A stretch of 64,000 nt of DNA from Candidatus Poribacteria bacterium (lineage in GTDB: Bacteria > Poribacteria > WGA-4E > WGA-3G), in contig JAJEEK010000023.1 of NCBI GenBank assembly GCA_022821065.1, positions 1 through 64,000 of the forward strand, given 5' to 3'. Shown here one piece after another: positions 1 through 64,000 of the stretch (position 1 is the stretch's first letter; every line of letters starts with the position of its first letter). The notes beneath the pieces were generated by a model. That model did no database searches and was not told where the DNA came from. It saw nothing but the letters and a program-made list of their open reading frames with translations. Made by a program: the position numbers and the translations under genes.

Positions 1-65
1 TGATGCCCGATTGAGATTAAAAGATCGTCACAAATCGTATAAAGTGCTACAATAGTCAAGTCCAT
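1..65 (-). CDS. IS982-like transposase, 5' end only (cut by window edge)
   Basis: The minus strand has AAAAGGAG followed by ATG at 65. It then encodes MDLTIVALYTICDDLLISIG, running off the left edge after 21 codons. This start resembles the N-terminus of IS982-family transposases, which open with a short helix containing a CDDLL-type motif. Only the first helix is visible, so the DDE catalytic residues cannot be checked and an intact element cannot be claimed. The neighbouring segment 66-160 has no gene and should contain the end of the insertion sequence, but I could not define a terminal repeat. Family assignment is from recognition of the N-terminal sequence. Confidence 0.6.
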   Translation of the reverse strand, partial: MDLTIVALYTICDDLLISIGH

Positions 66-160
66 GGGGTTCTCCTTTTGTTTTTGCGTTAAAAACACTA
101 TAAAGGATATCCCATGGATTTACAAGTGGCAACTTGGGTTAATAGTATAAAATTCTATAT

Positions 161-907
161 TTATCTGGGCAAATCCAGAAATGTGTAAGGATCAATAGCA
201 CCTTCACTATGAGATAGTACATTAATATCCGATGGGATATCCACCTCAGTGAAACTTTTACCAATATTATCCACAATGGCATTTATCCGATCAGTCGTTT
301 CTGGAGGACCCGTCATTCTACGAATATAACTTCTGCCGTTGGTTTCACCCCATTGAATATAAACAGTTCCTTGAATCATCGGATATACGATACCATTCTC
401 TGTTATAGCACCTGTGACATTTACGCCCTGATGTGCCAGTTTTACCTGCACGCGCGTCATAAGTTCGTGTTCGGCGGATATTGCTGGCCATAGTTTATCA
501 GCAGGCCACCCTACTGGCAGTTCGGGGTAAGGTCCGAAGCCATACGGCGAAACAGATACCTCTTCTGCTGTTTCTTCCTCTGAAACCATATCATCGGGTA
601 AGAAAGCATCCACGAGGTCATCGGTCTCGTTAGGTAACGCCTCTGTCCCCTCGGGCACCAGGGTGTCCGTGTTTTCGTCGGGCGTGTTTACAAAACCGGG
701 AGTCTCGGTCTCTGTTGGAACGTTCACGGTTTCTGCGGGGTGTGTCTCGTTCTGTTTGATCCCCTGCGCCAACTGATCATGCCGTTCCAGATCGCTTTCT
801 GTGGTGTGGAGGGTGTACCAACTATACAGCAGGCTGCCCCCAATCACCAACACAAAAAATACGAGACCGAATTGGAGCCATCGACTGGAAAGTAAATCAC
901 GTAACAT
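161..907 (-). CDS. Membrane-anchored hypothetical protein (paralogue of 3936-4703)
   Basis: A 248-residue protein with a short basic N-terminus, one membrane helix at about residues 13-30 and an acidic, Thr/Pro/Glu-rich spacer at about 40-120. A C-terminal region of about 110 residues begins at the VSPYGFGPYP motif. I recognise no family. The topology predicts an anchored protein with its bulk outside the cytoplasm. The ATG follows a GAGAGGTGA ribosome-binding site, and the 5' flank is shared with the paralogue. The first 120 or so residues are almost identical between the two copies, while the C-terminal parts are clearly diverged. Last gene of a minus-strand run of envelope proteins. Confidence 0.75.
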   Translation of the reverse strand: MLRDLLSSRWLQFGLVFFVLVIGGSLLYSWYTLHTTESDLERHDQLAQGIKQNETHPAETVNVPTETETPGFVNTPDENTDTLVPEGTEALPNETDDLVDAFLPDDMVSEEETAEEVSVSPYGFGPYPELPVGWPADKLWPAISAEHELMTRVQVKLAHQGVNVTGAITENGIVYPMIQGTVYIQWGETNGRSYIRRMTGPPETTDRINAIVDNIGKSFTEVDIPSDINVLSHSEGAIDPYTFLDLPR

Positions 908-1110
908 ACTTTCACCTCTCTCATAAGGGTTGATGGAAAAATGCCTGAAAAGATAACTCGTTGGAGAGATAGCAATCCTTCCATTTTCTATAGCGTGCTG
1001 GTTTCCAATTGTATTTGTGATACAATAGAAACCAGCCCGTCATCGTCTGGTTACGACAGTGCTACGCGTCGCTCGGGTATTCGTCAGAAATCGAGTGCGG
1101 CTCTACCCGC

Positions 1111-1485
1111 CTAACGACACCCGTGAGCACCTGATTCTTGCGTGTAACTCCAATATATGGCATTATGCCAATAGACAGGATGCTCGGTATGATGGGGGAC
1201 CAACTGCTGTTCACAGTGATTTCCACCACCAACAAGAGGGTAACATACCTGTTCCTCTATGAGAGTGGGGGCGGGATGATTTTCATCCTGCCATGTGTCT
1301 AAGGTCCGAGACGTGCTTTGAGCATAAATCGAACCATCGGGACAGACATAATACTTGGTGACGTATATCCAACGTTGGTTGTTTGCATCTGCGAATGCTT
1401 CTTGTGAGATGGCACCCTCGAAGAAAGTAAGTGTCATTAGAAAAAATTGAAAAATACAGATACAGCAGACCCATTTTTTGAACAT
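1111..1485 (-). CDS. Small secreted protein, unknown function
   Basis: A 124-residue product. Residues 1-32 form a signal peptide (MFKK, a hydrophobic stretch, then an Ala-rich site near EAFA). The mature part is polar and rich in His, Tyr and Trp, with four Cys residues (YYVCPDG, EQVCYP, NHCEQQ, HGCR) that could form disulfides after export. The start is supported by AAAAAAGGAG upstream of ATG. It lies between a lipoprotein gene and the membrane-anchored gene at 161-907, all on the same strand. I recognise no family and infer no function. Confidence 0.65.
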   Translation of the reverse strand: MFKKWVCCICIFQFFLMTLTFFEGAISQEAFADANNQRWIYVTKYYVCPDGSIYAQSTSRTLDTWQDENHPAPTLIEEQVCYPLVGGGNHCEQQLVPHHTEHPVYWHNAIYWSYTQESGAHGCR

Positions 1486-1563
1486 GAAAAAACTCCTTTT
1501 TTAATTCATGGATAGACGGACATCCATGCACAATGCCTTTTGTCTTGTCCACCCGATTCGTAT

Positions 1564-2340
1564 TTATTCTTCTTTAGCCTTTCGCCACTCTTCAAGCACT
1601 TTTCTCTCATCTACAGACTCGAGTGGCTCTCCGTTGGCTTTCGCCTGTAGATACGCTTCTAAAAAAACGCGATTTAGCTCATTGTCAGGCTCCAGCTTAA
1701 AGCGTGCTTGACGGTAAGCAAAGACATCATCGCCCGTTACCGGTTGATTATTTCTGACTTTCATCTCAAAACGCACAACAATATCAACTTCTGGAATATC
1801 TCCGTGCTTTTCTAAAAGTGCAGCATGTCTTTCTTTTATGTTGGCCTCGCGTTGTCCATCATTTATCCGTTGACCTGAAGGGTGAAGTTCGGTGGGATCT
1901 TCATATTCCGGGAGGCTCTTTAGGACCTCGTCAATGAATCTTTTATTTTGCTCATTCGGCCAGAGAAAATAGACCGTCCGCGCGAAAGCCAATGAGATCT
2001 CGGGCGTTGTAATTTTGTTTCTGCCAAACTCTATGTAAAATCGGGTGTGCCGTGTATCTCCATGCGTTCGCAAAACTTCGGTTTCAAAGTATTTTTCTAA
2101 GAGCTCTGGGTCTCTGGTTTGCCATAAGTCATCCGGGAACTTAAATGTTAATAGTTCTTTTACATCACTATCTGTTAACCGGACCCACCCTTTTGGATAG
2201 TATTTTATGTCTAAAGAGGGAACAGGCATCATTGACGACTGACGGGGAACTATGGTTTCCACGGGTGGGTCTGTTTCTCCACAACCGAACAAAAACGGCA
2301 GACTGAAGAGACAAATGAGCAAACTGAAAACTGCTTTCAT
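1564..2340 (-). CDS. Lipoprotein with two DPEL...GDIPEVHI-type repeats
   Basis: The start at 2340 is chosen because GGAGG lies 5 nt upstream and the product then opens as a lipoprotein signal (MKAVFSLL...LPFLFGC). A longer frame upstream lacks such a site. The mature protein of about 240 residues contains two copies of a repeat seen also at 2397-3020 and 51219-52016. Each has an acidic start with DPEL, then HGD, a beta-like stretch, and an LWPN or similar motif about 30 residues later. In the first copy the IPEVHI segment is degenerate (TRHTRF); the second keeps GDIPEVDIVV. Predicted to be attached to a membrane by its lipobox Cys. Function unknown. Confidence 0.75.
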   Translation of the reverse strand: MKAVFSLLICLFSLPFLFGCGETDPPVETIVPRQSSMMPVPSLDIKYYPKGWVRLTDSDVKELLTFKFPDDLWQTRDPELLEKYFETEVLRTHGDTRHTRFYIEFGRNKITTPEISLAFARTVYFLWPNEQNKRFIDEVLKSLPEYEDPTELHPSGQRINDGQREANIKERHAALLEKHGDIPEVDIVVRFEMKVRNNQPVTGDDVFAYRQARFKLEPDNELNRVFLEAYLQAKANGEPLESVDERKVLEEWRKAKEE

Positions 2341-2396
2341 GAGAGCCTCCTTAACCATAAACAAATACTATTATTTACGCAGTGCACTCTGAAGAC

Positions 2397-3020
2397 CTAT
2401 TGGTGTTCTTCTACCTTATCCTTTTGAAGGGTTTCAAGGAGTTCTGCGTTTTTTTGATTCGGCCAGAGGACTTGAGATGCTTCAAGGTACTTGATCCATT
2501 GATCAACTGTAATCGGTACTTTTTTTGCTATTTGTAAATTATGTTCCGCGATGATGTGAACCTCTGGAATATCACCGAACTGCTTGAGAAGTTGGGCGTA
2601 AAAATACTCGGCATGTAATTCAGGATCTTCCGTCTTATACCAATCGCGTGGCGGATATGTATCATCGGTGTCATCTGTAGATGCCTGCTGTGGATAGGTT
2701 TGCTTCCAGGGATCCTTCTTCACAAGTGTGTCATCAAAGGCAGGATCCTCTCGCCAGTCGGTGTCTCGATCTGGCAGCGCACGCGCTTGCGTCTCAGAGA
2801 TGCGGGCGTGCGGTTCGGCATGCCATGTGCCATCGGCGTGGAAGTGTCCATTCTGTGAGGTATCACCAACAGGAACTTTCGCAGGGAGTTTCTCAACTTC
2901 AACAGGTGTAACAATTAAAACAGGTTTTTTCGGCGGGCGGGTCTGTAGGTAGTAAAGACTCACACCCACGAGAGCTACGATGAACACCGAGATCGGTATC
3001 CAATATTTTCGGATAAACAT
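2397..3020 (-). CDS. Membrane-anchored protein with one DPEL...GDIPEVHI repeat
   Basis: The start at 3020 (MFIRKYW) has AAGGAG 7 nt upstream; an in-frame extension to 3101 has no ribosome-binding site. The 207-residue product has a membrane helix at about 7-25, a linker with a His-rich stretch (HFHADGTWHAEPH) and an acidic region. One complete repeat follows: DWYKTEDPEL, then FGDIPEVHII, then LWPNQKN. The same repeat occurs twice in each of the lipoproteins at 1564-2340 and 51219-52016, so these are one protein family with variable repeat number and different anchors. Function unknown. Confidence 0.75.
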   Translation of the reverse strand: MFIRKYWIPISVFIVALVGVSLYYLQTRPPKKPVLIVTPVEVEKLPAKVPVGDTSQNGHFHADGTWHAEPHARISETQARALPDRDTDWREDPAFDDTLVKKDPWKQTYPQQASTDDTDDTYPPRDWYKTEDPELHAEYFYAQLLKQFGDIPEVHIIAEHNLQIAKKVPITVDQWIKYLEASQVLWPNQKNAELLETLQKDKVEEHQ

Positions 3021-3358
3021 GTTTATCTCCTTATCACCGATACACGTCTGCACCTGTAGTGAACGAAACTGCACGTTCTGCCTCGCCTGCGGTGAAACCA
3101 ACTATTACGTCCCACGAAAAACAAGCACAGACAGTGGGCATGCACGGCAGGGAGTGCGAGTGGGTCTTTCCAAAAGACGATAGCGTTACGGATCCGTTTG
3201 GAAGACGCTTTTTAGGCGTTGAACCCATCCGCTTTTTTCGCTCGGCGGTGGCAGCATCAAGACGGCGTTTTGTTTCTGCAACCCGTTGGCGAGTGCCAAG
3301 AGGTGCTATTTCTCTGTCTCGGCAGATGCGAACCTTGTGATTGTGGAGACGCTGGGGG
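3021..3358. other. Gene-free gap with an open minus-strand frame but no start
   Basis: Between the genes at 2397-3020 and 3359-3925 there are 338 bases with no gene I can support. One minus-strand frame stays open from about 3365 to 3034 and begins with a basic, charged segment (RDREIAPLGTRQRVAETK). It has no start codon with a ribosome-binding site, and its second half reads like non-coding sequence. It could be the tail of a decayed gene. Confidence 0.35.
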
Positions 3359-3925
3359 CTACCAATTTCCTACAGCGGTTGCGTAGTTCGACTGCTGCCC
3401 GGGGCCGCTTGAACCAGAGGAACCACTTCCCCAAGTGCCTCCACCATCAATACTTCCACCGGCATCGCAACTTGATAACTCAGAAGTGGCATTCACGCCG
3501 TCTACGGTGTCGCGTGGAGAGAAATACTCCGCTGCTACAGCATCTTCCCACCATCCCCACCATTCATTACTCTTATAGTCAGGAGTAGCATTGGGAACAT
3601 AAGCATTGATGGACCAGTATCCATTGTAAGCCGAGTCCGGAGCAGATCCTCCGATAGAAGCAGTCGCTGAATAGGCTATACCGCGGCGAAAGGGGGGCCA
3701 CGATAATTCTTTACGCGTCTCCACATCAACTTCAGACGAAGCAGAAGCCCGCAATAGCGAGTCTGAATCACTTCCTTGACATTGGGCATACTTCTTATTC
3801 GTTGATGGACTCTTCCAATGGTGATCTCGGTTATAAGTCCTACCGTTCACTGGCCCTCGCAATGCCCAAAGGGATATACAACTAAGCAGGGTGAAAATGA
3901 GAGTACAAGCAAATATTCGTTTCAT
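3359..3925 (-). CDS. Secreted hypothetical protein with Gly/Ser-rich tail
   Basis: A 188-residue product with a signal peptide at about 1-22 (MKRIFACTLIFTLLSCISLWA). The LLSC sequence could be a lipobox, but it lies unusually close to further hydrophobic residues, so I prefer an ordinary signal. The mature region is polar and Trp/Tyr-rich and ends in a Gly/Ser-rich tail. ATG is preceded by AGGAG. The stop codon of the upstream gene 3936-4703 lies next to this ribosome-binding site, which suggests cotranscription. No family recognised. Confidence 0.65.
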   Translation of the reverse strand: MKRIFACTLIFTLLSCISLWALRGPVNGRTYNRDHHWKSPSTNKKYAQCQGSDSDSLLRASASSEVDVETRKELSWPPFRRGIAYSATASIGGSAPDSAYNGYWSINAYVPNATPDYKSNEWWGWWEDAVAAEYFSPRDTVDGVNATSELSSCDAGGSIDGGGTWGSGSSGSSGPGQQSNYATAVGNW

Positions 3926-3935
3926 GTGTGAGCTC

Positions 3936-4703
3936 CTATGGTAGATCTAAAAATGTGTAAGGGTCAATTCCCCCTTCTTCATAAGATACAAATTCTATAC
4001 TTGGTGGAAAGTCACTCTCGGTAGGAGTTCTTCCCTTTGTTGCTTCTTTGAAGGCACGTATGCTGTCCGTATCATCTGGATGCCCAGTTTCTTTGCTTAT
4101 ATACCTAACAGGGGTACCGTCCCCCCCGGTATACTCTGCCCATTCAACATAACGGGTGCCTTTGATAATGGGATATACCAAGCCATTCTGCATAATACCC
4201 CCTTTGACAGGTATCCCCTGTGAGATGAGTTTTATGCTGACGCGTAACATCAATTCATGGTTTGCGGACTTAGCAGGCCATGTATCGGGAACCCAGTAAG
4301 GATCATCTGGCAGAGGTGGATAAGGTCCGAAGCCGTAAGGCGAAACCGGCACATCTTCTGCGGGTGCTTCTTCCTCTGAGATGAAGTCATCGGGTAAGAA
4401 TGCATTCACGAGGTCATCGGTCTCGTTAGGTAACGCCTCTGTCCCCTCGGGCCCCAGGGTGTCCGTGTTTTCGTCGGGCGTGTCTACAAGACCGGGTGTC
4501 TCGGTCTGTGTTGGAACGTTCACCTTTTCTGCGGGGTGTGCCTCGTTCTGTTTGATCCCCTGCGCCAACTGATCATGCCGTTCCAGATCGCTTTCTGTGG
4601 TGCGGAGGGTGTGCCAACTATACAGCAGGCTGCCCCCAATCACCAACACAAAAAATACGAGACCGAATTGAAGCCATCGACTGGAAAGTAAATCACGTAA
4701 CAT
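3936..4703 (-). CDS. Membrane-anchored hypothetical protein (paralogue of 161-907)
   Basis: A 255-residue protein starting at MLRDLLSSRW. This start is chosen because it matches the paralogue and has GAGAGGTGA upstream, whereas the frame continues open for 28 codons before it. Membrane helix at about 13-30, then an acidic spacer, then a C-terminal domain after VSPYGFGPYP. Against 161-907 the first part and the untranslated leader are nearly identical, while the C-terminal 110 residues diverge in sequence and carry short insertions. It heads a run of same-strand envelope genes. Function unknown. Confidence 0.75.
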   Translation of the reverse strand: MLRDLLSSRWLQFGLVFFVLVIGGSLLYSWHTLRTTESDLERHDQLAQGIKQNEAHPAEKVNVPTQTETPGLVDTPDENTDTLGPEGTEALPNETDDLVNAFLPDDFISEEEAPAEDVPVSPYGFGPYPPLPDDPYWVPDTWPAKSANHELMLRVSIKLISQGIPVKGGIMQNGLVYPIIKGTRYVEWAEYTGGDGTPVRYISKETGHPDDTDSIRAFKEATKGRTPTESDFPPSIEFVSYEEGGIDPYTFLDLP

Positions 4704-5067
4704 ACTTTCACCTCTCTCATAAGGGTTGATGGAAAAATGCCAGAAAAACAAAAAGTCGGAGAGATGGCAATCTTTCCAATTGTTCAAAGTGCCGATTTCC
4801 GATTTCCCTTATAGTAGCAAGTATCATGCCAATGTGAGAAACCTGACTATTACGGGATCTCCCCATTTCTCCACTGGAAAAAACCTTTTCAGTTGGAAAC
4901 ATTTTTTCACTTAACTGGAAAAAATATTGCCAGTTGATACACCAAACGCGTGATTCTGGATCGAATACCGAGCATCATAATACTCAGTTTCTTGAGAAAG
5001 ACGAACGGATGCTAGGGGTCAAGTAACCTTCCGCTGTAGGCGCGCTTACACAAAAGTCCGTAATGTC
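4704..5067. other. Intergenic region with short CAGTTGGAAA-like repeats
   Basis: No gene is supported here. The first 40 or so bases are the leader duplicated upstream of 161-907. Around 4870-4937 the sequence carries several imperfect copies of a TCAGTTGGAAA / AACTGGAAAA motif. They might be binding sites or decayed repeats; I cannot tell which. Confidence 0.3.
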
Positions 5068-6102
5068 CTACTCCTCTTGTTCATAGGTGTGTAACTTGGC
5101 GCGCAAAGTCGGGCGGCTAATCCCCAAAACCTCCGCCGTTTTTGACCTATTTCCATGCTCGCGTGCCAAAATTGCCAAGATGGCTGACTTCTCTATCTCT
5201 TGAAGGGTTGTATCTATCGGGAAGGGCAGCACGAAACATTCTGCGACGTTAGGATTTGCTGCGGCTGTTGCATCGGCCGACGGCAATGCAGGGGTTTGAG
5301 GTGTCCGTAAATCTGACGGTAAGTGGTCCGGTAAGATTTCACCCTCTTCCGCTAAAAGTACCGCGCGACTTATGACGCCTTCCAACTCTCGGATATTCCC
5401 AGGCCAGCTGTAGGCATCAAATAACGCGAGGACTTCTGGATTTATGTCCACTACTTTTCCATTCAAAGCGTTGTTTTCCTTTGTCAAAAAGTGTTTTGCC
5501 AACGCAGGGATGTCTTTCCGCCGCTCCCGTAACGCTGGCAGCCGGATATGAAGGGATTTTAATCGCTCATAGAGGTCTCGGCGAAACCTGCCTGCTTCAA
5601 TCGCTTCTAAAAGGTTGATATTCGTCGCTGCCACAACGCGCGCTGTCACTGGAATCTGTGCTGTCCCACCGACGCGACGAATCTCGTTTTCCTGAAGTAC
5701 CCGCAGCAACTTCGGTTGTAAAGGCATCGGCAGTTCCCCGATTTCGTCAAGGAATAGTGTGCTCTTTGACGCTGTTTCAAATAGTCCAATATGTTGCCGG
5801 TCTGCGCCGGTAAACGCGCCTCTCTCATGTCCAAAGAGTTCATTTTCTATCAGGTTTTCCGCAATCCCTGCACAGTTCACGACGACCATAGGCTGCATGG
5901 CATAAAGGCTCTCTGCGTGCAAAGCACGCGCGACCAATTCTTTACCTGTTCCTGTTTCGCCAGAAATGAGCACGGCTTTAGAAGATTTTGCGAACCTGTC
6001 AATACGTTTCAGTACTTCAAGATGCCCTGTACTTTCACCGATGAGGTCGTTGTAATTCCCGTGCAACTTCTCTCTTGATAACAGCATTTCAGACGGTGCC
6101 AC
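5068..6102 (-). CDS. Sensorless AAA+ sigma-54-type enhancer-binding regulator
   Basis: A 344-residue regulator made of a central AAA+ domain and a C-terminal Fis-type helix-turn-helix. Walker A GETGTGKE lies at about 48-55, the GAFTGA sigma-54 contact loop at about 95-100 and Walker B LFLDEIGE at about 116-123. The ALRERRKDIP segment follows at about 190, and the DNA-binding helix pair occupies about 305-342. There is no receiver, GAF or PAS domain, so the arrangement is PspF-like and activity must be set by a partner or by abundance. The predicted start is GTG with an AGAAGAGG-like site; an ATG five codons downstream is possible. It lies 137 bases downstream of the ECF sigma fusion on the same strand. 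Family knowledge: such proteins hydrolyse ATP to open sigma-54 promoters. Confidence 0.9.
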   Translation of the reverse strand: MAPSEMLLSREKLHGNYNDLIGESTGHLEVLKRIDRFAKSSKAVLISGETGTGKELVARALHAESLYAMQPMVVVNCAGIAENLIENELFGHERGAFTGADRQHIGLFETASKSTLFLDEIGELPMPLQPKLLRVLQENEIRRVGGTAQIPVTARVVAATNINLLEAIEAGRFRRDLYERLKSLHIRLPALRERRKDIPALAKHFLTKENNALNGKVVDINPEVLALFDAYSWPGNIRELEGVISRAVLLAEEGEILPDHLPSDLRTPQTPALPSADATAAANPNVAECFVLPFPIDTTLQEIEKSAILAILAREHGNRSKTAEVLGISRPTLRAKLHTYEQEE

Positions 6103-6239
6103 CTCTTCTGCCCTCAGGGCGGTTGCGTAAATCTTAATTGAATAAATAAATATAGGACATTTGGACGCAAAAAGCAGTAATTTCTTTCACTACAAAACCC
6201 TATGCCCGCCTACATCCCACATGCACTTATAAACTATCC

Positions 6240-9212
6240 TCAATTATTTACAATATAATTCTTTTCCTCAAGCGAGATGTGGAACATTCCGCGGTGTTTG
6301 GTGGCGACATAAAGTTTGTTGCGATCAACGACAAGCGATAGCACTTGACCCGGCACTGCTGGTGAAATCCGTTCCCACTTGTCATGAACATCTAAGCGAT
6401 AGACCCCCGTATCGCCGGCACCGTAGATCTGTATATTTTGGGGGGTGGTGCGGTCCACAGCGAACCTATCTATAACGGCTTCATCGGCGATGACGCGCCA
6501 GTGTTCCCCGGTTTTTGATGCTAAAACGCCGCTGTCCGTGGCGATGTAAACGGTTGGTCCCGCAAAGACAATCTCCTTGAAACAGGTAAAGTGAAATGGG
6601 AGGTTCGGCGTAATGTCTCTCCAACTGCTCCCGGCATCCTGCGATTGGAACAACTTGCCATCCCGTTTGCCGACGTAGACGGTCTCGCCTGAAACGGCTA
6701 ACCTGAATCCGCATTTCAAATTCCCTTCAGGCTGCTCACCGGTATCGAGCAATCCGGTGTCTTTCCACTCTGCATCGCCGGGTTTCCATTTGAAAAGCTG
6801 CCGTTTGTATTCTGCATAAAGCGTCCCGCGACTGACGACAAACGCCCCAATTCTCTCATATTCTCTACGCCGCAATGTTTCCACAGGGTTATTGTCTCCT
6901 TCATGACTCCCAGATAAGTGAACCTGTTCAATATATTCACCGTCTGTCAACAACCCAATGGATGAAACATCCGATTCACCGTGAACCGGAATAAGCATAT
7001 CACCATCCGCTGACAAACGGAAGACGCGCAGATTGTCTTTTTCAGGTGAAATTATGTAGAGAATATTGCCAGCAATCGTTAGTCGCGAATCGGCAGGGAA
7101 ATTGAAGTGAGATTGTCCTGCTTTGACCGGTTTGTGTTCATAAGTTTTCGCATCAACCGGAACGGACTTCCACGAGTCACCACCATCTATCGACTGAACG
7201 ATGCCCTCCTCGGTATGCGCGTAGAGTCTGTTGTTGATCGAGACCATATCCAGTATTCGGGTTCCGACCATCCCGTCCATAAACAGATGCCACGATTCAC
7301 CGGCGTCGGTTGTACGGTAGATACCGGTCGGACCTGTTCTATAAAAGGTATTCTCGCTCACTACTACAGAGGGAAAAACATTTTGTCTAAGCGAATCTAT
7401 CTCAGTTCCAAGGTCAACCCAAGTTTTTCCGCCATCGCTTGACTGAAATTGGGTGAAGGCTTGTGCTAAGATCGTCTTACCGGCAACCGACACACTTATA
7501 CCCGAGGGTGCTCTTATAGGACGTGATCCATCCGTAGGTGTTATGTCAGTCCATGAGGCACCCAAGTCGGTCAAGCAGAAAACTTTGCTTAAACTTGAAT
7601 TGTAGTCATATATTATCTGCATTACTTCCACTGGTTCTGATCCAATCTGTGGTAAGGTGAAAAAATCAGGACCTGTTCCGACGTAGAGATCGTCTTCAGA
7701 GACAGCTAACGAGTAAATAGATCCAGGTACATCCACAAGCAAGCGTTCCCACGCGCCTGAATCATCAAGTCGGTAGAGCCCTTTATCTGTGCCAGCAAAT
7801 ACTGTGTTGCCAATTGTTGCCAGTGTGGAAATCGTTCTGTCCCTCAATCCATCGTTAAGGAGCGTCCACTGTTCACCAGCATCCGTAGCGCGGAACACAC
7901 CTTTATTCTCAAGGGCAAGATACATCGTAATATCCGAAGCGGTCCCGTGTATTCCATCCACGATGATGAATCCGATGGCATTTCCTTCAGGTCGGGAGCA
8001 GAAGGTGTTCCACGTCTCACCGTTATCGGTTGAGACAAACACTGTATCGGTAGAGACAATATAAAGCACTCCTTGATGCTCTGTCATAGGAACCTTGTTC
8101 CCTTCGGGCGGAACGTCAACGTCAACTGGCATCCACGTAGTTGTGTTTGCTGCCAACCTATAGGGGCCTGTCGGTGAGAAGGCGTAAAGCACGCCTTTAG
8201 ATGTCGCAAATATGTCAAACACGGGCCCTCCTTGCGGTCCTGTTGCTTGTGCCCACTGAGACGCGGAAGGTCTGAGCGCGTCACCCTGTGCATTGGAGGC
8301 TAAGACTGATTCAGAAACTTGCACGCCAGCATTGCTGCTCTGATGGGTTGCATCGGCGCGCCCTGTCTGATTTCGCACTGCTGGTTTCGCTTCAATATCA
8401 AGAACGATAGGTGCGTCAACGATTTCAATTGTCGGTTCAGATTGTGCTTCAAAACTATATGGCTTTTGAAAGCGAACGAGATATTGATTGCTCGCACTTA
8501 ATAGCAGTAGGATGAAAACTGCCGCTGCGCCGAAAGCCATCCACGGTAGGAAGGGTTTGCCTGTTGGAGAAGGTGTCAACCTGACATCAGAAACTCTCCG
8601 AGCGATGTTCTCCGTGAGACTATCAGGGAGCTGGACACCTCCAAGTATCTCTTGAACTAAGAGTTCCTCCTCTTTTTCGAGACGCTTTCGTGCCCGGTTG
8701 AGTCGACTGGTGATCGTGTTGACCGACACCCCTAAAAAGTTTCCAATTTCCTTCGCCGTCATTTCGCCGAGATAGTAGAGTGTCATGACGGTGCGTTCGC
8801 TCTCCGGCAGTTTTGCCAGAAGTTTCTCGACAATTTTATGGCGACGCTCGAGTGCTGCTTTTTCGTTTTTATCAGAGATATAACGGTCATAAGACATGCT
8901 TTGTATTTCTAACACGGAGACCTCCTCCACCGATTTTACTGCCGATTTGTTCTTGTTATTCCAATTTTTACAAAGCCTATTTGCGATGACATAGAGCCAT
9001 CCAGCAAACTGATTGGGATTCTTGAGTGTTGAGAGTTTCTTGTATACTTGGAGAAAAACGTCTTGCGTAATATCTTCGGCAAAATGAAAATCACCAACCT
9101 TCCGCCATGCAAGGGCGTGAACACTCTTCTGATATTTTCGGACTAAAGTAGTGAATGCTTCATCGTCGCCTGACAGGACCTTGTGGATGAGTTGAACATC
9201 ATCGTTTATCAT
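6240..9212 (-). CDS. ECF sigma factor fused to membrane helix and BNR/Ycf48-like propeller
   Basis: A 990-residue protein. ATG at 9212 has GGAGAA upstream; the frame extends further but without a site. Residues 1-90 are sigma region 2 (AEDITQDVFLQVYKKL) and about 133-183 region 4, including ESERTVMTLYYL and the helix-turn-helix AKEIGNFLGVSVNTI. After a juxtamembrane segment, a single membrane helix spans about 223-241. The remaining 740 residues form repeated strands with VSTDNGETW or SSDGGKTW motifs typical of BNR/Ycf48-like propellers, predicted to be extracytoplasmic. Sigma output and outer sensor are thus one chain, with no separate anti-sigma gene. Paralogue at 47898-50774. How the sigma domain would be released, for example by proteolysis, is inference. 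Confidence 0.88.
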   Translation of the reverse strand: MINDDVQLIHKVLSGDDEAFTTLVRKYQKSVHALAWRKVGDFHFAEDITQDVFLQVYKKLSTLKNPNQFAGWLYVIANRLCKNWNNKNKSAVKSVEEVSVLEIQSMSYDRYISDKNEKAALERRHKIVEKLLAKLPESERTVMTLYYLGEMTAKEIGNFLGVSVNTITSRLNRARKRLEKEEELLVQEILGGVQLPDSLTENIARRVSDVRLTPSPTGKPFLPWMAFGAAAVFILLLLSASNQYLVRFQKPYSFEAQSEPTIEIVDAPIVLDIEAKPAVRNQTGRADATHQSSNAGVQVSESVLASNAQGDALRPSASQWAQATGPQGGPVFDIFATSKGVLYAFSPTGPYRLAANTTTWMPVDVDVPPEGNKVPMTEHQGVLYIVSTDTVFVSTDNGETWNTFCSRPEGNAIGFIIVDGIHGTASDITMYLALENKGVFRATDAGEQWTLLNDGLRDRTISTLATIGNTVFAGTDKGLYRLDDSGAWERLLVDVPGSIYSLAVSEDDLYVGTGPDFFTLPQIGSEPVEVMQIIYDYNSSLSKVFCLTDLGASWTDITPTDGSRPIRAPSGISVSVAGKTILAQAFTQFQSSDGGKTWVDLGTEIDSLRQNVFPSVVVSENTFYRTGPTGIYRTTDAGESWHLFMDGMVGTRILDMVSINNRLYAHTEEGIVQSIDGGDSWKSVPVDAKTYEHKPVKAGQSHFNFPADSRLTIAGNILYIISPEKDNLRVFRLSADGDMLIPVHGESDVSSIGLLTDGEYIEQVHLSGSHEGDNNPVETLRRREYERIGAFVVSRGTLYAEYKRQLFKWKPGDAEWKDTGLLDTGEQPEGNLKCGFRLAVSGETVYVGKRDGKLFQSQDAGSSWRDITPNLPFHFTCFKEIVFAGPTVYIATDSGVLASKTGEHWRVIADEAVIDRFAVDRTTPQNIQIYGAGDTGVYRLDVHDKWERISPAVPGQVLSLVVDRNKLYVATKHRGMFHISLEEKNYIVNN

Positions 9213-9345
9213 CAGAATTCTCCATCGTGAATGAACAGATTTGGCTATGTTGGCATGCTTTCCAATTGAGTTGGACGATGTATCGGTATAAGGGGGATTT
9301 TTGCTTTTTTCGCAAAGAGTATGCCAGATACAATAGCAGCTATTC

Positions 9346-9435
9346 ATCAGTTATCGGTTTTCAGTTAATGCTGGTGGCTGTTGTGCATGTTTACTAAAAC
9401 CACAAGACGCTCTTAACTGACCACTAATAACTGAT
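9346..9435. repeat. Hairpin-forming dispersed intergenic element
   Basis: Two arms, 9346-9368 and 9413-9435, are imperfect inverted repeats built from ATCAGTTAT and CAGTTAA. Related elements made of CTGATGGCTGA-like units occur at 18843-18940, 23371-23453 and 30366-30466. This one sits between the conserved palindrome element at 9451-9500 and the sigma gene. Confidence 0.6.
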
Positions 9436-9450
9436 GACTGATAATTTACC

Positions 9451-9500
9451 CTTAAAGACCATTTTTTCTGATTTCGTGCATAATATGACAAAAAACAAAG
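9451..9500 (-). promoter_or_regulatory. Degenerate copy of the TATGCACGAAATC regulatory element
   Basis: Read on the minus strand this has TTATGCACGAAATC followed by an A-run and GTCTTTA. It aligns with the arms of the 57-bp inverted repeat at 25212-25477. The palindrome is only half preserved. It lies about 240 bases upstream of the ECF sigma start at 9212, so it may be the displaced promoter region of that gene. Confidence 0.45.
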
Positions 9501-9533
9501 AAAATCAAAGAAAATTGTTCAAATTTTCGTGTT

Positions 9534-10994
9534 TTATGCAGAATTTTCGGATTCCCATCGGAATTTTGTCTCTCGCCTGCCTCCGATGCTTTCGAGTTTC
9601 TCACTTATTTCCGTTGTTTTCTCGGTGAGAAGGACCTCGCTTCCAATCGTTTCAACATTGAGTCGTAGCAGCGGTTCTGTGTTCGATTCCCGGAGATTGA
9701 ACCGCCAACTGCCGCGCTTCGGAGCACTGGAACCTGACAGAAACCTGACGGACAACCCATCAATCGGTGCCTCAAGACACGGATTGCCCCAGTCCTGTAT
9801 TGCCTCATTGACTGCAGCGAGTGCGTCTTGTAGATGATGATGGGTCTCAAACGAGTAGTTGATCTCACCGGAGACCGGATGTGCGGTTCGCAGGCGACCC
9901 ACGGCTTCAGCGAGCGACATTTTCTTTCCACTCAGATATTCAAGCATAAGGAGAAAGGGTACCATGCCGTTATCTGCGTAGAAATTGTCTCTGAAATAGT
10001 AGTGTCCGCTCGCCTCTCCAGCAAACAGGGCATCCGTCTTTCGCATACGTGCCTTGATGAAGGAGTGCCCACACCGGTTGAGGATGGGTATGCCGTTGGC
10101 AGCGACGACAGCGTTCTCTACCGCCCAGATAGCCCTCGGATCGAAGATGACACCGCCGCCACCTTTCCGCTGCAGTAGACGTGTCGCGAGCAGTGCCGTG
10201 ATGTAGCAACCTTCGATAAACATTCCGTTCTCATCAAAGAAGAAACACCGATCGGCATCGGCATCCCATGCGACTGCCAAGTCTGCCCCTGTCTGCCGAA
10301 CGGCTTTCGTGGTGAGTTCCCGGTTCTCCGGTCGCAACGGATCCGGTCGACCTGCCGGAATTTGTGAGAAACTCCCATCCGGTTCTACAAACAGACGCTC
10401 ACATATCTGAATCGGTGTGTCCGCCAATAAGCGTTCAGCAATCTGTCCTGCGAGTCCACTATTGGCGTTGATAACAATTCGCTGCTCGCTCAGCCGTTGT
10501 AGATTTACAAACGAGTGGAGGTGGGATAAATAAGCATCCATGAACTGAATTGACCGACAGGTTCCCGGGTTTTGTCCCTTCTGTTTCTCAAATGCGGTAC
10601 CGTTTTTAACGGCATCGCGCACATCAAAAAGTCCGGTATCAGCAGAAAGCGGTGCGGCATGCTGGCGGACCAGTTTCATACCGTTATACGGAGCCGGGTT
10701 ATGAGATGCCGAGATCACAATTCCTCCATCTGTTTGGTAATGCATTACAGCGAAATAGAGCATATCCGTTGAAATTTGACCGAGATCGAGGACACCGACC
10801 CCTGAATCTTGAAAACCTGCGGCGACTTGCTGCCACAATTGTGGTGAACTCTCGCGGACATCGTGTCCCAACGCGACGGTTTTCGGTTGAAAGCAGTCGG
10901 CATACGCACACGCGATTTGGTAGAAATCCTTCGGTTCAAAGTCTACACCGAAAATGCCGCGGATATCGTAAGCCCGGAAAATTTCAAGATTCAT
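9534..10994 (-). CDS. Phosphomannomutase/phosphoglucomutase
   Basis: A 486-residue alpha-D-phosphohexomutase. It interconverts hexose 6-phosphate and 1-phosphate, giving mannose 1-phosphate for GDP-mannose. The start at 10994 (MNLEIFRAYDIRGIFG) matches the family N-terminus. The phosphoserine loop SASHNP has its Ser at about 97; the metal loop DADADR lies at about 244-249 (DGDADR is usual, so Gly is replaced by Ala); the sugar loop GEASGH is at about 326-331. A phosphate-binding RESNTEP segment lies near the C-terminus. It follows peptide gene A on the same strand with a 97-base gap, so it may be cotranscribed with the glycosyltransferase cluster and supply its sugar donor. That link is inference. 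Confidence 0.92.
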   Translation of the reverse strand: MNLEIFRAYDIRGIFGVDFEPKDFYQIACAYADCFQPKTVALGHDVRESSPQLWQQVAAGFQDSGVGVLDLGQISTDMLYFAVMHYQTDGGIVISASHNPAPYNGMKLVRQHAAPLSADTGLFDVRDAVKNGTAFEKQKGQNPGTCRSIQFMDAYLSHLHSFVNLQRLSEQRIVINANSGLAGQIAERLLADTPIQICERLFVEPDGSFSQIPAGRPDPLRPENRELTTKAVRQTGADLAVAWDADADRCFFFDENGMFIEGCYITALLATRLLQRKGGGGVIFDPRAIWAVENAVVAANGIPILNRCGHSFIKARMRKTDALFAGEASGHYYFRDNFYADNGMVPFLLMLEYLSGKKMSLAEAVGRLRTAHPVSGEINYSFETHHHLQDALAAVNEAIQDWGNPCLEAPIDGLSVRFLSGSSAPKRGSWRFNLRESNTEPLLRLNVETIGSEVLLTEKTTEISEKLESIGGRRETKFRWESENSA

Positions 10995-11091
10995 TAGGAA
11001 CTCTATTTTGGTAATGGCGGTTCCTTGTCGGAGACAGGAGAACCGCCGTAAATCGGCTATCAATAAATTAACAAATTCTTAGATAGCCTAA

Positions 11092-11361
11092 TTAAGAATC
11101 AATTGATTCGCATCGACTGTACCAGGTCCCTACACAGGTGCCTAAATGCCACTCATTACACCAAATGGCACAGTTTTCACCCTCTGAGCAGTCATCATTT
11201 GAATAACAGTCCCAACTGGCGTGGGCGGAGGGTGAGACCATTGCGTGTGCGAGCAACAAACTCGCGCTTGCCGCACCCAATGCCAATGGCGATTTAACAC
11301 CAACATATCCCTCTTCAGATGTGAGGAAGTCGCTGATTCTACTGCGGATGTTATTTTTCAT
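11092..11361 (-). CDS. Six-cysteine secreted peptide A with conserved FLxSEEG leader
   Basis: An 89-residue putative precursor. Residues 1-20 are a basic leader ending FLTSEEGYV. Residues 24-48 are hydrophobic and end in the signal-peptidase-like site PSAHA/S. The 41-residue core has six Cys in a pattern shared with peptide C: C, DDC, GENC, WC, GTCVG, C. The leader is very similar in peptides B and C, while the cores differ strongly. That is the usual profile of a modified-peptide precursor or a secreted knottin-like product. The ATG is within the ATGA that ends a glycosyltransferase relic, and AGAAAGGAGA serves as its ribosome-binding site. Maturation by the RRE-glycosyltransferases is inference. 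Confidence 0.8.
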   Translation of the reverse strand: MKNNIRSRISDFLTSEEGYVGVKSPLALGAASASLLLAHAMVSPSAHASWDCYSNDDCSEGENCAIWCNEWHLGTCVGTWYSRCESIDS

Positions 11362-11580
11362 CTATGGGTTTCTCCTTTCTGCCGGTGCTCTTCTCCAGCG
11401 AGATTAGTTTCCACAAAAAGACTGTTAGGAAACCCATTTTCAGCGCGAGTTGCCTCGCAAGTAGGTGTAGAGCTGCCCCGCCGAAAATGTTTAAAAACTG
11501 ATCCAACTCAGAGTATTGAATTCCAGTCCAGAAACCTTGCTATTGGCAGGGCGTTCAACTTGCACATAATAACTGATTCG
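11362..11580 (-). pseudogene. 3' relic of an RRE-glycosyltransferase upstream of peptide A
   Basis: Read on the minus strand, the last 45 or so codons before peptide A give SVFKHFRRG...NGFPNS...ETNLAGEEHRQKGETHR and a TGA overlapping the peptide ATG. This aligns with the C-terminus of the intact gene 21638-23356 (SVFKHFQRE...GDGFPNN...ETNPAGQEHQQKGETYR). Immediately upstream, one base is missing relative to the intact copy, which puts a TGA in frame, and similarity fades beyond about 11580. I read this as the decayed end of a third glycosyltransferase gene. The part that carries the peptide's ribosome-binding site and ATGA overlap remains intact. Confidence 0.8.
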
Positions 11581-11695
11581 CTCGGAATTTATGAATATCT
11601 ACCAAAATCGTTAGTGAGGCTTTTATGTCCGATGCCACGTCTCAACATCCAGTTGAGCAAGTACTAGTATTGCTTCAATATTGAGTTTATGATCG

Positions 11696-11728
11696 GTAGG
11701 TTGGGTTGAGCATCAGCGAAACCCAACA
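11696..11728. repeat. Dispersed GTAGGTTGGGTTGA/AACCCAACA repeat
   Basis: A short inverted repeat pairing GTTGGGTT with AACCCAAC. The same unit recurs at 55981-56012 and as the ends of a 230-base element at 61838-62067. The rest of 11581-11822 shows no gene. Confidence 0.6.
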
Positions 11729-11822
11729 TCTTCAGGCATTTTTCATGGAATCCTAAGACCAACTCTCAAACTTAACATTGAACGACTACTAGTGGTAGGA
11801 ATAATATGAATAGCAGCCCAGT

Positions 11823-13487
11823 CTATAGTATCAAACCGGAAAGTTTCTCTAAAATGTGGCATGCCTTTTCTCTGTCACCATTGTATATTTCAGTTAGAAG
11901 CATCTCAGTCTGTAGGCGTGTATGAGATTCAAGAAACTCTTTGGCGAGCGCGACCTCAATACTTTCTGAGGAAGCGTGTGGATGCTGAAGTGCTTGAGAT
12001 CGTACACTCCCATAATTGCTGTCATAATTATAGCAAAACAGACTTCGACGAGAATTATGAGTAGATTTAGACTGCGTCTCAAGCTGCCGCTGCGTTAATG
12101 AGTGCATAAGGTTAACAAATTGCAATGAAACGACATCAGCAGAAAAATTTTCCGCCAATTTCCGTCCTTCTGTGGAAAGTCGCTCCATCTCTCGGGAATC
12201 TACTAATAACTGCTTCAAATCTTCAAGAACACGCTTCAAGTGTTCGCGGTCCGTAATCCCTTTTTTTAAATCTATAAAAGCACAAGCGTTTTCAAACTCA
12301 GGTATAGCATTAGCGGTTCCTATAAGCGTGGGCATGCCACAAGCTAAACTCTGAAACAATAGCGAGCTGGAACTTTGTAAGGTCGCGTGGAAGAAGCAAA
12401 TATCTATGCCGTTTAGTAGCATCGGGAGCAAATGTGGATCTGTCCCAAATTGTTCGGTTTCCGTAAAAAAAACAAGATTATTGGGCAGATTATTCAAATA
12501 CAGGTCGGGTAACCCAGCGGCAAATACAAGAAAAAAGAGTTCTGGACACAATTCTGCTACGAATTTCCCAACACGATAATTGACTTCGGACACTTCTCCA
12601 GCGATGATGCCAACAACAAGTTTTTGAAAGACCTCTTGCGTGTCAAAAATAGCGTTTATGCACCGCTTTCCTATCATCTTGTCTTCATACGGTTGAAACC
12701 TTTCGAGATCGACTGGATCAGGGATAACACAAAAATCAACCTCAGATGACAATATTTCTTGAAAGCGAGGGATTAGCCAAGGTGCATCAACGACGATGGC
12801 ATCAAACGGACGCTTCGCTCCATATACAGCCAAAACGAAATTTATAAAAGCCTCCTCGTTTTTAACGCCACTGTGGACGCGTACAATCGTGGGAACGTTA
12901 TTCCAAGAAAAAAAAGGTATAACTTCGTTCATCTCTACAGATAAAAGGCCAAAATCGACAGGGGCGAATGCCATTGTTACATCATAGGTTGCGTTTATGT
13001 AATATGTTCTCGCGCGTTTAAGATCCGTTTCTATTGGCATAAAGTGAAAAACTTTATCGTCGCGATAGGATTCACTCCATTGATCTTTCGGAAGCCCAAC
13101 GGTAACCTCCATATGCCGCGAAAGGGATTCTAAAAGCAGGTAGTTACTCCCATTCTCGGGCTGTGCAGTCGGTATTTGACTTAGGAACGTCAAGAGACGT
13201 AATTTTCGGTTCTCATCCGGCACGCGACGGACTGTGTTTGACACAAGTAGACCCAATTCCGCAAACTGTCTTATGCACTCAAACGCTTCAAAGATTTCCG
13301 CCTCGGTATGTTGTTCTTTTAGTTGACGGATGATCTCTTCTCGACTGCTTGAACGGCACAATTCCAATACATTCCAGACAACAAGATCGACACATACCAA
13401 TTCATTTCGATCTAAGTCAACAACGTAGTTTCGATTGTCAATTTGAAATTTTTCTATTTCATGAAGTGTTACAGGAAAATCTATCAT
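11823..13487 (-). CDS. RRE-domain glycosyltransferase-like protein 1, catalytically degenerate
   Basis: A 554-residue protein with three parts. Residues 1-85 are a PqqD/RRE-like winged-helix domain (NYVVDLDRNELVCVD, then EEIIRQL and a helix pair ending in ELGLLV). A GT-B fold related to family GT4 spans about 100-430. A C-terminal helical region with FLESHTRLQTEML resembles the same region in its relatives. The GT4 EX7E motif is gone: the aligned segment reads LQSSSSLLFQSLACGMP, lacking both Glu residues. It lies 23 bases downstream of the intact paralogue 13511-15229. I infer a non-catalytic partner or substrate-binding subunit, though a changed active site is possible. The RRE assignment is by resemblance to the N-termini of SPASM peptide maturases. 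Confidence 0.75.
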   Translation of the reverse strand: MIDFPVTLHEIEKFQIDNRNYVVDLDRNELVCVDLVVWNVLELCRSSSREEIIRQLKEQHTEAEIFEAFECIRQFAELGLLVSNTVRRVPDENRKLRLLTFLSQIPTAQPENGSNYLLLESLSRHMEVTVGLPKDQWSESYRDDKVFHFMPIETDLKRARTYYINATYDVTMAFAPVDFGLLSVEMNEVIPFFSWNNVPTIVRVHSGVKNEEAFINFVLAVYGAKRPFDAIVVDAPWLIPRFQEILSSEVDFCVIPDPVDLERFQPYEDKMIGKRCINAIFDTQEVFQKLVVGIIAGEVSEVNYRVGKFVAELCPELFFLVFAAGLPDLYLNNLPNNLVFFTETEQFGTDPHLLPMLLNGIDICFFHATLQSSSSLLFQSLACGMPTLIGTANAIPEFENACAFIDLKKGITDREHLKRVLEDLKQLLVDSREMERLSTEGRKLAENFSADVVSLQFVNLMHSLTQRQLETQSKSTHNSRRSLFCYNYDSNYGSVRSQALQHPHASSESIEVALAKEFLESHTRLQTEMLLTEIYNGDREKACHILEKLSGLIL

Positions 13488-13510
13488 AATTATTAGTCTT
13501 TCATCAGGTT

Positions 13511-15229
13511 CTATAAAGATGTTGCCTGTGCAAATCCGTTGACACGATTGAGAATATCAGCTACCGAGTATTTGTCTTTCACGATGTGCATAAGCACTGT
13601 CTCAACTTCATGAACCGTGTGACGTTCCAATAAAGTTAGAGCCAATGCCGCCTTCCAATCTTGGTAGTAACTGGTGTGCATCAACGGCTGTTGGTTCTGT
13701 TGTTCAGTGACGTTTGTCAAAATGGACTGGCACTGCAACCGGTTGTCTAAAGAATCATAGGAAGGCACAAATGAAGTTTTGAAACGCGTTCTTGAAGCAA
13801 ACTGCTTTTTTCTTTTTAGGTTTTCGTAGAGCATAACAAGTTTCTTTGCTGTTGTATCCCATTTAAATTCCAACGCTCGTTCGCGAGCCCGTTTACCGAG
13901 TTCTATTCGACAGGCATCGTCATTCAAAAGTTCCTGAATCGCTTTTGAAAGCATTTCGGGTTCAACATACCCGGCGAAACTGCCGATGTCCTGCCCGAAA
14001 GTCTGACAGACGACAACGCGACCAGCCTCACTGACCACTTCGGGCAGACCCGCGAAGTTTGTTACGACTGGTGGCACCCCACAAGCCATTGCCTCAAGAA
14101 CAGCATTGCCAAAAGCCTCTTCTCCAACGATAGAAGGGAAGCAGTGAACATCAAAAGTATTTAAATACAATGGAAGCATCTCTCTTGGCGGTTGCTCGCC
14201 GATATAAATCAAATTCTGTGGTAACTTCTGGAGCTGATACGCATGTAAAGTAGGGGCGACCACAAAAAATAGGACATCTGGAAGCATTTTGGCTATTTTG
14301 ATAAAGATACCCGCGCCTTTTTCAGGTTGGAACCGCCCAAAAAAACCGACGATCTTCTTATCTCTTATCTTTGGTCGATTGAGCATTTCTGCTACTTGAG
14401 ATCGCGCCTGTGCTTTATCCATCGAAGAAAAAAGATCTGAATCAACGCCGTTGGGGATGACACGAAAACAGTCTGCATCAAGAACATGTTGCGCGTAGAA
14501 ATCTTTGATAGAGCGAGTTGGCGTTATGAAAGCGTCATGTTCGTTCATTGCAGCATAAGTCCATAGGATAGAATCAATCATTGACCCGCCGTGTCCACGG
14601 GGTGAGCCGAGCCGGCTTATCACGGGAACTCCCGATGAAAATAGATGCAGTGGCATCTGTTCCACCATGTCCAACGGGATCATGGGCATGAAAATCCCAT
14701 CAATTTGGTTTTGCTGAAGTTGAAATAAGAAGTTATGTCTTGAGGTGCCTCCGGAAATGGTGTAAACCCCGTCTGAAACGACCTCTGATTTTGAGGCATG
14801 GAAAAAAAGATCTGCATACTTGGAGAGTGCGCTCAAAATTTCTTTAGATGCGAGACGGTATCCGCTCCGAACGTATGTTTTATCTGATGTCCACGTTTCA
14901 ATAGGGCCTGCGACGAAGATTCTGAGGCGGTTTTTCTTTTTAAGAATTTCTCGCCCTGTATTTCCAACAAGAAGCCCCATTTCCTCAAAGCTACGTAACT
15001 GTTCAAAGGCTTGATAAATGAGAGTAGACTCATACCTTTCAGATAGAGTTTCGAGAATTTTGTCCTGCGTTGATTCTGGACACAGTTGTAATATCTCCCA
15101 AATGAGATTGTCAGTTTCTAATATCTGTCCTATGTCTAAGTCAACAATGAAAAACCTATCCTCCCGCGTAAAGTGATGCAAACGATGAATCGGTTTTGGA
15201 CACTGAAATAAAGGTTGTTTCAAAGTCAT
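13511..15229 (-). CDS. RRE-domain glycosyltransferase 2 (GT4-like, EX7E intact)
   Basis: A 572-residue protein. The N-terminal 90 residues form a PqqD/RRE-like domain (RFFIVDLDIGQILETD, then helices ending EEMGLLV). The GT-B part has PRGHGG at about 210, IPNGVDSDLF at about 258-267, GRFQPEKG at about 298-305 and EEAFGNAVLEAMACG. The EX7E pair is Glu371/Glu379. The last 50 residues contain LLERHTVHEVETVLMHI, a helical segment conserved across the four paralogues. ATG is preceded by GGAAGAAAATT. It lies between a TolB-like gene (20-base gap) and its degenerate partner 11823-13487. GT4 enzymes transfer nucleotide-sugar-donated sugars with retention. A peptide acceptor is inferred from the fused RRE and the adjacent peptide genes. 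Confidence 0.85.
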   Translation of the reverse strand: MTLKQPLFQCPKPIHRLHHFTREDRFFIVDLDIGQILETDNLIWEILQLCPESTQDKILETLSERYESTLIYQAFEQLRSFEEMGLLVGNTGREILKKKNRLRIFVAGPIETWTSDKTYVRSGYRLASKEILSALSKYADLFFHASKSEVVSDGVYTISGGTSRHNFLFQLQQNQIDGIFMPMIPLDMVEQMPLHLFSSGVPVISRLGSPRGHGGSMIDSILWTYAAMNEHDAFITPTRSIKDFYAQHVLDADCFRVIPNGVDSDLFSSMDKAQARSQVAEMLNRPKIRDKKIVGFFGRFQPEKGAGIFIKIAKMLPDVLFFVVAPTLHAYQLQKLPQNLIYIGEQPPREMLPLYLNTFDVHCFPSIVGEEAFGNAVLEAMACGVPPVVTNFAGLPEVVSEAGRVVVCQTFGQDIGSFAGYVEPEMLSKAIQELLNDDACRIELGKRARERALEFKWDTTAKKLVMLYENLKRKKQFASRTRFKTSFVPSYDSLDNRLQCQSILTNVTEQQNQQPLMHTSYYQDWKAALALTLLERHTVHEVETVLMHIVKDKYSVADILNRVNGFAQATSL

Positions 15230-15249
15230 AATTTTCTTCCGCTAGATAC

Positions 15250-16413
15250 TTAATCTACTCTTTGTTTGAGTTTTCCCCAGAGTGTTGTTTGCTTCTCCGG
15301 ACTCGGTGAAACAGAGAGAAACCCGTCTGGCACCCACGCTGGCGAGAGATCTTGTCCCACACCCTCTACAAGCGGTTTTCCGGGTCCGTTGCCCTCAGTG
15401 TCTATAATATAAATGTCAGCCGTTTGCCAGAGGACCGTATCTGAATAAAAATAGGCAATCCACTTGCCATCCGGCGACCAGACGGGGGAACCAATCCACG
15501 GAAGCGGATCAATCAGCAGGGGAAAGGCTGGTTCCTTCACAGGTTCACGTTTCTCTAATATCCTTTCTCCCACTATAGGACCGCCTCGGGTGAGTTGGTG
15601 AAAGTTTTTGCCATCTACATCAATCACACACAAATGATCTCGCTGGACTTGAGGGACGTGGAGACTAAAAGCAATCTGCTTGCCATCTGGCGACCAGGCA
15701 CATTCACTTTGGAATACACCTTTCATCGCTTGGATATTGCCGTCAGGTACCCGTTTCAACCTTTTCCCATCAGCATTCATTACATAGAGACTGGACCTCG
15801 TACCCGCCTTGCTGGAGAAAAAAGCGATCTGTTTGCTATCAGGAGACCACGCTGGGCGTCCGTGGTAACCTCCAGGGTCTGTCAATTGGAACACGTGTGT
15901 GCCATTGACATCTGTTTTGTAGATGTGGTTACTTTTTTTCCCTTGTAGCATTTCTTCGGGACTCTGGGAAACAAAGGCAATCCATCTACCATCAGGAGAC
16001 CACGCTGGGGCCCATTCACTCTTGTGGTGGTGTATGAGCCGCCGGTGTTCCTTCGTCCGTGTGTCCATGACATAAATCTTGAAATCTCCGTCTCGCTTGG
16101 AAACGTAAGCCAAGAAACGCCCATCTGGTGACCATGTATGAGCAGGCACCCATGACGGAACCCAGGTCCCAAACTCGTCTATCGGATGGTTCGTCACGTT
16201 GCGGAGGTGTTCACCATTGATGTCCATGACATAGATATCAAAGTTGCCCGTTCGATTGGAAGCAAAAGAGATTCGTTTACTTCCAGCAGCGTCTACCCGA
16301 TTGACTATGGACAGCAGACCACCCCCTATAAAGAGTACCACGGCTAATACTGTATAATATACAAGCCTGCCCTTCATGAAGAAGAGATAAGGCTCAATCC
16401 TTCTCCATCTCAT
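15250..16413 (-). CDS. Secreted TolB-like beta-propeller 1
   Basis: A 387-residue protein. The start at 16413 is preferred because AAAGGTGG lies 5 nt upstream; a GTG three codons earlier is in frame. A membrane or signal segment at about 13-33 is followed by TolB/WD40-like blades with WSPDGRxIAF and IYVMD motifs recurring about every 45-50 residues, six or seven in all. The tail (SPSPEKQTTLW) is nearly identical to that of the paralogue 20214-21302. It follows peptide gene B by 74 bases on the same strand; the paralogue likewise follows peptide C. This conserved order suggests a role with the exported peptides, such as binding or display, which is inference. Confidence 0.85.
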   Translation of the reverse strand: MRWRRIEPYLFFMKGRLVYYTVLAVVLFIGGGLLSIVNRVDAAGSKRISFASNRTGNFDIYVMDINGEHLRNVTNHPIDEFGTWVPSWVPAHTWSPDGRFLAYVSKRDGDFKIYVMDTRTKEHRRLIHHHKSEWAPAWSPDGRWIAFVSQSPEEMLQGKKSNHIYKTDVNGTHVFQLTDPGGYHGRPAWSPDSKQIAFFSSKAGTRSSLYVMNADGKRLKRVPDGNIQAMKGVFQSECAWSPDGKQIAFSLHVPQVQRDHLCVIDVDGKNFHQLTRGGPIVGERILEKREPVKEPAFPLLIDPLPWIGSPVWSPDGKWIAYFYSDTVLWQTADIYIIDTEGNGPGKPLVEGVGQDLSPAWVPDGFLSVSPSPEKQTTLWGKLKQRVD

Positions 16414-16487
16414 AGTGTCCACCTTTCAACGTTTTTGAAAAGTCGGTTCTACTGTGAAAAACAGCAGAACCGACAATAGTAGAATAA

Positions 16488-16787
16488 TTAATTATTGAGA
16501 TCGACACACGTGTAGTGTACGTTGCTAAGACGCACCCAGCACCCCTTTACACCCGGAATGAGCTCGCAGTCGGGAGACCATTCCCACCAGAACCCTATGC
16601 AGACTTGATCATCATCGCAAGGAGGGCAATCATGATGTCCATGCGCCTGCGCGGAAGAGGGGAGCATTGCTTGTGCTAACAACAAACTCCCGCCTGCGAT
16701 ACCTACTGTGAGGGGTGCCTTGGCACCTACACGCCCTTCCTCAGATGCGAGGAAGTCACGGAATTTATTCCGAAGGTTGTTTTTCAT
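16488..16787 (-). CDS. Six-cysteine secreted peptide B with conserved FLxSEEG leader
   Basis: A 99-residue putative precursor. Its leader (FRDFLASEEGRVGAK), hydrophobic segment and export site (SSAQA/H) match peptides A and C. The core also has six Cys but different spacing: DC, PPC, QVC, PDC, KGC, YTC. It is rich in His, Asp and Trp and lacks the GTCVG motif. AAAGGAGATG precedes the ATG. The upstream sequence is a glycosyltransferase 3' relic, and the downstream gene is TolB-like propeller 1. Conserved leader plus variable core supports one family with different mature products; the final structure and function are unknown. Confidence 0.8.
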   Translation of the reverse strand: MKNNLRNKFRDFLASEEGRVGAKAPLTVGIAGGSLLLAQAMLPSSAQAHGHHDCPPCDDDQVCIGFWWEWSPDCELIPGVKGCWVRLSNVHYTCVDLNN

Positions 16788-16793
16788 ATCGGT

Positions 16794-16934
16794 TCATCTC
16801 CTTTCTGCCGGTGCTTCTGTTCCGGCAAGATTGATTTCCGAAGAATCGGGAAATCCATTTTCAGGTCGAATCGCTTCGCTTCCGGAGTGAAGTCTCCCCC
16901 TGGACATGCTCTCTAATGGCTTTTCGATCTGAAA
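16794..16934 (-). pseudogene. 3' relic of an RRE-glycosyltransferase upstream of peptide B
   Basis: The minus strand encodes RPENGFPDSSEINLAGTEAP and then ERR with a TGA at 16794-16796, 6 bases before the peptide ATG. This corresponds to the C-terminal AxNGFPN...ETNLAG segment of the intact glycosyltransferase 21638-23356 and of the relic before peptide A. Only about 140 bases survive, cut by the stop codon of the cytochrome gene at 16935. It is best explained as the leftover end of a glycosyltransferase gene once coupled to peptide B. Confidence 0.7.
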
Positions 16935-18797
16935 TTACTGGCACGGTGTCCCACTTGCCCTTAACAACTGAGTCGTTTGAAATTTATGTCCATCGACTAA
17001 AATTGTCGGAGAGGCTCTGATGCCGAGTTCTGCGGCGCTCGTGATATTTTCTCTGAAGAGCTGCTCTGCCGCGGGACTGTCAAATAATCTTTGAATCTTT
17101 GCCACGTCAATACCGAGTTTCTGCGCGCACGCCTCCCAGCTTTTGTCGAGTTTCTTGCCGCGGCAGAGAATATAGTCGAGATACTGATCGGGATACTCCT
17201 GCGCTATGAGGAGCTGCCGTATATTTTCTGCGACTTCGGGGTAGCCGTGGAGACTCATAAACGGTGTTATATCTTGCACGGAAGGTTCCTCTTTCTCTTG
17301 GGCAATAAACTGAAATTTGAAGTCGATTTTGTCGCCAAATTCCTTGACGATCGGAATAAGTTTTTCTTCCGCCTGAACGCCATAGGGGCAATAACTCATC
17401 ACAAAGAGTTCGAGCGTCGGCTTTCCTGTCCGTGCTGCGCGGGCGGTCAAGAGTTCCTCCAAGTTCATCGGTTGACGGCTGTGATCGACATCCTTGGTAT
17501 GGAGTGCGACTACCTCATCGAATCCGGGTGAATGTTTGGTGTCGTGGCATTGTAAACAGAGCGATGTGTCTGCGCCGCTACGGATATTGCTCTTTTTCGG
17601 GTTGCCGACGTGCTGCTTACCGGGACCGTGACACGTTTCACACTGTACACCTTCGAGTGTTGCGTTTTGGTCTCCGATCTGGAAACCTGTTGGATACCCG
17701 AAACCGGTGGTATGGCAGGAGACACACCCCGCGTCGAAGTATCGCTCCTTTTTCAGGAGTGTTTGATAGGCGAAGGCGTGGCGCGTTGCTGACCATTGGA
17801 GATATTCCTGCTCATGGCATTGCTGGCACGCCCCCGCTGAGGCATACCCATTTTCCTGTTGTCGCTCTAAAAGTTGCTTGGCAAAAAGTCGTGAATCGTG
17901 CGACGGGTTTTCAGTCGCAACATCTCTATAAAAGTCTGTAAGCAGTTGACGGATCGGTTCAGATTCACCGACTTCTCCTGTCAATGCCAAGTCCGTTGTA
18001 TAATGGCGTGCCAACTCCCCGTTTGAGTCCATCCAAAGTGCCAACACGCCCAAGGTTTTGCCTTCAGGTGGACAACCGACGTGAAGCGTTCCATCCTCAG
18101 ACACTGTTGCCTCAATCTCATCGGGACGGATAACGACATCAATGTGTGCGGCGTTTTCAGGATCGCCCAAAGCCACAATAACGTTTGCTTGTGATATGAC
18201 TTCCTCGCTCGCCTCACTTACGACAAAACCGATAGTATGTTGCCCCGCTTTTTCAATAATGAACGGCTGCGTGAAATCGCCGCGCCCCGTATTCGATGCT
18301 AAGAATGGGAACGTCGCGACAGCGCGTTGTCGGCTGAGATAGGCTTCGTCATAAGCGAGATCCGATGCCCTGAGTGCGACGGCGTGGTATTGCATTGTGG
18401 ACATCGCCTTCAGGTTGACTTCGCATCGCTTCGCATCAATTTCCTCTTTCCCATCAAAGATATTGCCGGCATCCACTAAAAGTGTGGGGAATCCACGCTT
18501 CCGGATTTGGTCTACAACATGCGCGCGTCTTGGGAGTCCACCAGATTGTTCCTGATAGCACCCGCACGGCTCCAGATGGCTCTGCGTGCCGCCGGTATAC
18601 AGGACAACCACAGAGGGCGGTTTGCCGGTTTCAAGTTCTGAAAGCACCGTTTCCAACTGATCTCCGAAAACTGTTCGTGCTTGTTGTTTCATTTCTTGTA
18701 TCTGGTTGATTCTCCGAGACTCCGTCCATTGGGAGTAAAGGGGCGGTAACGTTACTGCCACCGTTAAAAGCACTAAAATTAAGACTGCACGTTTCAT
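16935..18797 (-). CDS. Dead UshA-like phosphatase / tetraheme cytochrome c / DsbA-like fusion
   Basis: A 620-residue exported protein (signal or anchor at 1-20). Residues 60-280 resemble the SoxB/UshA metallophosphatase fold (HLEPCGC, GGLPRRA, VDAGNIFDG). The usual metal ligands are lost: DAGD reads DAGN and the GNHE region reads RASD. Four CXXCH heme sites follow at about 324, 358, 386 and 414 (CQQCH, CVSCH, CETCH, CLQCH). The C-terminal 160 residues are thioredoxin/DsbA-like with CPYG at about 470 and the cis-proline SPTILVDG. The active site keeps only one Cys. Predicted periplasmic redox protein. It lies between the A24 peptidase and the relic before peptide B. A role in disulfide chemistry of the Cys-rich peptides is possible but unproven. 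Confidence 0.85.
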   Translation of the reverse strand: MKRAVLILVLLTVAVTLPPLYSQWTESRRINQIQEMKQQARTVFGDQLETVLSELETGKPPSVVVLYTGGTQSHLEPCGCYQEQSGGLPRRAHVVDQIRKRGFPTLLVDAGNIFDGKEEIDAKRCEVNLKAMSTMQYHAVALRASDLAYDEAYLSRQRAVATFPFLASNTGRGDFTQPFIIEKAGQHTIGFVVSEASEEVISQANVIVALGDPENAAHIDVVIRPDEIEATVSEDGTLHVGCPPEGKTLGVLALWMDSNGELARHYTTDLALTGEVGESEPIRQLLTDFYRDVATENPSHDSRLFAKQLLERQQENGYASAGACQQCHEQEYLQWSATRHAFAYQTLLKKERYFDAGCVSCHTTGFGYPTGFQIGDQNATLEGVQCETCHGPGKQHVGNPKKSNIRSGADTSLCLQCHDTKHSPGFDEVVALHTKDVDHSRQPMNLEELLTARAARTGKPTLELFVMSYCPYGVQAEEKLIPIVKEFGDKIDFKFQFIAQEKEEPSVQDITPFMSLHGYPEVAENIRQLLIAQEYPDQYLDYILCRGKKLDKSWEACAQKLGIDVAKIQRLFDSPAAEQLFRENITSAAELGIRASPTILVDGHKFQTTQLLRASGTPCQ

Positions 18798-18842
18798 AGA
18801 GACAAATTAAATCAAAATCTGTTGATTTGTAATCCTTTCGTG

Positions 18843-18940
18843 TGTAAAGAATGGCTATCGGCTTTCAGTAATCAGCAAAGAAGCGTTTGATTTAATCAGA
18901 AACCTCTTTTACTGACGGCTGATGGCTGATGGCTGACGGC
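18843..18940. repeat. Hairpin-forming dispersed intergenic element
   Basis: Opposed clusters of GGCTATCGGCTTTCAG and ACTGACGGCTGATGGCTGA units flank a spacer containing AACCTCTTTT. They can fold into a long hairpin in the gap between the cytochrome and A24 genes. Same family as 9346-9435, 23371-23453 and 30366-30466. Confidence 0.6.
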
Positions 18941-18944
18941 AAAA

Positions 18945-20081
18945 TTAAAATAGCTGCATGAGTTTCAGGTAAAAGGGGCCTTGGCAGATAACTGTCAGAA
19001 GTGCCCCGATGGAAATCACCGGTGCGAAGCGGATAGAGGGTTGAATCCTTATCTGATTCTCAAATTCCGCAAGTGCACCCCTTGCCGCAAGATGCTGCAA
19101 TTGTGCGATGTCTTCCGCGTCAAGACCCGCTGGATCTGGTGAAACGATGACGTTGTCGTCCCAACCGCTTGAAAATCCGACCTGCTTTCTTTCATACCGG
19201 ACAGAGCCATCGGGTTGCGGCACCCGAATAATCTGCTCGGCAGGAATCATGCCGACTTGGAGCCCGTTCACGTCAACGGCATTGTCAAATGTTATGCTTG
19301 CTAAACCGAGCACCAACTGCTTGGCAATCACAAAAACGACGAGGTATAGTCCTAAGAAAAAGGCGAAACCGGAGAGGAATGCTGGCACAGATGGAGCCGA
19401 CTGCACCGAGAGCCATACACACGCGAACCCAATAATCGCATAATAGACTGGCGTTTTCGGAATCGGCGACAGCAACTTCTGAACCAAAGCGAACGCTCCT
19501 AAAACCAGAACCAGGCGCAGAAACTGGTCGGGCTGCCACCCAATCAGTTCAAAAAGAAATGTCAGTGCGGTTCCGATACCGATGAAAAACAGCAGGTTGA
19601 AAAGTTTTTCGAGAAGTGCTGCCTTCTGGAAGTTTGCGGTAAAGAACGCTTGAAGGAGTGCCAGCTTGTTTTGCATCAATACAAACTTGAAAAGCAGGTA
19701 TCCGAACATTCCTACTGAATACGGAATGATGATATTCAGCGTGAGTATCAGCGGTGGGAAACTCAAACTTCCACTCAGATTCCTGAAAAGTGATAGCGGG
19801 AAAATGAGGCACAGCCCCCAAAAGAGTTTGGAATCCCCCGGTGAGAAGATACCGAACCAATAGAACGCGAAGGCGATGAGTCCGCTCCCGAAGAAAAGTG
19901 CTAAGATATAGAGCGGCGTTGTTGTACCGAGATACCACGCCATCAGTTGACTCAGCGTCCCGCCGTAAAGGAGTCCGAGCGAACAGAAGTTGCGAATCTT
20001 TTGCGTTTTCAGGTCGGTATAACACGCATAACCGCAAAAAATAAGTGCTAAAAAAATAAGAAAGTATTCATAAACCGACAT
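18945..20081 (-). CDS. A24-type prepilin peptidase-like membrane protein
   Basis: A 378-residue polytopic protein. The catalytic Asp pair of A24 aspartyl proteases is visible: YTDLKTQKI (Asp23) and SPGDSKLFW (Asp83). The usual GGGD is altered to SPGD but the Asp remains. Several membrane helices cover about 1-250. A soluble stretch of about 95 residues (containing VGMIPAEQI) precedes a last helix near 355, so it is longer than a minimal CpaA/TadV peptidase. AAAGG lies upstream of ATG. No pilus genes are visible in the window. The three peptide precursors next to it have an EEG motif just before a hydrophobic segment, which loosely recalls Flp prepilins. Processing of these peptides is a hypothesis. 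Confidence 0.8.
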   Translation of the reverse strand: MSVYEYFLIFLALIFCGYACYTDLKTQKIRNFCSLGLLYGGTLSQLMAWYLGTTTPLYILALFFGSGLIAFAFYWFGIFSPGDSKLFWGLCLIFPLSLFRNLSGSLSFPPLILTLNIIIPYSVGMFGYLLFKFVLMQNKLALLQAFFTANFQKAALLEKLFNLLFFIGIGTALTFLFELIGWQPDQFLRLVLVLGAFALVQKLLSPIPKTPVYYAIIGFACVWLSVQSAPSVPAFLSGFAFFLGLYLVVFVIAKQLVLGLASITFDNAVDVNGLQVGMIPAEQIIRVPQPDGSVRYERKQVGFSSGWDDNVIVSPDPAGLDAEDIAQLQHLAARGALAEFENQIRIQPSIRFAPVISIGALLTVICQGPFYLKLMQLF

Positions 20082-20213
20082 TCTAAAATAAAAACCTTTC
20101 GTTTATCGGACGCGATGGTATTGGGTTGGGTGTGGATACAGATTCGGACGGGTTCCAAGGCGTGATTCAAGTGTCTTTTCAAAATCAGTATATGGCATTC
20201 AGATATTTTCCAT

Positions 20214-21302
20214 TTACTTCTCAGGTTGTTTAAGTCTACTCCATAATGTGGTCTGCTTTTCCGAACTCGGAGTTACAGAGAAAAACCCTTCTGGTAACCA
20301 CACAGGAGACAGATTAAATGACAACTTTTTTGTTAGCGGTAAACGTTTTCCTCTACCCTCATCCATGGAGTTTATGATACAGATGACACTGATGCCATGA
20401 ACGACAGGGAAAATAACCTTTCGACCTGCTTGAATTTTAGCGTTAGGTAGGGGTAACTCCCCCAAAACATAGGCGATCCAATGCCCATCGAGAGACCACA
20501 CTGGTCGATAAGCCAATGGCATTACCCGTGGAAAAGGGGGGCCTCTCCACGTCTCACTTGTCAGACGATGGTGGTTTTTTCCATTTGCATCAATTATGAA
20601 AATGTTCACTGCTTTTAACTCAATATCCCAAGCAGAAAAAGCGATCTGCTTTCCATCAGGCGACCACGTACATCCCCCCCACTTGAAAGACGCATCTGCC
20701 AATCGTTTTAATCGCCTTCCATCGGCAGTCATTACAAATAGAGATTCCTTTCCATTTTGAGAGGAAATAAAGGCGATCCATTGACTATCAGGTGACCAAG
20801 CAGGCGCTTTATTATCTCCTCGATGTGTCAACTGCCTTAGTTTTTCGCCATTTACATCCATTTTGTAAATCTGGGTGTTCCCTGTGCGATTAGAGGTGAA
20901 AGCAATCCATTTTCCATCAAAACACCAGACAGGTGACCCATCTTTGCTCGGATTATGTGTCAATCGGCGATGTTCATGTCTTTTTACACCCATCACATAA
21001 ATGTCAGTATTTCCATCATTATTGGACTCGTAAGCAAAAAAACGCCCATCTGGCGACCAGGTAAGGGAACTTTTGTTCAATGTATCAGTTGGGACGCGAC
21101 GGAGGATTTCGCCCATGATATCCAGGAAATAGATGTCGAAGTTCCCTCTATGGTCAGAAAAAAAGGAAAGGACAGACCGCTCAGCTGCTTGTAAATTTGT
21201 GACAGGAAAATTGCTAATTAGCAACAAAATGAGCCCTAACACCTTATATGTAAACTTCCGCTTTATCAAAGAGGAACAACTCCCAGCAGCTATAAATTTC
21301 AT
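20214..21302 (-). CDS. Secreted TolB-like beta-propeller 2
   Basis: A 362-residue paralogue of 15250-16413. A signal peptide at about 1-39 ends near LQAAE. TolB-like blades follow with motifs such as SDHRGNFDIYF, WSPDGRFFAY, WSPDSQWIAF and WSPDGKQIAF, and the conserved tail SSEKQTTLW closes the protein. The start has AGGAG upstream. It lies 63 bases after peptide gene C on the same strand, mirroring peptide B and propeller 1. TolB-like propellers bind proteins or peptides in the periplasm; the partner here is unknown. Confidence 0.85.
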   Translation of the reverse strand: MKFIAAGSCSSLIKRKFTYKVLGLILLLISNFPVTNLQAAERSVLSFFSDHRGNFDIYFLDIMGEILRRVPTDTLNKSSLTWSPDGRFFAYESNNDGNTDIYVMGVKRHEHRRLTHNPSKDGSPVWCFDGKWIAFTSNRTGNTQIYKMDVNGEKLRQLTHRGDNKAPAWSPDSQWIAFISSQNGKESLFVMTADGRRLKRLADASFKWGGCTWSPDGKQIAFSAWDIELKAVNIFIIDANGKNHHRLTSETWRGPPFPRVMPLAYRPVWSLDGHWIAYVLGELPLPNAKIQAGRKVIFPVVHGISVICIINSMDEGRGKRLPLTKKLSFNLSPVWLPEGFFSVTPSSEKQTTLWSRLKQPEK

Positions 21303-21365
21303 TGGAATTCTCCTAATAAAGTCTGTCCCACTATAAGAAACAGCAGGACAGACGGAATGGATGAA

Positions 21366-21641
21366 TTAAAAATGACCAGCGTCCACACAATCCTTGTGAA
21401 GGACACCTACACAAGTGCCTACACTCCACACACCATCACACCATTCTGCGCAGACTTCCCCATCAGGGCAGTCATCATGATCATCACACATTAAATGGGC
21501 ATTAGCAGGAGATGGGATCATCGCCTGTGCTAACAGAACACTTCCCGTTGCTACACCCAGGGCGAGGGGTGCTTTGGTACTGACACGTCCCTCTTCAGAT
21601 GTGAGGAAGCTGCTGATTTTACTGCGGATGTTTTTCTTCAT
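21366..21641 (-). CDS. Six-cysteine secreted peptide C with conserved FLxSEEG leader
   Basis: A 91-residue putative precursor. The leader contains KISSFLTSEEGRVSTKAP, the hydrophobic stretch ends IPSPANA/H, and the core has six Cys arranged C, DDC, GEVC, WC, GTCVG, C, as in peptide A. The gene is coupled to the upstream glycosyltransferase by an ATGA overlap at 21638-21641, with AGAAAGGAGA inside the glycosyltransferase end as ribosome-binding site. This is the only one of the three cassettes with an intact upstream transferase. The core pattern resembles dickkopf/EB-like DDCPxGxxC modules, so a three-disulfide fold is likely; function is not known. Confidence 0.82.
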   Translation of the reverse strand: MKKNIRSKISSFLTSEEGRVSTKAPLALGVATGSVLLAQAMIPSPANAHLMCDDHDDCPDGEVCAEWCDGVWSVGTCVGVLHKDCVDAGHF

Positions 21642-23356
21642 CTATAGGTTTCTCCTTTCTGCTGGTGCTCTTGCCCAGCGGGATTGGTTTCCCTATTATT
21701 GTTAGGAAACCCATCTCCAGCACGAGTTATCTCGCAAACGGGAATAGAGCACTCCCGCTGAAAATGCTTGAAAACCGATTCAACTTCAGCAGGTGTATGC
21801 CCTTCAGCCAATACCTCTGCCAAAGCGGTCTCAAGGTGGTCATATCTGTTCGTCCCTAACCGATACACGCTGGACCTTAGCGTTCCTGTGTCGGGTTCAT
21901 ACCGGCGACAGAAAATCGGTGGGAACAGCGTTCGTTCTGTTCTAAAATCGTCTGTCCTTCGTTGAAAACCTTCCTCAAATACTTGGATGAGTGCTTGTGC
22001 AGCGTTTTTTCGGGTATATCGCTGGGCGATCCCTTTCGCGAAACCTTGGCATTGAGTGCGTGCGTCGGAAGGTTGTAGCCACTGGTTTATCGTCTCTGAG
22101 AGTTTCACCATCGACATACGGAAATTGCCGAAGTGATCCCAGTCTGCCTCTACATTGACCCCGGCACCGATAACCTCTGGTGGCATCCCATATTTCGTCA
22201 TCGCGACACAAGGGGCACCGAACGCCATCGCCTCTAAGACGATCGGGAGCGGGGTGCCCGGCATCGCGGGAAAGCACACAAGGTCGAGAGCCTGAAAGAA
22301 TACGGGTAAAACGGCACGGGTTTCCTCACCATCGGCATTGAAGATGATGACATTCTTCGGCGGATGTTGGTAGTGCTGCGCTAACATTGCATCGTAGACG
22401 AAGATAGCGAGGTGCGGGTTAGTTCGAGCGAATTCAGAAATCCACGCCGCACCTCGATTCGGTTCAAACCCAGAGATTAGCCCAACAACTGGTTGCTTAA
22501 CAAACATCGGTTTGTCAAAGATGGCGGCGGTGTGCTGTTTTGCTAATACCTTATCGCCGGTTGGTTGAACGATATCTATACCGTCGGGGATCACTCGCAC
22601 GTTCTCCACGGGCGCGCCCAATTCAGCGAGCCACGCTTTCATCCATGAGGCTTTGACGACGAGTGTATCTTTTGAACGTTGGAACGCACAGAGCGTTAGG
22701 AGCGTCCTTAGCAAAATGTGTTGCAGCCTCTGGTCCCCTTCTATGCAGTGGACGATTGGGACATCGGGAATCCGATAGTATGGCAGATCGTCCGTGAGGA
22801 ATTGTGAAAGGAGCAGGATACCATCGTATCCATCCATGGCGTACCAAGGGGACATCAGGGTGCCACTTTTCGCACCACTTATGTTCCGCACGCGAACCTC
22901 GTCGAGAGGCGGAATGTCTTCTTTCTCCTCTTCAGGAAAAGCTAAAGTTTCTAACTCGGCGAACTCGGCGAGGTGCTTCAAGGACTGATAGCGGTTGAGA
23001 TTCGTGACGTAGTCTAACGCCAATTTCTCCTTGGTGAAATGGAAGGGGACCAATAACTTGGGCTGTTGGTTTGGTGTCGTTGGCTCTGCTGTTTCAACTG
23101 TTGGGGTTAGAAGCCCGCCCTGCTGTCCAAGTCGTTCCAGACGTTCAATGCCATCAAAAATAGCGGTTAGTTTGTATTCTTTCTTGAGTGCCTCTACGAT
23201 CTGATGGTGCGTCTGCGATTCGTAACGCGACAGAATCTCCCATTCTACGTCATTTATTTTAACGATGTCGCCGGTTTCAAGGTCCGCGACATACTTTTGA
23301 TCATCTTGTTCAAATTTATGATGCTGTTTTAATCGGTAGCGCGTGCGAGATACCAT
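21638..23356 (-). CDS. RRE-domain glycosyltransferase-like protein 3, EX7E partly lost
   Basis: A 572-residue protein. Residues 1-85 form the PqqD/RRE-like domain (KYVADLETGDIVKINDVEWE, then helices ending LGQQGGLL). The GT-B region includes VRVIPDGID at about 254 and a segment equivalent to EX7E reading GTPLPIVLEAMAFG. The second Glu is kept and the first is lost. The C-terminus extends beyond its relatives by about 30 residues (to QKGETYR), and that extension carries the ribosome-binding site of peptide C. Strong AAAGGAGG before ATG. It is the downstream partner of the intact enzyme 23455-25170, repeating the intact/degenerate pairing seen at 11.8-15.2 kb. I infer weak or no catalysis and a role as partner subunit. 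Confidence 0.78.
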   Translation of the reverse strand: MVSRTRYRLKQHHKFEQDDQKYVADLETGDIVKINDVEWEILSRYESQTHHQIVEALKKEYKLTAIFDGIERLERLGQQGGLLTPTVETAEPTTPNQQPKLLVPFHFTKEKLALDYVTNLNRYQSLKHLAEFAELETLAFPEEEKEDIPPLDEVRVRNISGAKSGTLMSPWYAMDGYDGILLLSQFLTDDLPYYRIPDVPIVHCIEGDQRLQHILLRTLLTLCAFQRSKDTLVVKASWMKAWLAELGAPVENVRVIPDGIDIVQPTGDKVLAKQHTAAIFDKPMFVKQPVVGLISGFEPNRGAAWISEFARTNPHLAIFVYDAMLAQHYQHPPKNVIIFNADGEETRAVLPVFFQALDLVCFPAMPGTPLPIVLEAMAFGAPCVAMTKYGMPPEVIGAGVNVEADWDHFGNFRMSMVKLSETINQWLQPSDARTQCQGFAKGIAQRYTRKNAAQALIQVFEEGFQRRTDDFRTERTLFPPIFCRRYEPDTGTLRSSVYRLGTNRYDHLETALAEVLAEGHTPAEVESVFKHFQRECSIPVCEITRAGDGFPNNNRETNPAGQEHQQKGETYR

Positions 23357-23370
23357 AATTTTCCTCCTTT

Positions 23371-23453
23371 AATGGCTATCGGCTGTCAGCCGTCGGCTTT
23401 CAGCAAGAGAACCTCTTTGCTGATGGCTGACAGCCGATGGCTGATGGCTATTA
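23371..23453. repeat. Hairpin-forming dispersed intergenic element
   Basis: ATGGCTATCGGCTGTCAGC on the left pairs with GCTGACAGCCGATGGCTG on the right across a spacer with the small hairpin AAGAGAACCTCTTT. It fills the gap between the two glycosyltransferase genes. Family members occur at 9346-9435, 18843-18940 and 30366-30466, with a fragment at 45814-45843. Confidence 0.65.
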
Positions 23454-23454
23454 A

Positions 23455-25170
23455 TTAGGCTGTTCCATCGATTAAGCCTCGGACCCTTTTGAGGGTTATC
23501 CTTGCTTGCGTTTCGTCTGGAATGAGCGCGGCGAGAAGTGCCTCCGCTTCTCTCGTTGTATGGTTTTTCAAGATACTCAGTGCGACTCCATCTTCAACGC
23601 TGAGTGGATATACTGCATCCCGCATGAGGCACCGCTCGTAATGTGCATTCATACTCAACACGAGCGACTTGTGTTTCAGTCGCTGCTGTTCATCGTCTTC
23701 CGAGGGTTGCGTCGATGTGAACACATTCAAGAGTCTGTGCGGGTTAGCGAGTTTCCTTTTCTGGTGAAGCCCTTCAAATAACTGAACAATCCGGCGTGCC
23801 GTCTTATCCCAAGTGAATGCGACCGCGCGTTTCCTCGCTCTCTGCGAAAACTCCCGCCACGTTTCTGCGTCGTCCAACAGTATGTTAATCTTCTCGGAGA
23901 AATCCACCGGACACGGATAACTCACGAGTGTTGCTACATCGTGATCAAAATTCTGGGCATCGGCGACCAAGCCGGCATCCCCGACGACTGATGGCACACC
24001 ATCGAAGTTCGGGACGATAGGCGGTACCCCACACGCCATCGCTTCCAGCACTGTCAACCCGAATGTTTCTTCACCCGACATTGACATAAAACAGTAGACA
24101 TCGAATGCGTTGTAGATGAGTGGTAACCGCTCACGTGGATGGAAACCGACATAGACGAGATTATCAGGGAGTTTCCGTGAGGCATACCTGCCCATATTCG
24201 GTCCTGCGATCAGAAAGATCAGATGCGGATTCAGTTCCGCCAACTTCAAGTAGACAGACGCGCCTTTTTCCGACTGCACCCGCGAAAGATAACCGACGGT
24301 CGGGACAGATTCAATTCGGTCATCTCCGACTTCTGCAGCGATTTCTCGTTTCGCTACCATTTTCTCCATGGGCTTAAACAGCGTGGCATCGACCCCGTTC
24401 GGCAAGGTATTGAAGAAACTTGGATCCCAGACGTACTCTGAATAAAAGTCGCGGACATAATCTGAGGGTGCTGTAAATCCGTCCCAATCTCGCATAGCGG
24501 CATAGTGTCTGAGCATCGAATTGATCGCCTGCCCACCGTGCCCGCGCGGTGCGTGATTCTGAACGAGAATCGGCGGAAATTCGGGGTGCCGGTAGAGTGG
24601 AAGGAGCCACCGATCCTGCTCTTGATGTAAGGTTAGGATGCCGTAGTAGGTCTGCGCGATTTGCGACCGAAGGCGGACCAGGTCTCCAATGCCAATATCG
24701 ATTTCATATACTCCGTCCGCGATCTTCCGGTTTCGGGAACCCGTAAAGTGGAGATCGGCGTATTTGGTGAGATGTTGAATCATGTGAGCAAGTGCCATGT
24801 TCGTGCCGGCGGACAACGTTTCGATATCGAAAAACGAATCTACATTGATGCCGGGGATCGCGACGAGCAGCTTCCGCCACTTACTCTCCGTCGCGAGACT
24901 CCGTTCTAAGTCCTCACCGCGGTTGAATAGTAAACCTTCTCTCTCAAGTTCGGCGAATCTTTCAAATGCCTCGGAGATGTCGTTCTCTTCGTAAGAAGTG
25001 CTGAGCGTTTCGACGATTGCATCATCGGTTTGCGTTTCTGCGAGTTTTAGGATGTCCATCATCACAGCTGAGAGTTCGACGACGCGCGCTTTGTCGAGGT
25101 CGGCGGCATAGGGGACACCCTCTTCTTCAAAGAGATGAAGTTGGTGCAATATTTTCGGAAAACCAATCAA
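23455..25170 (-). CDS. RRE-domain glycosyltransferase 4 (GT4-like, EX7E intact)
   Basis: A 571-residue protein and the first gene of the minus-strand cluster. It starts with TTG; the start is supported by alignment of IGFPKILHQLHLF with paralogue 1 and by GGAAAGG upstream. Residues 1-83 are the PqqD/RRE-like domain. The GT-B part carries PRGHGG at about 208, LPNGVDATLF at about 256, SRVQSEKG at about 296 and GEETFGLTVLEAMACG with Glu368/Glu376 as the EX7E pair. The C-terminal LKNHTTREAEALLAAL helix is shared with the paralogues. Transcription probably begins at the left arm of the inverted repeat 25212-25268. Peptide glycosylation is inferred from domain fusion and neighbours. Confidence 0.85.
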   Translation of the reverse strand: MIGFPKILHQLHLFEEEGVPYAADLDKARVVELSAVMMDILKLAETQTDDAIVETLSTSYEENDISEAFERFAELEREGLLFNRGEDLERSLATESKWRKLLVAIPGINVDSFFDIETLSAGTNMALAHMIQHLTKYADLHFTGSRNRKIADGVYEIDIGIGDLVRLRSQIAQTYYGILTLHQEQDRWLLPLYRHPEFPPILVQNHAPRGHGGQAINSMLRHYAAMRDWDGFTAPSDYVRDFYSEYVWDPSFFNTLPNGVDATLFKPMEKMVAKREIAAEVGDDRIESVPTVGYLSRVQSEKGASVYLKLAELNPHLIFLIAGPNMGRYASRKLPDNLVYVGFHPRERLPLIYNAFDVYCFMSMSGEETFGLTVLEAMACGVPPIVPNFDGVPSVVGDAGLVADAQNFDHDVATLVSYPCPVDFSEKINILLDDAETWREFSQRARKRAVAFTWDKTARRIVQLFEGLHQKRKLANPHRLLNVFTSTQPSEDDEQQRLKHKSLVLSMNAHYERCLMRDAVYPLSVEDGVALSILKNHTTREAEALLAALIPDETQARITLKRVRGLIDGTA

Positions 25171-25211
25171 TTTTTACTTTACCTTTCCATTTGTAATAGA
25201 ATTTGGCAATC

Positions 25212-25268
25212 TATACTATATAAAGACAAAATTTTTTTGCGATTTCGTGCATAAAATGCAAAAAATGT
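25212..25268 (-). promoter_or_regulatory. Left arm of 57-bp perfect inverted repeat; putative promoter of the peptide-GT cluster
   Basis: Read on the minus strand, this arm contains the palindrome TGCATTTTATGCA (25248-25260), then CGAAATCGC, an A-run, and TATA-like sequence (TATATAGTATA). It ends 41 bases before the TTG of glycosyltransferase 4. Being identical to the right arm but opposed, it is best read as one of two divergent copies of a promoter with an operator. Confidence 0.6.
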
Positions 25269-25420
25269 AATATTTATTTTTCGTTTTTTACTTCATAGAG
25301 ACGTATTTTCACCACCTATACCCTCGGAAAACCCTTATGCTACAAGGGTTTAGGGCATTTTTTCTCTGTAATTCTAAAAAAATAAAAAAATTATTTTTTT
25401 CAGCTAAAACGCCATTTATG
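25269..25420. other. AT-rich spacer between the inverted-repeat arms
   Basis: 152 bases without a gene. It contains a small hairpin, AAACCCTT-ATGCTAC-AAGGGTTT, and long A/T runs. I see no promoter beyond those in the arms. Confidence 0.4.
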
Positions 25421-25477
25421 ACATTTTTTGCATTTTATGCACGAAATCGCAAAAAAATTTTGTCTTTATATAGTATA
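25421..25477 (+). promoter_or_regulatory. Right arm of 57-bp perfect inverted repeat; putative plus-strand promoter
   Basis: An exact reverse complement of 25212-25268, with palindrome at 25429-25441 and TATA-like sequence at its end. It points at the small plus-strand reading frame at 25535 and the gene at 25761. Confidence 0.6.
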
Positions 25478-25534
25478 AGAACGCATTATGTTCATTTGAC
25501 AAATACGGTTCGGTTTCCAGGAAAGGAGAAGATT

Positions 25535-25630
25535 ATGTTTAGAAAAGCACTTATAGCGTTTAGTTTAGAAGGGGTGAGGTTCCAAACCTCGCCAGCGGCG
25601 GTGAGGGTGTTTGCTGATTTAATAGACTGA
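25535..25630 (+). CDS. 31-codon reading frame after the right-arm promoter (possible leader or broken gene)
   Basis: It has an unusually good ribosome-binding site (GGAAAGGAG, 6 nt before ATG) and lies 57 bases after the right promoter arm. The product begins MFRKALIAFSLEG and then runs through a hairpin repeat, GGTGAGGTTCCAAACCTCGCC. That repeat may have inserted into a longer gene and truncated it. I cannot say whether a peptide is made. Confidence 0.35.
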   Translation: MFRKALIAFSLEGVRFQTSPAAVRVFADLID

Positions 25631-25718
25631 TAGGGATAGCATATAGAGACTGTGCCCATCCTGACCTTATGGGGGACATTCCATTATATTCATTTTTCCC
25701 GCTCCCCTACCTATAATA

Positions 25719-25737
25719 GCTATCCGTAGAGGATAGC
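25719..25737 (+). promoter_or_regulatory. Hairpin in the leader of 25761-26234
   Basis: GCTATCC-GTAGA-GGATAGC forms a perfect 7-bp stem just after a TATAAT at 25712-25717. It is in the untranslated leader, so it could be an operator or an mRNA 5' stem. Confidence 0.35.
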
Positions 25738-25760
25738 ACAAACTAACAAGGAGAATAATT

Positions 25761-26234
25761 ATGTTTATCATGACTGAGAAGCACGAAATCATCAACCTTA
25801 ATTATTATGCGCGAATTAAGGTTAATGGTAATGAAATCAAGGCTTCTGTTAAACCAACGATTCTTGGCGATAAAGGTGATACGTCAGTTTCGATCACCGT
25901 AGCATCTTTTGATGCACCTATGGATGCAGATTACGCGCTCTATGACCTATTTAAGGCTATCGCTGATTGTAATAAACCTATATGGAATGTTAATACTGTC
26001 AAGAGTTTATCCAGTGTTTGGAATACGATTAGAGCAGAGCAGGAAAGTTTACCGTTGATCGATAGGGCTAAACTTAGTGTTTCTGGCTTAAACGAATTCA
26101 CTGTTACATATCCATCTTATCATAAAGGAACAAAAGATGCTAATAAGAACATAGAAATCGTAAAAGCAGAATTGTTAAAAGCGTTGGGTGGTAACTCCGC
26201 TATTATAGTCAGACCGGAGTTCGCGGATGATTGA
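25761..26234 (+). CDS. Hypothetical 157-residue cytoplasmic protein
   Basis: ATG is preceded by AAGGAG at a good distance. The product has no signal peptide or membrane helix. The N-terminal half looks like beta strands (YYARIKVNGNEIKASV, TSVSITVASF), followed by a helix (DLFKAIADCN), and it ends with a helix EIVKAELLKALGG. The pattern faintly recalls small regulatory ACT/LeuA-dimer-like domains, but I would not assign one. It leads a short plus-strand group that runs to 26920. Confidence 0.6.
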   Translation: MFIMTEKHEIINLNYYARIKVNGNEIKASVKPTILGDKGDTSVSITVASFDAPMDADYALYDLFKAIADCNKPIWNVNTVKSLSSVWNTIRAEQESLPLIDRAKLSVSGLNEFTVTYPSYHKGTKDANKNIEIVKAELLKALGGNSAIIVRPEFADD

Positions 26235-26334
26235 ATAGATAGAGCATCAACAAGTCTTACTCCGGCGATAACTATAACCCGTGAATCTGGCGGTCAACAG
26301 ATGCCATCCAGTTCACATACAAGAGGAAAACATT

Positions 26335-26598
26335 ATGGACATGAGAAAACAACAGGCCCGGAGGGGCTTATTTCTTCTCAAGGAAGCGGTGATTGATGTC
26401 ATAGTCAAAGAAGCCGATGAGATACCGATACAGCTCGATGCTATCCGAAAACATCTCGGTATCCATCGAGTAGATGAAATGGATACTGCCAGAAGAAACT
26501 CCTTGATTTTCGGTATCCTTTGCCAACTTCGGGCCGAAGGATGTGTGCATTATGTGAAAGGTGCTGGATGGCAAATCACCGATAAGGAATTCGACTAA
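26335..26598 (+). CDS. Small winged-helix-like hypothetical protein
   Basis: An 87-residue product from ATG at 26335 with AGAGGAAAA upstream; an earlier in-frame ATG at 26281 has no site. The charged helical N-terminus (RKQQARRGLFLLKEAVIDVI) leads to a predicted helix-turn-helix (IPIQLDAIRKHLGI) and a wing-like end (LRAEGCVHYVKGAGWQIT). This suggests a small DNA-binding protein. No specific family is recognised. Confidence 0.55.
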   Translation: MDMRKQQARRGLFLLKEAVIDVIVKEADEIPIQLDAIRKHLGIHRVDEMDTARRNSLIFGILCQLRAEGCVHYVKGAGWQITDKEFD

Positions 26599-26617
26599 TC
26601 TGTCAGGAGAGCAATCA

Positions 26618-26920
26618 TTGAAAAGAATGTGGATAGTTCAGACTATTATAATTTTGATGCTTCTGTGGGGGTTTCAGCGCGGAACCCCTTATGCGTATTA
26701 TATGGCAGTCAGATGGGTCTGTTGTGTCTCGTTCTTATATCTGGCGATTCGGATGTGGAATCAATTGAAGCGGACGTGGACTGCGATTTTCGTGATTACA
26801 ACTATCATTTACAATCCGATTTTCCGATTCCATGCGACACGGGATACGTGGGCAATCGTCAACATAGCGACTATTGGGTTGGCTGTGGTTTCGATCTTTG
26901 TCTTGAAATCGGAGCGATAG
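26618..26920 (+). CDS. Small integral membrane protein (DUF6804-like)
   Basis: A 100-residue protein starting at TTG 26618, 7 nt after AGGAGA; ATG at 26627 is an alternative. There are three or four membrane helices, with a NPIFRFH segment between the second and third and a short basic end. The layout and the YNPI motif resemble DUF6804 small membrane proteins. Function unknown. It follows the winged-helix gene by 19 bases. Confidence 0.6.
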   Translation: MKRMWIVQTIIILMLLWGFQRGTPYAYYMAVRWVCCVSFLYLAIRMWNQLKRTWTAIFVITTIIYNPIFRFHATRDTWAIVNIATIGLAVVSIFVLKSER

Positions 26921-27281
26921 TGGATCGTGATGACAAAGAAGTTTCAACCTTAATCGCATCGCCGTTGTTGGAATGGATGGTTACTGAGGAAGAAACTTTA
27001 TTTTTTGAATTTTGCGAAAACGGATGGGAGGGAATTCCGATTCCTTGCAGGACGCAATACGACACTTGCACCTAAATTATAGCACTTATGCCCTGTAGAT
27101 ATTTCGGAAGGCAAAGGAAGACTGGAAGCATGGAAGGCAGGTTTCCCCAATCTTGTGACCTTCCACGCATCCACTCATACAAGCAAACACGGGATTGTGT
27201 ATAAACTCTAAATTCTATAAACGGACTATAATCCTGAAAGATCCGCTAATCCTGTAAATCCTGATCCATACAATTGAAACT
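26921..27281. other. Gene-free region with AATCCTG repeats
   Basis: I see no gene in these 361 bases. Near 27230-27260 the unit AATCCTG occurs three times at short spacing, a repeat style seen in other intergenic regions of such genomes. Convergent genes flank the region. Confidence 0.4.
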
Positions 27282-28196
27282 TTAGTCCGTTTCTACGCCC
27301 GACATCTGCTCCAATGCTAACATCAGTGCTTGTGTGCCTAACCGACCGTGTCCTTGCGCCTGCACTGCGGTATAAAGTTGATGTACTAACGCCAACCCCG
27401 GTAGACTCAGATTCATCTTACGCGCTTCGTCTAAAGCGATGCTCATGTCTTTGATAAAATGCTCTACGAAGAAACCGGGGTCGAAGTTGCGTTGTAGGAC
27501 GCGCGGTGCGAGGTTATCCAAAGACCAGCAAGCCGCTGCGCCACCACTAATTGAGGACAGCATCGTTTCCAAATCCAGCCCGGCTTTGTGGCCGTAGATT
27601 AATCCTTCACAGACCCCGATCATTGTCCCAGAAATCGTGATCTGATTACACATTTTGGTGTGTTGCCCGGCACCTGCACCGCCTTGATGGACGATATTCT
27701 TTCCCATCGCTTCAAAGAGCGGCATCACGGCTTGCACGGCATCTTCGTCGCCGCCGACCATAATAGAGAGTCTCGCCTCTTTCGCACCGACATCACCGCC
27801 TGAAACAGGGGCATCTACGGAGGCGACATCTTGAGGTTGTGCAGCGGCGTAAATTTCTTGCGCGAGTGAGGGTTCCGTTGTCGTCATATCAACGATGATA
27901 CTTCCCGATTTCGCCCCTTTTAAGATGCCGTTATCGCCGAGGTAGACTTCGCGAACATCGGGCGGGAATCCGACAATCGTGAAAACGACATCAGAAGCCG
28001 CTGCGACTTCGCTGGGTGAATCTGCCCATGTCGCGCCTGCCTCGAGAAGTGGATCCGCCTTTGATTTCGTCCGGTTATAAACCGTCATTGCGTATCCGAG
28101 ATCCATCAGATGTTGGCACATCCAGCGTCCCATCACACCGGTGCCGATCCAACCGAGTTTCGTCGCTGTAGGGTCAAGTTTCAACGTAATTGCCAT
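27282..28196 (-). CDS. 3-hydroxyisobutyrate dehydrogenase-family NAD(P) oxidoreductase
   Basis: A 304-residue beta-hydroxyacid dehydrogenase. The N-terminal Rossmann motif GWIGTGVMG lies at about 15-23, followed by [12 protein letters not shown]. The substrate loop [11 protein letters not shown] is at about 125-135. The catalytic Lys lies in [11 protein letters not shown] at about 175. The C-terminal helical domain is complete. AAGGAATATT precedes ATG. Members oxidise 3-hydroxyisobutyrate, tartronate semialdehyde partners, glyoxylate derivatives or similar beta-hydroxyacids; the substrate here cannot be decided. It lies 78 bases downstream of the flippase-like gene on the same strand. Confidence 0.9.
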
Positions 28197-28274
28197 AATA
28201 TTCCTTTCTTATGTCCTTTTCATCCGTCGATTTTCGGATGGATCCGGACAGATTTCACGGCATAGCGTCTATTG

Positions 28275-29321
28275 CTATGTCTGTTTCTGTTGCCTAAAAT
28301 CTTTAGTAATTTGTAAACCGATGATGATACCGCCAACAACGACGGCACAATAGATGCTGAAGAATCGCGTCAGCAGCACAAAAAGCGGTATCCGTTCTTT
28401 AGAAATTAGGCTTTCCATGAGTGCCGCTGTGACGACTTCTGCAACGCCGCTTGCCCCAGGACTCGGGGCGAACAGCACGACAAAGTTTAACACCAACCCA
28501 ATGATACAGAGTTCCCACAGCGTTGCGTCTCCATTGAGTGCTTGGACGATGACGTAGCTGCCGACGATTCGGGCACCTAAGAAGCCACACGTCAGGGGCA
28601 CACTCAACGCGCAGGTCAATTTGTGCTCTCGGAGGAACATCGTCGTGAATGTTTTATGCTCAGTAATCAGTTGTTCCACGCGTGATGTGGCACGCTCTAA
28701 GATCGGTGCGAGGCGGTTGAACCTTCGCTGTGCGGCATCGCAAAGATAGTGAAAAAAACGGAAGATGATTTCCGGCTTGAAAAGCAGCAAGAGAAACGCC
28801 CCAAATACCAAGCCGAACGTCAAAAAACTAAATAGACTGACCCAGGTCGCGCCTTCCGGCAGAAATGGCGGATCCAACCAGACGATCCCACCGGCACAAA
28901 GAATAAGTGTGGTCAGTGTTGAGAGGAAACAGATAATACCTGATGTTATCGCGCCTGATAACGGGATACCTGCCCGGGCATAGATATAGAGATGCCCGAC
29001 ACCCCCTGTCTGAAACGGCGTGATGGCTGAGACACAGAGTGTCGCTAAATTTGCGCGGAGACTGTCCCAGAATCGAATCGTCGGCATCACTTTCCGAATG
29101 AAAACATGGAAACGGAGTGCCCCGAAGAACCAATCTACAAACATGCACAGGCAAGCACCGAGGAGCATCTCAACCCGCATCTCGCGAAAAACCTGCTTTA
29201 TATCTTGACTCCCGCCCCACAAAAAACTGAGAAATAATCCAGCGAATGTGCACAATATGAAAAGGATTGTACCGCGAACCGCATTTTCTCGATTTAAGGA
29301 GCGGCTCAAGAATTCCTGCAT
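28275..29321 (-). CDS. UPF0104/lysylphosphatidylglycerol-synthase-like membrane protein
   Basis: A 348-residue integral membrane protein with about eight helices. A conserved TPFQTGGVGHLYIYARAG segment lies near residue 110 and PSPGASGVAEV near 280. Both are typical of the YbhN/UPF0104 family, which shares the flippase half of MprF. The soluble lysyl-transferase domain of MprF is absent. Family members are implicated in lipid translocation; the lipid here is unknown. AAAGGAA lies upstream of ATG. Confidence 0.85.
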   Translation of the reverse strand: MQEFLSRSLNRENAVRGTILFILCTFAGLFLSFLWGGSQDIKQVFREMRVEMLLGACLCMFVDWFFGALRFHVFIRKVMPTIRFWDSLRANLATLCVSAITPFQTGGVGHLYIYARAGIPLSGAITSGIICFLSTLTTLILCAGGIVWLDPPFLPEGATWVSLFSFLTFGLVFGAFLLLLFKPEIIFRFFHYLCDAAQRRFNRLAPILERATSRVEQLITEHKTFTTMFLREHKLTCALSVPLTCGFLGARIVGSYVIVQALNGDATLWELCIIGLVLNFVVLFAPSPGASGVAEVVTAALMESLISKERIPLFVLLTRFFSIYCAVVVGGIIIGLQITKDFRQQKQT

Positions 29322-29354
29322 TAAAAATTAAGTTTCCTTTGTCGTTTATAGAAC

Positions 29355-29473
29355 AGGACTTACGCAATTTTGACTGTGGCCCGTTTGGTTAGATGAAATC
29401 TTTCGGAAAACACAGCGTTCTCGTACCACAAACTAACAGTTTATGGTACAAAAGAGCATCATGCGTAAGTCCT
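29355..29473. mobile_element. 119-bp MITE-like element with AGGACTTACGCA ends
   Basis: The ends AGGACTTACGCA and TGCGTAAGTCCT are perfect 12-bp inverted repeats. ATAGAA occurs on both sides (29348-29353 and 29474-29479), which looks like a target duplication offset by one base on the left. Inside is a near-perfect hairpin, GTACCA-c-AAACT-aac-AGTTT-a-TGGTAC, at 29423-29449. There is no coding capacity, so it would need a transposase supplied elsewhere. Confidence 0.65.
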
Positions 29474-29525
29474 ATAGAAGACGAACTCTTCACTTCCGAT
29501 ACAGCACTCCAGCGGAGTGCCATGT

Positions 29526-30362
29526 CTATAGCGTTAGGTTTAGGCTGATATCCATCGGCATTGCCGAGTGTGTTAGGGCTCCGACAGAAATAAAATCCAC
29601 ACCGGTCGCTGCCACGGTTTCCACGCTATCGAGTGTAATCCCGCCGGAGGCTTCCGTTATGGCTCGGTCGTCTACTTCTTGGACGACGCGTGCCATGATG
29701 CCCGATGGCATATTGTCAAGGAGTAAAATATCCGCGCCTGCGTCTAATGCTTCATCGACCTGTTCGACGGTTTCGACTTCGACTTCAATCTTTGCTGTAT
29801 GCGGAACGATTTGCCGGGCGCGTTCAACAGCGTTTCGGATGCCACCAGCGGCGACGATATGGTTGTCTTTAATCAATACACCGTCGTAGAGGCCGAAGCG
29901 ATGGTTTTGCGCACCACCAATTCGGACGGCATATTTCTGTGCTACCCGCCACCCTGCTGCAGTTTTGCGAGTGTCCACAATTTTGACATCGTAACCAGCG
30001 ACTGCCTCCACAAATTGTGCTGTAAGTGTGGCAATACCGGAGAGCCGTTGCAGAAAATTGAGAGCCGTACGCTCGCCGATTAAGATGGTCTTGGCACTGC
30101 CTTTCACTTCAGCAATCGGTGTGCCTGCGACGACCACGTCGCCATCTTTAACAAGCGCGCGAAACGTCAATGTCGGGTCCAACTTTTCAAACACTCGCTC
30201 GGCGATCGGCAATCCGGCGACCCTACCGGCACTTTTCGCAAGAAGGGTCCCTGTTCCGTTTCGCGAAGGTGGTACCGTCGCGTCTGTCGTTATATCACCG
30301 ATACCGATGTCCTCTTCAAAGGCGAGTTCGATTAAGGGGTCTAATGAACGTAAATTCAGCAT
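29526..30362 (-). CDS. nadC: Nicotinate-nucleotide pyrophosphorylase (carboxylating)
   Basis: A 278-residue quinolinate phosphoribosyltransferase. It converts quinolinate and PRPP to nicotinate mononucleotide, CO2 and PPi in NAD synthesis. Diagnostic stretches are EEDIGIGDITTDA, NFLQRLSGIAT, DTRKTAAGWR, GVLIKDNHI, KIEVEVET, LLLDNM and the end ASGGI...VDFISVGALTHS. Length is normal for the family. No strong ribosome-binding site is seen, but MLNLRSLDPLI fits the family start. No nadA or nadB lies in the window. Confidence 0.95.
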   Translation of the reverse strand: MLNLRSLDPLIELAFEEDIGIGDITTDATVPPSRNGTGTLLAKSAGRVAGLPIAERVFEKLDPTLTFRALVKDGDVVVAGTPIAEVKGSAKTILIGERTALNFLQRLSGIATLTAQFVEAVAGYDVKIVDTRKTAAGWRVAQKYAVRIGGAQNHRFGLYDGVLIKDNHIVAAGGIRNAVERARQIVPHTAKIEVEVETVEQVDEALDAGADILLLDNMPSGIMARVVQEVDDRAITEASGGITLDSVETVAATGVDFISVGALTHSAMPMDISLNLTL

Positions 30363-30365
30363 ATT

Positions 30366-30466
30366 TAATGGTTATCGGTTATCAGACAAGAGACGCTTGT
30401 GGCAGGTGAGAATGAGCACAACCGCCACAACGAATTAACTAAAACCGATAACTGACAACTATGGGA
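30366..30466. repeat. Hairpin-forming dispersed intergenic element
   Basis: GGTTATCGGTTATCAG on the left is complementary to the right-hand AACCGATAACTGAC. The spacer includes AAGAGACGCTT, which also appears in variant form in the elements at 9346-9435 and 18843-18940. Confidence 0.55.
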
Positions 30467-31381
30467 CTAATATCTTTCCAGATAGGGTGTCAGGAATTTC
30501 TTCGCATCTTCTGTAACATCCCATGCGTTGGGCCAGAAACAGAGATCAATAGAGAACCATTCCCCGTCGTACCCGGTTTCGTCCATGATGACCGGAATAA
30601 TTGCGTCGAAGTCGAGCACACCGTCTCCGAAAGGTGCGTGCGTGCTTGTTTCATCGCCATGGAGCGTGTTATCGGAATCAATGAGGTGGAAGTGCCCGAT
30701 TTCGCCTTTCAGCTGCCGGGCAAGATCAATCACACCGTTATCACCGAGCGTCTCCTGTTCTCCGGGCTGTCGCGCCCCGACGACTGCACACATCTGCGCG
30801 TGACATGTATCGAACATCACTTTGAAATTCGGGTGATCGACGGCTTTCGGCATATTGATAATATCGCTCGGTTTGTTGAACATGAATCCGGGTTCAAATT
30901 CCCAGAGCATCAGCACGCCGTGGTCTTCAGCGACTTGCGCACACCGTCTCCAGACAGAGGCAATCCGATCCCATGCCTTCTCGCGCTCAACCCCCGGAAT
31001 GCCTTCTTCGGGATCACTGACAGTATCTACCCGAATAGCAGGCGATCCGAGGTCCAACGCGAGTTGGAGGTTCTGTCTGAACAGTTTGAAGTATTTATCG
31101 TCCTCTTGTGCTTCATCTGTCCCAGGACCCGGATGCGACCAGAAGTCGGCGGCTAAACCAGAGACTTCGAGTCCGTAATAGGCGATCAGACCTTTAACGG
31201 CATCCCGATCGCTTTTCATCGGGTAGTCATTGATGTCAATATGCGGTTTAAACGCGCCGATTTCGATCCCGTCGAATTCGAGTTCACTGAGCCGTTTAAC
31301 GACATCATCAAACGGGACCGGGTTATCTTCATAAGGGCCAAATGCGTAAGCCCAACTTCCAATTGACAATTTTTTTGCCAT
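30467..31381 (-). CDS. Sugar phosphate isomerase/epimerase-family TIM barrel
   Basis: A 304-residue protein of the xylose isomerase-like AP-endonuclease 2 superfamily. Key stretches are IGSWAYAFGPY at the start, FDGIEIGAF, WEFEPGFMF, VMFDTCHAQM and IGHFHLIDSDN, with metal-binding Glu, Asp and His residues. ATG is preceded by AAAAAAGGAG. Members isomerise or epimerise sugars or inositol derivatives; the substrate cannot be read from the sequence. The flanking minus-strand genes are nadC and an acyltransferase, with no obvious sugar operon. Confidence 0.88.
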   Translation of the reverse strand: MAKKLSIGSWAYAFGPYEDNPVPFDDVVKRLSELEFDGIEIGAFKPHIDINDYPMKSDRDAVKGLIAYYGLEVSGLAADFWSHPGPGTDEAQEDDKYFKLFRQNLQLALDLGSPAIRVDTVSDPEEGIPGVEREKAWDRIASVWRRCAQVAEDHGVLMLWEFEPGFMFNKPSDIINMPKAVDHPNFKVMFDTCHAQMCAVVGARQPGEQETLGDNGVIDLARQLKGEIGHFHLIDSDNTLHGDETSTHAPFGDGVLDFDAIIPVIMDETGYDGEWFSIDLCFWPNAWDVTEDAKKFLTPYLERY

Positions 31382-31519
31382 GTTTTTCTCCTTTTTTAAT
31401 AATTCGCAAGGCGTTAACTAATTTTAAGACTTGTATTACCAACGCTCTTTTGTATTCTCGGCTTCGCGCAATAACGAATATTCCTATTGCGACTTACCGC
31501 ACTTTTCGGTAGTGTATAC
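31382..31519. other. Intergenic hairpins downstream of the acyltransferase
   Basis: Two small hairpins (TACCG/CGGTA, and CGCAATA/TATTGCG with an 11-base loop) lie just after the acyltransferase stop codon. Neither has a T-tract, so a terminator is only possible. Confidence 0.3.
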
Positions 31520-32740
31520 TTATGACCCTCTCGTCACCAGTGTTTGCACCGCTGTTTCGAGTTCGAGGGTCACCTGCTCTACCGTTTCTCGTTTTTTTCT
31601 CTTGTAGGTATCATAGCAATCTCGGAGATTTATGGGTTCACCGACACGGATTGACGCGACCCGGGGCCCCTGTTTTTTTCCACTCCCAAAGACTTCTCGC
31701 TCCAGGCGGGTAATCACGTCAAGGAACCGTTCTGCCGATGGTGCTTCGGCGACGTACCCGTCCGAAATTGCTATAAAATTAACTAACCGATTCAGATCCG
31801 GATAGAATTGTTGGAATTTCTGGAGCAGTTCCTCATGGATCTTCCGTTCGTATTCGGTCATTTCATCGATGTCTTTATAGACTTCGGCATCGACGAGGTT
31901 TTTCAGTGCCCGTATCCGTGTGAGCATATCGCCATCTGTGTGAATGCCCATAATTTGCTCGGTGTGGGACAACATCTGCGCTTTGAGTCTCTGAATATGT
32001 GCGTCGAATGGCAGGTTGTCGTCCAACTTGTATTGATATTCTGCTGCAAGCGTTTTGAAGACAGCGACCCCGATCCGCCGTAAGCGTTGATAGCGTTCTA
32101 CTGGCGTTCGCTCCGCGGATGGAAGAATCGTCTGTTCTAAGTCTGTGAGGGCAGCGTCAATAACATCCCACATATCCTGTGGATATCGGTATTTGATCCC
32201 AATAGGAACGATGTAGAGCGGTTTGCTGATGTCCGCTTTTTGCATGTCATCCAAAGCCCAAAAGCAGAGCTGCGTAGCCCCTCTCTCAAAACGCATGACG
32301 GTATCGTTCTGCCGTGAGATTTCACCCTCTCCGAAGATAACGAGGGGTCGGTCGCCTTTGGATAAAATCTCGCGTGTTGTGCGGAAAGCGTTTCGATCTG
32401 CCGTACCCCGGACAATCGAAAACGCGCCGCACCGTTGCATCAGAAAACTGCGGAGCCCCCCTAATTTCCCGATGTCGAAAGTTTCTCGAGCAGCCATATA
32501 ATAGTAGTATGGCTGAGCGTGCTGTTTGGACAAAAGAAACACAACCGCTGAATCCGCGGATGCCGCGTGGTTCGGTGCCAGCACAGTCGGACACCCGTCC
32601 GTCGTCTTCAAACGCGCAATGGATTCGGCATCAATATCTAACGTTAACCCTTTCAAATGCAAGCGATTAACGAGCGGCATAACGGCTTCGACTAATTTAA
32701 TCACAAGTGTATTGGGTTTAGGGGGTTTAAAGTCTAACAT
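31520..32740 (-). CDS. PlsC-like lysophospholipid acyltransferase
   Basis: A 406-residue protein. The acyltransferase core has the NHxxxxD catalytic motif (NHAASAD, about 55-61), a GAFSIVRG segment at about 107 and the FGEGEISR motif at about 136. A C-terminal extension of about 200 residues with coiled-coil character makes it longer than PlsC of about 250 residues. Expected reaction: acyl transfer to a lysophospholipid or glycerol phosphate derivative at the membrane. The start has only a weak ribosome-binding site. The phosphomannose isomerase gene lies 61 bases upstream. Confidence 0.85.
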   Translation of the reverse strand: MLDFKPPKPNTLVIKLVEAVMPLVNRLHLKGLTLDIDAESIARLKTTDGCPTVLAPNHAASADSAVVFLLSKQHAQPYYYYMAARETFDIGKLGGLRSFLMQRCGAFSIVRGTADRNAFRTTREILSKGDRPLVIFGEGEISRQNDTVMRFERGATQLCFWALDDMQKADISKPLYIVPIGIKYRYPQDMWDVIDAALTDLEQTILPSAERTPVERYQRLRRIGVAVFKTLAAEYQYKLDDNLPFDAHIQRLKAQMLSHTEQIMGIHTDGDMLTRIRALKNLVDAEVYKDIDEMTEYERKIHEELLQKFQQFYPDLNRLVNFIAISDGYVAEAPSAERFLDVITRLEREVFGSGKKQGPRVASIRVGEPINLRDCYDTYKRKKRETVEQVTLELETAVQTLVTRGS

Positions 32741-32801
32741 TGCGTGCTACCGCTTGTGTGACACAGCAGGTCGTTACGGCATACAGCGTGCGCCTACTAC
32801 T

Positions 32802-33908
32802 TTAAAGGCTTGGTGGATAGCAACAGATGATTTCCATCGGTGCGTCGCTGGTGCTAACGATGACGTAGCTGGACAGGCAACGTGGAATGAAAACGGACTT
32901 ACCGCGTTTAAGCGGGACATCTTCAAAATCGCCGCGCAGGACACCTTCGCCGCCCAACGTCACGAGTGCGTAGAAACCTTTACCCGATGGCATACTCAAC
33001 GTTGAATTCACTGTCAGGCGCGAACATCCGAAGAACTTTAAAGCCTCCTCCGGCACGATGCGCTCTTCGCGATTATCGCCTTCTGCTCGAACGAGTTCCG
33101 GTGTGCGTCGGATGTAATTGTTAAGGTAATCGAGTTCCAATTTATCAAACTCAGCGGCATCGACGGCGAGGTCCCATCCGAGACCGAGGTGTCCGTCATC
33201 TCTTTCAAACGGAAATCCTTCCCATTCCGCGAGGATGTTCCAATCGGTAGGTTCTTGCGGTTCGAGAATGCAGAGACCTGTACCGAGTGAATGGACGATC
33301 GGTGTGCGCAGGAAATAGGCTTCACCGACTTTGGGTTCAACGACGTGCATGAGACTTCGGAGGGTCTGTACGTCCTGAGCTTCCATGAGACGGCGGAACT
33401 CCGCTTTGTCCATGTCTTCTTTCCAGCCGATCCATGCTTTCGCGCCCGGACGTGTGCCGATGACAATCCACTCCTCGTTTTTACCGAAGGGTGAGTTGAG
33501 ATGTTCTTGTGCGAAATCGGGGTTCGGGTGCCAGTGGATCGGAATATGCGCGCCTTCACCGACATCGAAAATCTTGAGCAGTACACCGAGATCGGTGCCG
33601 TATTTAGCGATATGCGCGCCGCCAAGTGTCTCTTCAGGGAACGCGTCGAGTAATTCCTTCAACAGAACGACCTCGCCGCTTGGGAGTTCGACGCGGCTGA
33701 AACCTTTATCCGGAGGGTTATCTCTGCCGGGTGTGATTGCTCGGTTTGTGGAAAAAATCCATTCTTCGGAATAGAAGTCATCTTTCGGATCGTCTTCACC
33801 CATAAACTCAGCACGGAGTTTCCCGCCATTATAGAAGTGTAGATAGGTGTTCGGTGCTAAGCCGATCGGTGCGTTTAGCATTGACTTTAGTTCGTTTTGT
33901 GATGCCAT
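32802..33908 (-). CDS. manA: Class I mannose-6-phosphate isomerase-like protein
   Basis: A 368-residue cupin-fold isomerase. Recognisable parts are SEEWIFS near 47, KIFDVGEGAHIPIHWHP (zinc-binding His residues) near 112-128, NEEWIVIGT near 143, and the motif GEAYFLRTPIVHSLGTG near 195-211 followed by LEPQEPTDW. The C-terminal jelly roll ends FIPRCLSSYV. It should interconvert fructose 6-phosphate and mannose 6-phosphate, which with the phosphomannomutase at 9534-10994 would give mannose 1-phosphate. It is more distant from classical ManA than average, so another aldose phosphate is possible. AAAGGATG precedes the ATG. Confidence 0.8.
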   Translation of the reverse strand: MASQNELKSMLNAPIGLAPNTYLHFYNGGKLRAEFMGEDDPKDDFYSEEWIFSTNRAITPGRDNPPDKGFSRVELPSGEVVLLKELLDAFPEETLGGAHIAKYGTDLGVLLKIFDVGEGAHIPIHWHPNPDFAQEHLNSPFGKNEEWIVIGTRPGAKAWIGWKEDMDKAEFRRLMEAQDVQTLRSLMHVVEPKVGEAYFLRTPIVHSLGTGLCILEPQEPTDWNILAEWEGFPFERDDGHLGLGWDLAVDAAEFDKLELDYLNNYIRRTPELVRAEGDNREERIVPEEALKFFGCSRLTVNSTLSMPSGKGFYALVTLGGEGVLRGDFEDVPLKRGKSVFIPRCLSSYVIVSTSDAPMEIICCYPPSL

Positions 33909-34037
33909 ATTGTCATCCTTTCTTTGTCTTTTCGGACGAAGTGCGGAACTTTCTGGTTTCCGTTATTTAAAACTAAAGTTTACCATTTTAGACAGGTTTT
34001 GTCAAATCATTTTTTGGAATTTACGCACCTTACGTTT

Positions 34038-36044
34038 CTAGCCATTTGTATAGGGCTTCATATCCCAAAGCATGATGGTGCCACCATAGCCTCCACTTGC
34101 CAAGATCGTGCCATCAGGAGAGAAGGCAAGACATTGGATATCGGTAGGATGCCCCCGAAAGGCGGCAATGTTTTCGCCACTCTCAACATCCCATAACAGC
34201 ACCGGGCACTTCTTAATACCAAAGCCGCGTAGCCACCACGCCCCGGAAGCCAGATAGCGACCACACGGTGAAAACGCTAACGCAAATGGGCTCCAACTAT
34301 CCTTTGGCTGAGGGATACTCAGGACAGTTTCACGACGCTCAATATCCCATAGAAGAACCTCCTTCTGTTTACCGAGCGCAATCAAAGTGCTACAAGGTGA
34401 AAATGCAAACGCATAATTTCTTTCTGGAAATGCTTCAATCGGTTCACCGTTTTCAACATTCCACAACCGTGATACGGGACCGTAGCGCGTGATACTCACA
34501 AACAACTTTTCGTCTGGACTTATCGTAATTGAAGAAATCCAATCTTGGTGTGCTTTGAGCGTGTGTCGTGTGCGCTGCTGCTGCACATCCCACACATACA
34601 GCGTGCCTTCGCTATCCCCGCATGCCAATAGATTGCTTGTAGGCGCGAACGCTGCGGTTGATACCTGCCACTCTTGTTCCGCAAGCGGTTTTTTTTCCTC
34701 GGGAAGTGTGAAAGTCGCGACAGGTGTCTCGTTGTTTCCGATGTCCCACACCTTTGCAGTTGTGTCATCACGACCCGTTGCGTAGATTTTTCCCTCTGGC
34801 GACACAGAGACAGTATATTCTCTTCCGGGTAAATTGAAACAGGATGGCTGCGAAGATGGTTGGGTAATATCCCATAACATCACCTTCTCGTCCTCACTCC
34901 AATATCCTCCTGCGATCGTTTTCCCATCTGTCGCAAAAACAAGCGAAAAAGGAACACCTGTATGTAAATGAGGAAACGAACGCGGTTGAGAATCCCCCAC
35001 CGTCCATTTTCTAAATTCACGAGGCGTGTAGGCAGCTAAAACGAATGGGGTGCCCTTTGGAACGTCGGTCTCATGGACGGAGCTATGCACTTCGAGGAAG
35101 TGGTTGCACTTTTCTCCGCTCGCTACGTCCCACACGATGAAGGCATCATCAGACATTTCTAAAGCGTATAGCACACCCTCTGGAGAATAGAACACCTTCT
35201 TCCGTTCTGTTCCGTAATCCTGATAAGTGTGAAGTAACTCCCAATTCGCTGTTGACCAGACTCGGACTGTACCATCTCGAACCCCTGAAACAAGAAAACG
35301 CTCACACGGCGAAAAACACAAACTATCCACAAAACGTTCTGTCTCTGTGAGGCAGGCAAGCTGTTCACCCGTCTCTACATTCCAAACAGCGATAAATTCG
35401 GTAGAATCCTGAGGAAGACGAATATAGCCGCTATTGTCCGTATGCACCCTCAAGCTTTCGTCCGGCATTGTGCATGCCAATAGACTGCCGTCTGCAGAAA
35501 AAGCGATAGGGCGTGGCGTACCGCCCCACCATCTGGATTTTTTCGGATCGTCGTGGAATTTTGAAAGCCGTTCTCCAGTCTCTGGTTGATGGACGTATAA
35601 GGTATAATCACGGGCACTGGACACGGCAAGTTGTTGGCTATCAGGTGAAAAGACGAGGCGGGAGACTATATGATAACGTTTTTCCGCTTCATCTCGCTCC
35701 ATTTCGGAAATGCAGATACCGCGTTGCACATCCCATACTTTGGTGAGACCGTCCCCATCACCGGTAGCAAGCCACTTGCCATTCGGTGAAAAGGAGACAG
35801 CAGAGATGTACCCACGCGCTGTGTCCCATAGCGCGATGGGAGCCATGGTGGACACATCGTACCACCAGACACCTGCACAGCTGCCAACGGCGAGATACTT
35901 ACCGTCTGGTGAGGAGGCAATATTTTCCGTTCCGCCTCTTCCTTGTGCCAATCGCGTAATCGCGCCTTCAGGAAGTCTCCAAGTCGTTATATCACTGTTT
36001 TCAGGCTGCATAATAGGAGGCGACCATTTTTTATTGTTTTGCAT
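34038..36044 (-). CDS. WD40 repeat protein (about 14 blades)
   Basis: A 668-residue protein starting at MQNNKKW (36044; GAGGA upstream, while an in-frame extension to 36146 has none). Almost the whole length is WD40 repeats with SPDGKYLAVG, VWDVQ, VWSTAN, LWDIE and LLWDVESG motifs, enough for two seven-bladed propellers. No signal peptide or additional catalytic domain is visible, so it is probably a cytoplasmic scaffold. It is monocistronic, facing away from the ABC exporter genes. Confidence 0.9.
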   Translation of the reverse strand: MQNNKKWSPPIMQPENSDITTWRLPEGAITRLAQGRGGTENIASSPDGKYLAVGSCAGVWWYDVSTMAPIALWDTARGYISAVSFSPNGKWLATGDGDGLTKVWDVQRGICISEMERDEAEKRYHIVSRLVFSPDSQQLAVSSARDYTLYVHQPETGERLSKFHDDPKKSRWWGGTPRPIAFSADGSLLACTMPDESLRVHTDNSGYIRLPQDSTEFIAVWNVETGEQLACLTETERFVDSLCFSPCERFLVSGVRDGTVRVWSTANWELLHTYQDYGTERKKVFYSPEGVLYALEMSDDAFIVWDVASGEKCNHFLEVHSSVHETDVPKGTPFVLAAYTPREFRKWTVGDSQPRSFPHLHTGVPFSLVFATDGKTIAGGYWSEDEKVMLWDITQPSSQPSCFNLPGREYTVSVSPEGKIYATGRDDTTAKVWDIGNNETPVATFTLPEEKKPLAEQEWQVSTAAFAPTSNLLACGDSEGTLYVWDVQQQRTRHTLKAHQDWISSITISPDEKLFVSITRYGPVSRLWNVENGEPIEAFPERNYAFAFSPCSTLIALGKQKEVLLWDIERRETVLSIPQPKDSWSPFALAFSPCGRYLASGAWWLRGFGIKKCPVLLWDVESGENIAAFRGHPTDIQCLAFSPDGTILASGGYGGTIMLWDMKPYTNG

Positions 36045-36134
36045 AGGCTTGTCCTCTTCGTAATTTCTATAATTTGGGTTTGAATAATTCTCACCTATAC
36101 GCATTCTTGGATGCACTTTTACGCGTTCTTGTGG

Positions 36135-36226
36135 GGTCGCGAGCACAGCTCGCTCCTACCAAAGAGAGATTGCGGTCGCGAGCGCAGCTCGCTCCTACGA
36201 AAAGGAGATTGCGGTCGCGAGCGCGG
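36135..36226. repeat. Tandem 39-bp palindromic repeats (2.4 copies)
   Basis: The unit GGTCGCGAGCGCAGCTCGCT, continuing CCTAC and an A-rich stretch to GGAGATTGC, occurs at 36135-36173, 36174-36212 and partly at 36213-36226. Each unit contains the hairpin GCGAGC-GCA-GCTCGC. This REP-like block separates the divergent WD40 and ABC exporter genes. Confidence 0.8.
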
Positions 36227-36344
36227 AAGAGACCCAAGCGAAAACACGCGCGCCTATAGGAAAGTGTTGTTGACCTTCGCGAAAACTTGATTAAACACAT
36301 ATCCGACATTTACGTCAAAATAAGCAATAACCACGCGCGGCAAG

Positions 36345-38162
36345 ATGCACTCGCCGGAAAGGAGTCCCACCATTCGCAGTCTACTCGGTCTCAAGAAATA
36401 TGTCATTCGGTATCGTTACGCCATTATATTCAGTTTCTTTCTTGTGCTTGTGACGAATGTGCTTCTGCTGATCAGCCCAAAGATTCTGCAGATCATTGTT
36501 GATGAGTTAGAGCTCACGTGGCGGAGCCAGTATGACGAGAATTATGTCGGAGAAATCTTTACGATATCTCGGGGACGAATTCTCTTTTTTGCGTCACTCA
36601 TCTTTGGGATTGCGTTCTTTGCGGGTATTCTGCGCTTCATCCAACGGCGTACTATCCAAAGTGTCGCTCGGCAGATGGAATTTCATCTGCGTGCCGATTT
36701 TTTTCTCCATCTCCAAAAACTCTCTGCTGCGTATTATGATAACGTCCGTACGGGCGACCTGATGACGCGGGCAACAAGTGATCTAAACGCCATCAGAATG
36801 GTGCTGAGCAGTGCCGTGATGTATACAGCAGATGCAATCGTATTTTTCGGACTTGCACTCACCATCATGCTCCGTATTAATGTAGGCTTGACGCTTGTTG
36901 CACTGCTGCCCTATCCCGTGCTGGCACTCCTGATTCGCTTTCTTGGAAAACGGTTACACGCGCGTTATGAGCGAATCCAAGAGGCGTTCTCAACGTTGAA
37001 CACCAAAGTGCAGGAGAATTTGTCCGGGGTCCGGGTGGTGAAAGCGTACACACTGGAAGCGAGTGAAATCGAACACTTCCAAGAATTGAACCGAGCGTTT
37101 GTTGAGCGTAACCACCAACAGATCCGACTGATGACCTTCTTTTTTCCGATCTTCCGCTGTTTGCCGGGGATCGGTATTGTCGTTTTGATTTGGATGGGTG
37201 GTCTCGGTGTTCTCGACGGCGAAATGTCGCTCGGCGATTTCGTCGCGTTCCAAGCTTATCTCATGATGCTCATCCGTCCGATGATTACGCTTGGCTTCAT
37301 CGTCAACACCTTTGAACGCGGGGCAGCGTCTATGGGACGCATCCAAGCGATTCTTGATGAAAAACCCGAAATCTCCGATGGTGAGCAGGTGAAATGGGGG
37401 ATCAGAGATATCGAAGGTGAGATCGAATTTAGAGATCTCAATTTTGCGTATCCCGATGGAACGCCGGTGCTTAAGGACATCAATCTCAAAATTGAACGCG
37501 GTAAGACGCTCGCGATTGTCGGTGGGACGGGGTCCGGGAAATCTACACTTGTTAATTTGATTCCACGCATCCGTCAAGCAGCCCGTGGCACTGTCTTTGT
37601 AGATGGTGTAGATATTCAGGATATACCACTAAATGTTCTCCGTTCCAATATCGGAATGGTCGAACAGGAACCGTTTCTTTTCTCTGACTATTTACGAAAT
37701 AACATCGCTTATGGTCTCGAAACACCAGACGAGGATGAGATAAGAAATTCGGCGCACGCTGCCGATCTCCTCGAACAAATTGAGGAGTTCCCCAATGGCT
37801 TGGAGACCTTCCTCGGTGAACGTGGGATGACAATCTCAGGTGGGCAACGCCAACGGACTGCGCTTGCGCGAGCGATTATCATTAAACCGAAAATCCTGAT
37901 ACTTGACGACGCATTCGCAAATGTGGATACGCAAACGGAAGACACGATTCTCAGTCGGCTTTCCGAAATTATGAAGGATCGCACAACAATCCTCATCTCG
38001 CACCGTATCTCTACTGTCAAGGATGCCGATCACATCGTTGTGCTTGATGAGGGCAGCGTTGTTGAAACCGGCACGCACGAACAACTCCTTGAACAGAACG
38101 GAATTTACGCCGGTATCTACGAAACACAACTCCTACAAGAAGAACTTGAGGAACTGCAATGA
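36345..38162 (+). CDS. ABC exporter half-transporter with degenerate catalytic Glu
   Basis: A 605-residue MsbA/BmrC-type subunit: six helices in about 20-320 and an ATPase domain in 355-600. Walker A is GGTGSGKST (393-401), the signature SGGQ (498-501), Walker B ILILDD with Asp522 where the catalytic Glu is normally found, and the H-loop SHR is present. The partner gene follows 15 bases later and has the opposite defect. This matches heterodimeric exporters such as BmrCD and TM287/288, in which one ATP site is degenerate. Substrate (lipid, drug or peptide) is unknown. The ATG has a weak ribosome-binding site. Confidence 0.93.
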   Translation: MHSPERSPTIRSLLGLKKYVIRYRYAIIFSFFLVLVTNVLLLISPKILQIIVDELELTWRSQYDENYVGEIFTISRGRILFFASLIFGIAFFAGILRFIQRRTIQSVARQMEFHLRADFFLHLQKLSAAYYDNVRTGDLMTRATSDLNAIRMVLSSAVMYTADAIVFFGLALTIMLRINVGLTLVALLPYPVLALLIRFLGKRLHARYERIQEAFSTLNTKVQENLSGVRVVKAYTLEASEIEHFQELNRAFVERNHQQIRLMTFFFPIFRCLPGIGIVVLIWMGGLGVLDGEMSLGDFVAFQAYLMMLIRPMITLGFIVNTFERGAASMGRIQAILDEKPEISDGEQVKWGIRDIEGEIEFRDLNFAYPDGTPVLKDINLKIERGKTLAIVGGTGSGKSTLVNLIPRIRQAARGTVFVDGVDIQDIPLNVLRSNIGMVEQEPFLFSDYLRNNIAYGLETPDEDEIRNSAHAADLLEQIEEFPNGLETFLGERGMTISGGQRQRTALARAIIIKPKILILDDAFANVDTQTEDTILSRLSEIMKDRTTILISHRISTVKDADHIVVLDEGSVVETGTHEQLLEQNGIYAGIYETQLLQEELEELQ

Positions 38163-38177
38163 AGGGGGAATCCACCT

Positions 38178-39989
38178 ATGTTTGGCATGGGCGGCGACCT
38201 ATACGAATATAGTGATGAGGAACAAGACTTGGGGAAAGTCTATGACCGGGTGTTGATGAAACGCCTGCTTGCGTACCTCAAACCGTACAAATTCCAACTG
38301 ATCCTCATCGGATTTCTCATGGTGGGGAATACACTCTCGCAATTGGCGGGACCATTTCTGGTTCAGCTCGCGATTGACCAATACATTACCCCCGGCATAT
38401 CAGACGGTTTAAGGACAATCGCTATTCTTTATGTGTTGGGATTGGTTAGCGTGTTCGTGTTTGGTTACTTTGAAGAGTATCGTACACAGATGATCGGGCA
38501 ACATGTGATGTACGATCTCCGTCAGACACTTTTTTCGCATTTACAACGTTTGGACGTACAATTCTTTGATAAAAACCCGGTCGGTAGATTGATGACCCGC
38601 GTGATGGGAGATGTTCAAGTCCTCAATGAACTCTTTGCCTCCGGTGTGATTACAATCTTCGCGAATCTGCTCCGTATCTGTGGGATCGTTGTAGTGATGC
38701 TTCTCTTTAATTGGAGGCTCGCACTCGTAACGTTCGCAGTAATTCCAATCATTTTCGGGGCGACGCTTGTCTATCAGATCTATTCGCGTCGGGCCTTTCG
38801 AGAACAACGTAAGCAGCTTGCGCGAATCAACGCTTTTTTGCAAGAAAACATCGTCGGTATGACGACGATGAAACTGTTCGCACAAGAACGACGGAGCCAT
38901 CTCCGATTCAACGAGCGTAACCGGCGATACCTCGCTGCGAACCTGAAGAGCATCTTCTATTTTTCGATCTTTCACCCACTGATAGAGGTAACGGCATCGC
39001 TTGCAACAGCCGTGATTATCTGGTATGGCGGCGGACAAATTGTACAAAATGCCCTGACCTTTGGGGTACTGGTGATGTTCATGGGTTACGCGCAACAGTT
39101 CTTCTGGCCCATCCGCGAACTGAGCGAAAAATATACCATCTTCCAGAACGCAATGGCATCCTCGGAACGCATCTTCCAACTGCTCGACACGCAACCGTCT
39201 ATCATTTCTACAGCGCCTAAAAAGGGGACGGAAGGTCTGAGAGGCGAGATTGAATTCAAAAACGTCTGGTTCGCCTACAACGACGATGACTATGTCCTGC
39301 GGGATGTCTCATTCAAGGTGAAACCGGGCGAGAAAGTCGCACTCGTAGGGCACACCGGTGCGGGTAAGACCTCTATTATCAATCTGCTCTGTCGATTCTA
39401 TGAAATCAATAAAGGACAAATCCTGATTGACGGTGTTGACATCCGGGAGATGAACTTAGAGGACCTGCGGGGTGCGATTAGTATTGTGCAACAGAATATC
39501 TTCCTCTTTTCTGATTCAATTGAGCGGAACATCACGTTGGGGAATCCGTTGATCTCACAGGAACAGGTGCAGCACGCTTCAAAAAATGTGCATTTGGACC
39601 GGTTTGTGCAGAAGATGCCGGCTGTCTATGGTACGGAGATTAAGGAGGGTGGTGCGGGGTTATCTGTCGGGCAGAAGCAGTTGGTCGCCTTTGCGCGTGC
39701 GTTAGCCTCTGATCCGAGTATTCTTATCCTTGACGAAGCGACTTCAAGCGTTGACACGGAAACCGAAGTCTTGATTGAGGACGCGCTGAAACGCCTGATG
39801 GAAGATCGGACATCTGTCGTCATCGCGCATCGACTTTCGACAATCCAAAATGCGGATAAGATCATCGTCATGCATCGCGGCGAAATCCGTGAAACCGGCA
39901 CACATAACGAGTTGTTACAGCAGGAGGGTATCTACTATCGGTTGTATCAGTTGCAATATAAAGGACAGGAGGGAAAAAAGAAACTGTAA
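38178..39989 (+). CDS. ABC exporter partner half-transporter with altered signature motif
   Basis: A 603-residue subunit: six membrane helices in about 35-330, Walker A GHTGAGKT (391-398) and Walker B LILDE with catalytic Glu520. The signature motif is LSVGQ (495-499) instead of LSGGQ. Combined with the Asp522 of the upstream subunit, the degenerate site would be formed by that Asp and this altered signature, leaving one normal site. An N-terminal extension of about 20 residues precedes the first helix. GGGGGAA lies before ATG. Convergent with the AlkD-like gene, with only 15 bases between the stop codons. Confidence 0.93.
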   Translation: MFGMGGDLYEYSDEEQDLGKVYDRVLMKRLLAYLKPYKFQLILIGFLMVGNTLSQLAGPFLVQLAIDQYITPGISDGLRTIAILYVLGLVSVFVFGYFEEYRTQMIGQHVMYDLRQTLFSHLQRLDVQFFDKNPVGRLMTRVMGDVQVLNELFASGVITIFANLLRICGIVVVMLLFNWRLALVTFAVIPIIFGATLVYQIYSRRAFREQRKQLARINAFLQENIVGMTTMKLFAQERRSHLRFNERNRRYLAANLKSIFYFSIFHPLIEVTASLATAVIIWYGGGQIVQNALTFGVLVMFMGYAQQFFWPIRELSEKYTIFQNAMASSERIFQLLDTQPSIISTAPKKGTEGLRGEIEFKNVWFAYNDDDYVLRDVSFKVKPGEKVALVGHTGAGKTSIINLLCRFYEINKGQILIDGVDIREMNLEDLRGAISIVQQNIFLFSDSIERNITLGNPLISQEQVQHASKNVHLDRFVQKMPAVYGTEIKEGGAGLSVGQKQLVAFARALASDPSILILDEATSSVDTETEVLIEDALKRLMEDRTSVVIAHRLSTIQNADKIIVMHRGEIRETGTHNELLQQEGIYYRLYQLQYKGQEGKKKL

Positions 39990-40004
39990 GTGTTCACCTA
40001 CTTC

Positions 40005-40751
40005 TCAATTTACTTTAAACAATTCTCTCATCTTTTTCTTTTTATCTTTTTCAAAGTATTTTATTGCATTTTCATGACTTTCACGTGAAAAATACGGGCG
40101 ATTTTCTGCAATAAACTCCACCACTATCTGTTCATTTATCTTTGACAATTCCCGCAGTATCCATCCCACCGCGGTTTTGGCAAAACGCTCTTCCCTCTTA
40201 ATAAGTTTCACATTTGATTTCAATAATAGTGATGTGTACTTATTTTCCTTTGCTAATGTGGTAAAAGCGACAACAGAGCATCTGGCTTGCCATACGTTAT
40301 TTGCGGTATGCCATTTAGATATTGCCTCGGCACACTTTCTACCATTTGCCTTTATCATCTGCCGCAGCACTCTGATACAAAACCAATCACACACACACCA
40401 ATCGTAAATATATCCATTCTCAAAAATTGACGCAAACCTTGACAACAACTCTTCGTAATCAAATTTGTCATAAAGATAAAGTTGTAAGAATAGAATGCCA
40501 GCGAGTTTATCTTCAGAATACTCCTCCTCAAAAAACGAAAGTGCTAAGCTTAACTGTTCATCAAGTGGGAGCTTGTCAATGTTTTCGCGCTTATACCAAT
40601 CTTTTAATTCAGTTCTAACTGTAGGAATTTCTACGCCACGAAATTTGGTGTCGTGCTTAATATAATTTTCAAACCATAATCTTCTTTTTCCGTCCGCAAA
40701 TTTGGCTACCCGAGATTTTAGTTTTTCTTTTAATTTATTGTTATCAATCAT
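40005..40751 (-). CDS. AlkD-like DNA alkylation repair protein
   Basis: A 248-residue all-helical HEAT-like repeat protein. The family signatures are the GVEIPTVRTELKDW region, YIYDWCVCDWF and ERFAKTAVGWILREL near 195-210. AlkD-type glycosylases remove bulky or cationic alkyl-purines by trapping the backbone in the concave face. The DW pair is partly preserved. It lies 13 bases downstream of the MjaI-like endonuclease on the same strand, so it may have travelled with the restriction-modification genes. Lys-rich and AT-rich relative to its neighbours. Confidence 0.85.
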   Translation of the reverse strand: MIDNNKLKEKLKSRVAKFADGKRRLWFENYIKHDTKFRGVEIPTVRTELKDWYKRENIDKLPLDEQLSLALSFFEEEYSEDKLAGILFLQLYLYDKFDYEELLSRFASIFENGYIYDWCVCDWFCIRVLRQMIKANGRKCAEAISKWHTANNVWQARCSVVAFTTLAKENKYTSLLLKSNVKLIKREERFAKTAVGWILRELSKINEQIVVEFIAENRPYFSRESHENAIKYFEKDKKKKMRELFKVN

Positions 40752-40764
40752 AATTCACCACTTC

Positions 40765-41346
40765 TTAATTTTCTGGTATTTCAAATACTACGCCATCCGA
40801 CTTTTTTTTGTAAAAAATAATTTTCACCTCTATCGATTCTGCTAAAGTTGGCATAGCATCATAGGTGCTGGGTTTGATAGAATACGCTTCTTCACCGACA
40901 AAGCCATCTATACCTTGAGATTCTTCATGTGGTTCTGCCAAACGGTAGTCGCAGCCTTTTATTTCTGCCAACTTTTTCAGGATTGCCTCCTGAAATCTAA
41001 GTCCCGCGAATGTTTTCACAAGAATAAGGTCCTCTACCCATGATCTGACCATAGCACGGTCAATTTTTTCGACAGCTTCGTTGAAGTTTTCTACCATTGA
41101 GATTATTCTATCCGTTGCTTCATCGATTGCATCAGGATATTGTTCTTGATACCACGTAACCCATTCTTCAAAAGTTTGTCCCGGAAATTCCTGAATCAGT
41201 TCGCTCAATTGTCCAACGTGTCTCGGTCGCGTCGCTTGAGAATTCTGATTTGCGACATTCATTAATTGGGTTGTATACTTCGGAAATGCGGAAGCAGGAG
41301 CGTTTACATATTCCTGAATTTCAGCGTTTTTGAGTTTGATTTTCAT
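40765..41346 (-). CDS. MjaI-family type II restriction endonuclease
   Basis: A 193-residue protein that resembles the MjaI restriction enzyme family. Features are QATRPRHVGQLSELI near 40, WVEDLILVKTFAGLRFQEAI near 106-125 and a likely PD-(D/E)XK-type core ending GIDGFVGEEAYSIKPSTY and EVKIIFYKK. Family knowledge: MjaI cuts CTAG. The methyltransferase gene is 24 bases upstream on the same strand, which is the expected pairing. The recognition site here is inferred from the family only. Confidence 0.75.
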   Translation of the reverse strand: MKIKLKNAEIQEYVNAPASAFPKYTTQLMNVANQNSQATRPRHVGQLSELIQEFPGQTFEEWVTWYQEQYPDAIDEATDRIISMVENFNEAVEKIDRAMVRSWVEDLILVKTFAGLRFQEAILKKLAEIKGCDYRLAEPHEESQGIDGFVGEEAYSIKPSTYDAMPTLAESIEVKIIFYKKKSDGVVFEIPEN

Positions 41347-41370
41347 AGATACCCATTTGGCAATGTGAAG

Positions 41371-42576
41371 TTACTGTGTGTCCAGCATACTGGGTTGAAA
41401 AGGTTTTGTGTGAGGCTTCATTTTTTCGTCGTCTACTGCTTCTGAAGGTTGATCGGAATTCCAAGTTTGGGGTTTCGTTGAGTACACGACATCAAAAGTA
41501 TTATCTCCGCGTGTGTGAACTGCTTTTAAGCCGTTCAATAGAATAAATTGCTCTTGACTCGTCACCACTGGACAACCGTAATACTTGTTTGTATACTTCA
41601 ACTGCCCCGAGTTTTGGATTCTATTTTCAACAAACGCATAATGTCTTAGCAATCTATCATGCAAATAACCGTTTGAAAAATCGACGATATGGTGTGTAAT
41701 CGGACAAATAACCTGTTGAAAACTCTTGTCAATCTCAACACCGATACTATTGCGTCCGGATGTCATCGCAGCTGCAGTCGTGGTGCCTGTCCCCAGAAAC
41801 GGATCAAGTATCATATCACCTTTCACAGAATACATATTGATGAGACGATATGCTAAATCATAAGGAAATGCTGCACTTCTCAATCGCGACATCGCCTTCG
41901 GGAGTTTCTGACCTGTTCCTTTGATGTCTGTCCAAACATCCGAATACCAGATATTCCGCTCTTCCCAGAACAGTCCACTTTCACGTCTATTTTCTTTTTC
42001 GTCCTCTGTTTTAAACTCTCTTTTCGATCCTTTTCTGACGATTAAAATATACTCGTGTTCCAGTGTCACATAAGCTCCTGCAGGCAGCATACCCGATCCC
42101 ATAAATTTATTAGGCGTATTCGCCTGTTTTCGCCAGAGGATATCAGGTAATGCTGAGAACCCGATTTTTAACAGGTGTGTCAAAATTCTGGCATGATTCG
42201 GATACAAACAAAAATTACCGTTTACCGTCCTTGTCGCGTCCCCTATGTTAATGCATGCAAATCTGCCATCCTTTAAAACCCTGAACACTTCATCCCATAC
42301 AATATCAAGAATCTCGTGCATCAACGCATACGCCTGTTTCCCATCGTCGCATGCTAACGCATCCTGAATCTTTGGATTCTGATGACTAAACATCTCATCC
42401 CACATCTCAATCATCGGGTAGGGTGGCGAGGTAACGACAAGGTCAACGCTTTCTGACGGAATATTTTTCAAATATCGCGCATCTTGAAAAAGGATTTTAT
42501 GGGTAGTTTTCATGTTGATCATTGAACCGAAGGTTCTGATGGTATCTCCACCTATCAGAGGATTTTTATTCTCCAT
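41371..42576 (-). CDS. N4-cytosine/N6-adenine DNA methyltransferase of the MjaI-like system
   Basis: A 401-residue beta-class methyltransferase. The catalytic TSPPYP motif comes first (about residue 49), and the AdoMet-binding motif DPFLGTGTTTAAA follows near 260. SPPY-type motifs are typical of N4-cytosine enzymes. The start is uncertain: ATG 42576 has ACGGAGA immediately upstream, while MINMKTTHKI 17 or 20 codons in better matches the family N-terminus. Its 5' end overlaps the preceding protease-like gene by 22 bases. With the endonuclease at 40765-41346 it forms a type II system. Confidence 0.88.
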   Translation of the reverse strand: MENKNPLIGGDTIRTFGSMINMKTTHKILFQDARYLKNIPSESVDLVVTSPPYPMIEMWDEMFSHQNPKIQDALACDDGKQAYALMHEILDIVWDEVFRVLKDGRFACINIGDATRTVNGNFCLYPNHARILTHLLKIGFSALPDILWRKQANTPNKFMGSGMLPAGAYVTLEHEYILIVRKGSKREFKTEDEKENRRESGLFWEERNIWYSDVWTDIKGTGQKLPKAMSRLRSAAFPYDLAYRLINMYSVKGDMILDPFLGTGTTTAAAMTSGRNSIGVEIDKSFQQVICPITHHIVDFSNGYLHDRLLRHYAFVENRIQNSGQLKYTNKYYGCPVVTSQEQFILLNGLKAVHTRGDNTFDVVYSTKPQTWNSDQPSEAVDDEKMKPHTKPFQPSMLDTQ

Positions 42577-42968
42577 TCTCCGTCGTGTGCCGGATTATAA
42601 ATCAACCCGTTTTCTATATCAACACAGAGGTCAAGTGCCTCCAAGATCATGTGTCCAACGAGGACAGGTGCATCATCAGGCAGATCTGTTACTTTGATGG
42701 AGTCACTACGTTCCAAGACGGTATATTGCACCTCTGAATAAATGGTGCGTTCCGCGATGCCGTTTGCGGTTTGCGCCCTTGTTGTTCGGAGCGGAGTGAG
42801 TCCAAGTTTTTCAACGAGTGATTTGGGTAAACAGAGTCCTGTCGCACCAGTATCAACAAGCGCGTTCTCAATAGTAAGTTTGCGTACATCTTTAGGGGCA
42901 ATAACGCCTACTTCTGCTAAATGCAGATCCTTTAGATTTTCGAGTTCAATGCGGGTTGTATGTTCCAT
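42555..42968 (-). CDS. Retropepsin-like aspartyl protease
   Basis: A 137-residue single-domain clan AA protease from ATG 42968 (GGAG upstream; a longer frame to 43046 lacks a site). The catalytic motif ALVDTGATGLCLP is at about residue 38-50, and the conserved hydrophobic glycine segment PVLVGHMILEALDL lies near 107. Such single-lobe proteases act as dimers. No signal peptide is seen, so it is probably cytoplasmic. It sits directly upstream of the methyltransferase; a functional link is not evident. Confidence 0.82.
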   Translation of the reverse strand: MEHTTRIELENLKDLHLAEVGVIAPKDVRKLTIENALVDTGATGLCLPKSLVEKLGLTPLRTTRAQTANGIAERTIYSEVQYTVLERSDSIKVTDLPDDAPVLVGHMILEALDLCVDIENGLIYNPAHDGEWRIKIL

Positions 42969-43032
42969 TTTTATTTTCTCCTTTATTTCTGAATTGTAGC
43001 ACAAATTCGGACTGAATGTCAAGCAGCTTACA

Positions 43033-44973
43033 TCAATGCCAGACAATATAAGTCGGCATTTGCAGCACCAGTCCGATCAGGCTCCAGACACATCCGAGCG
43101 TATAATCCCCCAGGATTAGCCCTAAAAAGAACGGCACCGCTTGCCGATAGAGTTTCACACCGCCGAGTTTCAGCACAATCGCTTTTGCCAACCAACTGAG
43201 GAAGATCGGAAACCACAAGCCGCTCATCCCTGTCCCACTCACGAGTACATAACCACCTGGATGCAGGGGCCACCACAGGAATCGGATTTTCATAATCATC
43301 AGGAAAATCGTGAACAGGAAGCTGCTGCCGATAACGCCGAGTTCCGGTCCACTTGTCTCCCGTGGACTGACGAGCCACGTTTGCAGACGGTTGAACGTCT
43401 CCCATCCCATATAGACGATCCAACCGCGCGCCTTGCTCCCCGCGCCCATATCGTAGAGGACATGTAGGTATGCCCAAAAGGTTATCAGGATACCGAACAC
43501 AATCGCCAGTATCATCCCAATAAGGAGCTGCCGGTAACCGATGCGACTCCGCTCCGCCAAGCGGAACGCTTCCAATTCACTCGGTGTCGGATGTGCGCGG
43601 AAACAACGGACAAACGGGTAGAGAAACGTTAATCCCGTGAGATTACCTGCACCGAGACGGCGTGTGCCGAGTGCAAGCACCATCGTGCGCCCGGGATCAA
43701 CAAAGATGAGTTGATGGAGCGGCGGGCCGATTTCGGCGCGGATGCGGGTGATGCCGATAACTAATGGGAAATAGAAGAGAAAGAAGAGTCCGATCGCCCA
43801 GAACGTCATCCCCATCTGATAGCAGAAAAAGAAAAGGAACAACATCCCGACGGTGAACAGTCCGGCAGCCGTGCGATAGCGCATCGGTTCACCGGAATCG
43901 TCGGGTGCGGTTTCACCTCGGCGTTGTGCGATTCCGAAAACCTTACGAATAATGCGTCCGTAGTGCTTTCTACCTATCCATAACGGAATACACCCAAACG
44001 CTATCCACGCCCCTGTCTGCTGCTCAAGGTGATAGATGTTCCGCGCTCCGAAAGCGTCCGTTACGATCAGTTGAATGCGGGTCAGAAGCCAGAAGAACCA
44101 ACACGAAAACGAAAGATCCAACGGCGTGAAGAACATCAATCCGATACTAAACGGATAGAAAGAGATGCGAATCGGACCCATCGCACTCCACGGTTTTGAA
44201 CTGAACTGTCCGATCGTTTTGCCTTTAATCGGTAGTGCGGGAATATCGGGGAACAAGTAGTTCAAGCCGTTCAGCAATTCTGCGCCACCTGCCAGAGCAA
44301 ATCCGAGCCACATCCACGGCGAAGTAAAGAAACGCCTCGGATTGCTTGTTAGTGCTAATGGGAGCTGGACGATCGGATAGTTCAGACGTTCGTTTTCCGT
44401 CCACTGCTTCCGAAGAAAAACCGTTATGGCTAATAATGTCAGCCAGAGCGCGATGACGAAACTCGACCACGCCAGCACCGGTGGTATCCATGCGTTGAGC
44501 GTCGCAGAATTATAGAGCGTAGAATCGCCGTTATAGAACCTATCTAAGACCCGTGGACTCTTGACGGCGATCCACGTTGGGATATGATGCCCGAAAAGCG
44601 GGATCCACTCGTTCTCTGGCGATGCAAACTGGAAAGTATGTGCGAGAACAGGGATGAGGTATCCCATCATTGTGTGCCCGCTGATCGTTGTTACTATCAC
44701 CACCATGACATAGATGGTTTGTAAATCGGCTTGCGACATCGCCAGCCGCGGCATGAACCGCTGGAGCAATAGGTTGGCAAGTACAAAGACAAGAAGCGTA
44801 AAGACAGCGTTAAAAAACAGGGAGGCGATCGTCAACTGTGTTGAGTGCCATACCTCCGTCCCCATCAGGCACCAGTAGCTATTGAAAGCAACAAGCACCA
44901 ATCCGATCAGCAGAATATGCGGTTTGACGAGTTGGTTAACCTTGTTGGGTTTCCCGTTTCCGTTGGTTTCCAT
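43033..44973 (-). CDS. DUF6785/DUF6784 polytopic membrane protein, copy 1
   Basis: A 646-residue integral membrane protein with about 14 helices. It begins METNGNGK and contains LTIASLFFNAVF, LQTIYVMVVI, HTMMGYLIPVLAHTF and FRLAERS. This matches the DUF6785/DUF6784 proteins, which look like oligopeptide-transporter relatives. Its ATG lies inside the end of the upstream ligase gene (38-base overlap), and AGGAG lies 5 nt before it. Copy 2 at 45844-47772 is highly similar along the whole length. The substrate is unknown; coupling to a pantothenate-pathway gene may be a clue. Confidence 0.85.
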   Translation of the reverse strand: METNGNGKPNKVNQLVKPHILLIGLVLVAFNSYWCLMGTEVWHSTQLTIASLFFNAVFTLLVFVLANLLLQRFMPRLAMSQADLQTIYVMVVIVTTISGHTMMGYLIPVLAHTFQFASPENEWIPLFGHHIPTWIAVKSPRVLDRFYNGDSTLYNSATLNAWIPPVLAWSSFVIALWLTLLAITVFLRKQWTENERLNYPIVQLPLALTSNPRRFFTSPWMWLGFALAGGAELLNGLNYLFPDIPALPIKGKTIGQFSSKPWSAMGPIRISFYPFSIGLMFFTPLDLSFSCWFFWLLTRIQLIVTDAFGARNIYHLEQQTGAWIAFGCIPLWIGRKHYGRIIRKVFGIAQRRGETAPDDSGEPMRYRTAAGLFTVGMLFLFFFCYQMGMTFWAIGLFFLFYFPLVIGITRIRAEIGPPLHQLIFVDPGRTMVLALGTRRLGAGNLTGLTFLYPFVRCFRAHPTPSELEAFRLAERSRIGYRQLLIGMILAIVFGILITFWAYLHVLYDMGAGSKARGWIVYMGWETFNRLQTWLVSPRETSGPELGVIGSSFLFTIFLMIMKIRFLWWPLHPGGYVLVSGTGMSGLWFPIFLSWLAKAIVLKLGGVKLYRQAVPFFLGLILGDYTLGCVWSLIGLVLQMPTYIVWH

Positions 44974-45703
44974 TCCCGCTCCTGCTGATATGTTGTAACG
45001 CCTCTTGTAACACCGCTGCGTTGCTGTATCTTTTCAGAATATCTTGTGTTGTAGCATCGCTTGAAAATTCCCGAATCTTTTCGCATAACAGTGGCAATGC
45101 TCGGACGACGTTATCTACGATGGTGATACTCGCTTGTTTTGCTGTTCGCGACATCGGGTTCAGATCGACCGTCACGACATCTTTGCCCATCTTTCGGAGT
45201 GCTTCACACCGGTCGCCGTCCTCCAGCGGGACGAAGATGACATCGGCACTGAAGATCCCGTCTGGGTGCACAAACTTCCGATTAGAGTCGATATAGGAGA
45301 GTTGTGCTTCGGCTGTCGGCATCAGTACATCTGACGCACCGTACTTTAGGAGGTACTCTCGGATTTTCTGTTCCCGTCCGGTTTCCGTATGGAAAATGTT
45401 CACCTCTAACGGTGCGTTCAGGACTTGCCCAAGTTCGATGAGCGCGTCGGGGGCCAACGCTGCTACATTTCCGTTGACGGAGATGACGGGGTGTTCTGCC
45501 AATAGGAGCATCACCGCAGCAGCATGGATCGCCTCAATCGCGAACGGTTGCGTTGTCTCTCCAATGAGATAGTCAAACGCCTCGCCACGTCCATGCGCGA
45601 TGAGTCCATGAATGGAAGTAATGCCTTGCTCTACACCTTCGACGATTTTGTCTCGCAGTGTCAGTGAAAGGTAACGGGGATGTGTCTTCGGGACATCGCT
45701 CAA
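44936..45703 (-). CDS. Archaeal-type 4-phosphopantoate--beta-alanine ligase
   Basis: A 255-residue protein of the family that in archaea joins 4-phosphopantoate and beta-alanine using ATP in CoA synthesis. Diagnostic regions are HPRYLSLTLRDKIVEGVEQG, GLIAHGRGEAFDYLIGE, AAAVMLLLAEHPVISVNGN, FHTETGREQKI, FVPLEDGDRCEALRKMGK and DLNPMSRTAKQASITI. The start is TTG with GAGGTG 9 nt upstream. A TTGCAA-17-TATAAT promoter precedes it. The 3' end overlaps the DUF6785 gene by 38 bases, so the two are translationally coupled. Occurrence in a bacterial contig is notable. Confidence 0.88.
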   Translation of the reverse strand: MSDVPKTHPRYLSLTLRDKIVEGVEQGITSIHGLIAHGRGEAFDYLIGETTQPFAIEAIHAAAVMLLLAEHPVISVNGNVAALAPDALIELGQVLNAPLEVNIFHTETGREQKIREYLLKYGASDVLMPTAEAQLSYIDSNRKFVHPDGIFSADVIFVPLEDGDRCEALRKMGKDVVTVDLNPMSRTAKQASITIVDNVVRALPLLCEKIREFSSDATTQDILKRYSNAAVLQEALQHISRSGNGNQRKRETQQG

Positions 45704-45734
45704 TGAAATAGCACCTCAGCACAAATTTGCGTCT

Positions 45735-45763
45735 ATTATACTGCCTTTCAGGTAAGTTTGCAA
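45735..45763 (-). promoter_or_regulatory. Sigma-70-type promoter of the ligase-DUF6785 operon
   Basis: On the minus strand the -35 is TTGCAA (45763-45758) and the -10 is TATAAT (45740-45735), with a 17-base spacer. They lie about 30 bases before the TTG start of the ligase. A nearly identical promoter precedes copy 2 of DUF6785. Confidence 0.8.
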
Positions 45764-45843
45764 GGCGTGATATGTTCCGCTTCAGAAGTATTCAGAAAAT
45801 TGATGCCCCTGTTGCTGATTGCTGAGATTGATGGCTGATGGCT
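45764..45843. other. Gap with a fragment of the dispersed hairpin element
   Basis: A short intergenic stretch ending in TTGCTGATTGCTGAG and ATGGCTGATGGCT, half of the hairpin element found at 23371-23453. No gene. Confidence 0.4.
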
Positions 45844-47772
45844 TTAATGCCACACAATATAGGTCGGTATCTGTAGCACCAGTCCGATGAGGCTCCAGAG
45901 ACATCCGAGCGTGTAATCGCCTAAGATCAGCCCTAAAAAGAACGGCACCGCTTGTCTATAGAGTTTCACGCCGCCAATCTTTAGCACGATCGCCTTCGCC
46001 AACCAACCCAAGAAAATTGTAAACCACAGTCTCCCCATGCCGGTGCCGCTAACTAACACATAACCGGCAGGGTGTAGGGGCCACCATAGAAATCGGATTT
46101 TCATAATCATCAGGAAAATGGTGAACAGGAAGCTGCTGCCGATAACACCGAGTTCCGGGACGCCCGTTTCTCGTGGGCTGACAAGCCACGTTTGCAGACG
46201 GTTGAACGTCTCCCATCCCATATAGACGATCCAGCCGCGCGCCTTGCTTGCCACACCCATATCGTAAAGGACGTGTAAATATGCCCAAAAGGTTATCAGG
46301 ATACCGAACACAATCGCCAGTATCATCCCGATCAGGAGTTGTCGGTAACCGATGTTGCTCCGTTCTGCGAGACGGAACGCCTCCAGTTCACTCGGTGTCG
46401 GATGTGCGCGGAAACAGCGGACAAACGGGTAGAGGAACGTGAGTCCCATCAGATTGTCTGTACCGAGACGGCGTGTGCCGAGTGCAAGCACCATCGTGCG
46501 CCCCGGATCGACAAGCACAAGTTGATGAAGGGGTGGCCCGATTTCAGCGCGGATACGGGTGATACCGAGAATCATCGGAAAGTAGAAGAGGAAAAAGAGC
46601 CCAATCGCCCAGAACGTCATCCCCATCTGATAACAGAAAAAAAACAGAAATAACAACCCGACGGTAAACAGTCCGGCAGCCGTGCGGTAACGCATCGGTT
46701 CACCGGAATCGTCAGGGGGTGGTTCGCCATGGCGTTGTGCGATGCCGAAGACTTTACGGATAATACGTCCATAGTGCCGTCGCCCCATCCATAACGGGAT
46801 GCATCCGAACGCGATCCATGCCCCTGTCTGTTGTTCAAGGTGATAGATATTGCGTGCACCGAGCATATCTGTCACGACCATCTGAAGACGGGTTAGTAGC
46901 CAGAAGAACCAGCATGAAAAAGAGAGATCCAGCGGTGTGAAGAACATCAGCCCGATGCTAAACGGATAGAAGGAGATGCGAATCGGACCCATCGCACTCC
47001 ACGGTTTTGAACTGAATTGTCCAAGCGTTTTGTTTCTAATGGGTAGGGAAGGAATCTCTGGAAATAGGAAACTGAGTCCATTTAGCAGCTCGGCACTTCC
47101 TGCGAGTGCAAATCCGAGCCACATCCACGGCGAGCTAAAGAAGCGTTTCGGGTTGCTCGTCAATGCCAACGGGAGTTGGACGATCGGATAGTTCAGGCGT
47201 TCGTTTTCTGTCCACTGTTTTCGGAGAAAAATGGTTACTGCCAACAATGTCAGCCAGAGCGCGATGACGAAACTCGACCACGCCAGCACCGGCGGTATCC
47301 ACGCGTTGAGCGTCGCAGAATCGTAGAAGGTAGCGTCCCCGTTATAGAACCCATCTAAGACCCGTGGACTTTTGACGGCGATCCAGTTGGGGATACTGTC
47401 TCCAAAGAGCGATAGCCACTCATTTTCGGGGGTTGCGAACTGAAATGTATGCGCGAGGACGGGGATGAGGTATCCCATCATCGTGTGTCCGCTGATCGTT
47501 GATACCATCACCACCATGACATAGATAGTTTGTAAGTCTGCTTGCGACATCGCCAGACGCGGTATGAATCGCTGGAGCAGTAGGTTGACAAGTACAAAGA
47601 CCAAAAGCGTAAAAACCGCATTGAAGAACAGCGAGGCGATCGTCAGCTGCGTGGAATGCCACACCTCCGTCCCCATCAGGCACCAGTAGCTATTGAAAGC
47701 GACGAGTATCAACCCAATCAGTAGAATGTGTGGTTTAACGAGGTTCTGTTTCCGGTTTCCGTTGGTTTCCAT
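45844..47772 (-). CDS. DUF6785/DUF6784 polytopic membrane protein, copy 2
   Basis: A 642-residue paralogue of 43033-44973, almost collinear in sequence and helix pattern, differing by a small N-terminal deletion and scattered substitutions. AGGAACGGGA lies before ATG. The promoter (47805-47833) and the few bases at the ATG match those flanking the ligase in copy 1, but no ligase gene is present. The unit therefore looks like a duplicate that has lost its first gene by internal deletion. Function as for copy 1 is unknown. Confidence 0.85.
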   Translation of the reverse strand: METNGNRKQNLVKPHILLIGLILVAFNSYWCLMGTEVWHSTQLTIASLFFNAVFTLLVFVLVNLLLQRFIPRLAMSQADLQTIYVMVVMVSTISGHTMMGYLIPVLAHTFQFATPENEWLSLFGDSIPNWIAVKSPRVLDGFYNGDATFYDSATLNAWIPPVLAWSSFVIALWLTLLAVTIFLRKQWTENERLNYPIVQLPLALTSNPKRFFSSPWMWLGFALAGSAELLNGLSFLFPEIPSLPIRNKTLGQFSSKPWSAMGPIRISFYPFSIGLMFFTPLDLSFSCWFFWLLTRLQMVVTDMLGARNIYHLEQQTGAWIAFGCIPLWMGRRHYGRIIRKVFGIAQRHGEPPPDDSGEPMRYRTAAGLFTVGLLFLFFFCYQMGMTFWAIGLFFLFYFPMILGITRIRAEIGPPLHQLVLVDPGRTMVLALGTRRLGTDNLMGLTFLYPFVRCFRAHPTPSELEAFRLAERSNIGYRQLLIGMILAIVFGILITFWAYLHVLYDMGVASKARGWIVYMGWETFNRLQTWLVSPRETGVPELGVIGSSFLFTIFLMIMKIRFLWWPLHPAGYVLVSGTGMGRLWFTIFLGWLAKAIVLKIGGVKLYRQAVPFFLGLILGDYTLGCLWSLIGLVLQIPTYIVWH

Positions 47773-47804
47773 TCCCGTTCCTGCTGAAACCCAAATTTGC
47801 GTCT

Positions 47805-47833
47805 ATTATACTGTGTTTCGAGTAAGTTTGCAA
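47805..47833 (-). promoter_or_regulatory. Sigma-70-type promoter of DUF6785 copy 2
   Basis: Minus-strand TTGCAA (47833-47828), a 17-base spacer and TATAAT (47810-47805), about 33 bases before the ATG. Duplicate of the promoter at 45735-45763. Confidence 0.8.
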
Positions 47834-47897
47834 GGGGAGATATATCGTTGCAGTCAGGAAATAGGAATTACCTATTTATAGTCGAAGAAGAAGATAT

Positions 47898-50774
47898 TTA
47901 CGGATTGTTGCGTTGGAAGCGGAAAACACCGTTTTGCTTGGTGCCGATGTAGAAGGTTCGACCATCGACAGCAAACGCTGTTGCCGTGTGCGGTAGTTCT
48001 GCGATGATCTGTTTCCACCTATTGGTCTGTTTATCGACTTCATAGATACCACTATCACAAACACCATAAACCATCACACCATCAACAACAATTTGGTCCA
48101 TGAGTTGCCTATTGCCATCAACATCAGGGACGGCTTCCCAAGCTTCGCCGTCGAGTGAACGCATAACCCCCATGTCCGTTGAGACATAGACGGTTGATCC
48201 CGCAAAATGTATCTCCTTGAAGTGTCCAAACAGAAACGCGAGATTCTCGGTAACATCAGTCCAAGTATCGCCCCTGTCTATGGACACGAAAAGCTCACCC
48301 TCTCGTTTACCGGCGTAGACTGTGTTCCCGGAAGCGGCAAGCGTGAACCCTTTTCTGAAAATAGGCGAGATCCCTTCGGGGTCCTCTAAACCTGTATAGT
48401 GCCATGCTGTTTCGCCGCGCCGCCATCTAAAGATTTTACGCTTGTATTCCATGTAGACAGTCGTATCGGTGAATGTAAAAGTTCCGTTTGTCCTCAGTTC
48501 TTCAAGGACACTGTCATAGTTGGCTTTCAGCATCTCCGCGACTTCATTCATTTCAACGCCCTTTTCTATTGCTGCCTTCGCTTTCTTTGATCGTTCCACG
48601 TATAACGTGTCTTCTTCAAAACCTGGCACCCCTTCAACCCCTAAGAGTAGATTCCCGGCATCAGAGAGGCGGAAGAGCGTTACACCGTCGAGTTCACTGT
48701 TGGTTGCATAGAGGGAGCCATCGGTTATTACGACTTTCGCCTCTGCACTTTTCAGTGAAGCATTTTCGTCAGTGCTCAAGCCAACGAACTCCCACGACTC
48801 GCCGCCATCTACAGACTTGAACATTTTTGTGTCTGTTAAGGCATAGATGACCTTTTTGATTGTAACCAGACTTGAAACATCTGAATTCACCATTCCAGCC
48901 ATAAATGGGTGCCATGTGGCACCGCCATCTGTTGATCGTGTGATCCCAGCGTGATCGGTTTTGTAAAAATTGTTTTCGTTCAAGGCAACAATAGGGGAGG
49001 CACCGGATGTATGTCGGTGATCTGTCCATGTCTCGCCCCGATCATAAGAAAGTAAAGCACCTGCAGCCCCAACTATCATAAGTGTATCGCTAACCGCGAC
49101 TACCTTAACAGCGTGTAGTATCTTACTCGCATAGAGGTTAACATCTGGTGTAATATTGAGCCAGGAATCGCCGAGGTCTGTTGAATAGAAAACTGCTGCG
49201 TACGGACTCCAATCGGGTGCGCTTGAAGGTCCAATGACGGTACCGACATAAAGCCTGCTCCCGTCAAATGCCAAGGATCTGATACCATGCGAAGTTGGCA
49301 GAGGCAATTTTTTCCAGTCGTCTGTAAACCGAAAAAGCCCTTGACTGGTGCCGACAAATAGCGTGTTATCAACAGCGAGTGCGTCCCAAATATGGAAATT
49401 CGGATCAACTGCTTCTGGGACGTTATCGGCTGGTAAAGCCTGACCTATGGACTTCCACTCGTTACCAACATCTTCAGAACGAAACACTTCCGTTTGGAGG
49501 ATAAGGTACATCGCCATGTCTGTGATGATCAAGGCAACCGCACGTCCTTCAGGGCGCTTGCCAAGACTATTCCATGTCATCCCTTCATCAATTGAAACCA
49601 AGAGTTCGTTGTCTGTAAGGAGATAGAGGGTGCCATCGCGTTCTGCCATGACATGATTGAACTCCCGATTCGGACTGCTGGCACTGACAAACGTCCACGT
49701 ATCTTCTGCTGTTGTGAGTCGATAAAGTCCTGTCTTGGCAACCGCGTAGAGTGTCTGATCGGATGTAAGAAAGAGTCCTGCGCTTGAAACGCCGCCCGGC
49801 CCCTTCGTCTGAACCCACTGCGGTTTTGCTACTGGAAGATCAATCTCGTCTGCTTGTGCAGCTGCGATGAGAAGGGGTTCTGCTTTGAACCCAGAGGCAC
49901 TGTTTTTACCGGGGATATCGGCTCTGCCGAATCGGGTTAGGGCATCAGATTTGCGTTCCGATTCAAGGACAACAGGCGCATCAACGAGTTCGACGGTCAT
50001 CTCAGATGTCGCATCTAAGTTGTAGGGTTGCTGAAAACGGGATAGCGCACGCGGACCGATCCCAATCAGCAGGATAACCAAAAAAGTCGAAGCGAAAGAG
50101 AAACCCCACGGTAGCCACGGTTTGCTCACTGAAGGCGATGCCGGTTTGATCCGTACAATCTCCTGCGCGATATTCTCTGTTAGATGTGGCGAGAGTTGGA
50201 AATTGCCGAAGACCTCTTGAATTAGAGATTCTTCTTTTTTTAAACGTTGTCGGGCACGATGCAGCCGACTCCTAACTGTGTTCGGCGATACCCCTAAAAA
50301 CTGGCTAATCTCCGCACCCGACATTTCTGCAAGATAATACAGCGTTACAACGGTACGCTCGCTCTCTGGCAACTTTTTTAGAAGGCGTTTGACGAGTTCA
50401 CGCCGCTGCTCAATCGCTGCTGCCTCTGAACAGTTCCGTTCGTACTGGGTATAGCATAACGCCTCTAACTGTGCTGTGGACATGGCATCCAAGGATTTTG
50501 TTGGCACTCGTTTTTTTCGTAGCCATGCGATACAGCGACGTGTCGCAATTACGTAGAGCCAACTCGGAAAATGATCCGGACGTTTCAGCGTAGATAGCCT
50601 TTTATAAACCTTCAGAAAAACATCCTGTGTGAGTTCCTCGGCGGTATGGAAATCGCCGATCTTCCGCCAGACAAGCGCGTGCACCCATTTCTGGTATTTG
50701 CTCACCAATTTGGTAAATGCATCTTGATCGCCATCCAGAGTTCGTCGAATGAGATCTACATCAGTGGTATTCAT
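47898..50774 (-). CDS. ECF sigma factor fused to membrane helix and BNR/Ycf48-like propeller (paralogue 2)
   Basis: A 958-residue paralogue of 6240-9212. Sigma region 2 occupies about 10-85 (AEELTQDVFLKVYKRL), region 4 about 133-185 (AEISQFLGVSPNTVRSRL), with a membrane helix at about 223-241. The rest is propeller repeats with SIDEGMTW, STDLGDSW, SVDGGESW and SIDRGDTW motifs. AAGGAGACACG precedes ATG. The leader region contains TATAAT 35 bases upstream and a TTGCATAAAATGCAA palindrome further out. As with the paralogue, the sigma domain is predicted inside and the propeller outside. No separate anti-sigma gene is adjacent. Confidence 0.88.
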   Translation of the reverse strand: MNTTDVDLIRRTLDGDQDAFTKLVSKYQKWVHALVWRKIGDFHTAEELTQDVFLKVYKRLSTLKRPDHFPSWLYVIATRRCIAWLRKKRVPTKSLDAMSTAQLEALCYTQYERNCSEAAAIEQRRELVKRLLKKLPESERTVVTLYYLAEMSGAEISQFLGVSPNTVRSRLHRARQRLKKEESLIQEVFGNFQLSPHLTENIAQEIVRIKPASPSVSKPWLPWGFSFASTFLVILLIGIGPRALSRFQQPYNLDATSEMTVELVDAPVVLESERKSDALTRFGRADIPGKNSASGFKAEPLLIAAAQADEIDLPVAKPQWVQTKGPGGVSSAGLFLTSDQTLYAVAKTGLYRLTTAEDTWTFVSASSPNREFNHVMAERDGTLYLLTDNELLVSIDEGMTWNSLGKRPEGRAVALIITDMAMYLILQTEVFRSEDVGNEWKSIGQALPADNVPEAVDPNFHIWDALAVDNTLFVGTSQGLFRFTDDWKKLPLPTSHGIRSLAFDGSRLYVGTVIGPSSAPDWSPYAAVFYSTDLGDSWLNITPDVNLYASKILHAVKVVAVSDTLMIVGAAGALLSYDRGETWTDHRHTSGASPIVALNENNFYKTDHAGITRSTDGGATWHPFMAGMVNSDVSSLVTIKKVIYALTDTKMFKSVDGGESWEFVGLSTDENASLKSAEAKVVITDGSLYATNSELDGVTLFRLSDAGNLLLGVEGVPGFEEDTLYVERSKKAKAAIEKGVEMNEVAEMLKANYDSVLEELRTNGTFTFTDTTVYMEYKRKIFRWRRGETAWHYTGLEDPEGISPIFRKGFTLAASGNTVYAGKREGELFVSIDRGDTWTDVTENLAFLFGHFKEIHFAGSTVYVSTDMGVMRSLDGEAWEAVPDVDGNRQLMDQIVVDGVMVYGVCDSGIYEVDKQTNRWKQIIAELPHTATAFAVDGRTFYIGTKQNGVFRFQRNNP

Positions 50775-50809
50775 CGTGTCTCCTTATGAAAAAATAGGGG
50801 TTTCGTGAT

Positions 50810-50852
50810 ATTATAGACGCGTATGGAGGATGAAATGTTGCATAAAATGCAA
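50810..50852 (-). promoter_or_regulatory. Promoter and palindromic operator upstream of ECF paralogue 2
   Basis: On the minus strand the palindrome TTGCATTTTATGCAA (50838-50852) lies 22 bases before TATAAT (50815-50810). The same layout, with the same CATTTC and ACGCGT stretches between, is kept upstream of the deleted relic at 52133-52281. The palindrome is also in both arms of 25212-25477. Confidence 0.6.
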
Positions 50853-50910
50853 TTTTGGGAGGACTTAGGATTTCTGGTGAAATCTAAAGGTAGGTAACGT
50901 GCGTCACTGA

Positions 50911-51181
50911 TTTTTAGGATGTGTTGAAAAGCTGCAAACCCAAACGACCAATACTAAAATTGTCTCAATAGAACCTGTGAGCAAAGACACAGATAAATAT
51001 GATTGGCGAATTGATATAGATTTAGAAATGCTGGCAGAGGAAGTGTGGAACATCAAGATGCAGACCAAAACATAGACGAACAACCAGAACAAAAAATATC
51101 AAGGAAAATAGTGAATAGTATCCACCAAAAGATTGGTATAAAACTGAAGATACAGAGTTGTATAAAGTATCGACAAAGTGA
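50911..51181 (+). pseudogene. Decayed copy of the DPEL-repeat lipoprotein family
   Basis: One plus-strand frame starts right after a TGA with FLGCVEKLQTQ, a lipobox-like sequence matching the FLGC of the intact lipoprotein downstream. It continues with coding-like sequence to a TAG at 51073. A second frame at 51122-51181 reads PPKDWYKTEDTELYKV and then stops, matching PPRDWYKTEDPELHAEY in the protein at 2397-3020. Without a start and with shifts and stops, it is a relic of a family member immediately upstream of 51219-52016. Confidence 0.75.
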
Positions 51182-51218
51182 TGATCGTTCACACGATCAC
51201 CCACATTAAGGAGGAAAA

Positions 51219-52016
51219 ATGAGAGATATACTAACGTACTTTTTGTGTTTATTTATAGGATTCATTTTTTTAGGTTGTGGCGAGGTAGAAGAAGAAACAG
51301 AACCGATGTTATCTGTCGAATTACCGGATAGGTATTACGACACAAGCGGATTACTTTATGAAATTATGGATAAGCAGGTAAAAGAACTTCTAAATCTTGA
51401 TTTCCCCGGAGATTGGTATAATGAAGAAGACCCAGAATTGCGAGCCAAATACTATCATGCGCTGTTAATACAGAAATTTGGTGATATACCAGCGGTCCAC
51501 ATAGTGGCTATATTTTATCGGTTATCGCTGTTATCTGACGGTAAACCTACTGAAATTTCAATTGAAGATTTAATTTTGCGTGCGAAAGCACATTACCTCT
51601 TATGGCCCAATGAATCGAATCGTAAAGTTTTGGAAGATACCGAAAACCAAAAAATATGGCGTGAAACAGATGATCCAGAACTATATGCCGAACTTTATAC
51701 AGAAACATTGATACGTCAGCACGGAGATATACCGGAGGTTCATATCGTTGTTGAGGGCGAGAAAAAGAAAAAATTTGGTGGATGGCGTATCGCTACAGAT
51801 GCCGATAAAAACGAGTATGTTGAATATCTAAGGGCAAAATATGTTTTACAACCTACAGAATACTTCTTGTGTGTATATAATGTTTTTAAAGAAGCCAGAG
51901 ATAGCGGAAAACCTTTTGGTGTTGCTATAAGTCGTGAAAAAGAGACCTGTGTTGAAGGCGGACTTGATGAATTGCTTAATTTAACATTAGAAAATGCGGA
52001 AGACAATCCAGAATAA
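51219..52016 (+). CDS. Lipoprotein with two DPEL...GDIPEVHI repeats
   Basis: A 265-residue lipoprotein: signal sequence with lipobox FLGC (Cys at about 22), then an acidic linker. The first repeat has YNEEDPELRAKY, KFGDIPAVHIV and LLWPNESN; the second has RETDDPELYAEL, QHGDIPEVHIVV and a Tyr-rich remainder. AAGGAGG precedes ATG. It belongs with 1564-2340, 2397-3020 and the relic just upstream. Probably exposed on a membrane surface; no function is known to me. Confidence 0.78.
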   Translation: MRDILTYFLCLFIGFIFLGCGEVEEETEPMLSVELPDRYYDTSGLLYEIMDKQVKELLNLDFPGDWYNEEDPELRAKYYHALLIQKFGDIPAVHIVAIFYRLSLLSDGKPTEISIEDLILRAKAHYLLWPNESNRKVLEDTENQKIWRETDDPELYAELYTETLIRQHGDIPEVHIVVEGEKKKKFGGWRIATDADKNEYVEYLRAKYVLQPTEYFLCVYNVFKEARDSGKPFGVAISREKETCVEGGLDELLNLTLENAEDNPE

Positions 52017-52132
52017 TTTTTTGATTTAAACCCCGTAAATCGCCTTATCAGGACTTTTGAGCCTATTTTCTTATCAAATAAAGGTAAAGAAAAACTGAAA
52101 ATCTCGCGAGCGAAGAATATTGATTACCAAGT
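52017..52132. other. Gap after the lipoprotein gene
   Basis: No gene and no clear terminator seen between the lipoprotein stop and the end of the sigma-propeller relic. Confidence 0.3.
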
Positions 52133-52281
52133 TCATTGCAGAGGCAATTCCATGACCCCACGGTGCTCTGTACCGACATAGAGGACATCTCCAGCGACAA
52201 CGAAAGAAGTTACCCGTTCTGGGATTTCTGGTGCGATTTGAATCCAAGTTGTTGAATTAATGCAGCATCACTCTCTTTCAT
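52133..52281 (-). pseudogene. Internally deleted ECF sigma-propeller gene
   Basis: The start is preserved: GGAGGGAGACAG then ATG at 52281 encoding MKESDAALIQ, aligned with MNTTDVDLIR of the intact paralogue. The end is also preserved but out of frame: TWIQIAPEIPERVTSF, then VLYVGTEHRGVM and a TGA at 52133-52135. This aligns with WERISPAVPGQVLSL and LYVATKHRGMF of the sigma-propeller at 6240-9212. Nearly all of the roughly 2.9-kb gene between is missing. The upstream region still carries the palindrome TGCATAAAATGCA at 52351-52363. Confidence 0.8.
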
Positions 52282-52350
52282 CTGTCTCCCTCCGAATATA
52301 AAAAAAATAAAGCTTCATGATATAGTAACGCGTGTTGGAGACCGAAATGG

Positions 52351-52363
52351 TGCATAAAATGCA
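52351..52363. promoter_or_regulatory. TGCATAAAATGCA palindrome of the deleted sigma gene
   Basis: Same palindrome and flank as 50838-50852, at a similar distance from the relic's start codon. It marks the retained control region of the deleted paralogue. Confidence 0.55.
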
Positions 52364-52404
52364 ATGCGCCCGATTCTGGCGATAAACATATCGTCTTTAC
52401 CGTA

Positions 52405-52434
52405 TAAAAAAAGAAGACGCATCACGGATGCGCC
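52405..52434 (-). terminator. Rho-independent terminator of the cytochrome lipoprotein gene
   Basis: On the minus strand GCGCATC-CGT-GATGCGT forms a stable stem followed by CTTCTTTTTTT, about 80 bases beyond the stop codon of 52515-53045. Confidence 0.75.
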
Positions 52435-52514
52435 TTTTAGATGGATAATGCCAAAGATTGACAACCTTTTCAGCTTGACAGAGAAGGACAAGAATGGTAT
52501 GCTCTCGCTCAGAT

Positions 52515-53045
52515 TTAGTTATTTTCGGCGCCTTCATCAATCCAATCAATGAAGAGTTGGATTTGGTCGGCATCTAACGGGGGGCCGCCCGGAGGCATAC
52601 CGCCGCCGTCAATACGTATGACGACAAGGCTGCCATCGCCATCGCCTGCAGTGAACGCTGGTCCGCCATTTCCACCTTTTTTGAAGGGATCGTATTGACT
52701 GAGGTCTAATCCCGTAAAATGTCCAGCGACATGACATCCTGGCACTGCACACCGCTCCGCGAGGATTGGTTGAATATCGTCTTTAAAAGAGACTTTCGGT
52801 TCTTCAACAACAGGTTCTTCAATGACACCGCCATCTGCTGGTACTTCGACAACAGCAGGCGGTTGGGTTTCAGGTGTTGTCGTCGGTTGAAGGATATCTG
52901 TCATACCGGTCGTGTTTTCTGTAGTATCGCCTTCGTCGCCACAACTTGCGATGAAGACCGCAGTTAGTAAAATACCGATTGCCAAGATAGGCAGAAACAG
53001 ACCCCGTTCACATCGGTTAGGGAAACGCGTAAAAGATAGATTCAT
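52515..53045 (-). CDS. Lipoprotein with C-terminal CX4CH cytochrome c-type domain
   Basis: A 176-residue protein. An N-terminal hydrophobic segment ends in IASC, a lipobox. A Thr/Pro/Glu-rich linker covers about 38-85, and the domain starts FKDDIQPILAERC. The heme motif is CAVPGCH, i.e. CX4CH rather than CXXCH, as in Planctomycete-type cytochrome domains. A GGGMPPGGPP loop may supply the distal Met, and the end is the typical IQLFIDWIDEGA. Predicted to be a periplasm-facing electron carrier on a membrane. It has its own terminator at 52405-52434. Confidence 0.85.
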   Translation of the reverse strand: MNLSFTRFPNRCERGLFLPILAIGILLTAVFIASCGDEGDTTENTTGMTDILQPTTTPETQPPAVVEVPADGGVIEEPVVEEPKVSFKDDIQPILAERCAVPGCHVAGHFTGLDLSQYDPFKKGGNGGPAFTAGDGDGSLVVIRIDGGGMPPGGPPLDADQIQLFIDWIDEGAENN

Positions 53046-53190
53046 GAAAATAAAATTCTCCTTTTTTGAGAATGTGTTTTTTCAAGCACTTCGCTATTTT
53101 GTATTTAGCCATGAGGGTAGCATGTAATTTCGCAATCCAATTTATGAACCACTCCCCTATAGGATACCACCATACTGAGGAGATGTCAAC

Positions 53191-54135
53191 ATGAAAATTT
53201 TGATTAACACCGATATTACACCTGAACAACAGCGGCAGATTGAATCGGTCTCTGATGAACTTTCGCTTGTGAGACCGAAGAATTCGGGAGATGCGCTACG
53301 CGAAATTGTAGACACTGACATCGTGTTCGGTGGATTTAACCGTTCGCTCTTTGAAAAAGCGGAGCAGTTGAAATGGGTCCAAGTGCTTTCGGCGGGTGTT
53401 GACGGATTACTGTTCCCTGAATTCGTTAACAGCGATGTTATTCTGACGAGTGCAAAAGGATTTGTCGGACCGCACCTCGCAGATCAGGCGTGGGCACTGC
53501 TCCTCGGACTCCTTCGCGGTATCGGACGCTCGGTGCGTGAGCGAACGTGGGATAACCGGATGTCCATCCGCCATGCGACATGGGAATTAAGCGAACGGAC
53601 GCTCGGTATTGTCGGACTCGGCGGCACTGGGATCGACGTGGCGCGTCGGGCAGAAGGGTTTGAAATGCGTGTTATCGCCGTTGACCCCGAAACCGTTGAA
53701 GCACCTTCGTTTGTTCACGCTGTCTGGAAGATGGATCGCTTCCACGCCCTACTTGCAGAATCAGATGTGGTTGTCATCTGCGCGCCACTGACACCGGAGA
53801 CCCACGGCATGTTTGACGATGCAGCATTTCAACAGATGCAATCGCACGCGTTGCTGATCAACGTCACGCGAGGCAAGATTGTAGACGGACCAGCACTCCT
53901 CCGAGCACTGACTTCAGGCAGCATCGGGGGCGCAGGGTTGGATGTCACACCGGAAGAGCCGTTGCCTACCGACAGCCCGTTATGGGATCTGCCGAATGTC
54001 ATCGTTACACCGCACGTCGCTGGCGGTTCGCCAATCCGCTTGGATCGGTCGGTTGGGCTTTTCTGTGATAACTTAGAACGACTGCTCGTTGGCAAACCGC
54101 TTCTCAGCATGATTGATAAAGAGAAGGGATATTAG
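53191..54135 (+). CDS. D-2-hydroxyacid dehydrogenase-family protein
   Basis: A 314-residue NAD-dependent dehydrogenase. The Rossmann motif GIVGLGGTG is at about 142-150 with an Asp (IAVDP) after the second strand. Catalytic residues are visible as INVTRGKIVD (Arg), PEEP (Glu) and TPHVAGGS (His). The N-terminal catalytic subdomain has GVDGLLFPE. Members reduce 2-keto acids or oxidise D-2-hydroxyacids; substrate undetermined. GAGGAGATG lies before ATG. Divergent from the cytochrome lipoprotein gene. Confidence 0.9.
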   Translation: MKILINTDITPEQQRQIESVSDELSLVRPKNSGDALREIVDTDIVFGGFNRSLFEKAEQLKWVQVLSAGVDGLLFPEFVNSDVILTSAKGFVGPHLADQAWALLLGLLRGIGRSVRERTWDNRMSIRHATWELSERTLGIVGLGGTGIDVARRAEGFEMRVIAVDPETVEAPSFVHAVWKMDRFHALLAESDVVVICAPLTPETHGMFDDAAFQQMQSHALLINVTRGKIVDGPALLRALTSGSIGGAGLDVTPEEPLPTDSPLWDLPNVIVTPHVAGGSPIRLDRSVGLFCDNLERLLVGKPLLSMIDKEKGY

Positions 54136-54157
54136 TTGCAGTACACGGTTAAAAACA

Positions 54158-54178
54158 GGCGAGGCGAGCAGCCTCGCC
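54158..54178. terminator. Hairpin between convergent genes
   Basis: GGCGAGG-CGAGCAG-CCTCGCC forms a 7-bp GC-rich stem between the convergent genes 53191-54135 and 54194-55207. It has no T-tract on either side, so it may be a repeat or a weak bidirectional terminator. Confidence 0.45.
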
Positions 54179-54193
54179 ATCTCCGTATAATGC

Positions 54194-55207
54194 TCAAACG
54201 CTCAACTCAGCAATTTTAACGAGCTGTTTGCCGATATTGCCGCCTTTTAGCATGCTGATGAATGCAGCGGGTGCGCTCTCAATTCCGCCCTCTTCGATCG
54301 TCTCGCGATATTTCAGTTTGCCTTGGCGCAACCATGCTGCCATTTGTGTGAGTGCTTTCGGGTGCTGGTCAACGAAATCGAAGACAAGAAAGCCTTCAAT
54401 CCTTGCGCGTTTGGTAATCATATGCCAGAGAAAACGCGGTCCCATTTCCGGTTTCTCTAAATTATATTGTGAAATCTGTCCACAGATAACGACGCGTCCA
54501 TTGATTCTTAGATTCGGGAAAACGGCATCCGTGATCTCTCCGCCGACGTTATCGAAATAGACATCAATACCATCGGGTATCAGTTTCTGGAGTTCGGTGT
54601 GATAATCGGTAACGCGTTTATAATTGAAAGCGGCATCGAATCCGAGTTCATCAACAATATAATCAACCTTTTCATCGGTTCCAGCGGAGCCGACGACTCG
54701 GCAGCCTTTAATTTTCGCGATTTGTCCGACGACAGAGCCAACTGCGCCTGCGGCACCAGAGACGAATACAGTCTCTAATTCTTGGAGCTGCCCAACTTCC
54801 AACAAACCGAAGTAAGCCGTCAATCCGGGCATACCGAGAATTCCGGCACCTGTTGAGATGGGCGCGATTGTCGGATCAATTTTTCGCACTTCACTCCCCG
54901 CAGCGATACCGTATTCCTGCCATCCGATATTCGCATTGACGATATCACCTACCCTAAAATTTGGATGTTGTGATTCGATAACTTGGGCAATAACACCACC
55001 GACTATCACCTCATCAATCTCAACATTCGCAGCGTAAGATTTCGCGGCATTCATCCGCCCCCGCATATACGGATCAACGGAGAGATAGATCGTTTTTATC
55101 AATACTTGACCGGCTTCCGGTGTTGGTATCGGGACTTCGACCAAATTGAAATCCGACGCTTTTGGATAGCCCGCCGGACGCGAGGCAAGTGTAATCTGAC
55201 GATTCAT
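54194..55207 (-). CDS. CurA/prostaglandin reductase-like NADPH oxidoreductase (MDR family)
   Basis: A 337-residue medium-chain reductase from ATG 55207 (AAAGGAG upstream; the frame runs 41 codons further without a site). Features are SVDPYMRGRM near 46, GMPGLTAYFGL near 125, the nucleotide motif SGAAGAVGSVVGQIAK near 148 and VYFDNVGGEITDAV near 215. No zinc ligands are present, as expected for this zinc-independent group that reduces activated double bonds such as enones. Substrate unknown. The PhyH gene lies 19 bases upstream on the same strand. Confidence 0.9.
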   Translation of the reverse strand: MNRQITLASRPAGYPKASDFNLVEVPIPTPEAGQVLIKTIYLSVDPYMRGRMNAAKSYAANVEIDEVIVGGVIAQVIESQHPNFRVGDIVNANIGWQEYGIAAGSEVRKIDPTIAPISTGAGILGMPGLTAYFGLLEVGQLQELETVFVSGAAGAVGSVVGQIAKIKGCRVVGSAGTDEKVDYIVDELGFDAAFNYKRVTDYHTELQKLIPDGIDVYFDNVGGEITDAVFPNLRINGRVVICGQISQYNLEKPEMGPRFLWHMITKRARIEGFLVFDFVDQHPKALTQMAAWLRQGKLKYRETIEEGGIESAPAAFISMLKGGNIGKQLVKIAELSV

Positions 55208-55226
55208 AAAACAACTCCTTTGGCGG

Positions 55227-55952
55227 TTACGCCCTATTATTGAATTCGACAGGATCTTCGCCGTGAATGACAATGAGTTCATGGCCTGGAGCATCCCAAT
55301 TGAAGACCTTAACAATCGGAAGGATAACACGTACCGCTAAGCCGATACGTCGCTTATCGGATCGGTTCGCCTCCGAGTGGTGTAAGGTACGTTCGTTAAA
55401 GAGGACAAATTCGCCCGGTTGCATCTCCAAGTTGACAGCAGTACTTGTATCGACAAATCCGAGGTCACCCATTTGTGCGAATGCCATATCAGAGGTTGCT
55501 TTCACGTGCGGTATCACTTTTCGATGTGAACCGGGGACGATCTGTAGGCAGCTATTTTCCAATGTCGCTGAATCGATGGCAATCCACGCCGAAATGATGA
55601 TCGGCGGTTCAAGGGGCCAGTAGTTGAAATCTTGGTGCCACGGGATCTCTTTTGCACCCGGTTCCTTGACGAAAAAGTTTGTCCGCCAGAGCAAGAGATC
55701 TGGACCGTAGATAGAGGCCATCCGCTTGACGATAGCCGGATGCGTGGCGAGATCGTGAATTATCGGAGAATCGAGATGCCGGTTATGCACTCTATTTTTG
55801 TGATCGGGTGCATCGGTTTCGAGTACCTTCTCGATTTCCGGTTGCATGTTGAACATCTTCTCGGAACTGCAGAGCGTATACGGACCGAGGTAGCCTTGTT
55901 CCCAGAACTGCTCTCGCTCCTCAGCGGTCAACATATATTTTCCGTTTTGCAT
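55227..55952 (-). CDS. Phytanoyl-CoA dioxygenase (PhyH) family protein
   Basis: A 241-residue Fe(II)/2-oxoglutarate dioxygenase. The iron facial triad is visible: HQD in IPWHQDFNYW near 105 and the distal His in ERTLHHSEANRSDKRR near 193, with the following Arg residues for 2-oxoglutarate. GSHR near 146 and the LENSCLQIVPGSH stretch are family hallmarks. The reaction type is hydroxylation, but the substrate cannot be inferred. Expansion of PhyH proteins is known in Poribacteria, which supports the taxonomic guess. Start by position of TAEEREQFWEQGYLG. Confidence 0.9.
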   Translation of the reverse strand: MQNGKYMLTAEEREQFWEQGYLGPYTLCSSEKMFNMQPEIEKVLETDAPDHKNRVHNRHLDSPIIHDLATHPAIVKRMASIYGPDLLLWRTNFFVKEPGAKEIPWHQDFNYWPLEPPIIISAWIAIDSATLENSCLQIVPGSHRKVIPHVKATSDMAFAQMGDLGFVDTSTAVNLEMQPGEFVLFNERTLHHSEANRSDKRRIGLAVRVILPIVKVFNWDAPGHELIVIHGEDPVEFNNRA

Positions 55953-55980
55953 GATATAAATCCTTTCGTTTCCAAGCGCG

Positions 55981-56012
55981 TGTTGGGTTTCTCTTCGTTC
56001 AACCCAACCTAC
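55981..56012. repeat. Dispersed GTTGGGTT/AACCCAACCTAC repeat
   Basis: TGTTGGGTTTC and its inverted partner GTTCAACCCAACCTAC, the same unit as 11696-11728 and the ends of 61838-62067. Confidence 0.65.
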
Positions 56013-56033
56013 AAACTAAAACAAAGATAACGG

Positions 56034-57071
56034 CTACTCTTGACAGACGTGGACTTTAATTGCACCGGAGGTTTTATCGGCAGATACACGGAAGGCTTCA
56101 CTGATCTCGTCAAGCGGATAGTAGTGCGTCACCAATTTCGTGGCATCAACTTTGCCGGAATCTATCAACGCAATTGCAGCCTCAAAATCTGTCTCCATCC
56201 CGCTATAACCGTAGCAGTTGGAACCCGTAATGAACGCCTCCGACCAGACGATAGTAGAGAGATTCACCTCAAGCGGTTTGTAGTAACCTGCGACGAGTAC
56301 GACCGCTCCCTGTTTCCGAACAATAGTTGTAGCGGTGTTGAAGTTCTCTGCACCGCCTACAGTTTCAATCACTGCGTCAAACCCGATACCGTTTGTTACA
56401 TCCTTTGCGTATTCGCGGACATCGGTATCACCGATATTGACGACGTGATCCGCACCGAGTGACTTCGCTAACGTCGCCTGCTGTTCGTATTTGACGGTAA
56501 TTAGGGTCTCCTTCATACCGGCTGCCACTGCATCCGCTAAACAGAGTTGACCGATGGTGCCACCGCCGATGATAGCGATCGTGTCTCTGGCGTTGGCACC
56601 CGAACGTGCGACAGCACGGTGTGAGACCGCAAGCGGTTCGACGAGTGCGCCCTGCTCGAACGTCATCCGTTTCGGTAATTTAAAGAGACCTGACTGGTGC
56701 GTTGACGTGAATTCAGCAAATCCGCCGTGCATTTTCGGGGAGATCCATGCTCTATTGACGCAAAGATTGTACTGACCCGTTTCACAATACTTGCAGGTAC
56801 CACAATGCGAGAAACATTCCACGGCGACGTTATCCCCAATTTCAAAATCTGCTACGCCATCGCCGAGAGCTACGACGACACCACATGTTTCATGGCCGGC
56901 GGCATGCTCATGCGATTGCCCCCAATGCCCGAAATAGCTGTGCAGATCACTCCCACAAATGCCTGTCTGTTTGGTATCAATAAGCACAAAACCAGGCGGC
57001 GGTTCGTTGCGTTCCACTTCACGAATTGCGATTTGTTCAATACCTGTATAGATAGCGGCTTTCATCTTCAT
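56034..57071 (-). CDS. Zinc-dependent alcohol/polyol dehydrogenase
   Basis: A 345-residue MDR-family enzyme. The catalytic zinc Cys is in TGICGSDLH near 39. The four structural-zinc Cys are in CGTCKYCETGQYNLC near 94-108. Glu in GALVEPLAVSHRAV is near 143, and the nucleotide motif GGGTIGQL is near 168. It resembles sorbitol, threonine and L-iditol dehydrogenases and oxidises a secondary alcohol with NAD(P). It overlaps the acyl-CoA ligase stop by ATGA, with AAGGAG inside the ligase 3' end, so the two are translationally coupled. Confidence 0.9.
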   Translation of the reverse strand: MKMKAAIYTGIEQIAIREVERNEPPPGFVLIDTKQTGICGSDLHSYFGHWGQSHEHAAGHETCGVVVALGDGVADFEIGDNVAVECFSHCGTCKYCETGQYNLCVNRAWISPKMHGGFAEFTSTHQSGLFKLPKRMTFEQGALVEPLAVSHRAVARSGANARDTIAIIGGGTIGQLCLADAVAAGMKETLITVKYEQQATLAKSLGADHVVNIGDTDVREYAKDVTNGIGFDAVIETVGGAENFNTATTIVRKQGAVVLVAGYYKPLEVNLSTIVWSEAFITGSNCYGYSGMETDFEAAIALIDSGKVDATKLVTHYYPLDEISEAFRVSADKTSGAIKVHVCQE

Positions 57072-58708
57072 GGCAGTTTCTCCTTTGTTTCTGCACTTAG
57101 CAGTCGTTTACGGAGTGTTTGCTTATCGGATTTTCCAACACCCGTTTTAGGAATTTTATCAACAAAGACAAACCGGTCAGGAATCCAGAATTTAGGAAAC
57201 TCAAGGGCGAGGTACTGCTTGAGGGGGTCCGAGATGTCTGCATCGGTGCGGTTAGAAACCGCACCTACCGGTGTAAGGGCGACGACAGCGACAGGGCGTT
57301 CACCCCACTGCTCGTTAGGTACACCGACAACCGCGGCTTCTTGCACATAAGGGTGTTTTAGGAGTGCGGTTTCGAGAGCAATGCTTGAAATAGACTCTCC
57401 GCCACTTCGGATGAGCGACTTCGCTCGGTCAACTATCTGGACGTAACCTTCCCTGTCAATCGTTGCTATATCGCCTGTGCGTAACCACCCGTCAGTTGTG
57501 AAGTGCTCGGGTGTCGGTTCAATTTTATAGTAGCGGTTCGCTGTCCACGGGCTCCGCACTTGGAGTTCTCCGATTGTTTCGCCGTCCCACGGAAGCACTT
57601 TGAAATCGTCGGCTGTTTCCGTTACAAGGCGGAGTTCAACCCCCGGTATAGGCCGCCCCTGTTTCGCCTTGATTCGCCATTTCTCGGTATCCGATAAATT
57701 CTGATGTCCAGCACGCAGTTTTGAGAGTGTACCGGTAGGCGACATCTCTGTCATCCCCCACGCGTGGCAGATTTCAACACCGAGTTCTTTCTCATAAGCC
57801 TCGATGAGAGAACGGGGCATCGCTTCTCCGCCAACAATTACTCGCCGCAATTTGGAGATGTCCGCTTTTCTTTTCCGCAATTCGGGATAAACCGCTGCCC
57901 AGACCGTCGGCACGCCTGCAGCAACAGTGACACCTGTATCGGCGATCAGGTCAGCGATAGAAGTCGGTTTGGCACCCGGTAGCACGATATCTGCGCCTGC
58001 AAACATACTTACGTAAGGCAGTCCCCACGCCATTGCATGAAACATCGGAACCATTGGCAAAACGACATCCGCCTCCGTCAATCCGAAGACATCGGCTTGA
58101 TTCGCTGCAAGCGTATGGAGAAACATGGATCGGTGTGTGTAGAGAACACCGCGCGGTTCGCCGTCTGTTCCACTGGTATAGCAGAGTCCCAGCGCCGAGT
58201 TTTCGTCTCGGATATCCCATGTATATGTTGGCTTAGCATCGGAAAGCAGTTGCTCGTAGCAGATATCGGTATCCTCGGATTTAAGACCGAAGTAGACAGT
58301 AGATATAGAATCAATCTGATCCCGCAATGCCTGAAATTGTGCTATGTACGCACTATCAACAAAGACGAGTTTGTCTTCTGCCTCGTGTACAATTTGTGCT
58401 AACTGTGTCGGCGAAAGACGCACATTAAGTGGATGTAACACAGCACCGAGGCACGGAATAGCGTAGTAGAGTTCCAAATGCTGATAGGTGTTAGCGGCAT
58501 AAGTCGCGATTCTGTCACCGCGCTGGATACCCAATTCGGTGAGAGCGTTAGCCAATCGTTTCACACGTCCATATAACGTCGCATAGTCATAACGATGCAG
58601 CGTCCCGTTAGGCAGCAGTGTCGTAACCTGCTTATCCGCGTGTATACGGTATGCGTGTTCCAAAATCTGTGCGAGTGTTAACGGATAATCCATCATCAAG
58701 CCATACAT
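57068..58708 (-). CDS. Acyl-CoA ligase (AMP-binding)
   Basis: A 546-residue ANL-superfamily ligase forming acyl-CoA from a carboxylic acid, ATP and CoA. The P-loop-like motif is YTSGTDGEPRGV near 178-189, in which the usual PKG Lys is Arg. VPMFHAMAWGLPY follows, then AWGMTEMSPTG near 320 and GWLRTGDIATID near 415. The C-terminal catalytic Lys is in KTGVGKSDK near 527. Sequence is closest in look to medium/long-chain fatty acid ligases. The start is uncertain between ATG 58708 and ATGs 4-5 codons later. It is coupled to the Zn-dehydrogenase 56034-57071. Confidence 0.9.
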   Translation of the reverse strand: MYGLMMDYPLTLAQILEHAYRIHADKQVTTLLPNGTLHRYDYATLYGRVKRLANALTELGIQRGDRIATYAANTYQHLELYYAIPCLGAVLHPLNVRLSPTQLAQIVHEAEDKLVFVDSAYIAQFQALRDQIDSISTVYFGLKSEDTDICYEQLLSDAKPTYTWDIRDENSALGLCYTSGTDGEPRGVLYTHRSMFLHTLAANQADVFGLTEADVVLPMVPMFHAMAWGLPYVSMFAGADIVLPGAKPTSIADLIADTGVTVAAGVPTVWAAVYPELRKRKADISKLRRVIVGGEAMPRSLIEAYEKELGVEICHAWGMTEMSPTGTLSKLRAGHQNLSDTEKWRIKAKQGRPIPGVELRLVTETADDFKVLPWDGETIGELQVRSPWTANRYYKIEPTPEHFTTDGWLRTGDIATIDREGYVQIVDRAKSLIRSGGESISSIALETALLKHPYVQEAAVVGVPNEQWGERPVAVVALTPVGAVSNRTDADISDPLKQYLALEFPKFWIPDRFVFVDKIPKTGVGKSDKQTLRKRLLSAETKEKLP

Positions 58709-59004
58709 TTTTTCGATTCTGCCCTCTCATACGTATAAACGCCAAGAATTGCTCAGTTTCTGTCTATTTTAGCACAAAAACCGCGTTTTTTGTAAAAAAA
58801 GCGACACCAGATGCTTTTCACAACTTTAATTTGAATTTTCCAAAGAAAATAATGCATAATTAAGCATGTTAGAACATGCACTCAGTATCAGACGCATAAA
58901 AAACTACAATCAAGTCATCCGATTCCCCTAATAACATAATCCAAGTTGCTACAGATTATGCCATAAGAGTGGCAACTTGCATTAACAGAGGAGAAAAAAC
59001 TTAA
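58709..59004. other. Divergent intergenic region with CAAGTTGC/GCAACTTG inverted repeat
   Basis: Nearly 300 bases separating the ligase and TonB receptor genes. The leader of the receptor carries CAAGTTGC and GCAACTTG about 25 bases apart, which may be an operator or an mRNA stem. An AATGCATAATT palindrome and AGCATGTTAGAACATGC hairpin lie near 58850-58880. No gene seen. Confidence 0.4.
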
Positions 59005-61797
59005 ATGTCAATATCAGACGATAGAAGGTATTTCTGGTGCGTTATAGCAGTTCTATTAGGTGTCGCGTTATTAATACCGATGCCTGTTAGTGCTGAGGCA
59101 CTGAAGGTCGTCGTTCAAGATCAAAACGGGAACGCTATCCCGGAAGCGAAATTACAAATCGGGAACCAAGAACAGACCACAGACGCATCCGGCTCTGCTA
59201 TGTTCGACGACGTGTCAGGTGCGCAGTCGCTGAGAGTGTTAGCGATCGGTTTTTCGAGCAAGCGGATTAACATCGCTGCCGGACAAACAGAAGCGACAAT
59301 AGTGCTTGCTCCTGTCCAAACGGTTGAGGCAGTTGTTGTCGTCGGTACACGTAGTATCGGTCGGCGCGCCTTACAAGCACCTGTCCCGATTGAAGTCGTT
59401 GACAGAGAGCAGCTCAGCATTACCGGTCAATCCGAAACGGGGCGTGTCCTCCAGATGTTAGTTCCCTCCTTCAACTTTTCGAGTTCTACGATTAGTGATG
59501 GTACGGATGCGCTGCGTCCTGCGACGTTGCGGGGTTTAGGTCCCGATCAAACGCTCGTGCTTGTCAACGGCAAACGTCGGCACAAAAGTGCGTTGTTGCA
59601 CGTCAATACGTCGGTAGGTCGTGGCACGGCTGGCACGGATTTCAATGCGATTCCGTCGTCAGCGATTGAACGGATTGAGGTGCTACGCGACGGTGCCGCT
59701 GCACAATACGGCTCCGATGCTATTGCCGGTGTGATCAACATTGTCCTGAAAGACGATGTGGACACAGGTGATGCCGACATCTATTGGGGACAAACCTATG
59801 AAGGTGACGGTGATACGTGGAACGCTAACGCAAACTACGGCATGAGCGTCGGTGAATCTGGGTTCCTCAACCTCACCGCTGAATGGCGCGACAGATACCG
59901 CACAAACCGTGCTGGACTCACAGGCACACGACAATATGACTGGATGGAAGAAAACTCCGGAAGACCAGCTGATGATATTCTTGAAACCGAAAACGACGAT
60001 GGCACTGTGACAGAAAAACCGGTCTGGTTTGATCCGCGCGAATATACGTTTGAACGGCAGAACTTCCGTATCGGAGATGCCGACTCGACGCAAAAAGTTG
60101 GGTTCTATAATTTTGGACTCCCGCTCGCTGTTGGCTTAGAACTCTACTCGTTCGGTGGACACTCCTCACGGAAAAATAACAGCGCAGGTTTCTATCGCAG
60201 AGCCAATCAGGCAGACCGGACCGTCACCGAAATTTACCCAGACGGATTCCTACCAGAAATTAACACTAACATCAGTGATACTTCTCTCGCTTTAGGGTTG
60301 GCATGGACACACGAGGCAACTGATCTGAACGTCGATGTCAGTGTCAACCACGGTTTGAACACATTCGACTTTCTTATTTCCAACTCTCTGAACGCCTCTT
60401 ACGGGGCAAGCAGCCCGACTTCAGCAGATGCTGGCGGTTTTGAACTCTCGCAGACGGCGTTCAACTTAGATGTTACCTATCCGTTAGACTATCAATCCTC
60501 GCTTATTAATCTTGCTGGTGGTGTCGAATTCCGCAGAGAAGGCTACGGGATCCATGCCGGTGAACCGCTTTCATGGATTAACGCCGGACTCGGTGCAGAC
60601 GGTGCCGCGGGGGGTATACAAGTTTTCCCAGGGTTCCGTCCAGACAACGAAGTGGATGAAAGCCGAACCAATATTGCGGGTTATGCAGACTTTGAATCCT
60701 ACTTGAGTGGACAACCAGGTACTGGACTCCTCGTCGGCGCAGCGGTGCGCGGTGAGCAATACAGCGACTTCGGCGCAACTGTCACAGGAAAAGCGACAGC
60801 TCGCTACGACCTGACGAAACAGGTTGCTGTCCGTGCTGCGGGTAGCACCGGTTTCCGCGCGCCTTCGTTGCAGCAACTCTATTTCAATAACATTAGCACG
60901 CAATTCAAGGTAGACGCTGACGATATTGATGGCGATGGAAACACTGATGAACTGGTCGCACTTGAAGTCGGGACGTTCCGAAACGACAGCGATGCCGCGC
61001 GTGCACTCGGGATCCCTGAACTCAAAGAGGAAATCGCATTCAACGTCTCCGGGGGGTTCGTGTTGAAACCGCTTGAAAAGGCGTGGCTCAGTATCGATGG
61101 ATTCCTCATTCAAATTGATGATCGCATTGTTTTGAGTGGTAGTTTCAGTGCCGATAAAGTTGCAGGCTTAGCCGCAGCAGGTGCGAGTAGTGCACAGGTA
61201 TTTACGAATGTCGCACAAACACGCACACAAGGTGTTGATGTCGCAGCAGGCTACCTGCTTGCTTTCGACAATGAGTCGGTGCTTAATTTGCGGGCTGCAT
61301 TTACGTGGGCAGATACAGAAGTCATCGGTGATGTAGAGGCACCAGAAATCCTCATCGGACTCGAAGACACCCTCTTCCCCTCACAGGAACGCTCTATGAT
61401 TGAGGAGTGGCAGCCGAACACTCGGATTAATCTCAGCGCGGACTACATTATCGGCGATCTCACGATCGGCGGTGCCTTACGCTACTTCGGCAGCTACACC
61501 GTTCAAGAGGGAAGTGGTGACGATCCAGCACGTCAGACCTATGGCGGAAAATGGCTCACTGACATTCAGGGGAACTACCAGCTGAACGAAGGACTTTCGT
61601 TGACTATCGGTGCGAATAATCTACTTGATCAAACACCAGACCTGAATGAGATTGGTCAGTCCCGCGCCGGAACTTTAGAAGATAGCACGGGGCAGGTCAT
61701 CGTTGACTCACCCGGTGTGTTCACCTATTCGAGAAGATCGGCACCCTTCGGTTTCAACGGCGGACTTTACTACGCGAAGTTGTCCTATCGTTTTTAG
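59005..61797 (+). CDS. TonB-dependent outer-membrane receptor 1
   Basis: A 930-residue receptor. The signal peptide is at about 1-30 (cleavage near PVSA/E). A carboxypeptidase-regulatory-like domain occupies about 33-105 (LKVVVQDQNGNAIPEA), the plug about 115-245 (VVVVGTRS, LRGLGPDQTLVLVNGKRR, AIERIEVLRDGAAAQYGS, IAGVINIVLK), and the beta-barrel the rest, ending in Phe (AKLSYRF). GAGGAG lies 9 nt before the ATG. It should import a scarce ligand using TonB energy. It is followed by a close paralogue, 62135-64000. The ligand is unknown; no TonB or ExbB genes are in the window. Confidence 0.93.
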   Translation: MSISDDRRYFWCVIAVLLGVALLIPMPVSAEALKVVVQDQNGNAIPEAKLQIGNQEQTTDASGSAMFDDVSGAQSLRVLAIGFSSKRINIAAGQTEATIVLAPVQTVEAVVVVGTRSIGRRALQAPVPIEVVDREQLSITGQSETGRVLQMLVPSFNFSSSTISDGTDALRPATLRGLGPDQTLVLVNGKRRHKSALLHVNTSVGRGTAGTDFNAIPSSAIERIEVLRDGAAAQYGSDAIAGVINIVLKDDVDTGDADIYWGQTYEGDGDTWNANANYGMSVGESGFLNLTAEWRDRYRTNRAGLTGTRQYDWMEENSGRPADDILETENDDGTVTEKPVWFDPREYTFERQNFRIGDADSTQKVGFYNFGLPLAVGLELYSFGGHSSRKNNSAGFYRRANQADRTVTEIYPDGFLPEINTNISDTSLALGLAWTHEATDLNVDVSVNHGLNTFDFLISNSLNASYGASSPTSADAGGFELSQTAFNLDVTYPLDYQSSLINLAGGVEFRREGYGIHAGEPLSWINAGLGADGAAGGIQVFPGFRPDNEVDESRTNIAGYADFESYLSGQPGTGLLVGAAVRGEQYSDFGATVTGKATARYDLTKQVAVRAAGSTGFRAPSLQQLYFNNISTQFKVDADDIDGDGNTDELVALEVGTFRNDSDAARALGIPELKEEIAFNVSGGFVLKPLEKAWLSIDGFLIQIDDRIVLSGSFSADKVAGLAAAGASSAQVFTNVAQTRTQGVDVAAGYLLAFDNESVLNLRAAFTWADTEVIGDVEAPEILIGLEDTLFPSQERSMIEEWQPNTRINLSADYIIGDLTIGGALRYFGSYTVQEGSGDDPARQTYGGKWLTDIQGNYQLNEGLSLTIGANNLLDQTPDLNEIGQSRAGTLEDSTGQVIVDSPGVFTYSRRSAPFGFNGGLYYAKLSYRF

Positions 61798-61837
61798 GAC
61801 GCTTCCATAAAATCGAATGTGGATTCAGTATTAACGC

Positions 61838-62067
61838 GTAGGTTGGGTTGAACGGGATCTTACTTAAAACCTGCATATAAGAGATCTTCAAGTTCATCAA
61901 GAAACCTAAAATTACCAGAAATACAAGTGAAACCCAACACATTTTCACGCGGACAGCGTTTGGATTGTTGGGTTTCGCTATATCTATCTACTGGAACGGT
62001 TTCTCAAAAATCGGAATGCTCTGTATAAACTGAAGGCTCTTGTTTTTTATCGCTCAACCCAACCTAC
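61838..62067. repeat. 230-bp element bounded by GTAGGTTGGGTTGA inverted ends
   Basis: The ends GTAGGTTGGGTTGA and TCAACCCAACCTAC are perfectly complementary. Inside, GTGAAACCCAACA and TTGTTGGGTTTCGC form a second inverted pair, so it looks like nested copies of the short repeat at 11696-11728 and 55981-56012. It separates the two TonB receptor genes. Confidence 0.7.
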
Positions 62068-62134
62068 GTTTATCTAACGCTTCATTTTTCAAAACTCCAT
62101 GCTTTCGTTTGGAGAGGCAAAAAAGGTATCCAAA

Positions 62135-64000
62135 ATGTTAATTTCAGGAAACAGACGATATTTTTGGTACGCTGTAGCGATTTTATTCGGCATCACATCA
62201 TTATTAGTGCCGGTGGCTGCCAATGCCGCAACACTTAAGGTCGTCGTTCAAGATCAGAATGGGAACGCTATCCCAGAGGCAAAAGTACAAATCGGAAGCC
62301 GAGAACAGACAACGGACGCGTCCGGGGCTGCAGTGTTCAGCGACGTAACAGGCGCGGACTCGCTAACCGTAATAGCCATCGGCTTTTCGAGCAAGCGAAT
62401 TAATATCACTGCTGGACAGACAGAAATGGCGGTGGCACTCGCACCTGTCCAAACAGTTGATGCGGTTGTCGTGGTCGGCACACGTAGTATTGGTCGGCGC
62501 GCCTTACAAGCACCCGTCCCGATTGAAGTTGTTGACAGGGAACAGCTCAGACTGACAGGGCAATCCGAAACGGGTCGCTCCATCCAGATGTTGGTACCCG
62601 CCTTCAACTTCCCCAGTTCTACAATCAGCGACGGTACCGACGCGTTGAGACCCGCAACGTTGCGCGGTTTAGGCCCCGACCATGTCCTGGTATTGATTAA
62701 CGGTAAACGCCGCCACAAGAGTGCCTTGCTTCACGTCAACAGTTCCGTCGGTCGCGGTACGGCTGGCACCGACTTCAATGCGATTCCCGCATCGGCAATT
62801 GAACGGATTGAGGTGTTACGCGACGGTGCCGCTGCACAATACGGCTCCGATGCCATTGCCGGTGTTATTAACATTGTCTTGAAAAACGATGCCGACACAG
62901 GTGATGCCGACATCTATTGGGGACAAACCTACGAAGGTGACGGCGATACATGGAACGCTAACGCGAACTACGGCATGAAAGTCGGTGAAGACGGGTTCCT
63001 CAACCTCTCTGTTGAATGGCGTGATAGATACCGCACAAATCGTGCAGGACTCACAGGCACGCGACAATACGATTGGGTAGAAGTGGATCCAGGCAGACCA
63101 CCGGATACCACAATTGAGATAAAAGACGCGGACGGAAATGTGACAGGTGAAAAACCGGTCTGGTTCGATCCGCGGGAATACTATTTTAATCGGAAAAATT
63201 TCCGTGTCGGCGATTCTGACTCGACACAGAAGGTTGGGTTCTATAATTTCGGCTTACCCTTGACGGAAGGGGTCGCGTTATATTCATTCGGAAGTTATTC
63301 CACACGCCAAAACAACAGTTCCGGTTTCTACCGCAATTCCAAGGATGTGAGTCGCAACGTGAAGGCGATTTATCCAGACGGATTTCTACCGGAAATTAAC
63401 ACTGACATTGAGGATGTATCCGTCGCATTCGGCGTAACTTGGAAACACAACCCAACGGATTTAGATGTTGACATCGGTTTCAATCACGGTTTGAATACAT
63501 TTGATTTCTTCATTTCTAATTCTCTGAACGCATCTTATGGGGCTGCGAGCCCAACGTCCGCTGATTCCGGTGGATTTCGGCTCGATCAAACCGCCTTTAA
63601 TGTAGATGTCACCTATCCGCTTATGTACCAGTCCTCGCTGGTGAATTTAGCGGGTGGTATCGAGTTGCGTCGGGAAGGGTACGGGATCCGAGCCGGTGAA
63701 CCCGTCTCTTGGTTCAACGCAGGTCTCGGCGCGGACGGCGCGGCTGCGGGTATCCAAGTTTTCCCCGGATTCCGACCCGATAACGAGGTGGACGAAAGTC
63801 GAACCAATATCGCAGGTTATGCAGACTTTGAATCCTATCTCAGTGGAAAACCGGGAACTGGGTTGCTTGTGGGTGCAGCCGTGCGAGGTGAACAGTATAG
63901 CGACTTCGGTGCTACGATCACAGGGAAAGCGACGACGCGCTACGACTTGACGGAACAGGTTGCGTTCCGCGCTGCCGGTAGCACCGGTTTTCGAGCGCCT
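62135..64000 (+). CDS. TonB-dependent outer-membrane receptor 2 (cut by window end)
   Basis: The frame is open from ATG 62135 (AAAAGGTATCC upstream) to the right edge, 622 codons. The signal peptide ends near AANA/A, followed by the same regulatory-like domain, plug (LRGLGPDHVLVLINGKRR, EVLRDGAAAQYGSDA) and first part of the barrel as receptor 1. It is highly similar to that protein throughout, with the main differences in barrel loops near residues 310-335 and 400-420. A tandem duplication explains the pair; different loops suggest different ligands. The C-terminus is beyond the window. Confidence 0.92.
   Translation, partial: MLISGNRRYFWYAVAILFGITSLLVPVAANAATLKVVVQDQNGNAIPEAKVQIGSREQTTDASGAAVFSDVTGADSLTVIAIGFSSKRINITAGQTEMAVALAPVQTVDAVVVVGTRSIGRRALQAPVPIEVVDREQLRLTGQSETGRSIQMLVPAFNFPSSTISDGTDALRPATLRGLGPDHVLVLINGKRRHKSALLHVNSSVGRGTAGTDFNAIPASAIERIEVLRDGAAAQYGSDAIAGVINIVLKNDADTGDADIYWGQTYEGDGDTWNANANYGMKVGEDGFLNLSVEWRDRYRTNRAGLTGTRQYDWVEVDPGRPPDTTIEIKDADGNVTGEKPVWFDPREYYFNRKNFRVGDSDSTQKVGFYNFGLPLTEGVALYSFGSYSTRQNNSSGFYRNSKDVSRNVKAIYPDGFLPEINTDIEDVSVAFGVTWKHNPTDLDVDIGFNHGLNTFDFFISNSLNASYGAASPTSADSGGFRLDQTAFNVDVTYPLMYQSSLVNLAGGIELRREGYGIRAGEPVSWFNAGLGADGAAAGIQVFPGFRPDNEVDESRTNIAGYADFESYLSGKPGTGLLVGAAVRGEQYSDFGATITGKATTRYDLTEQVAFRAAGSTGFRAP

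Follow-up and report, generated by a model that had tools for sequence, protein, structure and literature searches.

A candidate poribacterial operon for putatively glycosylated cysteine-rich peptides with a conserved leader

Results

We describe a poribacterial gene cluster that we read, with a probability of roughly one half, as an operon for Cys-rich peptides: a pair of RRE-GT4 proteins would glycosylate the peptide, a FlaK-like protease would trim it, and Sec, signal peptidase I and DsbA would finish it. What can be recognized in the sequences is a leader family, RRE-like domains, pairs of one motif-bearing and one degenerate glycosyltransferase (GT), an operon that recurs across loci, an A24-type protein in which the two conserved aspartates are present, and AxA-like sites. 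An initial annotation had proposed that RRE domains recruit the leader to four GTs that modify the core; its RRE-like domains, GT4/GT-B assignment, leader family and co-occurrence were borne out, while the idea of four working transferases was not.

Gene content of the cluster

The cluster lies in the window, the whole 64,000-nucleotide stretch of DNA that we analysed, taken from a contig of 91,240 bases in a 5.14-Mb draft genome (90% complete). All seven genes picked out initially, three for peptides and four for GTs, were found in place on the minus strand. The precursor peptides, each a leader followed by a six-Cys core, are encoded at 21366-21641 (91 aa), 16488-16787 (99 aa) and 11092-11361 (89 aa). 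The GT genes form two pairs, which in transcription order are 23455-25170 then 21638-23356 (pair A) and 13511-15229 then 11823-13487 (pair B). Overlooked in that gene set were, also on the minus strand, a FlaK-like A24 membrane protease that is the predicted leader peptidase (18945-20081), a UshA-like/cytochrome c554/DsbA-like protein predicted to act in disulfide formation (16935-18797), a phosphomannomutase/phosphoglucomutase predicted to supply the sugar donor (9534-11063), and a predicted regulator in which an ECF sigma factor is fused to a propeller-type (BNR) region (6240-9347). Two TolB-like (PD40) propeller genes on the same strand (20214-21302 and 15250-16422) each adjoin a peptide gene.

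Besides the window, our comparison set took in 40 fetched loci, which makes 41 loci from 33 genomes, several of them from one genome. Because the fetched loci were selected by peptide or RRE matches, independent support for an operon comes only from the other families. Peptides were present in 40 of the 41 loci, the A24 protease in 32, RRE-GTs in 29, the TolB-like propeller in 27, the UshA/cytochrome c554/DsbA protein and the ECF-sigma/propeller protein in 25 each, phosphomannomutase in 22, a SAM methyltransferase in 13 and a nucleotidyltransferase in 11. Judged by gene content, the recurrent operon consists of two RRE-GTs, a peptide, a TolB-like propeller, a FlaK/A24-like membrane protease and a UshA/cytochrome/DsbA protein, often with phosphomannomutase, ECF-sigma/propeller, and nucleotidyltransferase or methyltransferase genes in addition. 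A TolB-like gene directly follows the peptide gene in 43 of 86 cases across the 41 loci. The propeller found beside many peptide genes could conceivably be the peptides' extracytoplasmic partner and the ECF-sigma/propeller protein a regulator.

Several further features of this genome (G000) were observed. The window holds two ECF sigma factors fused to extracytoplasmic-type propellers, one of the type counted above in 25 of 41 loci (6240-9347) and one outside the cluster (47898-50774). Elsewhere, locus L062 (G000:C109) carries peptide, A24, DsbA, nucleotidyltransferase and mutase genes together, and L063 (G000:C62) an RRE-GT pair with an ECF-sigma/propeller gene at the contig end. The products of 15250-16422 and 20214-21302 both end in a TTWGxLK-type C-terminal tag right before the stop, which recurs throughout the genome: the corresponding DNA pattern occurs 76 times, against once for a reversed control, and in 20 of 20 fetched cases it closes an open frame. 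A loose form of the tag is present in 34 of 61 TolB-like proteins of the loci. The tag resembles a sorting signal of an undescribed kind, and a search of the literature on C-terminal sorting signals in Poribacteria found no paper.

The peptides share a leader and vary in the core

As first described, the three window peptides have a common leader (FLxSEEG, a hydrophobic segment and an AxA site) and six Cys each; relative to 21366-21641, identity is 56% for 11092-11361 and 52% for 16488-16787. A search with a single peptide returned 157 homologues at E <= 1, and a search with an alignment returned 474 at E <= 0.01 (clusters at 90% identity), 120 being listed from either search, so by sequence the peptides form a family beyond chance. 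Among the matches listed, those with a species name are from Candidatus Poribacteria. In a diverse alignment (n=30), invariant columns are confined to the leader (E16, G18 and V20), and three Cys are nearly invariant.

To describe the cores, we screened 176 open frames together with 120 database proteins, of which 284 passed a motif regex, leaving 228 unique peptides. Because the regex requires E at -2, G at 0 and K/R at +5, the percentages at those positions follow from the selection. Six Cys is merely the commonest number across the family (129 of 228, with four in 70), and the six-Cys core that was initially put forward holds for the window peptides. Four or six Cys are present in 199 peptides, an even number in 207 and none in 3, and an AxA-like site, by a permissive pattern, follows the hydrophobic segment in 223. 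The even Cys numbers and the AxA-like sites argue for disulfide-bonded, secreted peptides. No single acceptor residue is evident across the 228 peptides; since 207 of them have an even number of Cys, S-glycosylation of a single Cys was discarded as the usual outcome. With a conserved leader and a variable core encoded beside RRE enzymes, the peptides have the features of RiPP precursors.

Some peptides depart from this pattern. Three Cys-free peptides with the same type of leader and a very short hydrophobic core (L061, 12383-12583 and 12691-12897; L054, 1678-1896) sit in loci with RRE-GT pairs and are possibly a second product type. Divergent leaders of the FFVKEDGHVAHKNAL and LLLSECGDVPRKNAL types (L055, 15910-16149; L058, 10827-11108; L082, 18969-19247; L060, 6091-9270) occur in the same kind of loci, which makes the leader family wider. 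Of 22 leaders, 13 showed weak similarity to NF038309 (HxsA3, of His-Xaa-Ser systems), with E 0.0016 at best, and the window leader scored 15.2 bits against a cut-off of 65; a remote link between the SEEG and HxsA3 leader families is possible.

The GTs carry RRE-like N-terminal domains

The Pfam PqqD model gave nothing significant on the four window GTs (two reached E 0.07 and 0.12), so the initial assignment of an RRE could not rest on PqqD. The NCBIfam model NF040492 (ScfB-like maturase) matched all four N-termini with E 2.8e-7 to 2.6e-3, scores that lie far below its whole-protein cut-off. The regions concerned are at about 24913-25167 and 23096-23353 in pair A and 14951-15211 and 13227-13487 in pair B. 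A profile (A2) built from 18 representative N-termini of 116 GTs, chosen by a greedy cut at 65% identity, matched residues 3-81 of CteB among 177,635 PDB sequences with E 1.1e-15, the next match having E 0.084. At E <= 0.1, the SCIFF maturase model matched 18 of the 18 representatives, the ScfB-like model 17 and PqqD 11 (best 3.8e-4).

The predicted structure agrees with this relationship. In the AlphaFold2 model of the GT at 13511-15229 (mean pLDDT 86), residues 17-83 form three strands followed by three helices, the order of RRE elements given in a passage of PMC12710340; the corresponding passage of PMC7470986 words the fold as helices then sheet. Both the sequence relation to a known RRE and the element order were thus found, and the profile and structure check proposed initially came out in favour of RRE-like N-termini on the four GTs. 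In a structure search with the whole GT model, the GT-B domain filled the list and the RRE region was absent from the matches. The strand/helix order in the AlphaFold2 model also hinted at another RRE-like domain at the C-terminal end of the GT, which was dropped at a profile-profile probability of 1.8%. The window's genome also has a separate PqqD-family match above the Pfam cut-off, in a 164-residue frame (L001, G000:C42:14153-14338).

Each GT pair combines a motif-bearing and a degenerate member

Pfam GT4 was clear on 13511-15229 (E 6.3e-23) and 23455-25170 (E 1.3e-22), barely above the cut-off on 21638-23356 (E 4.4e-6), and did not match 11823-13487 at E <= 1; the other three GTs are 22-24% identical to this last one. 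A structure search with the predicted GT model returned the GT-B fold. PF00535 (GT2, SunS-type) was absent from the matches of the four GTs, and the domain of glycocin enzymes was accordingly not found.

The 41 loci contain 30 adjacent same-strand RRE-GT pairs. We scored them for RGHxG, R-EKG and EX7E, which we take to be the GT4 catalytic motifs, with regexes that were written after the alignment was viewed, exceptions being examined more loosely as well. Of the 30 members transcribed first, 25 carry all three motifs and 5 carry two; none of the 30 members transcribed second carries any. The first member thus combines the GT-B fold with the motifs, as do 23455-25170 and 13511-15229 in the window. 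The second, represented by 21638-23356 and 11823-13487, is GT4-like by sequence, is not counted as an enzyme here and is likely a pseudo-enzyme. Of the proposal that all four GTs glycosylate, the GT4/GT-B domain stands, while two of the four are without the three motifs.

An A24 protein resembling FlaK adjoins the peptides

The A24 protein has the two Asp motifs (TD and GD), the family profile and the fold of FlaK-like Peptidase A24: T22 D23 and G82 D83 are invariant in alignment A3, which holds 18 of the 35 A24 proteins. The A24 profile had no match among PDB sequences, plain Foldseek with the A24 model returned nothing at E <= 0.001, and FlaK ranked top by a second structural aligner only. 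Compared with GTDB genomes, the alignment led to 52 loci, 50 in Poribacteria and two archaeal, by a scan with two sequence patterns that more distant relatives can escape.

A FlaK-like protease beside the peptides raises the alternative that they are pilin-like subunits, from which A24 would remove the first 18 residues, the hydrophobic helix staying on and a Cys-rich, perhaps glycosylated head lying on the surface. Class III signals do keep their hydrophobic part on the mature protein, according to a section of PMC4858521. The spacing of F, E and G ahead of the hydrophobic segment also resembles that of Flp prepilins. Against this, the hydrophobic segment ends in the AxA-like site noted above in 223 of 228 peptides (permissive pattern), 22 leaders had no Pfam pilin match, and neither of two PDB matches was a pilin. 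The one Flp_Fap match in 84 genomes was sub-threshold and lay in a separate protein, so that membership of the Flp pilins, suspected from the motif spacing, found no support in profile searches. Furthermore, no pilus ATPase or platform protein was among the annotated recurrent neighbours, rarer neighbours being annotated in part. We consider pilin-like subunits unlikely.

Leader and RRE co-occur, and some loci have the leader without the RRE

Profile searches of 84 genomes of the phylum found the leader in 40, the RRE in 36 and A24 in 38, with thresholds that vary by search (E 0.01, 0.001 and 1e-10) and with the RRE counted as a profile match with or without a GT domain. For one genome (G082), the matches listed are 15 of 20 for peptides, 12 of 14 for the RRE and 7 of 7 for A24. 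Leader and RRE were both present in 33 genomes, the leader alone in 7, the RRE alone in 3 and neither in 41; for leader and A24 the numbers were 35, 5, 3 and 41. The expected co-occurrence was therefore seen: an RRE match is present in 33 of 40 leader genomes versus 3 of 44 others, so leaders do not occur mostly without such transferases. Within a single genus (38 genomes), the sole handling of kinship in these counts, 26 genomes had both leader and RRE, 2 the leader only, 1 the RRE only and 9 neither.

We examined five of the seven leader genomes that have no RRE match (leaving out G050 and G059). Four of them (G033, G042, G044 and G045) combine the peptide, the propeller, A24 and DsbA in a single locus with SEEGKVGVK intact; in the fifth (G038), a 6-kb contig carries leader peptides along with a propeller. 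The mutase, nucleotidyltransferase and methyltransferase are each found in 0 of these five loci; among the remaining 36 loci they occur in 22, 11 and 13, respectively. The view that SEEG is mainly an RRE site was not supported by this comparison. Because the motif is intact beside A24, DsbA and the propeller in four RRE-less genomes, the RRE is probably not the sole reader of the leader, which may serve both protease and RRE. Since the RRE-less loci are also without the mutase, nucleotidyltransferase and methyltransferase genes, glycosylation looks like a module that was added to a more basic system made up of the leader, A24, DsbA and the propeller.

The same RRE-less genomes, which keep the leader, core type, A24 and DsbA, fit another explanation, in which the peptides would be ordinary Cys-rich proteins secreted through an unusual signal peptide and the RRE-GTs would have a different target, for example a surface glycan or lipid; the top fold matches of the GT domain do work on small molecules or glycans. 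This reading does not account well for an RRE-like domain on both members of each pair, or for the co-occurrence of leader and RRE inside one genus. It also sits poorly with the position of an RRE-GT directly before the peptide gene in 21 of 86 cases (41 loci), one of them with a 4-base overlap between the start codon of 21366-21641 and the stop codon of the GT ahead of it. We regard it as improbable.

Discussion

In the glycosylation pathway that we favour, the RRE-GT pair would keep the peptide bound through its leader and transfer sugar to the core in the cytoplasm, the two GTs working in one complex and the mutase and nucleotidyltransferase supplying the sugar donor. The FlaK-like protease would then cut the leader off after the Gly of SEEG. 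Export by Sec and trimming by signal peptidase I would yield a secreted peptide, in which the DsbA-type protein would form the disulfides. More tentatively, at somewhat below even odds, the cluster may represent a new RiPP class, in which an archaellin-type leader is both enzyme handle and export lock, catalytic and dead acceptor-binding RRE-GT4s act together, and a FlaK-type cut hands the peptide over to Sec and DsbA. If so, one uncultured phylum would have a hypervariable set of secreted disulfide-rich glycopeptides, drawn from a family that is large and variable.

The initial annotation knew of no system with RRE-GT4 fusions and this leader. RRE-glycosyltransferase fusions are already in print, in the RRE-Finder work of 2020 (PMC7470986) and in 2025 (PMC12710340, with PF00535, that is, GT2), and in both, as here, the fusions are predicted from sequence. 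The portions of their main texts available to us mention no GT4 pairs, SEEG leader, A24 protease, Poribacteria or such an operon. Among titles and opening lines of abstracts, in a literature search that covers few subscription papers, none described a system of leader, RRE-GT4 and A24, and a search for prepilin peptidases with RiPP leader peptides returned nothing. Poribacteria are described as sponge-associated in the sections of the sponge literature available, whose Poribacteria passages name no such peptide system. The parts are of known kinds, and their combination appears new.

Glycocins such as sublancin are glycosylated disulfide peptides, as proposed here, but they are made by GT2 enzymes without an RRE, have double-glycine leaders and leave by ABC export. 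CteB, the SCIFF/ranthipeptide maturase that is the nearest match of the RRE-like domain, also serves Cys-rich peptides; it is a radical SAM enzyme with thioether chemistry and differs thereby from the RRE-GTs.

Bufferins and other MNIO RiPPs, in the sections of PMC12452194 that treat them, resemble the present system in their Cys-rich precursors, Sec signal peptides and an RRE-type domain in a partner protein. They differ in their MNIO chemistry, no MNIO enzyme being among the annotated recurrent neighbours here, and in a leader that is itself the signal peptide, whereas here an 18-residue part precedes the signal. Few RiPP precursors have Sec signals, and the same part of that paper raises as an open point how export is delayed until modification is done; the operon suggests an answer, a removable leader ahead of the signal peptide. 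Archaeal FlaK/EppA prepilin peptidases are likewise A24 membrane proteases acting on a basic N-terminal leader before a hydrophobic segment, but their substrates, as listed in a section of PMC4858521, are archaellins and pilins. The main text of a 2023 review of RiPP leader proteases (PMC10885120) does not contain the terms prepilin, aspartyl, aspartic, signal peptidase or A24, and our system would add a peptide-maturation role for archaellin-type proteases.

A parallel for the GT pair is GtfA/GtfB of serine-rich repeat adhesins, described in passages of PMC6973325 as a two-protein transferase complex that glycosylates in the cytoplasm before Sec-type export, with GtfB as the acceptor chaperone. 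That system acts on Gram-positive adhesins, has DUF1975 rather than an RRE and uses accessory Sec. By analogy, the second, degenerate RRE-GT might serve the acceptor as GtfB does. The poribacterial operon would bring in a pair of glycosylating RRE proteins of which one is a built-in degenerate partner.
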